IMG/VR virus record: IMGVR_UViG_3300020411_004483
Span: 1 to 40,185 of that record
DNA: 40,185 nt
Source of the DNA: a virus
Strand: one strand, 5' to 3'
Shown here: positions 1 to 40,185 of the stretch, piece after piece
How the letters are laid out: the number at the start of each line of letters is the position of its first letter
Numbering within the stretch: position 1 is the stretch's first letter
Notes under the pieces: generated by a model
Seen by the model: the letters and a program-made list of their open reading frames with translations, nothing else
Told to the model about the DNA's origin: nothing
The model's database searches: none
Translations under genes and position numbers: made by a program

Positions 1-3000
1 AGATGCATCCGACATAGACTTTCCAAGCCCAAGCATCCCAAGAGAAGCTCTTTCTACATCTGGCTTCTCTCTTCTTGGTGGGCTTAGCATTTGTGGTACA
101 CTAAATTCGTCTAAATTCATTGAAATTTTCAACTCTGTTGGTACAGACCTATCTATAAACTTCTCTTCTTTTGTTATAGCAAAAGCTCCAATCTTTGAGA
201 TCTCTTCTTTTGTATCTGTTGATATTTCTGTATCAAAATTATGTAACGTTATATAGTCTTTGCTATAATCTGCGGCTCCAACAGAGTTAAGAGTACTAAA
301 GACATCAAAGTTATTTTTAAAGTCAAATATGTTTGATCCTTTTTTATACAGATATCTAGATTTGCCAATATTTTCCGGACTAATAGTTATGGTTGCATCA
401 TCATCTATTCCATACCAATCAGGCCGGATCCATGCAGATATTGTACCTTCGTTCATATTTATATTGGAAAGAGATGGAATTGATACTGATGTATTTTCAT
501 CAAAAATCAATCCGTCATTAAACTTTCCTGAGTTAAACTTTAAAACTCCATTGTATTTTACATCTTCTGGATAAATCTGATCTCTTCCAAGAATCCAATT
601 CCCAAAGACAGACTCTGTTATATCCGGAGAAACATCAGTAAATGATTTGACCAAATCATCAAAAGCTGGAGTTGTAGGCCCCTTCGTGAAGGCCTGAAGA
701 GTGCCGGCTAAAGCAGATCTGTAAACTTCTCTGTCTGTATTTAATCCAAAATTTGCAAAATAAGGGATCTTGGTTAAAACCCCAAAGTTTTTTTCTAAAG
801 CATCTCTTAAAGCTCCATATCTATAAGATACATAATATGCGTCCCCTTCTGCCATAATATTGCTAATAGACCAGTCAATTTCATTGTCTCCATATTCATA
901 CGATACATATAGATCATCATAAGAGTATAGATAATCACAATATATACCTCCATGCCTAGCATCTACCGCAACCTTGCTTCCTGCCTTTGGAGTTTCCGTA
1001 CTTTTATACTGAACCAATACAGAATCTGCCTTGCTTAGATAGGAATCCACAGGAATTTTTATAACTGTATTTTCAGAACCTATAGAAACCTCTGCCTTTA
1101 CAATGACTTTTGCGCTTCCAACCTCAGGAGACTCTATTCCTGGCCTATTTATTGAATGCTTACTTATTGTTATAGTAGAGTGTAATTCACTCCGTGATTT
1201 TATGCTAAAATAAGCTCCATCTGAATCCATCAAGTAGTCATTAGAATCTGCAGAGGATATATCGGCACCAGACCTTATAACAATACTTGCTGTATCAGAA
1301 TCTATTGACTCTACCGCAACTATATCTAGGTCATCAATTTTGGTAACATTTAGTTTTTCATCAAAAATAACCTGATCTGTTGGCAAATGCTTTATTGAGT
1401 AAATTTTCTCAAAAGTATCATCTCTTATTACTATTTTAAAAAATCCAGAATCTTCTTTGAGCCTCGTAGAGTAATTTCTTTTCAAGTCTATAACATTTTC
1501 TCTAAAAGAATGATAGCTCTTATCATAAAGATTTCCCCCGCCCTCCTTAACTGTAAAGTTTATGTCACCCGAAGTCTTCTCCGGTATTCTTTCGGATTCG
1601 TCCTTAGATAATATGGAGCTTCCAAATAGAGAATCTTCATAAAAAACACCATTTATGTTTGTTATATTATAAGGAAGGACAACGGTATAGTCGTCTAATA
1701 TTTTATAACATTCTTTGATAGACCCATTTAAATCAAAAGCCTCTACACCCTCTGTATAGGTTGACAAAGAGCTATCTATATCATCGATGGTTAGACTGGT
1801 GCTTGTATTTTCAAACTTATTATATACAATAGAAGCATCATCAATGCTATCTGAAGAAATAATTTTTTTAGCAGCCTGTGTTATGCTAATTATATTTGGA
1901 TTATCTGTTGTTATTGAGTTATAAAAGTAATCAACAGTTCCAAAGCTATAGTCAATATCGCTTTCCACTGCCAAATATACATGTCCATGCCTATAGTCAA
2001 CGCTGTAATCTCCCGGCCTTCTAAGTCTAGATAAATTTTTGAAAAAATCATCTGAATTTTCTGCCAAAATAAGGGCTTCTAATGATGACCCCGTGGATTC
2101 AAACCCAGGATTAGACGGAATATCTTTGAAATATTTTTCTCTTAAAAAAAGCGTTTTATCTGAAAATTTTATAGATGAATTATTGAATGATCCAAGGGCA
2201 TCATTTGAGTCGTTTATAATCATATTTTTATCAAGACTAAAGACAAGTCCTTTTGGGCCTATTTTTATAGTATCTAACAAATCTGGAGTTGTAGCTGTTG
2301 AATTTATAGAAAAAGAATTAATTAAATTATTCACATCAGGCGTGCCAAAGAATTTGATTTGCAAATCTTCTATTCCGCTCTCATTTGTTGTAGATGTTAT
2401 TCTTGCAAAATAATTCTGCGAGTTATAGTCAATCATTTCCGCAGGAATTCCTGGTGAAAATTGGATATTATTATTTGAAGCATTGCCTGACACCGTTACT
2501 TCAAATGCCGGACACACATATTCTCCATGTGGATCTAAGTTTTCTAATTCAGACAAATCGAACCGTGCGTATTCATTATATTCCGTCTTAAACTCTGGTG
2601 ACCTTGTTCCGAAAAAATGAATTTCATCTTTTGTATGATAAAGAGGCTGATAAACTTCCCCTGTAGTTTGATTGTAAATCCTAAACACATCTGTAACAGG
2701 CGTCTTCGATGGCCTTATTACAAATGAAGACTCAAAATTGTTTTCAACATGCTCATTCATAACCTCAACGTGACACGGGGCAGAGTAATCTGTGCCTTCT
2801 ACAAATATTTCATCATAATTAAACTCTATACTTACTGAATCTCCTATTATTGGGCGACCAGTAGACGGATAAAGATCATTGTCTTTTATATAATAATCTA
2901 AGTTTTTTACAAAAGTATTTCTATAAGAGTAAGTCATAATTCCATTTGAGGAACCAGTGCCTTTACTAGAGTCGTCTGCCCCATAGACTATGATTTCTCC

Positions 3001-4263
3001 TGTAGAATAATCAACAGAATACTCTCCAGGCTCAGAAGGAAGCTTAGAGGAGTTAAATACCAATTCTTTTGAAAACTCTACAGGAATTTCTTCTGAGTTT
3101 TCATTTGCAAAGAAGGATATGCCGCCTGTTTCAGGTATTTCATTCAATGAATTAACAATAGGCGCATTTTCAGTAAAAAACCTTGTTATGTTAGAAGGAA
3201 TAGGTTCTGATGCAACATCTTTTATATTATAAACATCTATTGAGCTCTGATTGATGCTAATTCCAGCATCTCTATAAAGGTAAGATACATAAATTTTATC
3301 TAAAACCCTTGGTCTAGATATATTTCCAAATTCAGACAATAAGACTTGATTAGTCTTTAAGGAAGAGTGGCTAAAAGCATTTTTTTCATCATATTTATTA
3401 TTTGATAATGAATATTTATATAAATCCAGCCTATATTCCGTTCCAATGTCTCCATTGCAGTCTGCAAGATCATCTGGAGTAACAATTTTTATTGAAATAA
3501 TTTTTATAATATTTTTATTACTTAAACTTAGCAGAAATCCACTTGCGCTATTGCCCTCTGAATCAACGGAGATCTCTTCACCATCAACGTAAACCTCCTG
3601 CATAGATATTGGACTATCTGGAATTATATCATGATCTTTTATTTCTGATGCAGAAGTGTAATCTAAAGACTTATAAATTAAAGAATTATTAACTTTGTTT
3701 TTAGAAACTCTGTCTATAAGATAAGCTCCCTCGTTTGAAAGCCTATCTGTAGCCCCAGAGGCTCTTACTCTTTTTTCATCAACAATCTTAACTTCAATAT
3801 AATTATCACTCAGTATTTCGCCTATATCTTTCTGAGCTCTATATAACTCACCTGCGTGAGATTGTAATATATTTTTTATATTTGAATTTTCTAAATTATA
3901 AATTTTAGAAACATTTGCAAACATCCTATCTTTAACTGGATTTAAATTCTCTATTCCTGTAAAATATATATCTCTACTTGTATCATCGTTTATAAGCTCA
4001 TCGCCATCCTCTGCCTTAAACAATGTATCATCAGTATCTTGCAGTCTTAATACATAAAAGTTTCCAGCAATTTGCGGCCTAGTTTTTACTATAATATAAT
4101 TTTCTTCAGATGTTATGCTTAAAACTTCAAGCCCAGATACATTCCCGCTAATAGAGTCAACCTTGAAATTGCCCTTAGATAACAAAGAACTAGGCTGCTT
4201 GTTAAAAACAACCTTTAACTCTGTGCTATTAGGTATTGAAAAGAATGTAGGTCTCAATGACAT
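1..4263 (-). CDS. Large baseplate wedge / adhesion protein with LamG-like region, partial (left edge)
   Basis: The frame is open from an ATG at 4263 to base 1, giving at least 1421 residues; the stop lies outside the window. The start is 8 nt after the TAG of the gpJ-like gene, with TTAGGA as ribosome site. The N-terminal 1100 residues look beta-rich. A bead motif appears near residue 411 (GEYSVDYSTGEI) and again near 747 (GDYSVDYRHGHV). A TTGEVY motif near 530 also occurs in the neighbouring gpJ-like protein. Near 1168-1195 a helical stretch (ANFGLNTDREVYRSALAG, then KGPTTPAF) resembles segments of wedge proteins that follow gpJ. From about 1235 the sequence (FNSGKFNDGLIFDE, GTISAWIRPDW) reads like a LamG/concanavalin-type beta sandwich, which often binds glycans. 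Position after gpJ matches gpI/gp7-type wedge proteins, but it exceeds T4 gp7 (about 1030 aa). The baseplate role is inferred from context; the LamG call is moderately sure. Confidence 0.7.
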   Translation of the reverse strand, partial: MSLRPTFFSIPNSTELKVVFNKQPSSLLSKGNFKVDSISGNVSGLEVLSITSEENYIIVKTRPQIAGNFYVLRLQDTDDTLFKAEDGDELINDDTSRDIYFTGIENLNPVKDRMFANVSKIYNLENSNIKNILQSHAGELYRAQKDIGEILSDNYIEVKIVDEKRVRASGATDRLSNEGAYLIDRVSKNKVNNSLIYKSLDYTSASEIKDHDIIPDSPISMQEVYVDGEEISVDSEGNSASGFLLSLSNKNIIKIISIKIVTPDDLADCNGDIGTEYRLDLYKYSLSNNKYDEKNAFSHSSLKTNQVLLSEFGNISRPRVLDKIYVSYLYRDAGISINQSSIDVYNIKDVASEPIPSNITRFFTENAPIVNSLNEIPETGGISFFANENSEEIPVEFSKELVFNSSKLPSEPGEYSVDYSTGEIIVYGADDSSKGTGSSNGIMTYSYRNTFVKNLDYYIKDNDLYPSTGRPIIGDSVSIEFNYDEIFVEGTDYSAPCHVEVMNEHVENNFESSFVIRPSKTPVTDVFRIYNQTTGEVYQPLYHTKDEIHFFGTRSPEFKTEYNEYARFDLSELENLDPHGEYVCPAFEVTVSGNASNNNIQFSPGIPAEMIDYNSQNYFARITSTTNESGIEDLQIKFFGTPDVNNLINSFSINSTATTPDLLDTIKIGPKGLVFSLDKNMIINDSNDALGSFNNSSIKFSDKTLFLREKYFKDIPSNPGFESTGSSLEALILAENSDDFFKNLSRLRRPGDYSVDYRHGHVYLAVESDIDYSFGTVDYFYNSITTDNPNIISITQAAKKIISSDSIDDASIVYNKFENTSTSLTIDDIDSSLSTYTEGVEAFDLNGSIKECYKILDDYTVVLPYNITNINGVFYEDSLFGSSILSKDESERIPEKTSGDINFTVKEGGGNLYDKSYHSFRENVIDLKRNYSTRLKEDSGFFKIVIRDDTFEKIYSIKHLPTDQVIFDEKLNVTKIDDLDIVAVESIDSDTASIVIRSGADISSADSNDYLMDSDGAYFSIKSRSELHSTITISKHSINRPGIESPEVGSAKVIVKAEVSIGSENTVIKIPVDSYLSKADSVLVQYKSTETPKAGSKVAVDARHGGIYCDYLYSYDDLYVSYEYGDNEIDWSISNIMAEGDAYYVSYRYGALRDALEKNFGVLTKIPYFANFGLNTDREVYRSALAGTLQAFTKGPTTPAFDDLVKSFTDVSPDITESVFGNWILGRDQIYPEDVKYNGVLKFNSGKFNDGLIFDENTSVSIPSLSNINMNEGTISAWIRPDWYGIDDDATITISPENIGKSRYLYKKGSNIFDFKNNFDVFSTLNSVGAADYSKDYITLHNFDTEISTDTKEEISKIGAFAITKEEKFIDRSVPTELKISMNLDEFSVPQMLSPPRREKPDVERASLGMLGLGKSMSDAS

Positions 4264-4271
4264 TTGTGTTC

Positions 4272-7200
4272 CTAATTTATCCTAAAATCCTCTCTTGAAA
4301 CAGCTTCAAAAAGTACGGTTCCAGGAGATATTGTTTGATTGTCCAAAGCTTTGATAAAAGCCTTTCTTCCAGTTAGCCCCGTCTTATTGAATAATGATAT
4401 ATTTACAGAGTCAACACCTGACACTCCAGCTGCAGTAGATATTATATCAGAGTAGTCAACAACAGAGCCTAGCGTTGACGTACTTAATATATTACTAACG
4501 GCGTTTGAAACATTTTGCAAGATTGTTTCTGTTTCTGATAGAGCATCATCATTTATAAGGATAGTTCCAGTTACATCAACTGTTATTTCTTCCGCTTCTT
4601 TTATTAAAACATCAGCTGTAATAGGCCTAACTGCTTCTATTTGAATTGTTGAGTCTGTTATCAGCCTATTTACATTATAGGTGATAGTAATCCTCTCCCC
4701 TTCTTTTGGAGACAAAAACATATAATCAGCAAAATACGTATCGCCAACCCCAGGCTGGTTTGTTGGATTTATAAAAATTTGGCCACGTATATTTCCAGAC
4801 GGACTTCTAAATCCAGACGTTACAGAGACCCTATCTATTCTTCCGAATCTATTTGTAGTAACCTTTTTGCTAGACGATGAGAAGTATAGCTCTTCAAACG
4901 CCTCTTCATTGAACACCAAAACAGATACCCTTAGTTTTGTTCCAGAAGAAGTAGAAATTGCAGAATTCGTAGGAGTAGACGGTAATTCGAACTTAAACCC
5001 ATCTATAGACGTATCAACTGTGCACGATCCTTTATCATATGTATCTTTAGATATAGAATAGCCTAGGATGTCGTATTCTTCATCTGGGTCTGAATACTCA
5101 TCTAGCGTACAAACCTTGTCTACTCTTGCTATTCCAATTGTATCAGGAATAGAGTCAATTCCGAGAACCTCTTTTAGCTCAGACTCTAAATTAACAACTA
5201 GACCCTCCATTGATGTTCCCTCAGATATGTCAAAAACATACCTATTAAGAGTAGTTCCTGTTATCTTTATCTTTCCTGCAGATGATATTCCGGCTATAGA
5301 CACAGAGAGCTGTGTCGCTCCAAATCTTGATATGCCAGATATGCCTCCAGATGAGTCAAACTTAAAAAATAAAGGTTGATTTGTTCCAGATAGGTCAGTG
5401 GCGCTTCTGCCCAAGAGACCATTTGTCGAGGTGCCTCCTGTTATAGGAAGATTTGAAAGCTCTATAGATGGGTGAAGCGATTCTATGTCGGCAACATACT
5501 TAACGTATACCACTTCGGACCCAAAGTACATTTCGTCTACAATTTCATTAATTTCTTCTGTTTCCATAACACTTTCAGATGGGAGCGTAATCGTCTTATT
5601 GGAGTAAGATCCATCTGTGCGCTCTAGATCATATAACTCTATCTTATTATAATATACAGTTACGGCATCATCAACAGACGCCACTGCATCAGATGGTAGA
5701 AATATTGTTCTAGACGAAAAGGACCCATCTGCGGCCTTTGTAGAGTAAAGCTCCAAGCCATCTGAGTCTCTAGTTATTGATATGATGTTTGAAACCTCAT
5801 CCTCAATTACACTAAGCTCTATGCCCGCCGCTGTTGTTGTGTCTGATGTAGGTATCATTGAAATTGCTCCAGAAGCAATCTCTTTTTTATAAACAGATAG
5901 CACTTTTGAAATCCTATAGTCAACTTCTACGTTAAACTCTATTTCGCTACTATCTCTTGTTATAACAGACTCTTCTTCAAATATTCCACCGGAAGAGGTC
6001 CAGTCGATTGCATCTACTGCAGACGGATCTCTAAATTGAGATAGGCTAGATGAGTTTCCATAATCAATGTATTCATCATATACTGATCTCCAGGTATAAT
6101 TAACGCTTAAAACATCTGCGGGGGTTGGCATTGATCTTCCTGTTATCTCAATTAGCCCATCTTCATTAAGCCCCGTTTCAGAGTCTACGCCCTGAGATGC
6201 TACGACATATACCTCTCCTGTCGTTAGATTTTGAACCCTACTAACCTTAACTACTGGATAGTGATTTAGTTGGATATAATTACTGCCTGCCGTACTAACG
6301 GTTGAATTCTCTCCTATTTCGTTTATATCTCTATATACATTGTATACAGAAGAAATATCAGAGAAAGATAATGGATCAATGCTATTGCTTCCCTTTTTTA
6401 TAACGCCCTCTGCCTCTACTGTTTTTGTATTAGATACAAAGCTTATTTTATCAAAACCAAATGGGCTACCTCCAGTTTCTGGATTTAAATCTTTTTCCAA
6501 CTTGTAGTTTCCAACAATTTTTCCATCTGAATCTGTATAACTCTCTTTTAATAACCCAGATGAACTTCCAGAAACTGTTACCAGAGAATCTACAGGCTGC
6601 GCAGGCAAAGATCCTGTTTTGAAAGACAAAACCCTTCTCTCTTCAGAAGTCCTAGTCGGATCTTGACCAGACTGGCCTATAACATGATCATTTCTTTCGT
6701 CTGAAATATTCCCCGTTCCCGAAAGATCTGTAAACAAATAAGACTCTGCTACCTGCTGAACCTTTCTTCCTAATATATATACATCAACCTTCCCGCCTGT
6801 TCCTGAGTTTAAAATTCTATATGAACCATCTTCAGTTTCTATGGTCTCTGTACCGTCCCTTAGCATCAAAGAGCTTCCAGGCTCTACAACAAGCGCATCT
6901 AACACGCCTTCTACTCCCAATAGTGTATTTCTATAACCGGCAGAAGTTCCAATATTTGCACCGCTAAATACACTCAAGATTCTAGATCTAAAAGATACAT
7001 CCGTCTCCCTGTTTGTTCCTCCGCTTAATGCCAAAAGGTTTGTTACAGACGCATTAGAAGATAAGTTGCTATCAATAATCTGAAGCGATGCCACATTTCC
7101 GGTTGTCCCAGAACGCATCGCCTGAACCGGAACCTCTATGGCATATTTGCTGCTAATGCCAGCTATATTTAGAGATTTCCTCATCCTACTTGCATTTGCG

Positions 7201-7601
7201 GCAAGACGATTTTTATCAGATGATGCCATAAGATAGTTTCCTATCGTTTTGAATTTAACCCCATTTCTGGCAGTTACCGTAGTTCCGGTGGGTATTGATA
7301 CGTCTGAAGCAAGCGAATTTGTGCAAAAAACAACAACGCCGCCAGCAGGAGTTCCTGTGGCTCTAGATACTCCAAAGTTTGAGGCCAAAAGATCAAGATC
7401 TCTACCGGCTGTTGTTGCCAAAGACTGCTTCTCTGAAACTACAGCTATTGCCTTATATAGCCTTGCTATTTGATCTGCGGGAAGATCAACAAACAAGTCT
7501 CTAGCCACAGAGCCGGGCTTAGTGTCAAGATTGGGCTGAGTTAGCTTTAGCCTGTCTATTATTGTTGCAACAATCTCGCTAAATGATCTATTTGAGGCCA
7601 T
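4272..7601 (-). CDS. Baseplate wedge protein, gpJ/gp6-like (Baseplate_J family)
   Basis: This 1109-aa protein should form the baseplate wedge ring that joins hub to periphery and rearranges on contraction. Residues 1-120 show the family pattern: a helical start, TKPGSVARDLFVDLPAD, LDLLASNFGVSRATGTPAGG, and a beta segment with IPTGTTVTARNGVKFKT. Around residues 200-240 comes GGTNRETDVSFRSRI, then a GYRNTLLGVEGVLDALVV stretch typical of the core. The C-terminus (SDIISTAAGVSGVDSVNI) returns to the family core, so a beta-rich insert of roughly 700 residues splits it. T4 gp6 is about 660 aa and P2 gpJ about 300. The insert includes a tandem duplication (about 616-700) and a TTGEVY motif near 459. 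The gene starts 11 nt after the gp25-like gene with AGGAGA as SD. Family assignment is strong; the insert's function is unknown. Confidence 0.9.
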   Translation of the reverse strand: MASNRSFSEIVATIIDRLKLTQPNLDTKPGSVARDLFVDLPADQIARLYKAIAVVSEKQSLATTAGRDLDLLASNFGVSRATGTPAGGVVVFCTNSLASDVSIPTGTTVTARNGVKFKTIGNYLMASSDKNRLAANASRMRKSLNIAGISSKYAIEVPVQAMRSGTTGNVASLQIIDSNLSSNASVTNLLALSGGTNRETDVSFRSRILSVFSGANIGTSAGYRNTLLGVEGVLDALVVEPGSSLMLRDGTETIETEDGSYRILNSGTGGKVDVYILGRKVQQVAESYLFTDLSGTGNISDERNDHVIGQSGQDPTRTSEERRVLSFKTGSLPAQPVDSLVTVSGSSSGLLKESYTDSDGKIVGNYKLEKDLNPETGGSPFGFDKISFVSNTKTVEAEGVIKKGSNSIDPLSFSDISSVYNVYRDINEIGENSTVSTAGSNYIQLNHYPVVKVSRVQNLTTGEVYVVASQGVDSETGLNEDGLIEITGRSMPTPADVLSVNYTWRSVYDEYIDYGNSSSLSQFRDPSAVDAIDWTSSGGIFEEESVITRDSSEIEFNVEVDYRISKVLSVYKKEIASGAISMIPTSDTTTAAGIELSVIEDEVSNIISITRDSDGLELYSTKAADGSFSSRTIFLPSDAVASVDDAVTVYYNKIELYDLERTDGSYSNKTITLPSESVMETEEINEIVDEMYFGSEVVYVKYVADIESLHPSIELSNLPITGGTSTNGLLGRSATDLSGTNQPLFFKFDSSGGISGISRFGATQLSVSIAGISSAGKIKITGTTLNRYVFDISEGTSMEGLVVNLESELKEVLGIDSIPDTIGIARVDKVCTLDEYSDPDEEYDILGYSISKDTYDKGSCTVDTSIDGFKFELPSTPTNSAISTSSGTKLRVSVLVFNEEAFEELYFSSSSKKVTTNRFGRIDRVSVTSGFRSPSGNIRGQIFINPTNQPGVGDTYFADYMFLSPKEGERITITYNVNRLITDSTIQIEAVRPITADVLIKEAEEITVDVTGTILINDDALSETETILQNVSNAVSNILSTSTLGSVVDYSDIISTAAGVSGVDSVNISLFNKTGLTGRKAFIKALDNQTISPGTVLFEAVSREDFRIN
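5500..5760 (-). repeat. Tandem duplicated protein module inside the gpJ-like gene
   Basis: Two adjacent segments of the gpJ-like protein align by eye. Copy 1 (about residues 616-652) reads ELYSTKAADGSFSSRTIFLP and copy 2 (about 653-700) reads ELYDLERTDGSYSNKTITLP; each is followed by an acidic stretch and a short aromatic beta strand (VTVYYN, VVYVKYV). The shared pattern is ELY, five residues, DGS[FY]S, TI.LPS. Copy 2 has about 10 extra residues before its last strand. This looks like a duplicated small beta module, not a DNA-level repeat, since the codons differ. Confidence 0.7.
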
Positions 7602-7612
7602 TCTTTATTCTC

Positions 7613-8044
7613 CTAAAATAATCTAATGGTAACATTATTAGTTACTTCACTTAATTCTTGTGTTAGTACAGATACAAAAACATTATACATTCTTGGGTCC
7701 AATTCATCTCTTCCTACGGATATGTCTAATATTTCTATTATAATCTCTCCTGGAGATAACCTTTGGCGCTTTGACTGAGATCTTTGAAGCGCCATTAAAT
7801 TTCTTAAGGCTTTATTTGCAGACGATGTTAGGTCTAATTCTATAAACTTTGGATCTGCATAATGACCTATTTCTATTGCCCCAATATGACTTCCATAGTT
7901 TGGATGAAACTTATTATCTCCAATTTCTGTTAGCAGTATTTTGATAATATCTTGTTTTAATTTAGAATTGGACGTTACAGTTGATACAGAGCCCTTATCT
8001 GTTATTTTAATGTCGCCTCTATGAAGCGTTAGATCAAATGACAT
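7613..8044 (-). CDS. Baseplate wedge protein, gp25/gpW-like
   Basis: A 143-aa protein of the gp25-like (GPW_gp25) family, the small conserved wedge subunit that binds the gpJ/gp6 wedge next to the hub. Visible family features are a short N-terminal beta segment, a helix with LKQDIIKILLTEIGDNKFHPNYGSHIG (residues about 27-55, read in two pieces), and a C-terminal strand region. Length fits T4 gp25 (132 aa). The open frame continues two codons upstream to a TTG at 8050, but AGGAAGG at 8051-8057 sits 6 nt before the ATG at 8044 and would abut the TTG, so 8044 is preferred. The gene follows an 80-nt AT-rich gap, the longest here within the baseplate cluster, and is followed 11 nt later by its expected partner gpJ. 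Confidence 0.88.
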   Translation of the reverse strand: MSFDLTLHRGDIKITDKGSVSTVTSNSKLKQDIIKILLTEIGDNKFHPNYGSHIGAIEIGHYADPKFIELDLTSSANKALRNLMALQRSQSKRQRLSPGEIIIEILDISVGRDELDPRMYNVFVSVLTQELSEVTNNVTIRLF

Positions 8045-8050
8045 AATCAA

Positions 8051-8057
8051 CCTTCCT
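8051..8057 (-). promoter_or_regulatory. Ribosome binding site deciding the gp25-like start
   Basis: On the minus strand AGGAAGG lies 6 nt before ATG 8044. The alternative TTG at 8050 directly abuts the motif, which leaves no usable spacing. Confidence 0.75.
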
Positions 8058-8124
8058 ATATCTGTTTTTTACATTAAAAATAATAGAAAAATAAAGCTAT
8101 GCATTTATGCGAAAACTGTAAAAA

Positions 8125-10179
8125 TCAGTCTTCTTGAGAATTGGTATATACAAAAACTCCTATTCGTCCAATTTCTAGGGTCTTTAAAAAAAGCTGATAA
8201 ACATCATATGATCTTTTTGTCACATCATTTACAGCATCAGCTATTGTTCTTCTTTCAAAACTATCAAAAAACCCGTCCGGAAACTCTTTCCTCATATTGT
8301 CAAACTGAGTTGGAGACAGCAAGGATAGCAATAAGGTTTCTGGCATTGTAAATAAGGCAGTAACGATAGCTAAGATATCCAAAGCTCCAACTCCCTTGGT
8401 AAAGCCTATTTTTGAAGCAACATCTCTTCTTATCTCATCTCCTGTTTTTGCAGCTGCTCGTTGATTCTCTTCGTCAATCTCCTCTCTTCTTGACCCGATA
8501 AACTGTCTAGGAAGAGATAATATAGACAAAACCGAACTCATAAGGTGTCCACTCTTAACGCCCGAATTCCTTTGAGTGTTACTTTGCAAATCAAGTGCTG
8601 CCGGCGTTGAGTTGTCTCCAAAAAGCATCATAAGAGAGTCCTCTATTGCTAATTCAAGATCTAAAGTCATCTCCTCTATGCTTGCAGTTGCTTGGGCAAC
8701 TGCAGAGCTTCCCCCGGGCCTTGTGACTCCCCCTGTGCTATTGTCTGAGGCCTGGCTTCTATTTTCATCTGGGATAAGTCCCGTATTTCTTTGAACTCTT
8801 GCCATTTCTTCTATATCATCTCTCATGGCGGTGGCAAAAGCAACAACAGATAGTGACAATCGCGTTACTACCAAAGCCTCTAGGAGGCCCATGCTATCAA
8901 CTATATCTTCAAATGTAAACTCAGCTTCTTTATTAGAAACAGATGTTGAGAGTGGTGGAGCTAAATTTTCAGCGGTAGGCATATACGTACTGGTTCCGCT
9001 TGTTTTATCCAGCCTGATTCTTATAATAGACTCTAACAGAGAAGACTTTAAGGGCCTTCCGTTTACAGTTCTCATAGAGCTTGGCAAAAATGGTTCTGCA
9101 ACAATCTTTCCAGGCTCATTTATGCAGCCAGAAATTCTTCCATCTTGAACTGGCGGATACAGCAGATAAGAGTATCTATAGAAATTTGAATTATCAGACA
9201 AGGTTTGTACCGATGGCAGAGCTTGTCTTAAAACAAGCTCATTCCAAAGGCCCCTGAAAAATGCCTCGCCTTCCTCTCCAGGGCTCGCAACAGCCATTCC
9301 TTGTAATGTTACGCGAAGCATCTCATTAGTCTCTAATCCAGCTACAGCTGTGGTAAATATATAATAGATTGAATCTTCACCAAGCAAACCCTCATCTCCA
9401 AATGCTTCTTCCGAGCCATACCTTCCGGTTAGTACATTTAGGATAATCTCAGGATATATACCAAGAGCAGACTGTGATTCTGAAACATGTTGATTTCCAG
9501 TTAAAATTCCAACTAATTGATCTACAGCTTGTTGTACTTGAAAATCAGATTTATCTTGAGACAGCACTATAAAAGAAAATAATTCCGCCATATTAACCAT
9601 GGCTTCCCGACTTGAATAGCCTGTGTTTACAAGAGAATTCAAGCAGGTGTCGATCTGGGACGCCATATCAAAGGCTTTATTCCCTGCTACAAACTCTCTA
9701 GAGCCAGGGTCTAATTGTCTTTTGTCCAATATGCTTTCATATCTGCTATATACATAAGATTGATCTTCAATCAGCTCTCCTTGTATGCTTATGTAGCTAA
9801 GATAATCAGAGGCGCTTATATCAGATGTAGATGGCATTCCAAGCATTCTCATGAAGGTATTCTCATAAGACTCCATGAGAGCCTCCTCTCCGGCAATCTG
9901 CTGCATACTGGTGATGTTTCCAGATAGATCAACTGACTCTTGAGCCAGCTCAAAAGGTATGTATGAGGATCTCATATTTGCAACTTCTGAAAATAAATCT
10001 TCAAACTTTTTAACTACAGTCTTTACCTTTGTTGCAAAGTTTTCAACACTCGCTGCAGACAAAGATCCTGTTCCACCATCTTGAACTCCATATGTTGTTT
10101 CAAGAGCGGCAAGAGCCTGAGATAAAGAATCTTTTAGGCCGCTTTTGCCATATTCACCCAAGACTTCTTGTATACTCAT
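8125..10179 (-). CDS. Unrecognised 684-aa virion/baseplate protein
   Basis: I do not recognise this family. The 684-aa product looks mainly alpha-helical, with a Ser/Gly/Thr-rich linker near residues 465-495 and a helix-rich C-terminal third. A hydrophobic patch (LDILAIVTALFTMPETLLLS) lies near residues 605-630 and could be a buried or membrane-contacting helix pair; no signal peptide is seen. It begins 2 nt after the stop of the 2712-aa gene with GGAGA as SD, so the two are likely co-translated, and an 80-nt AT-rich gap follows before the gp25-like gene. Its position inside the baseplate cluster suggests a structural or assembly role with the giant protein. Enzymatic function is not indicated. 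Confidence 0.75.
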   Translation of the reverse strand: MSIQEVLGEYGKSGLKDSLSQALAALETTYGVQDGGTGSLSAASVENFATKVKTVVKKFEDLFSEVANMRSSYIPFELAQESVDLSGNITSMQQIAGEEALMESYENTFMRMLGMPSTSDISASDYLSYISIQGELIEDQSYVYSRYESILDKRQLDPGSREFVAGNKAFDMASQIDTCLNSLVNTGYSSREAMVNMAELFSFIVLSQDKSDFQVQQAVDQLVGILTGNQHVSESQSALGIYPEIILNVLTGRYGSEEAFGDEGLLGEDSIYYIFTTAVAGLETNEMLRVTLQGMAVASPGEEGEAFFRGLWNELVLRQALPSVQTLSDNSNFYRYSYLLYPPVQDGRISGCINEPGKIVAEPFLPSSMRTVNGRPLKSSLLESIIRIRLDKTSGTSTYMPTAENLAPPLSTSVSNKEAEFTFEDIVDSMGLLEALVVTRLSLSVVAFATAMRDDIEEMARVQRNTGLIPDENRSQASDNSTGGVTRPGGSSAVAQATASIEEMTLDLELAIEDSLMMLFGDNSTPAALDLQSNTQRNSGVKSGHLMSSVLSILSLPRQFIGSRREEIDEENQRAAAKTGDEIRRDVASKIGFTKGVGALDILAIVTALFTMPETLLLSLLSPTQFDNMRKEFPDGFFDSFERRTIADAVNDVTKRSYDVYQLFLKTLEIGRIGVFVYTNSQED

Positions 10180-10181
10180 TT

Positions 10182-13100
10182 TTAATTCTCCAGCTTAGTT
10201 CCGAAGGTTTGAGGTCCAGGCTTAGCAGACTTGGCGCTAAGATCCCTGTCGTCATCTCCATACTTATCGCCAGCTCCACTTGTTTTCGTAAACAGGATTG
10301 TCAAAAGCCTATCTACCTTCATTAATGCTCCTGGTGCGAAAATTTCTTGACCATCCTCATCGACAGAAACTGCATCATCAATACAATCTACTGCCGAGGG
10401 GTCTAACTGTAATTCGCTATCTTGAATTCCTCTCTCTGTAACCGCTTGAATCACCACTCCACAAACCTCCGCTCTTATAACTACCTTTCCTGGTGTCTCT
10501 GTATATATAGCGGCAGTATAAGTAGTTCCGTCTTTTACAATAAGGTCTTCTTCTCCATCATTAACCGGAACAAGGGTTGCTCCAGTTTCAGTCTCATCTA
10601 CAACAAAGCTTATTTTTATCTTGTCCGTAAGATCTAATGCCTCTGACATTTCATCATCATAAGAGTCTCTTGGTATAAGTGTGACAAATGCTTTTTTGGT
10701 AGACTCTAAGGTTAAAAGATCTCCAATTCCAGATGCATACTCCATAGCTCCTGTTACCATCGGAAGGCCATCCAGGTCTGTATCCCAATTTTCAGTTATT
10801 TGAGCCAGCTCTTTTAGATCTGCCTGCTCTGGGTTTACAAAGTTTGGAAGATCTGTATCATCCTCATCGTCATTTAAGTAAAAGCTTGTATTTAACGGAT
10901 TCAAAGTATATTCACAAGAGTTATCTATAGCATCATTAATACACTCTACAAGCGTATCATACTCGCCTTTTATAGATGAACTAAAGTGTCCATCCGGCTC
11001 TATTAGGTCATCTACTATTGGCACTTTGGACCAAACTTCGCCATTTTCAAGGTGGTGTCTAACCATTGGTATGACACCAAGAGGAACGCCCGTTTCTGGG
11101 TGCGGCTCTTCATTCTTGAAGTAGTCTAAAAATGCCTTGAGACAGTCTTCTACCGGAGTTATGACTTCGGCTCCATAATCGCGATCTTCATCAAAGCCCG
11201 GTAGATCCATAAGCATCTCTGCTGGCATTGAAGCTCCGCAAGCAGCCGCAATATCATCGGCAACCTGCCTCATGTCAACTATATAAAACCTTGGAAAGTC
11301 AAAGACTTTTACATTATCTATTGCTTCTCCGATATCATTTCCTTCTTTCTTGTTTCCATGGGAAAAATCATATGCAAATCCAAGCTCTGGATGTGGCAAA
11401 TCTGTAAACTTATCGCTGTAATAGGCGCCTTTCCAGTCTTTACCGTCGTCAGTATCAGCCTCACCGGTAACATTAACTACAGTTCCTGAGCCCGCCCAAT
11501 CATCTCCAGAGTAGGGGGTCCATTCCGCACCAATTCCGTATGTTTGCGTCTTGCCATTCGTAACATATACGGGCACATCGGCTGGGGACACCGTTGTGCC
11601 GTCAGTCTTTTCAACTTGCTTCCCATCCAGCTGGCCAAGAATATATAATGCATTCGCTTGAGCTTGAATTATCTTTTCCCCACTAGTTATACCGTCACTA
11701 CTTATTCTGCTATGACGACCTTTTTCGCTGATCGCAATAAAATCTCTATAAACTTGCTTGTCTTCTCTTCCAAACTTTTTCTTTGGTGCAGAAGGATGAT
11801 TTATCATTTTTACATTTATAGATTCAATACTGTTTCCATTCATTTTTATTCCGCCTTCTGCGCCATCTGGCTCGACAAAATATACATTAAATGAATCATC
11901 AACCAGTGCTATCATTGGGATGTTTCCAAATGTCTTGGTGACGGTTACTGGCTCAAACTCTGCATCTAGTGTTGTCTCATTTATTCCGGGCTGATTAAGA
12001 TCTATGGTTACCGTCAATGGCTTTGGCTGGTATCCGCCGCCTTTTGCTTCCAAGAAACCTGTTGCTCCATCTATAGGACTGATAAAATCCTTGCTAGCGC
12101 CGGTATCATCTACAATCAAGTTTCCTGAATCTTCCGTCAAAAACATTGGTGGAGAATCAAGAGTTTGTATTTCATCTACGAGCTTCTTTCTAAAAAACAA
12201 TGGGAATATCAAAATCTTCCACCACCAGGCTATATCACTTGACTCTGCCTTTTCATTAAATTCAAATCTAACAATCCTAGGATCTGGGCCGGTGAATATA
12301 GAAAAGGCCTTCGTGCTTCTTGTGAATGACAGGCCAAATGTTGCATCAAAACGATTGCCAGTACCGCCAATATAGTCTCCGTTTACATAATTATCGCTAT
12401 CGCCACTGTCATCAGCTATAAATCTCAATCCAGGGTAGTCGATGCGCTCCATGGTTCCCGCCCCAGTTGTATCTCCGGCAAAGAATCCTCCATCTTGAAC
12501 CGTTTTAAGCTCTCCCGTCGTATTGTCTCTAAGCCCAGGCAGGTCGGCGCCTGGTGTTCCAGGCTCTGAGACCCTAGCTCCACCACTATCCTTGGCTCTA
12601 ACTATAAAATCGCCTTCAGCCAACAGCTTGTTGCATATATCGCTTGAAGACTTGCAGTCCATATCATCTTTATTATCACGCTTGTCCGGAGGAGAGTTTC
12701 CTGTAGACTTTGTTACACTAACTGGAAGTCTCGTATATGACTGGGCCAACGGAAGCAGTGCATCTGGCTCTATTCTTCCAAAGGGAGCTACCTTTCCAAC
12801 GATAAGTCCTGCAAGCATTGAGGCATCTATACAATTTTCTTCATCTGCATCATGACCGACCTTACATGGGAAGGCAAACAATAGCTGTAAAAGCTCAAGG
12901 AATAATGCCAGAATGGTTAAAATAGGCTCTAGAACCTCAAGGTCAGCCTCAAGGCTAAATAGATGTTCGTTTATCGCCTCTTCAAGAGCAACAATGGATG
13001 GGTAGTTCTTCTGATCTATTGCGGTTGACATAGCTGAAGATATTTCATTAATTGCAGTGATAATACTCAGTATTTTTGTTATAACGCAAAGGAGAAGCTC

Positions 13101-16100
13101 AAGGATATGAAGAAGAAGCGCAAGACACATCGCCGGAACAGAAAGTGGTGGCAACAATAGTATCAGGTCATATAGACATAAGAACAGCCTAATTATGGCA
13201 AAAGCAAGTCTTATCGGATGAAGAAGTGCACATATAACATCTATAATACAGAATATTATTTTTATTGGAATTAGAAGAACTTTAAAGTTTCTAAGCTGCA
13301 AAGACAGCTCTGCAGTTAGATGGAATGAAAAATCACAGAAACTTTGAATAAACTCTTTGGCGACATTAGCCTTGTCAAGCCTAACAGACGTGAACTTGAG
13401 AAAGAATTTTTCAATCTTCTCTTTTATATCACTTCCGGCTCCAGATTTACTCCTATTTCCACCAAACAATTGCTTGGCCCAGTTGTCATCTATATTAACA
13501 GCCTCATTTGCACCAACCGTTCGTCCCAGGCGCATTCTATTTTCATTTGTATTTGAAATAGCAATTTTTGTACATGGACTTGATCCAAATGCTGGAATCA
13601 TGGATAGGTTTGGAATTGTTATGTCAAAGTCCAAGAAAATTCCAGAAGAAGATGAATTATATCTGGACTCAACTCGCTTTCCTGCTACCTCAAACTTTGT
13701 ATCTAAAGTTGTGCCTATAGTCTTAAGTGTAAGTCTATCATCAGTTGTTATTTCAAGCTTACCAAACCTAAGGCCGTTGCTCCCTCCGGTTCTTGTATAC
13801 CAGTCGTCAGCGCCTTCTTTCTTTACAGCTACAATTTCAGGAACATTGAATTTTATTGCTGCATTTTGAGTGATTTTAGTTGTTAATGTTAATTGCCACT
13901 CAGTGTCATCTGAATTTGCCCTATAAGTTCCCGGAACAAGGTCTGCCTGATCTTTTAGATAAATATATTTTAAGTTTACCTTTGTAAAATCACTAGGCCT
14001 TGATGATAAAGCGTCTAATGCATCTGAGGCGGCATCTAACATATTCTGAACAATACTTGAAAGCTCATCTACTAAGGCAAGCAGGCTGTTTGCAAGATCA
14101 TTAACTGCTGCAACAGCCGCCTCTGCGGCATCTGCGGCGGCATTAAGATCTGCGACAAAGTCATCAACAGCCTGTGCTGCATCGGCAAGCCAGCCCCCGC
14201 CACCTGAGTCGGAGTCTCCTCCTCCTCCTGAGCTTAGAGCTATCTCTAACGCTTCAGCTGATGCCTCTTCGCCCGACATAGCCTCGGTAAGAGAATTAGA
14301 TGCATTTTCAAATTCTTCTTGCGGCCCCCCTGCATTCCAAGCATCAAGAGCCGCCTGTGCCTCTGCAGACAGCTCCATGCCACCCTCTACCGCATTATTC
14401 ATTGCTGCAGCAACATCATTCAATTCATTAATTGCATTTGTACCCTGACTTATTAACTCCGCAGGAGAAAACCTAGGCTCTACCATTCCTGTCGTAGATA
14501 CATCTATTATCTCCTCTTTTAAAAATCCTGTATCAGGATCTACAAGAGCGTCTGACAGATTTACTGCCCTAGTCACTTCTGCTGTATCCCCAGGAACCTT
14601 GGCCCCCAACACCAGCTTTGTAGATGGCATTATTTTTACAGGACTACCAAAACTGAGATAGCTCTTCGTATCCGTTGCGTCGGTACCTGGAATGTAACTA
14701 GAAGACGTGCTTATAGTCGGCATGTATGAGAAGAATGGAGATGGGTTTATGTCAAATATAGATGTTGACATATCTATGCCACCGGTTGTGGACCCATCCT
14801 CATTTACCATCTGAGTTATTTGCTTATCGCCACCTTTACAGTTCAATACAACGCTATCTTCTGTTGATAAAAATGGTGTACCATCTCCATCATCTTTTAC
14901 ATCCTCTGAGTCAAAGTAAACCGTTGTTCGAGTCCAAAGTGTAGAGTCATAAGATGTTTTAAAGCGTTTGTCATTCTTTTGAATCGTTATATCGGTCCAG
15001 CCCTCATCCTTTATCTCTGTAATATTCTTGAAGTTAGCAAGAATTTTATTGCCACCAATATATTTAAGCTTTCCAGCTCTATATTTCTTAAGTTTTTTTG
15101 TTCCAATATATACTTTATACCGCTTGCTTAGCCTTGGCTCCTTGGCCCCACTGAAAACTACAGCCAAGTGGTCTAAGGCATCTCCAGCGATAATTCTTTG
15201 CTCTGCAGATGAGTCATCTTTTGCAAGCTTTCTTTTTAATCCTGGCCTCAAATACTTCTTTATGGAATCTAAGTCATCACCACCAATTGTGGTTGCAGCC
15301 CTTGCATCGCCGCTTGAGGATGGAAGAGCGGCGACAAGCCCCAATACATGCGGTGGCTTCGAAAATGGCTGTGAAACTACTTGCTCTCCCCTTGAGACGG
15401 TTCTTGTCTGGCCTCCCATTGGTATTACGCCATAGTTTTGACCTTCAGCCAAGGCCTGGTCTTCTCCAGACCATTTAAAGTTTGTTATAATTATACAAGC
15501 AGACGCCTCTCCTGCGGCAGAAACAACCTCGGTTAATCTACTCAGGTTTTTTCCTGCCCCAACAGATCCGGGGAACTTTAAGGAGGCTTTTCTTTTTGTT
15601 ATAGAAGAAAAGTCTGACTGTCCAAATTCATACTCAAGGGCCATTGGAACCAAAAGGTTTGCCGTATCTCCTGAGTCATTAATCTTAACACTACCTGCGC
15701 TTCTAACTTCGTCTGTCCCTACAAAGCAAAAATCTTTAAGAATAGACTCTGCTTTTCCGGCACCATCATCTACAAGTGCTATATATGCATATAAAACATT
15801 ATTTTCTTGAAAGATTCCCTTATTTCTTGTCTTTATAATTAAATTAGAACTTGTGCCGTCCATAAGGACAGGCAAAGAGTGGAGTCCTTTTCCAAATTTT
15901 GGAACCTTAAAATTAAAAGGCTTCTTTATTATTACTTCAGCATCTGGGGGAGGCGGAAGTTCAGGTCCGGTTGTGCCCGGGCTTGCTATATAAAATGGCT
16001 TCAAAGGTGAAACATCGCCATTAGACGCCTCTAGTCCCATGTAAAAAGTACCAACGTTCCTAGATACGGCATCCCAAGTTGCGGTTGATCTAATGGTTAA

Positions 16101-18320
16101 AGATTGAGTGCTTTGGTTCATAAAATAAACAGACTGACCGTCGAGTTCGCTTCCATCTTGAAATGATGTCACCAAATCTAAGCCAAGCTCATCGCTATAA
16201 ATATTTACAGATACAACATCCATACCCCCTGTAAGCGTTAGCTTTGTATCAATGGTTGTTGATATGTCAATGACCTCATTGTGGTCATTAAAACCACTTG
16301 GCTTAATAGGACTTTGATCAGAAAATAGGCTGCGGCTTGGATACAGAGTTAGGTTTGTCCCCGGAATTCTTGCAAATTGTCCCAATTCATCAACAACATA
16401 TACCGCAAATTCAACAGATCTTGTATTATTATATAACTCTCTTCCACCTTTCTTAAATAGATCTGATAACTTTTCAGTTGAAAATTGCCAAACAGTAGGG
16501 TCTTCATCATTCTGACCAACGCCATCTACCTCAGACCATATGGCCGGTATCTGCCCGTCTACGTCCACCATAATATTTGGAGTAACAGATGCCAACACCT
16601 CAGATGCAGCAGTTGTATTGGGCTGATGAAAGAGCATATCATTAGCAGCGCTAGCCTCATCTCCATCTCTATATCCAATAAGAATTTCCGGCCGATTTAT
16701 CTCGCCATATAGTGCCGCTTGTTTTTTGATGCCGACCTTCGATAGCTTTACCTGGCCTGGAAAGCCAAGATTTTTAATAGGAATACCTCCAGCAGCGAAG
16801 CCAGGAATAATCATGCCGAGCTCAGCTCCAGAAGAGAAAGTAAGACCATTCACTACGTCAGATGAAAAAACACCGTTATTGGATGATGTTCCAAATAAAG
16901 GATCCTTGATCTGATCCTGCATGTAATCTATCCACTTGTCAAAAACATCTTCTACCCCTTCTTTTATAGCGGCATTTGAAACATCTACAATCCCAGCTTT
17001 CCCCTCGTCGGCAGGGTCCATAAAACATTTAGTCAAAAGAGGAGCTGTAAACAGCTCTATGCCATCGGATACTTCGTCAAAAGGCTTAGCTTTTATCTTA
17101 TTTTTTGATTCAAAAATTGGAGATAAAAAATATCTATAAGTGACCCCTTGTTTTAGCCCATCTTTAGTGAGAGTAATTTGCTCATCTTCAAAACCCTCAC
17201 CTGAAGAGTTTTTTACCAAATCATTATCTACCATCTCTGGGCACGGCGGGGGAAGATAATTAACTGCTTTTGCAGAATACTCAAGACCGTTCAATAATTC
17301 GAATGCAAGAGTTATAGTCTCTTCGTCTGCCGGGTTATCTTCCTGAGTAATATTATAAATGTTATCAGAAAAACCAGAACTATCCCTTCCAGATAGGTCC
17401 GGCATTTTAACATAAATAGTGTTACCAAGAGCTGTATAAAAGCCTATATCATTAACAACCCTGCCTCCGATTATAACGTCTTCATCAAGTCTAAATATAG
17501 GACAGATTTCCATTAAAAGCTTTGGAATAAGAGTATCTGCCGTAACTCCAGAGCCGGCCTTTGCCTCATCTAATGTTCCAGTTTCTGGATCAAGAACAAT
17601 CTTGTTTAACAATGACTCAAAAGTTTCTCCAGATAACCCTACATAGTTTTTCAGACCCGACTCTTCCGAATCTTTGTTTACAATTACTTCAAAAATCTTT
17701 TTTATAACATTTATAGGTATAAACTTAAAGTTACCCATAAGCCTAAGGCCAGAATATCTTTGATTATTCTCAAGCCCGGGATCTAATTGTGCCTGTAGAT
17801 CATCATGTGTTGCAATGGCTCCATCTCCAGAGACATAAGACGACATAAGCAGAGTAGGAACTCCTGCTCCATGATATTGGTCCAAAATAGACGGCATTGA
17901 AATAAGACATTTGTTTATCCTGTTTCTTGCCCCAATCAAATCACTTACGCTGGCAAACTCTTCGCTTCCTACTCCTGGAACCTTATTTTTTATATAGGTT
18001 TTTAATTTATTTATTTCTTTGTCATAAGTGCCAGAAAGGTTTGCATTCTCAGGGGCCTCTGAGTTTCCTGGCAGCGTATTTATGCTTGCGCTAGAAGGAA
18101 GAGCCAGCTTTACAATTGCCCCGCCAGACAGAGGTATTACCCCTGCAGTATCACTTGATTCCATTGGAAACAATACCTTTACCTCATCTACATCAATTGA
18201 CCTTGATGTATCAGAACTGGTAGATTCTCCGGGGAAGCAATTAACTTGAATTGTTGAGAATTCTTCTCTAGTTTTTATTGCACCAACTGCAAGTGGCAAT
18301 ATTTGTGATTTAAAACCCAT
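10182..18320 (-). CDS. Giant 2712-aa baseplate-cluster protein with hydrophobic membrane-like core
   Basis: A single uninterrupted frame encodes 2712 residues. I do not recognise the family. Visible parts: a beta-rich N-terminal half with FnIII/Ig-like stretches and a proline linker (LPPPPDAEV, about 785); an Ala-rich helical region (about 1283-1440) broken by a linker GGGGDSDSGGGG near 1365; a very hydrophobic run at about 1678-1757 long enough for three or four membrane helices, including FKVLLIPIKIIFCIIDVICA; one more at about 1795-1820 (ILTILALFLELLQLLFAF); a Trp-rich patch near 2030-2045 (IAWWWKILIFPLFF); and an acidic C-terminal third with several Cys. It lies between spike and gp25, 82 nt after the spike gene, with AAAGG as SD. 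A virion tail role is inferred from position. Membrane insertion during infection is my hypothesis; buried helices in a large assembly are the main alternative. Confidence 0.85.
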   Translation of the reverse strand: MGFKSQILPLAVGAIKTREEFSTIQVNCFPGESTSSDTSRSIDVDEVKVLFPMESSDTAGVIPLSGGAIVKLALPSSASINTLPGNSEAPENANLSGTYDKEINKLKTYIKNKVPGVGSEEFASVSDLIGARNRINKCLISMPSILDQYHGAGVPTLLMSSYVSGDGAIATHDDLQAQLDPGLENNQRYSGLRLMGNFKFIPINVIKKIFEVIVNKDSEESGLKNYVGLSGETFESLLNKIVLDPETGTLDEAKAGSGVTADTLIPKLLMEICPIFRLDEDVIIGGRVVNDIGFYTALGNTIYVKMPDLSGRDSSGFSDNIYNITQEDNPADEETITLAFELLNGLEYSAKAVNYLPPPCPEMVDNDLVKNSSGEGFEDEQITLTKDGLKQGVTYRYFLSPIFESKNKIKAKPFDEVSDGIELFTAPLLTKCFMDPADEGKAGIVDVSNAAIKEGVEDVFDKWIDYMQDQIKDPLFGTSSNNGVFSSDVVNGLTFSSGAELGMIIPGFAAGGIPIKNLGFPGQVKLSKVGIKKQAALYGEINRPEILIGYRDGDEASAANDMLFHQPNTTAASEVLASVTPNIMVDVDGQIPAIWSEVDGVGQNDEDPTVWQFSTEKLSDLFKKGGRELYNNTRSVEFAVYVVDELGQFARIPGTNLTLYPSRSLFSDQSPIKPSGFNDHNEVIDISTTIDTKLTLTGGMDVVSVNIYSDELGLDLVTSFQDGSELDGQSVYFMNQSTQSLTIRSTATWDAVSRNVGTFYMGLEASNGDVSPLKPFYIASPGTTGPELPPPPDAEVIIKKPFNFKVPKFGKGLHSLPVLMDGTSSNLIIKTRNKGIFQENNVLYAYIALVDDGAGKAESILKDFCFVGTDEVRSAGSVKINDSGDTANLLVPMALEYEFGQSDFSSITKRKASLKFPGSVGAGKNLSRLTEVVSAAGEASACIIITNFKWSGEDQALAEGQNYGVIPMGGQTRTVSRGEQVVSQPFSKPPHVLGLVAALPSSSGDARAATTIGGDDLDSIKKYLRPGLKRKLAKDDSSAEQRIIAGDALDHLAVVFSGAKEPRLSKRYKVYIGTKKLKKYRAGKLKYIGGNKILANFKNITEIKDEGWTDITIQKNDKRFKTSYDSTLWTRTTVYFDSEDVKDDGDGTPFLSTEDSVVLNCKGGDKQITQMVNEDGSTTGGIDMSTSIFDINPSPFFSYMPTISTSSSYIPGTDATDTKSYLSFGSPVKIMPSTKLVLGAKVPGDTAEVTRAVNLSDALVDPDTGFLKEEIIDVSTTGMVEPRFSPAELISQGTNAINELNDVAAAMNNAVEGGMELSAEAQAALDAWNAGGPQEEFENASNSLTEAMSGEEASAEALEIALSSGGGGDSDSGGGGWLADAAQAVDDFVADLNAAADAAEAAVAAVNDLANSLLALVDELSSIVQNMLDAASDALDALSSRPSDFTKVNLKYIYLKDQADLVPGTYRANSDDTEWQLTLTTKITQNAAIKFNVPEIVAVKKEGADDWYTRTGGSNGLRFGKLEITTDDRLTLKTIGTTLDTKFEVAGKRVESRYNSSSSGIFLDFDITIPNLSMIPAFGSSPCTKIAISNTNENRMRLGRTVGANEAVNIDDNWAKQLFGGNRSKSGAGSDIKEKIEKFFLKFTSVRLDKANVAKEFIQSFCDFSFHLTAELSLQLRNFKVLLIPIKIIFCIIDVICALLHPIRLAFAIIRLFLCLYDLILLLPPLSVPAMCLALLLHILELLLCVITKILSIITAINEISSAMSTAIDQKNYPSIVALEEAINEHLFSLEADLEVLEPILTILALFLELLQLLFAFPCKVGHDADEENCIDASMLAGLIVGKVAPFGRIEPDALLPLAQSYTRLPVSVTKSTGNSPPDKRDNKDDMDCKSSSDICNKLLAEGDFIVRAKDSGGARVSEPGTPGADLPGLRDNTTGELKTVQDGGFFAGDTTGAGTMERIDYPGLRFIADDSGDSDNYVNGDYIGGTGNRFDATFGLSFTRSTKAFSIFTGPDPRIVRFEFNEKAESSDIAWWWKILIFPLFFRKKLVDEIQTLDSPPMFLTEDSGNLIVDDTGASKDFISPIDGATGFLEAKGGGYQPKPLTVTIDLNQPGINETTLDAEFEPVTVTKTFGNIPMIALVDDSFNVYFVEPDGAEGGIKMNGNSIESINVKMINHPSAPKKKFGREDKQVYRDFIAISEKGRHSRISSDGITSGEKIIQAQANALYILGQLDGKQVEKTDGTTVSPADVPVYVTNGKTQTYGIGAEWTPYSGDDWAGSGTVVNVTGEADTDDGKDWKGAYYSDKFTDLPHPELGFAYDFSHGNKKEGNDIGEAIDNVKVFDFPRFYIVDMRQVADDIAAACGASMPAEMLMDLPGFDEDRDYGAEVITPVEDCLKAFLDYFKNEEPHPETGVPLGVIPMVRHHLENGEVWSKVPIVDDLIEPDGHFSSSIKGEYDTLVECINDAIDNSCEYTLNPLNTSFYLNDDEDDTDLPNFVNPEQADLKELAQITENWDTDLDGLPMVTGAMEYASGIGDLLTLESTKKAFVTLIPRDSYDDEMSEALDLTDKIKISFVVDETETGATLVPVNDGEEDLIVKDGTTYTAAIYTETPGKVVIRAEVCGVVIQAVTERGIQDSELQLDPSAVDCIDDAVSVDEDGQEIFAPGALMKVDRLLTILFTKTSGAGDKYGDDDRDLSAKSAKPGPQTFGTKLEN

Positions 18321-18348
18321 ACTTAACCTTTTCTAACGAACTTTACTA

Positions 18349-18354
18349 ATAATA
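18349..18354 (-). promoter_or_regulatory. Candidate -10 element upstream of the giant gene
   Basis: In the 82-nt gap before the 2712-aa gene the minus strand reads AGTATTATTAG. TATTAT is one base from the sigma70 -10 consensus and would give a leader of about 22 nt containing the AAAGG ribosome site. The same octamer AGTATTAT occurs 31 nt before the chaperone gene. No good -35 box is visible, so this is weak. Confidence 0.22.
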
Positions 18355-18382
18355 CTTTAACTGCACAAAACTATTAAACATT

Positions 18383-18402
18383 AGTTGATTATTATTTCAA
18401 CT
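18383..18402 (-). terminator. Small hairpin directly after the spike stop codon
   Basis: Immediately after the TAG of the spike gene the minus strand reads AGTTGA, an 8-nt AT loop, then TCAACT: a perfect 6-bp stem. It is followed only by a broken T-rich stretch, and the stem has few GC pairs. It could be a weak terminator, a 3'-end stabiliser, or chance in AT-rich DNA. Confidence 0.25.
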
Positions 18403-20889
18403 CTAATCTTCCGTTAGTTTTGTTGCTACTTCGGCAAGGCAAGCCACCATATCAATAATCTCTTCTGGAGTTATACTTTCTCCATCGCTAGTGGGAGTGT
18501 CCTGAGAGACAGGGGCTTTATAAGTAGGTCGTGGAGGACGATTGCCTTCGCGACATTCGATATTTGTTCCGGCCAATATTAGTTTATTTGTACTTTCAAG
18601 CATTAAATTTCCATCATTTCTAATAATCATGTTTGCTCCAGGCTTCATGCCTGCTATAACAAGCCCGTTTTCACTTATAGATATCAAATAATCAGATGCG
18701 TTATGCCCACCATCTGGCTTAAACTCTGTATCTCCAACTATCCCCTTGTTTGTGACATTAACCCTTAGATCAAATCTGCCTTTGTTAAAATCATTTCCAT
18801 TATGACCGCCAATATTAACCATAACGCCGCCATCGGTTTGAACGATCATGCTTCTACCATTGCTGTCTTTCCCAAACCATGCAACCAATGAACCTGCCGT
18901 ATCTAAAACCATGCTTTTTCCATCATGACTGTCCGCGCCTACGGACATCTCTATGGATCCCTCTAGATTTATATTTGCACTTTTCCCGCCAGGATTTTTC
19001 CTAGGCGCATCTGCCGTACCTACATTTCTAGCGCTAAGATCGCCCTCTGGGGATTCTGAAATCTCAAACGAATTACTGTATGGATAATTTATAACATTTT
19101 GCTGATTATCTGCCTCTGGAGTCAGGTTCTGTCCTGCAACAATAACGCCTCCTCCTGGATCTATTGCGGGCTTTTGTGGCATAACCTCCACTGTAGACAT
19201 ATAGGTGAGCAAGGCTGGGTTTGTTCCATCTCCCAATAATTCTGGATTTTGCTTTTCAAAAGGCTCCATGATAGGAGTTCCATGAACAGTATTAGAACAC
19301 CTCACAGACGTTGGTGCTATATGGAGTCTTGTTACATAATTAGCTATAAGCTGTTCTGCTGCTGCATACATATTATGCCACTTTGTAGTGTTTACACGAA
19401 CACTTGTCCCTGCACCACTAGCTACGGCTTCAAATCCAGAGAAGTAGCCATCTTCATTGGAAAACCTAATCCCAGTTCGCCTACGAGGATCTCCCTCTGA
19501 GGTTAGAGCAGATCGAGCATCCTCCGTTGGATATAATATATTATTCTTCTTGCTCCTAAGAGTGACCGGAATAACCTCCTCTCTTCCCTCAAGACCTCCG
19601 TCAACTCCTGCATCTGGAGTTGTAGATGTTCCTCCATCTATATTATAAAAGTTTGAATCTGTTATGTACGGTATGTTTCCAGACAAGGTTGATTTTGGAA
19701 CGTTTACCTTTAAGACGCCCTCTTTGTCTACTGAAAATACAAAATTATCCTTAGAGCCGGGTTTAGATTCGTTTGCAAAAGAACTAGCTCTTGTTGCCAA
19801 CTGGAAGTGATATCCTATACCTCTTCTGGTACTTCTTCTTGCGGCTTCATAATTCTTCCCCAAGTTAGATGCATATGGAGTTCCATCTGCCTCTCCAACC
19901 TGAACCACATTATAATTTATATCTAAGGCTTCTCCTCTAAAGTTTATTAGATTTCCTCCAACAATTTCTACAAGCTGGTGGGGCTCTAAATGAAGTATAT
20001 TCTTTGGATCCAAAGCTCTAACTCGATCATCATCTCTAAGTGCAGCATAAGAGGTCTCCATAGACACTTCTGATTCAGTATCAAAGCCTAAAAATCCAGA
20101 TGTTTCACAAAACTCATTTATAACCATTCTATACTCTGAAAGAGGTGCATTTCTTGGCTGCCTCATAAATGATACATCAGAAGCTCTTGCTCCAGGAAAC
20201 AACCCTCGCTCTATACCAACTCCCATCTGCCAAGGCGCAGAGAGTCTGTGGCCAACCTGGCCCGGCTCTATATTTATAGGGTTTGAGGCAGTACCCCCAG
20301 AAACAGTTTGCTCGACCCTAGTTCTCAAGACTGGGCCGTGCCTAAGTCTGAGTCCGTCACTAACACCCTGGTAGGAGTCGCTAACCATCGTAGCCTTTGT
20401 AGAATAACCACGAGAAGACATATAGAGCCCAGCGCCAGTTACATTTTTTAGCATAATTTGAGAATTAACAGCTGAATTTTTTAAAAATAACTCTGCGCCA
20501 CCTTTGTTCAAGATTCGTATATCACCTATGTTCATCGTCCTGATTGGATAAGGGGCCCATCCGGCAGGAACATCATCCCCTGGGCTTGAATTAATAGCCG
20601 TAGATATTCTATTTTCTCCAGATAATACTTTTATTATTTGAACTGGGCTTGATCGCGCAGGGTGAACAGATGTACACAAAACCCGTGATCCAATATCTGG
20701 AAATGAAAATATTCCACAATCTGAAGTTCCACCAAAAGCTGCATATATTGGCTCAACAATAGTTGCTCCAGTTCCATCAATATCTGTAGCTATGCTTATT
20801 GTGCCATTTTGAGGGTCTACATCTACAACAACAGCCTCAAATGCTTTTAGCTTGCCAAAAACTCCGTCAAGACCTCCTACTCTAGACAT
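18403..20889 (-). CDS. Baseplate central spike protein (gpV/gp5/VgrG-like)
   Basis: This 828-aa protein should be the trimeric needle under the hub that punctures the outer envelope. Residues about 1-95 look like an OB-fold: FEAVVVDVDPQNGTISI, then a segment with FPDIGSRVLCTSVHPA, as in gpV/gp5 N-termini. The middle is Gly/Ser/Asn-rich beta sequence. Residues about 620-790 contain short strands with G and N/D turns (SMIVQTDGGVMVNIGGHNG, NMIIRNDGNLMLESTNKLI), the style of a triple-stranded beta-helix. No lysozyme domain as in T4 gp5 is visible. P2 gpV is 211 aa and T4 gp5 575, so this is a long version. The start is 1 nt after the hub stop (TGA A ATG), with GGAGG inside the hub's end, so expression is probably coupled. 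Confidence in the family is good; the exact tip is not resolved. Confidence 0.82.
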   Translation of the reverse strand: MSRVGGLDGVFGKLKAFEAVVVDVDPQNGTISIATDIDGTGATIVEPIYAAFGGTSDCGIFSFPDIGSRVLCTSVHPARSSPVQIIKVLSGENRISTAINSSPGDDVPAGWAPYPIRTMNIGDIRILNKGGAELFLKNSAVNSQIMLKNVTGAGLYMSSRGYSTKATMVSDSYQGVSDGLRLRHGPVLRTRVEQTVSGGTASNPINIEPGQVGHRLSAPWQMGVGIERGLFPGARASDVSFMRQPRNAPLSEYRMVINEFCETSGFLGFDTESEVSMETSYAALRDDDRVRALDPKNILHLEPHQLVEIVGGNLINFRGEALDINYNVVQVGEADGTPYASNLGKNYEAARRSTRRGIGYHFQLATRASSFANESKPGSKDNFVFSVDKEGVLKVNVPKSTLSGNIPYITDSNFYNIDGGTSTTPDAGVDGGLEGREEVIPVTLRSKKNNILYPTEDARSALTSEGDPRRRTGIRFSNEDGYFSGFEAVASGAGTSVRVNTTKWHNMYAAAEQLIANYVTRLHIAPTSVRCSNTVHGTPIMEPFEKQNPELLGDGTNPALLTYMSTVEVMPQKPAIDPGGGVIVAGQNLTPEADNQQNVINYPYSNSFEISESPEGDLSARNVGTADAPRKNPGGKSANINLEGSIEMSVGADSHDGKSMVLDTAGSLVAWFGKDSNGRSMIVQTDGGVMVNIGGHNGNDFNKGRFDLRVNVTNKGIVGDTEFKPDGGHNASDYLISISENGLVIAGMKPGANMIIRNDGNLMLESTNKLILAGTNIECREGNRPPRPTYKAPVSQDTPTSDGESITPEEIIDMVACLAEVATKLTED

Positions 20890-20890
20890 T

Positions 20891-23800
20891 TCACCCTCCT
20901 ATCTCCGAAGTTAAAATGTCACCAGGAATGTCTATAACGCCAACCTCTATAGCGTTAATGTCACCAGTAAAAATATTTCCATGCGACACAAGAGCCTCTC
21001 TGATGTCCAGCCATGATTCCTGGCTTGGCCCGCCCTTGGGAAATATTCCCATATTTCCTTGCGGATCTATTTCATTTGAACTAATTGATAATGCCGCCAT
21101 TAATTCACGGTTTAAGCACTTTATTTCTCCGGCCGGATTTGATTCATCACTTTTGTCCAAGTAAACAGTTTGTAGAATTATTTTATTCTTTGGAATCGAA
21201 GTAACGGGCATATTGTTTGGAAGTCTCATTTGACTCAAACTCCTCGTTGTACCTATCGACCCGCCTCCAAACGCAGACCCTATTGATGTAATAGATGATG
21301 CAAATCCTTCGGCTAGGTCATCAGAATCTGTTGCACCGCCAGCCTGAGCCAACTGAGTTGGGTTTTGAAGCATAGAAGATACAACTTCCATTTTTTGAGA
21401 CACAACATTTACAGCGCTCATATCATTTCTATCCTTAACAAATCCTCTGACTAATATGTATTTTGATCCAACGACGCTGCCAGATAAGTCTGTCATCATA
21501 TTTGTAAATCTAATTTGATTATCTTTATAGGCCAACAGCTGTACTGCTGATGCACCTCCGGTTGGAAACACTAGACAACAATTGGGGCTTAGTGGCCTAT
21601 AGTTATCGTCTGCAGAAAAGCCAGTTCTATGAACAATCGGAGGATCTGTAAAGGACCCAACCAACTCTTGTCCAATTACGTCAAGTGGACTTGGAAGATA
21701 GTGTCCGGGAGGATGCCCATATCTTAGCCCAAGGGTTGTTGTAAATGTTGATCCATATTTAAACTGATGCCGTACGGAATCTACATAGTACAATAGGCCC
21801 GTTGCTTCAACATAAACTGTGTCTCCAGGCTGATAGAATTCGTTTCCAGCAACTGTTATTGAGCCTTTGTTTATATCGGCCTTTTGCAGAGCTAACTTTA
21901 ACATGGCATAAGGCCTGCACTGGCCTTCTACATCGCTTAGAAACGGATGATCTATATTAGTTGAGTTAAAGCCATACTGACGCCACATGTCAAAGTCTGT
22001 GGCTCCAGCCCAAAAGTATAGCCCATCTGCTCCAGAGTTTAACGACTGGCCCATTCCAAGTGGCGCATCTCCCTTTACTCCAACGGACGTATATGTCGGA
22101 GGAGATTCGGTAAATCCTGCTTGTATAAGCTTTTCATCCGTAATTATAAGTCTTTTTCCAGATCCATAGCCTAATAGATTTCGCGTATCATCCTGGATCA
22201 AGTGATCATAAACAGTTCCATCTGCACTAGATCCTGTAAGTATATCTATTGCGCTACTAGTTGCATTTGCAAGGCTCTCAAGAAAATCAACAGCACTTCC
22301 GTTTATCAGATCATCTGACCCTGCAGTTACCTCTATTGGATCATTTGCTCCGGTAAGCTCTCCACTGAGTACTCCCGTTATATCTTCTAATTCTTTTTGA
22401 TTTGCAATATTTGCCTGCAGCATAGATACATAACTATCTCTTTGAGATATCGTAGTTTTTATTTTATTTAATATTCCATTGGGCCCAGTAACTGCCGAAT
22501 CAAGATCTTCATGCTTCTTTTTGAAAATAAAATCTTTATATTGAAATCCTTTTGCCGCATCAATACCAGTCCCTTGGGCAGGGTCTAATCCAAACTGACT
22601 CTTAAAAGAGTCTCTTATTTCATTAAGATTATCTGCAGTAGCTATATCATAAGCAGGAGGCCTTACAGAGCCTCCGATGCCAGCGCTTGCTGATGCGGTT
22701 AAAATATCATTTAAAACACCCATCTCTTCTTGAAATATAACATCAAAAGTTCCAAGGAGAGTTTCTGTATCCCCATCTAAAATATCGCCTTTATTTCCAA
22801 AAGAAGCCGTTAGCTTTAGTCCGTTTCCAAACAGCTCGTTGTTTCTTTCTGTAATTGATCCAACTGAAGATGAATACTCCCTCTGGTTCAAAGACAGGCT
22901 TTTGGTTTGAGGGTCCGCACCACCTCCGAACAGGCCTCCGAGAAAGCCTCCTCCAGAAGATGGTATCTTTACTCCGAAAAATCTTAATGCATCAGGGCCA
23001 GAAAGAGTCATGTTTGGAATAAGAGTCTTGTCTGGATATCTGCCCATCATCAAGGACAGAAGTACAAGCTTTATGTTTAACATGTGAACTTGAGAATAAA
23101 GTGTTTCAATCCTAGTTTGAAATAAATTAGTTATAAAAGAAGGCATAATTTGCCTTCCAGAATCTTTTTGCATTCTTATAGATTCCTTCAAAATGGTCAG
23201 GGGAGTTCTGTTCCAAAGAGGAGGCCTGAATTCAAGGTGGCCCTGAGTATTGCAGAAGAATTCCATATCTAAAAAGTTTGCAGCAGCAACAGCTTGCTGA
23301 AAAACATTATCATAAGTTGCACTAAACCTTTTCCAATTTCCAGAGTTATTCATATTTAATATAAAAGGCCTAATATCTGCAGCATCATACTGATCTGATA
23401 CTATAAATAAATTTCTATCCCTATTCAGCCTGACATCTTCGATTCTTCTCTGCGCCCCAACAAGCATCATGGCTCTAGTTAAATCGTGATTTTCATTCTC
23501 GTCCCCAGACACTGGAAGTCCAGTACTTCCTCCAAGTATGTCTATAGATATTCCAATTTGATCAGCAGAGGACGCTGCTCCACCAAACTTTGTGCCTATA
23601 CTTACCTGATTCTCTATTGATTTATTTATTGTTTCTATTTCTGACTCAAGAGTTGCTATTATGCTATGTGGAGGGATCCCCGTAGTACTAAAACCAATTG
23701 ATTCTTGTGATTTATTAAGCTCATTTATCTTAGATCTCAAAGCAATCTTTCGCTGCTGTAAAGATCTAACTTGACTAGCTGCATTTTCTCTCATTCCAAA

Positions 23801-26191
23801 GTTTGCAATAATTTGCTCATTTGTCGCAGCACTAACGGACATCATTCTATATGGCTTGAAGTTTCCGTAAATTTCATTTTGTCTTCTTAGAGTCTGAAGA
23901 ACAGATGTGATGGGGTCTGTTTGAACCAATGTGGTTGAGGTTCTAGAGCTTATATTCTGAGCAGTAAATGCCTGCTCCATAAAAGACTGTATATTGTATG
24001 GCTGACCAACAATCAGGACGCTGAGTATGTTTGCCATATCTAAATTATTTAAAACACCAGCATGACTGCCATCTCCTGCGGGAGTGACACTATACTGCTC
24101 CGTAAAAGTCTCTTGATTTCTAGTGTTTTCTCCAATCGGATCAACCATGGTGAAGCCGCAAGTTGCAGTTATAACACCCTTCTTCCACCTATATACAAAG
24201 CCGCTCGGATGCTGCATAACCCTGCTTCCGGCAAGAGATCCAAATCCATTAAACTGATCTTGAAATAAGTTTCCTTCGTTAGCATTTTGTCCTGCTAAAA
24301 TTCCATCGTCATAGCTCAAAAGACCTGACTGAAGCAGTTGCTTATTTTCATACAATAAATCTGCTTCGGAAGATATTACCTGTCCTAACGAATCTGTTGT
24401 TAAATCGTATGGACTTAGAGGGTCCATAAGGATGCCCTTGGGATCCGTCATTGACGGCTGTGTAGCAAACTGACTCCACTTTAGCCAATTCTTATTAGAA
24501 GAGCATGAAATATTTAATGACCAAAAACCACCATTGTAACGTTGATCAATACTGTTTACAAACCCTCCAAAGGTGTGTATCATCCCAAAAGAATTATCTT
24601 GAAACGACCTTATCTTTTTATATTGATCAAAGGAGATCCCCTGATTTGTATATAGTTGATATTCTGCCTTTAAAATTATCTCGTCCATTTCTAAATATTC
24701 TTTATCAAAAGGAGAGTGTCCTGCTGAAGCGCTAAAGTTATCATCAGATGAAAAATCTTCAAATGCTGTATTTCCTCTTATGAAGAAGTGAACTGGATCA
24801 GGCGGATTAATTATAGGCTTTCCAAGGTAAAATGTACGCATTCTATCTCTAACGTAGTCCATATCTAAGGATCCATCCATAGACCCTAATCCTACAGACT
24901 CCATTATGGCCGAAGCTATAGCTCCTCCGTCTATTGGAGGCATTGTTCCTGACATCCCCTCTGATCTAAGCCCGCCATTTGCAAGATCGTTTAAAAGACC
25001 AAGGGTTCCATTTACAGCCTCCTCTACAGCATTATCTATATCATCTTCCAAAACAACACCTATTCTGTAGGGATACTCCAAAGTAAAATTTGCGTTTCCA
25101 TCATTTAAGTTTAAGGAAGACGAAAAATCTGTAAAGTTAGTAAACTCAATAACACCTGTGCCTGGACCTGTAGAATAGTTATCAACACTGTCTTGATCAA
25201 CTATCCATGTTGTCAAATAATTATCTGCAGAAAAAGCATTTCTTTTCAATATACTTGCTATATCTTGCATCATAAGATCATAGTTTGCTTGCGCCGCACC
25301 ATAGCTTAAGGCGTCACCTATGTCTGAAAACCAGTTTCCAGAAAACATATCATTTGAAACAGGAAGGTCAAAGCCCGCTTGTCCGCTAGACTGCTTTCCA
25401 TATTCTCCTTTGAACAAAGCTTTTTGGCTGTCTAAAACCATCTTCGCCTGAGATGCGGGAAGCGTTTTTATATAATCTCTGTTTGTATAAGGAGGAAAGG
25501 CCGTACCTCCAGAGTCTGCCCTTCTTGCGGTTGGGCCTTCTACATTTGAATTATTAAGAACCCCATCATCTCTTACATCTGCCATTTGAGATTCATTAAG
25601 AAAAATATATTGACCTGTTTTTACATCATAAACAGAGTATCCGCCATCAACTTGCATCCCGACATCTCTAACCTGATCCAGCCACATATCTAATCTTTTT
25701 TGCGCATACTCTTCCGCCGTATATTGCAAGTTATCAAGCTTTAAATATCTACCCTCTCTTAAGAATGATGACAGCAAATTCATGCTATACTGCTGATTTT
25801 TTGAGTAATAAGTTTCAAACTTAGTTAAGCTTTCATAGGCTCTAACTTGCTGCACTTTATATGCAAATAGCGCTTTTGTAGCACGTAGCAGCATCTTTTC
25901 TGTTTTGTCCATATAATTTATATTATTGGAAGATGCCAGGGATGAAAATGCCTTCTTTTTAACTAAAATTGTAGCTTCTGGAGCTTGTGTTATAACATTT
26001 CTAGAGTCAGGAGTAACAGAGTGAGCTCCGTTTCTATTTAAAAATATAGACGCACCAGTGCCTACCATAGACGGAGCATTGTGAGATAGCTTGTTAAAAT
26101 CTACATACAAAGGCGAATTGCCACTAGATATATCTTGCGCAACCTTATCAAGCGTTTGCCTTATATGTCTTTGAAAATTTTTTCTTCCCAT
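20891..26191 (-). CDS. Baseplate hub protein, gp27/gpD-like, greatly enlarged
   Basis: At 1766 aa this is over four times T4 gp27 (391 aa). Hub-like sequence is seen near residues 924-1000 (NVFQQAVAAANFLDMEFF, then LEFRPPLWNRTPLT) and near 1427-1503 (ITVAGNEFYQPGDTVYVEA, LYYVDSVRHQFKYGSTFTTT, LGLRYG), the strand pattern of the late-control-D/gp27 fold that joins tube to spike. The first 800-900 residues are not recognisable and include a helical N-terminus, FGGFVNSIDQRYNGGFW near 540, and a charged coiled-coil-like segment at about 797-867. A second charged helix lies near 1217-1265, and a Gly-rich loop (GGGFLGGLFGGGAD) near 1088. It starts 31 nt after the 338-aa gene with a modest AAAGG SD and is tightly joined to the spike gene. 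The hub call rests on the C-terminal half plus position. Confidence 0.8.
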   Translation of the reverse strand: MGRKNFQRHIRQTLDKVAQDISSGNSPLYVDFNKLSHNAPSMVGTGASIFLNRNGAHSVTPDSRNVITQAPEATILVKKKAFSSLASSNNINYMDKTEKMLLRATKALFAYKVQQVRAYESLTKFETYYSKNQQYSMNLLSSFLREGRYLKLDNLQYTAEEYAQKRLDMWLDQVRDVGMQVDGGYSVYDVKTGQYIFLNESQMADVRDDGVLNNSNVEGPTARRADSGGTAFPPYTNRDYIKTLPASQAKMVLDSQKALFKGEYGKQSSGQAGFDLPVSNDMFSGNWFSDIGDALSYGAAQANYDLMMQDIASILKRNAFSADNYLTTWIVDQDSVDNYSTGPGTGVIEFTNFTDFSSSLNLNDGNANFTLEYPYRIGVVLEDDIDNAVEEAVNGTLGLLNDLANGGLRSEGMSGTMPPIDGGAIASAIMESVGLGSMDGSLDMDYVRDRMRTFYLGKPIINPPDPVHFFIRGNTAFEDFSSDDNFSASAGHSPFDKEYLEMDEIILKAEYQLYTNQGISFDQYKKIRSFQDNSFGMIHTFGGFVNSIDQRYNGGFWSLNISCSSNKNWLKWSQFATQPSMTDPKGILMDPLSPYDLTTDSLGQVISSEADLLYENKQLLQSGLLSYDDGILAGQNANEGNLFQDQFNGFGSLAGSRVMQHPSGFVYRWKKGVITATCGFTMVDPIGENTRNQETFTEQYSVTPAGDGSHAGVLNNLDMANILSVLIVGQPYNIQSFMEQAFTAQNISSRTSTTLVQTDPITSVLQTLRRQNEIYGNFKPYRMMSVSAATNEQIIANFGMRENAASQVRSLQQRKIALRSKINELNKSQESIGFSTTGIPPHSIIATLESEIETINKSIENQVSIGTKFGGAASSADQIGISIDILGGSTGLPVSGDENENHDLTRAMMLVGAQRRIEDVRLNRDRNLFIVSDQYDAADIRPFILNMNNSGNWKRFSATYDNVFQQAVAAANFLDMEFFCNTQGHLEFRPPLWNRTPLTILKESIRMQKDSGRQIMPSFITNLFQTRIETLYSQVHMLNIKLVLLSLMMGRYPDKTLIPNMTLSGPDALRFFGVKIPSSGGGFLGGLFGGGADPQTKSLSLNQREYSSSVGSITERNNELFGNGLKLTASFGNKGDILDGDTETLLGTFDVIFQEEMGVLNDILTASASAGIGGSVRPPAYDIATADNLNEIRDSFKSQFGLDPAQGTGIDAAKGFQYKDFIFKKKHEDLDSAVTGPNGILNKIKTTISQRDSYVSMLQANIANQKELEDITGVLSGELTGANDPIEVTAGSDDLINGSAVDFLESLANATSSAIDILTGSSADGTVYDHLIQDDTRNLLGYGSGKRLIITDEKLIQAGFTESPPTYTSVGVKGDAPLGMGQSLNSGADGLYFWAGATDFDMWRQYGFNSTNIDHPFLSDVEGQCRPYAMLKLALQKADINKGSITVAGNEFYQPGDTVYVEATGLLYYVDSVRHQFKYGSTFTTTLGLRYGHPPGHYLPSPLDVIGQELVGSFTDPPIVHRTGFSADDNYRPLSPNCCLVFPTGGASAVQLLAYKDNQIRFTNMMTDLSGSVVGSKYILVRGFVKDRNDMSAVNVVSQKMEVVSSMLQNPTQLAQAGGATDSDDLAEGFASSITSIGSAFGGGSIGTTRSLSQMRLPNNMPVTSIPKNKIILQTVYLDKSDESNPAGEIKCLNRELMAALSISSNEIDPQGNMGIFPKGGPSQESWLDIREALVSHGNIFTGDINAIEVGVIDIPGDILTSEIGG

Positions 26192-26222
26192 TTAAAACCT
26201 TTAACTTATTATACCTAACTAA

Positions 26223-27239
26223 TTAAGAACCTTTTTTGCTTTTTTCCCGCCTATTAACACCCAAGTCTCCATTGGACTCTCCTCCTTGGTCAAATGGGTT
26301 GAATTTAGACTTTTCTCCTGTTGAAGCATTAGGGTCATCAGGAGAGCTGTACATATTTTCATCTTTGTATATAAATGAAGAAAAATCATCTGTTTCAATG
26401 GGAAATGACAAATAGTTTACCTCAGGAAAAAGATTCTTAGACACAGAAGAAGGAGGTGCCATTCTCGTTTCTCCATCATACTCATAAGGATTTCTATGCC
26501 ACCTCATAAAGTTGCCTCTGTACCCTGTTCTTCTTGTGACTGTAAAACTTAAAGTATAAGTAAACAGGCCCTGCTCTTGTGCCGACTCTTTTACTGTAAA
26601 GTCTGTAAAATAACCTCTAAAATATTCTCCTTGATAAAACATATCTATATTTGTAGCAAGAGCGGCCATTGTTGGAGTTGATCCAAAGGCCCTCCTGTCT
26701 AACGAGCTTTGGCCTGCTCCTGAAAATGGATCTGTTATTATATCTATAGCATTAGAAAAACCATCTACAGCTCTAGAGAAGGCTCCTCCTGTTGCAACGT
26801 CTGCGATGGCGCCCAAGGTGCCACCTGCTCCAGAGCTCTCTTGTGCGGCAAGAGCAGACTCCGTAGCTGACTGTACAGTATTTTGAGCAATCTTTCTTTG
26901 CCTTTCGGCAAGAATCTCTCTCATCCTTATCTGCTCGTGTCTATATATGCTTCTTAAAATATTTATTCCTTCTATCCCAGAAGAGCCGGTAGTTCCTGTT
27001 ATGGATATTGTAGTAAGCTTTTCTCCCCAATACTGGACAATAAAGCCACCTTTTGTTTGATTGGCCTGAGTTATCTTTCCATCTGTTATATCAAATGATG
27101 TTGGATTTATATATAACTGTCTTCTAAGATGAGAAGAGGCTCCGTCATTAGAAGAAGAATATAAGTCGCTATCCGTTGTCAGTGCAGCCATATCAAGCGG
27201 CAAGAAAAAAACTATTGTTTGTCTACTTATCCTGGCCAT
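26223..27239 (-). CDS. Baseplate / tail-tube initiator-like protein
   Basis: A 338-aa protein between tape measure and hub. Residues about 40-95 contain INPTSFDITDGKITQANQTK and WGEKLTTISITGTTGSSG, then a helix IEGINILRSIYRHEQIRM, a pattern seen in tail proteins with a tube-like split beta-barrel that cap or start the tube. A Gly/Ala/Ser-rich stretch (about 110-175) interrupts the barrel. The strands resume near 195-250 (NIDMFYQGEYFRGYFTDFTV, FTYTLSFTVTRRTGY), and the C-terminus is polar and probably disordered. The ATG overlaps the tape-measure stop by one base (TAATG), with GGAGGAGGG upstream, so the two are translationally coupled. In T4 this place is taken by gp48/gp54 and in Bacillus prophages by XkdP-type genes. 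I infer a tube initiator or hub-accessory role; which one is unresolved. Confidence 0.62.
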   Translation of the reverse strand: MARISRQTIVFFLPLDMAALTTDSDLYSSSNDGASSHLRRQLYINPTSFDITDGKITQANQTKGGFIVQYWGEKLTTISITGTTGSSGIEGINILRSIYRHEQIRMREILAERQRKIAQNTVQSATESALAAQESSGAGGTLGAIADVATGGAFSRAVDGFSNAIDIITDPFSGAGQSSLDRRAFGSTPTMAALATNIDMFYQGEYFRGYFTDFTVKESAQEQGLFTYTLSFTVTRRTGYRGNFMRWHRNPYEYDGETRMAPPSSVSKNLFPEVNYLSFPIETDDFSSFIYKDENMYSSPDDPNASTGEKSKFNPFDQGGESNGDLGVNRREKSKKGS

Positions 27240-29215
27240 TAGGGTGTCCCTCCTCCGCTCTGAACTCTTCGTAGTTCATTAGATAATCCTATAAAGATCT
27301 CTCTTCCCTCATCCGTAAAACTTATGTCAACAGGCACTCTATATTCTGCCATTGCCGCTGCAAGTTGCGTTGCAATTGCTTGAGCAAATTCTGTTCTATT
27401 TGCAAAGCCGCCCTCTTGAAGCGTGGCCCTTGTAGCTCCTGCCGCAGCTTGCATAGAAACTGCCTCTATTCTTCTCGCCAAATCCTCCATCCCCATAGTT
27501 CTAGCTCTAGCTAGCTGTGGATCTACGGCAACAGAAGCCGTTCTGACCCCGGTATTGTCAGTAGTTCCGGATGAAGTTCTTCCCCTAAGGTATTCTAATG
27601 CATCCTCTGGCGGAAGACTTGCCCCCCTGGCCACTTCTGGGGCAGAAGGAAGCGTTGCATCCTCAGGCAAGTATTGGCGAATTCTATCCTCAACCCCCTC
27701 AAGAATTTCACTTGCAGTACCACCGGCCCCCTCTATTCTGCCTCTGATATTAAATCGGTCCATCGCAAGCTCTCCTGCGCGCCTTGGAGCTTCTATTAAA
27801 ATTCTATTTTGAGCAAAAAGCAAATCAACCTGTGCTCTTGCCAAGTGGCTTATTTTTTCTAAATTTGAAACAGTCTCATCTTTATTTTCCGTAGCTCTTG
27901 CAATTTGCTCATTTAAAATATCTGCCCTTTCACTATCTCCTGCGGCAGTAGCAGCCTCAAGCTCTGACAGAAGGTCTAACACTGCATTTTGCTGACCTAC
28001 ACCCTGAATATTAAACTGGCTTCCCAAAAGCTGCTGTTGAGTAAAGAGTTGTGCATTTCTGCTTGGATCTGCAGATGCGTCATCTAAGGTTGTAATTTGG
28101 CCTCCGCCAAATCTTGCGAGCATATCTCTCATTCCGCCTGCCAGCATAGAGGATAGCTCTCCTTGGTCGTCTGTATTTCTCATTGCTTGCTGCAAAGCAA
28201 TTCCTGACCCAAGCATCCCGCCCTGTTGCCCAAGATCTAAGCCTCCAGATTGCATTACCAGATATGCATTTCCATAATCACTAGCTAGATTGGCTAAAGA
28301 CTGAGAGAGCCCGGTTGTTGCAGTTAGTGCGGCTTCTATTGGAAGTCCTGTCCGCTCCATTACGTCGCCAAAGCCTCTTAGTATAGGCTCTCCAAACCTA
28401 GCATTTACCCCCATCAACATAAAGCCATGTGCAACACTATTCAGGGTTGATGCAACTTTGTCCATTGCAATACCTAAATCGCTACTCATATCAATGAAGC
28501 TTGCAAACGTTTCAACTGCATCTTGACCGCTCATAGCCTGCTGGTTTAAAAGCTCATTTAAAACCTTTGCGCTCTGTGTTTGATGCTGTCCTGCCGAAGC
28601 TCCAAGAGCATATGCTGCAGCCAAAACATTAGTTTCGCCCGCAGCTGTTGATACAGCCTCGTTAAACTGCTCCATTGTTATATTGGTGTTTCTCGCTTGA
28701 TCTGCAAAATGCTGAAGCTCATCTGTGTTTATATATAAGGCCTGACCAAAGTCTGACGCAGGAATCGACCTTAGCGCATCTCCAAAGCCTTTGGCTTCAG
28801 CTATTGTTCCTCCAAAGCGCTGATTAAGCTTGAGCATCGCCCGGTCATATTCCATATATTCCTGCGGAACGTCCAAGGCTATTGCTATATCTTCAAATCC
28901 AGAAACTGCCGTGTTAACTAATGCATCAAATGTCCGATTTAATGCACTTACTCCATCTGCAAAACCACCCACCAACGGGCCCAGGCCTGGGATAAGCCTT
29001 CCGACATCAGCAAGGGCACCCGCCGTTGTTCCGAGGCCATTCTTAAAAGCCTGTGCAGCCTCAGTTAAATCGGACAGAGATCCTGTGCTACTTCTTGCAG
29101 TTGCATCAAGAGTTCCAATGGCACGATTTGCATCCGCAATTCCAAGGGTAACATTTCGTACCGGATTCAAAAAAGCTTCTAACTTTTCTGTATAAGTATC
29201 TATCCAAGCTGCCAT
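27239..29215 (-). CDS. Tail tape measure protein
   Basis: A 658-aa, mostly helical, Ala/Gly/Gln-rich protein directly after the frameshifted chaperone gene, the standard place of the tape measure. It has heptad-like helices, a hydrophobic Gly-rich segment near residues 60-105 (LADVGRLIPGLGPLVGGFAD), a Gln-rich helical middle and a charged C-terminal helix. No peptidase motif is seen. By the usual rule of about 1.5 angstrom of tail per residue, 658 residues predict a tail near 100 nm. This is short beside the enlarged baseplate proteins around it. The start ATG lies 16 nt after the upstream stop, with AAAGGGAAAG as ribosome site. The assignment depends on position and composition, as tape measures share little sequence. 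Confidence 0.78.
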   Translation of the reverse strand: MAAWIDTYTEKLEAFLNPVRNVTLGIADANRAIGTLDATARSSTGSLSDLTEAAQAFKNGLGTTAGALADVGRLIPGLGPLVGGFADGVSALNRTFDALVNTAVSGFEDIAIALDVPQEYMEYDRAMLKLNQRFGGTIAEAKGFGDALRSIPASDFGQALYINTDELQHFADQARNTNITMEQFNEAVSTAAGETNVLAAAYALGASAGQHQTQSAKVLNELLNQQAMSGQDAVETFASFIDMSSDLGIAMDKVASTLNSVAHGFMLMGVNARFGEPILRGFGDVMERTGLPIEAALTATTGLSQSLANLASDYGNAYLVMQSGGLDLGQQGGMLGSGIALQQAMRNTDDQGELSSMLAGGMRDMLARFGGGQITTLDDASADPSRNAQLFTQQQLLGSQFNIQGVGQQNAVLDLLSELEAATAAGDSERADILNEQIARATENKDETVSNLEKISHLARAQVDLLFAQNRILIEAPRRAGELAMDRFNIRGRIEGAGGTASEILEGVEDRIRQYLPEDATLPSAPEVARGASLPPEDALEYLRGRTSSGTTDNTGVRTASVAVDPQLARARTMGMEDLARRIEAVSMQAAAGATRATLQEGGFANRTEFAQAIATQLAAAMAEYRVPVDISFTDEGREIFIGLSNELRRVQSGGGTP

Positions 29216-29231
29216 TGTTTATCTTTCCCTT

Positions 29232-30142
29232 TTAATCTTCGGTTAGCTTTACAACACTAGATAGGTTGCCAGGCACTCTTCGGCTTCTTGCATCTTTTGA
29301 TATCCCTGTATTATATTTGTCTAAATTAGTATTTTTTCCTTTATTAAGAATTGAATCAAGCTCTTCAGTATTCTTGAATAATCCATCTCTAACGAATGTG
29401 TCAAACTCTTCATCATCCATAAATCTTCCAGACTCTTCTGCTTCTCGCATATCTCGAATCTTTCTAACCGCTTCTGAGTTTACAAACGAAGCTAGATACT
29501 CTACAAGGCCAAGATTGGTTTTGTAGTCATTTTCTTTCTCTTCTGCAATCATTAAGCCATACCAAGCCCACTGAACAGAGGTTATGTTTTGAATACGCGG
29601 ATCATCAACGGCACAGCCCCAGATCTTGCACATTTTCCAGCGTAGCCAACTTGAGGGCTCCGCGATTATGCTTTTAAATCATCAATGTCAAAAGAATCAT
29701 TTGCAGTCTTAACTAGGTCCTCATACTCTTTATGGAGAGCCTCTATTAAGTTTGCTTGCATTTTTAGCAAAACATGTATTCTTTTTTCCTCTATCTCTAA
29801 TGAGTCATCATCGCCGTCATATAGACTTTCAAGCGGGACTCCATTAACATGAGTAACAACATAAGCAAGAGTAGTCGGCTTTAGCTCCAGAACTCTACCT
29901 ACATCATCTATGTCCATAACTCTTCTAAGAAGCTTTCTTTGAGAATCTGTCGTTAAGGTCTCTAGAGCAAAGGTATATCCTTTGAAAGATACCTCTTTTT
30001 GACACTTGCCCAAAAATATTAGATCTCTAAGATCCGAAGGATCATTCTTTTTTTCTTCTTCGACAGATTCTTGCTCAACAACCTTATCCGCATTTCCCGT
30101 CGAAGAAGTTGGATGATTAATTGTAGCTGTTCTTTTTGGCAT
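29232..30142 (-). CDS. Tail assembly chaperone, -1 frameshift fusion (gpGT-like)
   Basis: A -1 shift at the T TTA AAA site (29672-29678) joins the 158-codon upstream frame to the downstream frame, giving an inferred 303-aa product (157 + 146 residues). After the slip, decoding continues from base 29672 as SIIAEPSSWLRWK and runs without a stop into MCKIWGCAVDDPRI to the TAA at 29232. The first in-frame ATG of the downstream frame (29633) lacks a convincing ribosome site, so independent translation is unlikely. In lambda-type tails the short and fused chaperones bind the tape measure and recruit tube subunits, and neither stays in the virion. The fused part carries W-rich and acidic segments (ITSVQWAWYGLMIAEEKEND), common in such T-like extensions. 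Annotating 29232-29633 as a stand-alone gene would be misleading. Confidence 0.85.
29640..29678 (-). promoter_or_regulatory. -1 programmed ribosomal frameshift signal
   Basis: The slippery heptamer T TTA AAA (29678-29672) is in the correct phase (GAT TTA AAA GCA TAA) two codons before the zero-frame stop. After an 8-nt spacer a stem-loop spans 29663-29640: GCG, G.A mismatch, AGCC, an 8-nt loop, GGCT, A, CGC. Heptamer, phase, spacing and stem all fit known -1 frameshift sites. The zero-frame stop falls within the spacer. Confidence 0.85.
29666..30142 (-). CDS. Tail assembly chaperone, short form (gpG-like)
   Basis: The unshifted product is 158 aa. It has a polar N-terminal tail (about 1-40), then LIFLGKCQKEVSFKGYTFAL and LTTDSQRKLLRRVMDID, a beta-hairpin-plus-helix pattern typical of small tail chaperones between tube and tape measure, and an acidic C-terminal helix ending in DIDDLKA. 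The frame can be extended to a TTG at 30157, but AGGAG (30148-30152) lies 5 nt before the ATG at 30142, and the TTG would place the SD inside the gene, so 30142 is preferred. It follows an intrinsic terminator, so it needs read-through or its own promoter. It is probably made in excess over the frameshifted form. Confidence 0.82.
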   Translation of the reverse strand: MPKRTATINHPTSSTGNADKVVEQESVEEEKKNDPSDLRDLIFLGKCQKEVSFKGYTFALETLTTDSQRKLLRRVMDIDDVGRVLELKPTTLAYVVTHVNGVPLESLYDGDDDSLEIEEKRIHVLLKMQANLIEALHKEYEDLVKTANDSFDIDDLKA

Positions 30143-30147
30143 TAAAG

Positions 30148-30152
30148 CTCCT
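30148..30152 (-). promoter_or_regulatory. Ribosome binding site deciding the chaperone start
   Basis: AGGAG followed by CTTTA and then ATG (30142) on the minus strand. A TTG at 30157 in the same frame lies upstream of this SD, so it is unlikely to be the start. Confidence 0.8.
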
Positions 30153-30173
30153 ATCAATTATAACTTTGGTTAT

Positions 30174-30179
30174 ATAATA
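30174..30179 (-). promoter_or_regulatory. Candidate -10 element between terminator and chaperone gene
   Basis: The minus strand reads AGTATTATATAACC between the terminator and the chaperone SD. TATTAT here would give a leader of about 25 nt that keeps the SD. The octamer AGTATTAT recurs upstream of the 2712-aa gene at nearly the same distance. No clear -35 box is seen; phage-specific late promoters could look different. Confidence 0.25.
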
Positions 30180-30188
30180 CTAAAAGAT

Positions 30189-30220
30189 AAAAAAAAACAC
30201 TGCAAAAAAGCAGTGTTTTT
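30189..30220 (-). terminator. Rho-independent terminator after the tail tube gene
   Basis: On the minus strand an 11-bp perfect stem AAAAACACTGC / GCAGTGTTTTT encloses a T6 loop and runs into nine Ts in total (30197-30189). It begins 17 nt after the tube stop codon. Stem, small loop and U-tract are all textbook. It separates the abundant sheath and tube from the low-copy chaperone, tape measure and baseplate genes. On the plus strand the U-tract is only five bases. Confidence 0.9.
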
Positions 30221-30237
30221 AAATTCATATGCTCTAT

Positions 30238-30879
30238 TTAATAAGCTGCATGTATTAGTCCGGGAAAGTCCAGAGACCCTCTGCGACCGGAAGTACCATT
30301 GTCTGCAAGCTGCTCTATAGCATCCACCTGTCTGTTTGCGATCTCTCTTCCACCGCCAGTTCCCTGACCTGCAGCAACAGGCGTTGTTACGCCGCCGCGA
30401 TGAGAGCTCATGTATTCTGCATCTAAGTTTGCATCTTCTGTTATTAGATACGTGTCCGAACTATAGGTTTTGCTAAGACTCTTAAACCAGCAGTTATGAT
30501 AAGTTGTAACAATTGCATCGTCTCCGCTTCCAGAAAACTTATCGAAAACGACTATGTCGAACGGTATTCTTTGAGCGCTTATTTGCGTAAAGCCTCTTGA
30601 CATGGATTCTGGTAAAGATAGTCCGTCAAACATCATTCTTTTCACCGTAAGAGACACTGTTGTTGCAGAGTTTGGAACATATTCTATAATTCCATCCGTT
30701 CCTACTTCTGTTATCGACTTATTAGTTCGTTGCTGCTGAACAGTGAATGACTGAACCGCTCCAACGGGTTCATCATTAACATATATCAAAATCTGAGTTG
30801 ATAAACTGGCCCTTGTCTTGGCGCCTTCAACATCAATGCTGTCTAAAATACTTCCTGTATTTGGATATTCTGCGGCCAT
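30238..30879 (-). CDS. Tail tube protein (gp19-like)
   Basis: A 213-aa protein that should polymerise into the inner tube through which DNA passes. Residues about 28-95 show the tube/Hcp-like barrel pattern: ILIYVNDEPVGAVQSFTVQQ, a loop ITEVGTDGIIEYVPNS, and TTVSLTVKRMMFDG; later strands include RIPFDIVVFDKFSG and YHNCWFKSLSKTYSSDTYLI. The last 45 residues (Gly/Arg-rich) look flexible. T4 gp19 is 163 aa, so it is slightly long. It lies 15 nt after the sheath gene with AGGAG as SD, the canonical sheath-tube pair, and a strong terminator follows. High expression is expected. Confidence 0.9.
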   Translation of the reverse strand: MAAEYPNTGSILDSIDVEGAKTRASLSTQILIYVNDEPVGAVQSFTVQQQRTNKSITEVGTDGIIEYVPNSATTVSLTVKRMMFDGLSLPESMSRGFTQISAQRIPFDIVVFDKFSGSGDDAIVTTYHNCWFKSLSKTYSSDTYLITEDANLDAEYMSSHRGGVTTPVAAGQGTGGGREIANRQVDAIEQLADNGTSGRRGSLDFPGLIHAAY

Positions 30880-30894
30880 GTTTTATTCTCCTAA

Positions 30895-33800
30895 TTATAT
30901 GATTCCAACTTCAATATCTATAAAGACATAGTTTATTGGGTAAGCCGGTGTGAACTGCAAGAAGACATTGATCTGTCTTGGATCAACCTTGTCTTGTGAA
31001 ACTTTAACATTTTTATACGCAGTTACAAGCCCCTGTTGAACCAGGCCGTTCATTACAGATCCCGTCCTGTTTGCAACCAGCGTGTTTGTATCTGCGCTCT
31101 GAACTCCGCCGATAAAGCCTTTTAGAGAACTCCTAAGAACCTGCTTTACCTTGTCTCTGATGAACATTATTGATATTTCTTCGTCTTCAACAAAACCTGA
31201 GTTACTGGTCGTTCTTCCTGCAAGAACCTTTCCACCGCCCGTAACAGGCTGAAGAACAGTAGCTCCAACGTTTCCTAGTGAATTCAGAACAACAGGTCTT
31301 TGAACTTTGGATCTTAAGATTGAGAATCCAGAAAGAGACTTGTTTGTAAGTGGTATTGCTACATTTTGCTTGCTAGACAGCCATCCTGCCGCACAAGCTG
31401 CTACATAAAAACCATCTAAGTTTATGTTTGTTCCATTAACATTGCGAACAATCTCATCTGGCCAGAAGTAAACGCATCTGTTGCTTGTGTAATTGTCACT
31501 AAGCTTAAAGTTAACAAGATCTTCAACATTTTGATCTAAGACCTCCGATGCATCATCTCCCTGCACTCCCTCTAAGATTCCTATATCTTCTACGGCAACC
31601 TCTTCCGAGCCAATAAGGGCTGCGGCAGTAACTCCTGCAATGGAGCCGATAAAAGCCATTCTTTCTTTTCTATTTGCAACAGAACTCATGTTTTCACAGT
31701 GAGATACTGCAGCTCTAAAAATAGATGACTTTGCAGTCTTTGGAAGAGGAACTACCATCTGTGCGTCAGCAGCCTCAAGCTTTTCAAAAGCATTGAACCA
31801 ATTTGTATCAAAATAATCTGCGTCATTTTCATCAACATAAGTTATTTTTAAGCCGTCACCCTCTTGAAGCACACCGCTCTCTACAATATCTCTATGAAGC
31901 AATAGTGCAGCATCTACATTTGTCGTATCACCAACATCTTTTATAAAGAACTGTACATCCTTATAAGAGCCCGCAGAAAAGGATAATGTTGCTCCTTCTG
32001 GATATGCCTTAACGTATGCCTTTTTATCAGAAGCAACTGTCGTTATAGTAAGCTCTGGATCAAAACCCGAACTTCCAAACAATTGCGTTGAAATATCTGC
32101 CTTAGAAGTATATACAGCTCCACTCGATGGATGCTCCATGCTTGTGATTACAATTGTTGTCTCATTCGCAGTAGACTCCATACTTCCGTCAAAATCAAAC
32201 TCTGTAGATTGAAAGTAATCTCCTGTGGAATCTGACCCAAGATCTCCATCTACTCCGTCTCCAAGGATATCAAACCCTGTGTCAACAATTGTGTAAGAAA
32301 ATGTAAAGTCAGAGCTAGAAATAAAGTTTGTTTGCTGAGTTTCTGATTCTAACTGAGAATTGTAGAAATCAACCTTATTTGGGAAAATCTGTGTTTCAAT
32401 TCCCTTTCTAACTACGAAAAGATTAACTCTAGTGTCTGAGTCTGGCCTTCCGTTTCTTATTCCTGTTATTGGCCTTGGAATTACAAACCTGAGATCATCA
32501 ACTTCGCATGCCGAAGCAGATGCTGTCCCGCTGCTATAACATCCTGCAAAGCCTCCATTTCCAAGAGAATCCTTTTCTTCTAACAAGTATGAAGAAGACC
32601 TTCTTGGTATAGCCGGCTTACACTGTATGGCAAGAACTCCAGGTGCGCCATTTTCCATAGCCATCTGTGCGCCAAGTGCAAGAGTGTTGTCTTCACTTGG
32701 AGACCCATGCTTTGCAAACAAGGCATATGCATCAGTAAAAAACTCAGGGTCATTTAAATCTGCATCGTAAATGTATTTAACCTCTAATGAGTCGCCTCTT
32801 CCAAGGGCTCGTCCAGATACGTCAACATAAAACTTGTCGCCAACTTCGAATGGGGTTGTTGATTCGTTTATGCCCATAAGAAGAATTCCATTTGTTTCTA
32901 AGAGATAAACCGTTAAGTCATCATCAGCTATTCCGTCTGAATAATCAGATTCTGATAAATCTGGGAAGCCTGTAGTGGAATCTCCATACTTGTGAATTCT
33001 AGCTCTTCTTGAGGAAGTAACCTTGGTTATAACATACCTTCCCTCTGCATCTCCAGAGCATACAACGGCAACTTTGCCTACGTCTTCGCTCTTAAAAACG
33101 CCTGGAGAAATAGGATCTCCATTTGCATCATGATCTTCTAAAGCTCCATCGATCAAAACGTTTGTAGCCCTGACTTGCCACAAAGCAGTTGCTGATCCTG
33201 ACACCGGGAGAGAGTCTGTTGTTAAAGTTATGGTTGAGAAGTTTGAATCAGTAGAGTCTGCAAGAGAACCCATGGCAATAGATTTAATTTGATATGCCGT
33301 AGCGTCTACTATCAAGTAGTCTCCTGCAATTGCCTGACCATGAGATATAAGGTCTGCTTCAACTACAAACTTATTCGTTGTCAATGCTGTTGTATCTCCG
33401 GTTGCAACAGTTGCCGTACCCTCTCCAACCGTTTGATCCATAACAACAAGCCCATCTGCAACCGGATCTACATTTCCACTTACTGCGCCAGTTGTAATCT
33501 TGTGATAAGAGCTTGAGAAGGTCCTAGCGTTTCCAGATGCGTCATAAATCTGACCAGATTTGGATCCAACTGCAGTAAATGATGCATTTCCAGCAATTGG
33601 GTTTCCAGAAGAGTCCCTCTTAACCGCAACACATCTGACCGTCCATCTTTCTGGAGGAGCAGTAGAGTCTATAACCTGAAGGGTGCTTCCGCCTGCACCA
33701 GACGAAGTACCGCAGGTCTCCTCTACTATAAATCCATCTCCAACGTTCGAAGAAGATGCAGAATAGCCATTTCCGCCCTGATCTTTAATATAGGCGCCCT

Positions 33801-34191
33801 GAAGCTCTATGGCTCCTTTTTTATAATCTAATCTGTAATCAAACTCTGTAGAGAAGCCTGTAGTATCCCAAAGGTTATCTGAGGAGCCTACCGTGTCTTG
33901 AAGTCCATATAGAAGAGATCCATTTAGGCGAACTTCTGTTCTGCCGCTTACAACTGGAGAGTTTGGTATCTTAAAGTACCTGCTATCTCCAGTTCCTGTT
34001 GGACTATGAGTGGTGTTTCCATCAGCTCCTCCTCCAGCAGCGGAGTCAACAAGAGTTTCCTCCCTAATTCCTTCTCCCATAATACATGCGATTCTTACCC
34101 CACCAGGGATTGAAACGCCTCTTGAGATAACTCTATCTCTGGCAAATGCTCCTGGTTGAACAAAACCTGAAATTCCGGGTATGTTAGCCAT
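30895..34191 (-). CDS. Contractile tail sheath protein
   Basis: The sheath polymer contracts to drive the tube into the cell. The N-terminus (IPGISGFVQPGAFARDRVIS, then VSIPGGVRIACIMGEG) and the last 350 residues match sheath style: AAVSHCENMSSVANRKERMA, a domain with NVEDLVNFKLSDNYTSNRCV and FYVAACAAGWLSS, then NKSLSGFSILRSKVQRPVV, EDEEISIMFIRDKVKQVLRS and the closing strands INVFLQFTPAYPINYVFIDI. The core is split by about 650 residues of beta-rich insert (about 55-740), giving 1098 aa against 659 in T4 gp18. The insert probably decorates the outer tail surface and carries FDYRLDYKKGAIEL near residue 115, like bead motifs in the 1421-aa wedge protein. It has the best ribosome site seen (GGAGG) after a 70-nt AT-rich leader, suiting an abundant product. 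Confidence 0.93.
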   Translation of the reverse strand: MANIPGISGFVQPGAFARDRVISRGVSIPGGVRIACIMGEGIREETLVDSAAGGGADGNTTHSPTGTGDSRYFKIPNSPVVSGRTEVRLNGSLLYGLQDTVGSSDNLWDTTGFSTEFDYRLDYKKGAIELQGAYIKDQGGNGYSASSSNVGDGFIVEETCGTSSGAGGSTLQVIDSTAPPERWTVRCVAVKRDSSGNPIAGNASFTAVGSKSGQIYDASGNARTFSSSYHKITTGAVSGNVDPVADGLVVMDQTVGEGTATVATGDTTALTTNKFVVEADLISHGQAIAGDYLIVDATAYQIKSIAMGSLADSTDSNFSTITLTTDSLPVSGSATALWQVRATNVLIDGALEDHDANGDPISPGVFKSEDVGKVAVVCSGDAEGRYVITKVTSSRRARIHKYGDSTTGFPDLSESDYSDGIADDDLTVYLLETNGILLMGINESTTPFEVGDKFYVDVSGRALGRGDSLEVKYIYDADLNDPEFFTDAYALFAKHGSPSEDNTLALGAQMAMENGAPGVLAIQCKPAIPRRSSSYLLEEKDSLGNGGFAGCYSSGTASASACEVDDLRFVIPRPITGIRNGRPDSDTRVNLFVVRKGIETQIFPNKVDFYNSQLESETQQTNFISSSDFTFSYTIVDTGFDILGDGVDGDLGSDSTGDYFQSTEFDFDGSMESTANETTIVITSMEHPSSGAVYTSKADISTQLFGSSGFDPELTITTVASDKKAYVKAYPEGATLSFSAGSYKDVQFFIKDVGDTTNVDAALLLHRDIVESGVLQEGDGLKITYVDENDADYFDTNWFNAFEKLEAADAQMVVPLPKTAKSSIFRAAVSHCENMSSVANRKERMAFIGSIAGVTAAALIGSEEVAVEDIGILEGVQGDDASEVLDQNVEDLVNFKLSDNYTSNRCVYFWPDEIVRNVNGTNINLDGFYVAACAAGWLSSKQNVAIPLTNKSLSGFSILRSKVQRPVVLNSLGNVGATVLQPVTGGGKVLAGRTTSNSGFVEDEEISIMFIRDKVKQVLRSSLKGFIGGVQSADTNTLVANRTGSVMNGLVQQGLVTAYKNVKVSQDKVDPRQINVFLQFTPAYPINYVFIDIEVGII

Positions 34192-34261
34192 TTAAAATCC
34201 TCCGCGCTTGCATAATTTCATAAAATTGTTTATTATTAGTAGTTTCATTTTTAACATAACT

Positions 34262-35068
34262 TCAGATATTTGTCATCTCTATTATATCACTAAATTTAGT
34301 AGATAAAACATCAGCAGCAGTTTTTTGACCAGGAATCGGAGTGAGTGATGGCTGAAACTTAAAAACCATCTTTTCTACAACATTTTGAATTGGTATTTCC
34401 ACCCTCCACTCAGAAATGGTTCCTATCGTTATACTTGTGCTATAAATATAGTCATTAGCATATTGCTCTGATGACTCCGCTCCTATCTGTAGACTCTTTA
34501 TAAATAGCCCACTGGCCCTCAGGTCATTCCATAAAGCGTATTGAAGCGCAATGCTAGTTATATCAACAAGCTCTTGCAACTCGCTCTGACTCTCAGAGTA
34601 CAGTTGAACTTCAAAGGTCAAATCCCACATCCCTGCGTATATCCTGTGAGTTGGGGTGCTAACTATCTTTGTCGCTCCATAATCATTCTGTATAGCTTGC
34701 GACTTATATTTATAGGTCATATTTTGATTAAAAGAAACAGGTTTATACGATCCCCCATTTGCCTTTATAACTATGGCAGGAAAAAATTTAACCTCATATC
34801 TGAAAGTATCGCTTATAAGTATTTTTGTTGTATACTCTGAATCTATATCAATGCCTGTTTGATCTGGGGTTAGTGGGAATCCGTATTCATCATCTCTATA
34901 TGTAAAAATAGAGTCATTTCTAAATATCTTTCTCAACCCATCAATAAGCAAAGTTTTTGGATGAACTATAGCTGTCTGCTGAACAATATGATTATCTCTA
35001 AAGAAATTGGAGTATACAACGTGCTCTCCGTTCAGACCAGACCCTGGAGTGTTTTGTTCATCCATCAT
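34262..35068 (-). CDS. Possible tail terminator / completion protein
   Basis: A 268-aa protein just before the sheath. It is mixed alpha/beta with TLLIDGLRKIFRNDSIFTYR near residues 40-58, a strand-rich middle (ISDTFRYEVKFFPAIVIKAN), GMWDLTFEVQLYSES then a helix LQELVDITSIALQYALW near 145-185, and late strands (STSITIGTISEWRVEIPIQN). The plan of strands, then one long helix, then strands recalls gpU/gp15-like terminators that cap sheath and tube and join the head, and genes upstream of the sheath often have that job. I see no diagnostic motif. It overlaps the 120-aa gene by 11 nt, starts with two adjacent ATGs after AGGAG, and is followed by the sheath leader. A neck or collar protein is the alternative. 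Confidence 0.5.
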   Translation of the reverse strand: MMDEQNTPGSGLNGEHVVYSNFFRDNHIVQQTAIVHPKTLLIDGLRKIFRNDSIFTYRDDEYGFPLTPDQTGIDIDSEYTTKILISDTFRYEVKFFPAIVIKANGGSYKPVSFNQNMTYKYKSQAIQNDYGATKIVSTPTHRIYAGMWDLTFEVQLYSESQSELQELVDITSIALQYALWNDLRASGLFIKSLQIGAESSEQYANDYIYSTSITIGTISEWRVEIPIQNVVEKMVFKFQPSLTPIPGQKTAADVLSTKFSDIIEMTNI

Positions 35069-35420
35069 CTGCTTCTTCTCCTAAAAACCTATATTCTATA
35101 GGAATATATGCATTATCCTCTATAACAGAGGCCTGTTTGCAAAAATGCTTAACTTCACTTATAAACTTATCTAAACTTTCACGATTTTCTATTTCGTCTG
35201 AACTTATTGATATCGTCTTCTTAAACATTAGCTCAACACTTATATCGCAATTATTAACATCTAAATTACCAGAAACTATTTCTATAGAATTGCTATCTGA
35301 TATCATGTTTATGTTCTTGTTCATATCTTTTCTTAGAAAATCAGATATATTTTTTATGGTTTTAGTTAAAATTTTATTTTGTTTTATTTTATTGTCAAAA
35401 AATTTTACAGCAAACATCAT
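35058..35420 (-). CDS. Unrecognised 120-aa protein
   Basis: Not recognised. This small Lys/Asn/Ile-rich protein has a basic helical N-terminus (KTIKNISDFLRKDMNKNINM) and an acidic C-terminus ending in EEADDG; the middle reads as a few strands (IEIVSGNLDVNNCDISVELM) followed by a helix. No signal peptide or membrane segment is seen. It overlaps the preceding gene by four bases (ATGA) and the following one by 11, so it is translated within the same unit, with GAGG as ribosome site. It is more AT-rich than its neighbours. A minor head-tail connector or assembly factor is plausible from place only. Confidence 0.65.
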   Translation of the reverse strand: MMFAVKFFDNKIKQNKILTKTIKNISDFLRKDMNKNINMISDSNSIEIVSGNLDVNNCDISVELMFKKTISISSDEIENRESLDKFISEVKHFCKQASVIEDNAYIPIEYRFLGEEADDG

Positions 35421-35893
35421 CTAACCTCGTACTCTTTAGAGCCTTCTGGAATTTCAATAGTTCTATTTATTGGCCTAAACTTGTTATGAATATACTCAAC
35501 ACCATAAGCACCGCAAGGCACCCTAACTTCCCAATAGCCATCATGATTTGTTAATATGTTTTTTATAAGTTTATTTGACTTATCGTAGACATTGATGGCG
35601 ACACCCTCTATGGGTCTTTTTGCCTTATTTACTATATAGCCAAATACTTTAACATTTCCAAGAACAAGGCGATCAACCTTCCCCTCTGTCTGCACCATGT
35701 CAGATATTGTTGGAGAGGGGTCGACAGACCTGGCCCCAACTGCTGGTGTCGGCACCGCACCAAGTTTTGTAATCTTATTACTTAAGTTCTTTACATTTGT
35801 ATCTATAATCTGCATTCTTTGATCTAATAGCTCTATTTTGTCTAAAATCTGATAAATTGCATCAATTGCAGACTCTTCTCTCTTAGATGGCAT
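35417..35893 (-). CDS. Coiled-coil plus Ig/transthyretin-like virion protein
   Basis: A 158-aa protein in three parts: an N-terminal coiled coil with heptad-like spacing (about residues 6-45, IDAIYQILDKIELLDQRMQI), a Pro/Ala/Ser linker (about 46-70), and a C-terminal beta domain (about 78-158). The last has the carboxypeptidase-regulatory/transthyretin-like pattern: GNVKVFGYIVNKAKRPIEGV, INVYDKSNKLI, TNHDGYWEVRVPCGAYGVEY. Such domains decorate capsids, tails and fibres. The coiled coil suggests a trimer whose beta heads are displayed, so a collar, whisker or fibre-attachment protein fits. It lies between the fibre gene (11-nt gap, GAGG SD) and the 120-aa gene (ATGA overlap). The domain call is fair; the site on the virion is a guess. 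Confidence 0.65.
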   Translation of the reverse strand: MPSKREESAIDAIYQILDKIELLDQRMQIIDTNVKNLSNKITKLGAVPTPAVGARSVDPSPTISDMVQTEGKVDRLVLGNVKVFGYIVNKAKRPIEGVAINVYDKSNKLIKNILTNHDGYWEVRVPCGAYGVEYIHNKFRPINRTIEIPEGSKEYEVR

Positions 35894-35904
35894 ACCCTAC
35901 CTCG

Positions 35905-38900
35905 TTAAGCGTGCTCTATAACATTGGCAACTTCTTGTATATTACTCAGAGTAATGGCGGATGCGCTGGTGTCTATCAAAGAATATGCTGAATTTATAGA
36001 GTTAACAGATGTATTTCCATGAACATTGATATTTTTAAAAGTATTTCCGCTATTTAAATGTACAATGCCCTTTCCATATCCAATTCCGTCGAAATAGCAA
36101 TTTGTTATCTCTATATTCTCAAAAACCTGAGAAGAGTCGCCTCCTATGTGTATTGGCATTTCATTTGGATTCGTGCTTGCCGAAGTAGAGTTTGGAACAA
36201 AATCACTATGACCTATAAAGCTTATATTTTTTACAATAAATCTAGCCTCTTGAGACTGAGACGCTTCTGTTATGTCATTTTTTATCCAAATAACGCAATC
36301 TACTCCGGACGTTGTTGATGGCGGTGCTATTGATTTGTATACGAAATCGGACAGCTCTGCTCCATAGACTATATTTGACGCACTTCCATACTTCCCTATT
36401 ACAAAGACTGGGTTTGTTACGCCACTGATTGCGGTGCTTTCAAGATTATATGAGTTAGCCCTCTTTATTATCGTAGATGGGCCTGATCCCTTTATTTTTA
36501 CATCACGACCTATATATATACTTTGAGAAACTTCATACGTTCCATCTCTTATATGAACAGTGGGAGCCCCCATGTCAGGAAATAATTGTGAAAACCTTCC
36601 TGCGTAGTCAACCGCGCTCTTTATATCTGTAAAGTGTCCAAACCATTGATTGTTTGAAACAATAATATCTTTTGTTAATTTATAATTTACATGATCAACA
36701 TGCAGCCTCATATCTCTTATGACATTTGCAGTTGACGTATCTATGATAACTTTGGCCAAATGACATATGTCCATATCCATAAATGGAGAAATATATCTTG
36801 AAGAGTCATCAGGATCAACAGCCTCGTTTTCTATCAAAATGCATCCGGACCCATCTATTGCTATGTAAAAATCATTTAAATCTGCAGAGCTTGTGCCATA
36901 TACATATCTCAGATCTTGAAATCCATGGTGCTCAAAACGAGTTCCGTTTACAACATAAATTCCTGGCTCTATAGTAATCAAACATGAACCATCACCTGCT
37001 GAGTTATCAACGGAAGAAATAACACCATTTCTTATGACGCCATTTCCCATAAGCTCATTTCTTGGGCCCTGTAAATACCTCTCTATAAAAGCTTCGCTAA
37101 TTATCGTGTCATCAACAGTTCCTGTGGTTCTCTTGTCCACAACCCTTGGAACACCCAGGCCCGAATCTCCAAGTATAAGCCCGAGGTCAGTTGAGTAGCT
37201 TCCTCTGCATATGTGAAGAACTTCATCTGGAGGTTCATCGTAGCCGTTTAAAGTTACCGACAGGGTAACGGCAGGGCTGCCTGTTGTAAATACATCCAAT
37301 ATAACAAATGACATTCTATCATTTGAATATACCTTATATGTACCTGTAGCCCCTACAAAGACTGGCTCCCCAGCGGCAAGAGATGGGTCAGTTAATGTTG
37401 CATATCTAGAGGTGGAAACCGAAAGAGTTGCGGTTTGACCATCCTTTATAAAGTTTCTACTTACATCAGAAACTGCTGCATGAAAACTTGGATCATCAAT
37501 ATTTCCATTAATTACCATTCTTTTTGAATAATGAACATCTTGACTCTCTGTTACAAAGACATCAAACATGATAGATCCATCCCCAGATACCTCATCAAAT
37601 TCCAACTCTCCAATTGGACAAGAGGACCTCATAAAAAAGACTTTGGATGAATCTGACAGCACTCCGCCGAACATTGCCCCTGTAGAATCAAGAGTTATCA
37701 AGCTTTCAGATACAGAGTTTACTCTGTATGTTCCATCGTCACTCTCATCTGTTGACCCCGCTACTACGCATAGGTCACCAATCCTTATTCCTTCTTCGTA
37801 GAAATCTTTTGTTAAACTAGATATATTGATCGTCCCTGTGCTCAAGGCAACTGAAGCGCTGGAATACTCCTTTATCATTCCGAAGCTTTCATGCAATACA
37901 CCGTTTATATGATATGAGTTTCCGTACGTTCCCTCGACCTCTCTTTCCAACATGTATGACAAACCAAGCGTTGATAGCGCATCATTAGAAGCTGCATTTA
38001 CAACTTCAATAGTTCGTTTTTTTGAGTCAGATGAAAAGTTGGGCAAAACATGGGTTAACGCAAGCTCATAACATTTTAATGATCGCATCTTGTAAGCCAT
38101 AATATTTAGATGGTTTCCAACAGCATGTTGATTTATTTGATTTACTATAGTATCTATAGTTTGAGTCGAGTAAGAAGAGTCATAAATATTTATATCAACA
38201 GCATCTTCTCCGTCTATTTTTATAGACAGAGTATCGTTTGATCCGCTTATAATGTTAGATGGCTTTATTCCTGATGAAATTATCGTTGCAGCGTTTGGCA
38301 TTGCAATTTGAATATCTGGGGTATTCGTATGATCATACCTAGGCCTAACGCAACAATTTAGTGCATTTTCATTGTAATTACCATACTCTGCCTTTGTTAT
38401 CTTTCCTGTTATTCCTGGCTGAAAACCGCTTTCTGGCTGGCTATAAACTGTGATATAATCAAGAGATTTATCACTATTTAAAACGACTTCGCTTATTTGA
38501 TACTCTCTGTTATCATTTGGATTTGTAGACCCCATCATTGTAAAGATGTCAAACTTTGAAATGGTTCCAGCTGGAATTGGACTGTCTAAAAAACTTATCC
38601 TCTCAGTGCTTCTTGCGCTTGGGCCGGCATATGAAATTGAAGACTCTGAAATAAGAGTCGTTCCTAACTCCGCAGCCTCTAATGCGTCATAAGAAGAGCC
38701 GGTTCTGATAATTCCATTTGAATTAAAGTTTAGAGTATTATTTCTAAGGCCCTTCCCTTCGATTGAGGCCAGGTCATCAATTGCGCCCTGAAGACTGTTT
38801 GATGTGATTAAATCACTGGTTTCCAGATTGCTATAATATATTTGGGTACCAGTATGAGAGTTGTTTGTTGCAGATAAGCCTTCTCCAGTATATAATATAT

Positions 38901-39456
38901 GAGAGTTATAAATTAACTCTAAAACTTCTTGAACAGTGGCTGTTGTTAAGGCCAAAGTAGCATTAGTGCCCGGTATCGCAGTAGCCTCTTCTGTTGTTAT
39001 AGCCTTTGCCCTGTGTCTATTTACAGCATCTTCATGAACATGTGCGGATACAATTCTATTTAATTCTTCTAAAGTTGCAATTATAACCGCAAGCCTATTG
39101 CTTACTTGGGAAATCTCTTCTTGTAACAGCTCTGTCGGATATCTGAGCCTAAGCTTTGATTCATCTATTGCTGCAGTTTTTGATACATCTTCATTTATTA
39201 TAGGGCCAGACAATATATTGGATCTATCTAGTGCGCTCTTTAAAAGATTTCCATTTTCATCCAGAGCAGCAGCAAGCCTAGCGGCCACGGTGTTTCCTGC
39301 TGCACCCTGAGGGTTTACGCCCAGAGTCTTCTCAACCTGAAATAAAGCTGACCTCAATGAATTAAGAACATCAGATCCTATTTCTGTTATGTTATCTCTA
39401 ACAACTGGTATTTCTACTGATGTGTCTAATTTATTTGGATATTTTGACTTAGGCAT
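35905..39456 (-). CDS. Tail fibre / appendage protein with pectate-lyase-like beta-helix
   Basis: An 1183-aa protein likely to contact the host surface. The N-terminal 150 residues are helical (LNSLRSALFQVEKTLGVNPQ, EISQVSNRLAVIIATLEELN) and include the fibre-type motif GPIINEDVSKTAAIDESKLR near 84-103, typical of trimeric virion-attachment regions. The middle (about 200-930) is a string of beta-rich segments. Residues about 935-1150 look like a right-handed beta-helix: FTDIKSAVDYAGRFSQLFPD, APTVHIRDGTYEVSQSIYIG, VKIKGSGPSTIIKRA, then strand repeats such as FENIEITNCYFDGIGYGKGI. Such helices in fibres bind or cleave polysaccharide, but I cannot point to catalytic residues. The gene starts 10 nt after the chaperone-domain fibre gene with AGAGGA as SD. 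Receptor binding or depolymerase activity are both possible. Confidence 0.75.
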   Translation of the reverse strand: MPKSKYPNKLDTSVEIPVVRDNITEIGSDVLNSLRSALFQVEKTLGVNPQGAAGNTVAARLAAALDENGNLLKSALDRSNILSGPIINEDVSKTAAIDESKLRLRYPTELLQEEISQVSNRLAVIIATLEELNRIVSAHVHEDAVNRHRAKAITTEEATAIPGTNATLALTTATVQEVLELIYNSHILYTGEGLSATNNSHTGTQIYYSNLETSDLITSNSLQGAIDDLASIEGKGLRNNTLNFNSNGIIRTGSSYDALEAAELGTTLISESSISYAGPSARSTERISFLDSPIPAGTISKFDIFTMMGSTNPNDNREYQISEVVLNSDKSLDYITVYSQPESGFQPGITGKITKAEYGNYNENALNCCVRPRYDHTNTPDIQIAMPNAATIISSGIKPSNIISGSNDTLSIKIDGEDAVDINIYDSSYSTQTIDTIVNQINQHAVGNHLNIMAYKMRSLKCYELALTHVLPNFSSDSKKRTIEVVNAASNDALSTLGLSYMLEREVEGTYGNSYHINGVLHESFGMIKEYSSASVALSTGTINISSLTKDFYEEGIRIGDLCVVAGSTDESDDGTYRVNSVSESLITLDSTGAMFGGVLSDSSKVFFMRSSCPIGELEFDEVSGDGSIMFDVFVTESQDVHYSKRMVINGNIDDPSFHAAVSDVSRNFIKDGQTATLSVSTSRYATLTDPSLAAGEPVFVGATGTYKVYSNDRMSFVILDVFTTGSPAVTLSVTLNGYDEPPDEVLHICRGSYSTDLGLILGDSGLGVPRVVDKRTTGTVDDTIISEAFIERYLQGPRNELMGNGVIRNGVISSVDNSAGDGSCLITIEPGIYVVNGTRFEHHGFQDLRYVYGTSSADLNDFYIAIDGSGCILIENEAVDPDDSSRYISPFMDMDICHLAKVIIDTSTANVIRDMRLHVDHVNYKLTKDIIVSNNQWFGHFTDIKSAVDYAGRFSQLFPDMGAPTVHIRDGTYEVSQSIYIGRDVKIKGSGPSTIIKRANSYNLESTAISGVTNPVFVIGKYGSASNIVYGAELSDFVYKSIAPPSTTSGVDCVIWIKNDITEASQSQEARFIVKNISFIGHSDFVPNSTSASTNPNEMPIHIGGDSSQVFENIEITNCYFDGIGYGKGIVHLNSGNTFKNINVHGNTSVNSINSAYSLIDTSASAITLSNIQEVANVIEHA

Positions 39457-39466
39457 CTATATTCCT

Positions 39467-40185
39467 CTAACCACAATGATAGGTGCATCCAACGAATGCT
39501 TTTCTATAAGTTTCACCATTATGAGTAAACTCATAACATTCATAAATATTACTATTTAAATCAAAATCACAATCGCAGGTTATTTTTGCAACTGTATAAT
39601 TATGCAGAATATCATCATCCTGCCTCATTCCATGACCAGGAATTTCGCATGTTGTTATGAAATCACCACTTTCCAGTGGTCCATTTATATTGCAAACCCA
39701 TATTGCACCCTCTCCAAGAGAGTTTATCATCACCCTATCGTCTCCTTTCTCTTTTGGATAAACACTTACAAAGCGTCCCATTGAGAAGCTCCTCGAATCA
39801 TCATTTGGATCTTCTGCATCGGAAACAACTCCGAAAACTGATTTTTGCATTTTTTTACTTGAAAGTTCCACAAACGGAATTGCTTCATTTATAGTTATTC
39901 CTCTATGCAGGTATGACCCGGAGGCTGCAACTATAAGCCCAACTTCAGCTTCAGCACGCTCGACAGAGTTCCCTTCAGAATATAACGCCCTATGCTGCCC
40001 AGTAAAATTCATCTTCTCACTGCCGCCTGTGGAATTGTTAATATATCCTGTTAAGATATGATTAACAGAATCATCGTTGCTATCTGCCCTATTACAAGAC
40101 CAAGTAAAACAAAGAGAGCCCGGATCTGGACTGCTCATGAAGCTCAAAGGGAAGGTTATGTGCCAGGTTGCAACGCCTGTACTCG
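39467..40185 (-). CDS. Fibre protein C-terminus with Peptidase_G2-like intramolecular chaperone domain, partial (right edge)
   Basis: The frame is open from the TAG at 39467 to the right edge. Starts inside the window (TTG 40147, ATG 40138) are probably not real: the upstream frame continues sensibly (STGVATWHITFPLSF) and no SD precedes the ATG. The visible part is about 238 residues. Segments VERAEAEVGLIVAASGSYLH, ITINEAIPFVELS, VFGVVSDAEDPNDD, MINSLGEGAIWVCNINGPLE and GDFITTCEIPGHGMRQDDDI match the style of Peptidase_G2 / intramolecular-chaperone domains, which trimerise a fibre and are then cut off by self-cleavage. The C-terminus is Cys-rich (TCDCDF, YECYEF, CTYHCG) and might bind metal or form disulfides. 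It lies just before the beta-helix fibre gene. The parent fibre's main part is outside the window. Confidence 0.75.
   Translation of the reverse strand, partial: STGVATWHITFPLSFMSSPDPGSLCFTWSCNRADSNDDSVNHILTGYINNSTGGSEKMNFTGQHRALYSEGNSVERAEAEVGLIVAASGSYLHRGITINEAIPFVELSSKKMQKSVFGVVSDAEDPNDDSRSFSMGRFVSVYPKEKGDDRVMINSLGEGAIWVCNINGPLESGDFITTCEIPGHGMRQDDDILHNYTVAKITCDCDFDLNSNIYECYEFTHNGETYRKAFVGCTYHCG

Follow-up and report, generated by a model that had tools for sequence, protein, structure and literature searches.

Passage of DNA over the inner membrane is poorly understood in contractile phages. Tape measures with hydrophobic domains, such as TP901-1 TMP and T5 pb2, resemble the protein described here in being tail-module proteins with several membrane-like helices beside soluble parts. 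T6SS PAAR-TM (prePAAR) effectors are hydrophobic-helix proteins encoded beside the spike VgrG. The transmembrane-like region of the TP901-1 tape measure is dispensable, and the authors of that study favour chaperone recruitment as its role (PMC5099701). A further likeness is seen in ejection proteins of the T7 gp14/gp16 type, soluble virion proteins with predicted transmembrane regions for which a role at the host membrane is assumed; gp16 is soluble, yet its two predicted transmembrane regions refold to cross the inner membrane (PMC8954989). In the recently described 'moraphages' (PMC12619734), Bacteroidota hosts are predicted and the tape measure was not identified; the giant-phage lineage studied here may overlap with this group.

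The window, i.e., the whole stretch of DNA that was analysed, is a 40,185-base IMG/VR virus fragment. Its tail genes are colinear with the tail module of Bacillus phage G (gp178-gp189), and the sheath, tube, two chaperone-like genes, gp184, gp185 (hub), gp25 domain and J are homologous. However, the 2712-aa protein of the window (P0001, hereafter the core protein together with its homologues) and an adjacent 684-aa protein are unmatched in phage G, in which gp186/gp187 N-terminus fill the slot and are not hydrophobic. As judged from sequence comparison, it is well supported that the 2712-aa protein is the giant form within a hitherto undescribed family of baseplate proteins from huge phages with contractile tails, and that this family is new. 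What defines the family is an alpha-helical hydrophobic core bearing a Cys-x2-Asp/Glu-x2-Cys signature, and the beta-rich remainder outside the core, about 500 to more than 2,500 residues, is largely replaceable.

The gene and its slot in the tail module

The features of the window that bear on the core protein are as follows.

4272..7601, minus strand: gp6/J-like baseplate wedge protein (phrog_6, 2e-43; Bacillus phage G gp188)
7613..8050, minus strand: gp25-like baseplate protein (phrog_2669, 6.4e-13)
8125..10179, minus strand: partner candidate, 684 aa, adjoining the core protein in nearly all loci
10182..18320, minus strand: giant baseplate-cluster protein P0001, 2712 aa, intact frame, assigned to the giant subfamily of the new family
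10185..11369, minus strand: C-terminal part of P0001, residues 2318-2712, with an Ig-like domain, conserved Cys and a nearly invariant tail ending in Asn
12219..12227, minus strand: WWW patch, residues 2032-2034 (column listing)
12801..13400, minus strand: conserved core, residues about 1641-1840 (column identity; hhalign to the small subfamily)
12855..12944, minus strand: second hydrophobic helix, residues 1793-1822 (hydropathy), an arm of a helical hairpin predicted by AlphaFold2
13038..13289, minus strand: first hydrophobic stretch, residues 1678-1761 (Kyte-Doolittle)
13230..13250, minus strand: CIIDVIC signature (Cys-x2-Asp/Glu-x2-Cys), residues 1691-1697, both Cys invariant
14001..14474, minus strand: Ala-rich segment and Gly linker, residues 1283-1440, dispensable
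18403..20889, minus strand: spike-position protein, 828 aa, immediately upstream of the core protein, with homologues in the same place in relatives and a weak Tunturi_5 match
27239..29215, minus strand: tape measure by position, 658 aa, in a gene order as in phage G and without a membrane-like segment

An earlier note on this DNA, made from the letters, had described an intact frame of 2712 codons; frame and length stood, with the correction that the gene lies on the minus strand and reads from 18320 down to 10182. A weak ribosome-binding-like site, AAAAGG, precedes the ATG at 18320, and the N-terminal SxILPxxVG is kept among relatives. At the other end, an Ig-like PF23616 domain was found in at least 9 of 26 members (best 2e-5). 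Two features pointed out in the earlier note, an Ala-rich segment plus Gly linker and a WWW patch, are present; the former is missing from shorter giants, e.g., L097, L094 and L100, and neither is conserved in the alignment.

The slot order hub, spike, core protein, second unknown protein, gp25 and J is the same in both subfamilies described below: in essentially every locus that spans the slot, the genes for hub and spike precede that of the core protein, and those for the second protein, gp25 and J follow it. The placement between spike and gp25 in the baseplate cluster proposed earlier thus agrees with the gene order in the window and in its relatives, and a location in this cluster with conserved neighbours is what is expected of a structural baseplate protein. 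The name spike rests on position and on the earlier note, as the protein has no Pfam or PHROG match.

The core protein differs from a tape measure in several respects. Its slot follows the spike and precedes gp25, not directly after the tail assembly chaperones; its homologues range from 656 to 2763 aa, which does not fit a length scaled to the tail; the window protein matches no tape-measure profile in PHROG, Pfam or NCBIfam; and the window has another gene in the position of the tape measure. That gene, at 27239-29215, has no family match and takes its name from its place in the gene order. T7 gp14/gp16 are internal head proteins of podophages, whereas the core protein is encoded in a contractile baseplate cluster and has no sequence match to ejection proteins of the T7/P22 type. 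Unlike the T6SS PAAR-TM effectors, it carries no effector domain and no PAAR domain; a PAAR/prePAAR match in Pfam was absent from P0001, from the alignment members and from the small-subfamily member P0002.

Three other genes of the tail region, all on the minus strand, deserve mention. The product of 26223-27239, a homologue of phage G gp184, is a putative tail tube initiator (PF23980, 2.2e-5, just under the curated cut-off). The sheath (30895-34191) has 1098 aa compared with about 580 aa in phage G and matches at its ends and middle only, which indicates large inserts. Upstream of the sheath, 35417-35893 encodes a 158-aa protein with a carboxypeptidase-regulatory-like domain (PF13620, 3.6e-8).

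Two subfamilies with a homologous core

Direct searches with the whole of P0001 gave no match in phage records, viral contigs, Pfam, PHROGs or PDB, and therefore the sheath was used as bait. This search revealed 37 related contigs, and searches of those records together with a core-alignment scan yielded a giant subfamily of 27 non-redundant proteins of 1554-2763 aa with the same genes in the same order around them; one of the proteins is truncated where its contig ends. In one locus (L102, 3702-10697), the parts of the giant protein are split over three genes of 733, 495 and 1056 aa, with the core on the same product as the C-terminal part. In another (L085), the giant gene is interrupted at 6423-6555 and continues in a second frame, but the frame is unbroken in L084, which shares 99.9% identity with it across a compared 2.3 kb; the interruption may be either a sequencing error or a real break.

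An alignment of the 27 giants showed 56-80% column identity in the core (residues about 1641-1840) and 10-50% elsewhere, and CIIDVIC was invariant except for one conservative change. A distant match (L112) encodes a 715-aa protein in the same slot that has only the core in common with the giants. Extension by a DNA pattern search and a second alignment scan gave a small subfamily of 41 non-redundant members of 656-748 aa on contigs of up to 459 kb. The homologue search between spike and gp25 in other large phages that the earlier note had suggested thus found 27 giant and 41 small members in the slot. A small-subfamily locus (L171, JAIXLO010000160.1) lies on a 383-kb contig that was binned as a Chitinophagales MAG and is probably a huge phage contig.

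The giant and small cores are homologous (hhalign 99.8%, E 9e-30, 188 columns), and no homology between the C-terminal parts was detectable by hhalign. The core is the sole region detectably homologous between the subfamilies and the most conserved region within each. Both signature Cys are invariant in the giants and in the small subfamily, in which the Asp is often Glu, so that C-I-I-[DE]-[VI]-[IL]-C provides a simple sequence signature for recognising the baseplates of these phages. In a tree of the core, all 27 giant-side sequences fell on one side of a split with a support of 0.997.

The earlier note could not tie the protein to any known family, and the database searches bear this out: the core family has no match in Pfam, PHROGs, NCBIfam, PDB or 50,697 phage records, nor was a clear match to a known non-membrane tail protein, which would have spoken against the earlier reading, found in the databases searched. 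Divergent members gave no tblastn match in the phage records, a search in which BLAST masks low-complexity sequence and could miss a hydrophobic core. By HMM search, neither the giant nor the 684-aa protein had a counterpart in phage G, Myrna, LE2-3, Tunturi_5 or LR745208. One small-subfamily member weakly matched PHROG tape-measure profiles over its hydrophobic region (E 8e-4), which is probably compositional.

The hydropathy of the core was measured by taking as hydrophobic any segment with a 19-residue Kyte-Doolittle window above 1.6. The run of about 80 hydrophobic residues and the second hydrophobic helix noticed earlier were recovered at residues 1678-1761 (peak 2.73) and 1793-1822 (peak 2.22). 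At 2.19, the 60-residue maximum of P0001 was higher than in any of 500 shuffles that preserved the composition (mean 0.95, maximum 1.60). Taken by itself, the 19-residue peak lies within what chance produces (shuffled maximum 2.88); the exceptional feature is the length of the stretch, not its peak. Among 388 de-duplicated long ORFs in the loci gathered at that stage, 35 had a 60-residue maximum of at least 1.40, and by their listed sequences all 35 belong to the core family. That the stretch is hydrophobic composition without a special role, or an artefact of a fused or mistranslated frame, might be argued from the 19-residue peak lying inside the shuffled range. However, this explanation is refuted by the conservation, with invariant residues and a single slot, among 27 giants and 41 members of the small subfamily, and we consider it extremely improbable.

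Membrane engagement or soluble packing of the core

Insertion energies were estimated by simply adding up the values of a published scale. In the small subfamily, helix h3 (FLALIxMIIxLLLLILALI), a 20-residue uncharged helix that is transmembrane-like by any common scale, had a median energy of -6.7, and the value was at or below zero in 40 of the 41 members. As a control, only 1 of 231 other same-strand ORFs of at least 130 aa in the small-subfamily loci reached an insertion energy of zero. In the giants, helix h1 lies above the Kyte-Doolittle transmembrane cut-off in 27 of 27 members, and the estimated insertion energies of the window protein's own helices are only about -0.8 to +3, which is borderline.

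The tape measure of the window contains no membrane-like run (19-residue maximum 1.32), as the earlier note had stated, and no transmembrane-like segment was found in the tape measures of nine relatives. The weight placed on this absence is reduced by the comparable tail modules of phage G, Myrna and LE2-3, in which neither the tape measures nor the other tail proteins tested contain such a segment; a transmembrane-like segment is therefore not generally needed. For the same reason, the idea that the tape measure lost a membrane domain and the core protein took over its function was dropped. In the tail loci examined, the core is the one consistently transmembrane-like core, and it is syntenic, conserved and located beside the spike.

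The pattern of conservation around the helices differs between the two subfamilies. In the giants, the hydrophobic side of each of the seven helix segments points away from the side that varies (mean cosine -0.85, permutation p about 2e-4), and K/R/E/D residues occur along this variable side in divergent members. Such amphipathic helices with a variable polar face suggest soluble packing. They are what would be expected if a trimeric or hexameric bundle, with these helices in its interior and between its subunits, served to hold the baseplate together without ever contacting a membrane. In agreement with such a bundle, long continuous helices are predicted (69 residues in one model; 46 and 43 residues, pLDDT up to 90), and the conserved charges D1694/R1711 and K1687/D1718 would, from their spacing, pair across the first hairpin. 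In the small subfamily, however, the variability of h1 lies on its hydrophobic face (cosine +1.00), h3 shows neither tendency, and a 20-residue helix without charges and with an energy of about -7 would be very unusual for a soluble bundle. We regard the buried structural core as a real possibility, though short of an even chance. Even if the core merely packs inside the baseplate, the family is new to Pfam, PHROGs, NCBIfam and the phage records searched. The view that the amphipathic giant helices alone disprove membrane insertion was dropped as too strong, given the small subfamily.

AlphaFold2 models of residues 1440-2205 (mean pLDDT 65) and of the core (63) show long antiparallel helices. 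The second hairpin, with helices at about 1724-1769 and 1773-1815, has a pLDDT of about 80-90 over most of its length. The first hairpin, which is the most conserved and most hydrophobic, scored about 50-63. A low score despite the highest conservation is as expected if the true partner, an oligomer or a membrane, is missing from the model. A Foldseek search with these two low-confidence models returned nothing at E <= 0.001, ejection proteins included.

The membrane reading of the earlier note is thus strengthened by the transmembrane-like h3 of the small subfamily and weakened in the window's own subfamily, whose helices are amphipathic as in a soluble bundle. None of the outcomes that the note had named as refuting this reading emerged from the analysis. 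Whether the core engages the host membrane appears to us evenly balanced: the small subfamily and the T7 gp16 precedent help this estimate, and the giant-subfamily signature and TP901-1 temper it. If the core does so, it could be held in a folded state, or hidden within an oligomer, in the baseplate beside the spike; sheath contraction would then expose it, and by engaging the host membrane it might aid the crossing of the tube or the DNA, with the adjacent 684-aa protein as a possible partner. Because the giant-subfamily helices are amphipathic, any insertion there would probably occur as an oligomer with a polar face.

Formation of a channel or sealing of the DNA path, which the earlier note inferred, would be one step beyond membrane engagement. 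In its complete form, this proposal holds that huge contractile phages possess a dedicated baseplate protein, stored beside the spike and separate from the tape measure, whose transmembrane core would insert in the inner membrane at contraction and line or seal the DNA path. We consider it rather unlikely in this form; if true, it would attach a named gene to inner-membrane passage across a large group of uncultured giant phages.

A different function for the hydrophobic segment would be in assembly: it would recruit a chaperone or tether the forming baseplate to the host inner membrane, and would take no part in DNA entry. The TP901-1 authors preferred this explanation for the hydrophobic regions of their tape measure (PMC5099701), and it would suit the unknown protein encoded directly downstream of the core gene in nearly all loci. 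However, specific polar and Cys residues of the core are strongly conserved, more than a generic chaperone site needs, and an assembly device seems improbable. The downstream protein is the 684-aa protein of the window and its homologues. It has no family match in the profile databases and contains a conserved amphipathic/hydrophobic helix at residues about 600-622.

Follow-up and report, generated by a model that had tools for sequence, protein, structure and literature searches.

The window, by which we mean the whole stretch of DNA analyzed here, consists of 40,185 nt (positions 1 to 40,185 of IMG/VR virus record IMGVR_UViG_3300020411_004483) from an uncultured phage. Reading of its ORFs placed all of the long ones on the minus strand, and each window feature described below lies on that strand. 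A tail sheath gene (30895..34191, 1098 aa, phrog_2839) is followed by a gene matching the phrog_985 virion structural proteins (30238..30879), a tail tube candidate whose name is inferred from its position next to the sheath. Directly after these two genes comes the junction studied here, which begins with a 158-aa ORF (29666..30142) for a G-type tail assembly chaperone, as judged from its predicted fold and the PHROG matches of its relatives. The next ORF beyond the junction (27239..29215, 658 aa) is only weakly tape measure-like, matching phrog_1272 at an E value of 0.011 and Pfam TMP_3 below the cut-off, and is considered a tape measure candidate since it also occupies the same place as gp183, annotated "tapemeasure," of Bacillus phage G. 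On the evidence of its sheath gene, the phage is contractile-tailed. Elsewhere in the window, a Baseplate_J protein is encoded at 4272-7601, and two very long ORFs at 10182-18320 (2712 aa) and 20891-26191 (1766 aa) had no Pfam match at an E value of ≤0.001.

On the minus strand, the 3' end of G reads GAT GAT TTA AAA GCA TAA. It contains the slippery heptamer T TTA AAA (29672..29678), in phase with the 0 frame of G and located 10 nt before its stop, and the TAA stop itself (29666..29668) is the second codon past the slip. An 8-nt spacer, GCATAATC (29664..29671), separates the heptamer from a putative stimulatory hairpin composed of the 5' arm GCGGAGCC (29656..29663) and the 3' arm GGCTACGC (29640..29647), which form seven Watson-Crick pairs and one G·A mismatch around an 8-nt loop. 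RNA folding recovered this hairpin at −10.1 kcal/mol; its support comes from the group of relatives, and it is weak in the window alone. Past the slip, the −1 frame is open up to the stop at 29232, and this T extension (29232..29672, 146 aa plus stop), defined by reading frame and alignment, would yield a fusion of 157 + 146 = 303 aa. A gene caller would report a T ORF of 133 aa beginning at an ATG (29232..29633). The first-pass annotation had described a heptamer in the right phase, an 8-nt spacer, a mismatched 7-bp stem-loop, a 0-frame stop two codons after the slip, and a −1 frame that stays open into the next ORF, and all of these elements were recovered at the positions given above; the fusion of about 303 aa that it had proposed is correct as a reading-frame length.

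By itself, this anatomy is only suggestive, because TTTAAAA is common in the window (28 matches versus 20.4 expected by chance) and many shuffled sequences match the stability of the hairpin, with 31 of 200 dinucleotide shuffles folding at least as well. Among synonymous recodings, 40 of 300 were at least as stable, a longer fold of the junction (86 nt) carried no signal (z of 0.05), and a search of Rfam gave no match at the site above gathering scores.

Single-protein scans of IMG/VR viral contigs with G or with T returned no relatives, and the sheath and tube were therefore used as bait. Further loci were obtained from IMG/VR with a T profile and then with the sheath and tube of the relatives; the full set of 28 T sequences proved too diverse to be scanned as one profile, so a 14-member subset was used. 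With G and T as tblastn queries, matches were obtained in a single isolate, Bacillus phage G, represented by two records; scans of bacterial and archaeal genomes, including one with the 14-member T profile, found no relative. The collection held 171 loci including the window, and L001, a copy of the window, was removed. Twenty-two of the 171 were excluded because G, T, or both were missing, and the 149 loci kept were reduced to 63 distinct and then to 62 nonredundant junctions, including those of the window and phage G. Since the bait proteins came from the group itself, these loci are related rather than independent. Their contigs reach 335 kb, and 371 other distinct ORF ends from the same loci served as controls. 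For the 20 excluded loci with neither G nor T, the contig ended no more than 1,086 nt from the tube match. The sequence was inspected for three of these (L006, L015, and L037); L006 shows the start of G at the end of its contig, and in L015 a different ORF follows the tube. An extra ORF, sulfotransferase-like by eye only, lies between the tube and the G start of L006 (11912-12973), after which the contig ends. The other two excluded loci were L077, which has T only and, at the start, AAAAAAA plus a hairpin, and L114, with G only on a contig that stops short of the junction.

T was in the −1 frame relative to G in all 62 junctions, although in L097, an exceptional locus discussed below, the two do not overlap. 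An in-phase heptamer was found 7 to 10 nt before the G stop in 61 of the 62 junctions compared to 4 of the 371 control ORF ends, and it is this position at the gene end that is beyond chance. The heptamer was TTTAAAA in 18 of the 61 loci, AAAAAAA in 29, AAAAAAC in 12, and AAAAAAG in 2, so that 43 fit AAAAAAN. The codon whose last base opens the heptamer (the donor codon) encoded D, F, L, A, or N in the TTTAAAA group and ended in T in 18 of 18 cases, and in the AAAAAAN group it encoded V, I, L, or S and ended in A in 43 of 43; across the G genes as a whole, third bases were A in 38% and T in 35%, and Lys codons elsewhere in G were AAA in 61%. The alignment of homologues that the first-pass annotation had suggested, looking for a conserved heptamer among varying codons, was thus favorable, as the amino acid of the donor codon varied and its last base was fixed. 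On a FastTree phylogeny of G plus T, a Fitch count gave four changes, which we read, as a sketch, as three switches of heptamer type plus the change in L097. Two of the 18 TTTAAAA loci also hold AAAAAAA (T TTA AAA AAA), and they look like intermediates linking the two heptamer types.

We then considered whether T could be a gene in its own right, with translation starting at ATG 29633 by reinitiation or coupling after the G stop and with the heptamer being incidental. Such an ATG does exist in the window, 35 nt past the start of the G stop codon, and L097 shows that both ORFs are able to exist as separate genes. However, the column of this ATG contained M in only 1 of 62 sequences, and in 55 of 61 loci there was no ATG, GTG, or TTG in the T frame ahead of a conserved Trp. 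In the alignment, the conserved residues R11 and W12 lie upstream of the window's T ATG, and in the model of T the first helix spans residues 6 to 18, so that a start at M14 would cut it. No Shine-Dalgarno (SD) match of at least 4 nt was found upstream of ATG 29633, in agreement with the earlier remark that the second ORF lacks a convincing SD of its own, while the G start in the window (ATG 30142) has AGGAG 5 nt upstream and most G starts carry an SD. On these sequence grounds, and L097 apart, T does not stand as a gene of its own in this group, because its ATG is not conserved, no earlier start is available in 55 of 61 loci, and the conserved sequence and helix begin upstream of it. Translation from an own start would also leave 61 of 62 heptamers unexplained, and we regard it as very improbable.

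The hairpin downstream of the heptamer was compared with synonymous recodings of the T frame. Its mean z was −3.65, with 54 of 61 loci below −1.64, while four control windows further along T had mean z values of −0.92, −0.17, 0.00, and −0.41, with 16 of 61, 4 of 60, 4 of 60, and 12 of 60 loci, respectively, below −1.64. The recoding null is slightly liberal, because the control windows average below zero, but the difference from the hairpin is still large. The loci that fell short of −1.64 were the window (z of −1.16), L021, L029, L039, L008, L002, and L080; the hairpin of the window is among the weakest of the 61, with only those of L021, L002, and L080 below it. Sorting by eye gave four hairpin classes. 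Class A (44 loci) has an 8-nt loop and the core GGAGCC/GGCTCC, class B (8 loci) has GGGTCC/GGACCC, its 3' arm lying several bases further on, a third class (5 loci) has AAAGCTCC/GGGAGCTTT with the 3' arm further still, and the fourth (4 loci), which contains phage G, is weak. In class A, 83.3% of cells were paired in the true register compared to at most 55.1% when the arms were slid, and in class B the values were 97.5% and at most 55.0%. Compensatory changes were found at three pairs in class A and two in class B, although in class A a +2 slide matched the true register in changes on both sides (12 versus 11 cells and 4 versus 3 pairs). These comparisons support the hairpin well as a genuine group feature, weak as it is in the window itself. 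Since the classes differ in register, the slippery site appears to have stayed fixed while the register of the hairpin changed. A stimulatory RNA structure downstream of the slippery site is optional in the lambda-type G/GT family.

This conservation of the hairpin beyond coding need fits ribosomal frameshifting and bears on a further explanation, in which the fusion would arise by transcriptional slippage on the A run and not by slipping of the ribosome. A run of seven A's is indeed present in 29 of the 61 loci, plus the two with the double site, but the window has only AAAA, and in the 12 AAAAAAC and 2 AAAAAAG loci the run is 6, in a process that usually needs longer runs. We consider this slightly less probable still than an own start for T. 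The notion that the split is an artifact of sequencing or assembly, or what is left of one decayed gene, which could be entertained for a single contig of uncultured origin, is refuted by the homologues, as the same arrangement was found in 61 of 62 nonredundant junctions, on many contigs as well as in the isolate phage G, and its probability is negligible.

The gap between the tube candidate and G contains a terminator-like hairpin (30193..30220), and such a hairpin was present, by a fixed criterion, in 59 of the 62 loci. In tube-G gaps of up to 300 nt, L097 excluded, a hairpin of at least 8 pairs was found in 54 of 56 compared to 0.4 expected from shuffles. No terminator-like hairpin was found in any of 62 loci over the 100 nt preceding the tube match, or in any of 58 within 97 nt past T. 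The three misses were L059 and L096, whose hairpins by eye fall just short of the criterion, and L097. Separately, L078, L092, L122, L155, and L161 have tube-G gaps of 732 to 999 nt, so that something has probably been inserted there.

L097 (2441-3316) is the one locus that departs from the common arrangement. It has the gene order sheath, tube, G, T, next ORF, and its G and T are clear homologues of the others (E values of 4.7e-27 and 4.1e-23), but it has no heptamer and no overlap, and the T frame is closed before T. Its tube-G gap is 12 nt without a hairpin, and its G-T gap holds a terminator-like 13-pair hairpin and a T run, followed by the ATG of T. A search of phages with the T of L097 gave no relative. 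Translational bypassing was considered for this locus, which has a GGT before the G stop and another in the T frame, and was dismissed as coincidence. L097 branches first after phage G on the tree of G plus T, and this position suggests that the frameshift was lost in its lineage. Homologues with a disrupted heptamer or separated ORFs had been named by the first-pass annotation as evidence against a frameshift; such a case exists, but once, and is read here as a lineage loss, with the other 61 of 62 junctions carrying the heptamer. One possible model, which we put forward tentatively, is that tail stoichiometry is set in two steps, by attenuation at the tube-G terminator and then by frameshifting, and that in L097 the terminator moved to the G-T gap and replaced the frameshift, leaving T to work unfused, at a low level set by transcription. 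That a terminator took over the G:T ratio in L097 is offered as a hypothesis from one contig. Among the titles and abstract openings listed in literature searches, none gave an account of the frameshift of this group or of a conserved tube-chaperone terminator.

The identity of G as a tail assembly chaperone was supported by several lines of weak to moderate strength. Among 28 G relatives, 14 matched PHROG tail assembly chaperone family 2992 and 13 matched family 2792 (E value of ≤0.01), although the window's own G matched no PHROG family. The AlphaFold model of G (mean pLDDT of 79.7) had the HK97 tail assembly chaperone 2OB9 as its first Foldseek match (E value of 0.26) and YqbN (3KLU) as its seventh (E value of 1.5). 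A second comparison with the PDB gave 2OB9 a Z of 7.6, in the middling range by that tool's own scale, and 3KLU a Z of 7.1, with the next match at 4.2. The best viral model match was gp181 of phage G (E value of 3.6e-7). PHROG scans of T yielded no meaningful family. The PHROG matches of the relatives, the likely chaperone fold, and the synteny with phage G agree with one another.

Taken together, the heptamer, frame, and hairpin of the relatives and their chaperone matches strongly support the lambda-type G/GT −1 frameshift that the first-pass annotation had proposed, and we infer that programmed −1 ribosomal frameshifting very probably yields, from one start, both G (158 aa) and, as the minor product, a GT fusion (303 aa). 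Most ribosomes would stop at the TAA and release G, and a minority would shift from T|TTA|AAA to TTT|AAA immediately ahead of the stop and produce GT, helped by the hairpin 8 nt downstream of the heptamer. If the lambda model carries over, G and the G portion of GT would coat the tape measure protein, the T part of GT would recruit tube subunits, and the ratio of G to GT would matter for assembly. G/GT frameshifting is well known in tailed phages, and the main interest here is the comparative series and L097. The comparative evidence extends tail chaperone frameshifting to many uncultured phages with contractile tails, a large group related to phage G in which gene callers will miss the predicted 303-aa product. 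The group also provides a natural series for the evolution of recoding, in which the function is fixed but the slippery site is of two kinds, with T TTA AAA AAA as a double-slippery form, the hairpin varies in register, and the frameshift has apparently been lost once.

Several known systems can be compared with this one. Eggerthella phage LE2-3 (LE23_86/87) and Gordonia phage Pupper (gp117/118) are distant, with G proteins similar to that of L097 at E values of 1e-3 and 4e-3, respectively. Pupper gp117/118 is annotated as joined; the LE2-3 genes are annotated as two separate coding sequences, and as the tail assembly chaperone gene ends in CTA AAA AAA TAA (L172:1860-1872), LE2-3 may carry an unannotated frameshift. 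According to excerpts of PMC7302621, some Microbacterium phages (cluster EA) have separate chaperone ORFs without an evident frameshift, so a split of the L097 type has a precedent, although these are different phages and the excerpts mention no terminator between the two ORFs. The closest isolate is Bacillus phage G (Donellivirus gee), whose gp181 and gp182, about 21 to 31% identical to the window proteins, are homologs of G and T, likewise in a −1 relation, that immediately precede the tape measure gene, with a terminator-like hairpin between the preceding gene and G as in the window. It differs in having AAAAAAC 7 nt before the stop instead of TTTAAAA, a longer T (251 aa past the stop versus 144 in the window), and a weak hairpin (z of 0.15). 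Both proteins are annotated as tail assembly chaperones, with gp182 joined from two pieces; the claim that a standard gene caller would report two genes at the window's junction holds, but in phage G the joined product is already annotated. The arrangement in the window resembles that of lambda gpG/gpGT, with two ORFs in a −1 relation before the tape measure gene, a candidate in the window, and a predicted short product plus a frameshifted fusion. The likeness is drawn from arrangement; the phage of the window is contractile-tailed, unlike lambda, and has a different slippery site, that of lambda being GGGAAAG. Excerpts of PMC5009743, which cites the gpG/gpGT studies (Levin 1993; Xu, Hendrix, Duda 2004, 2013), describe the lambda mechanism as binding of the tape measure protein by both G and GT, with tube subunits recruited through the T part.
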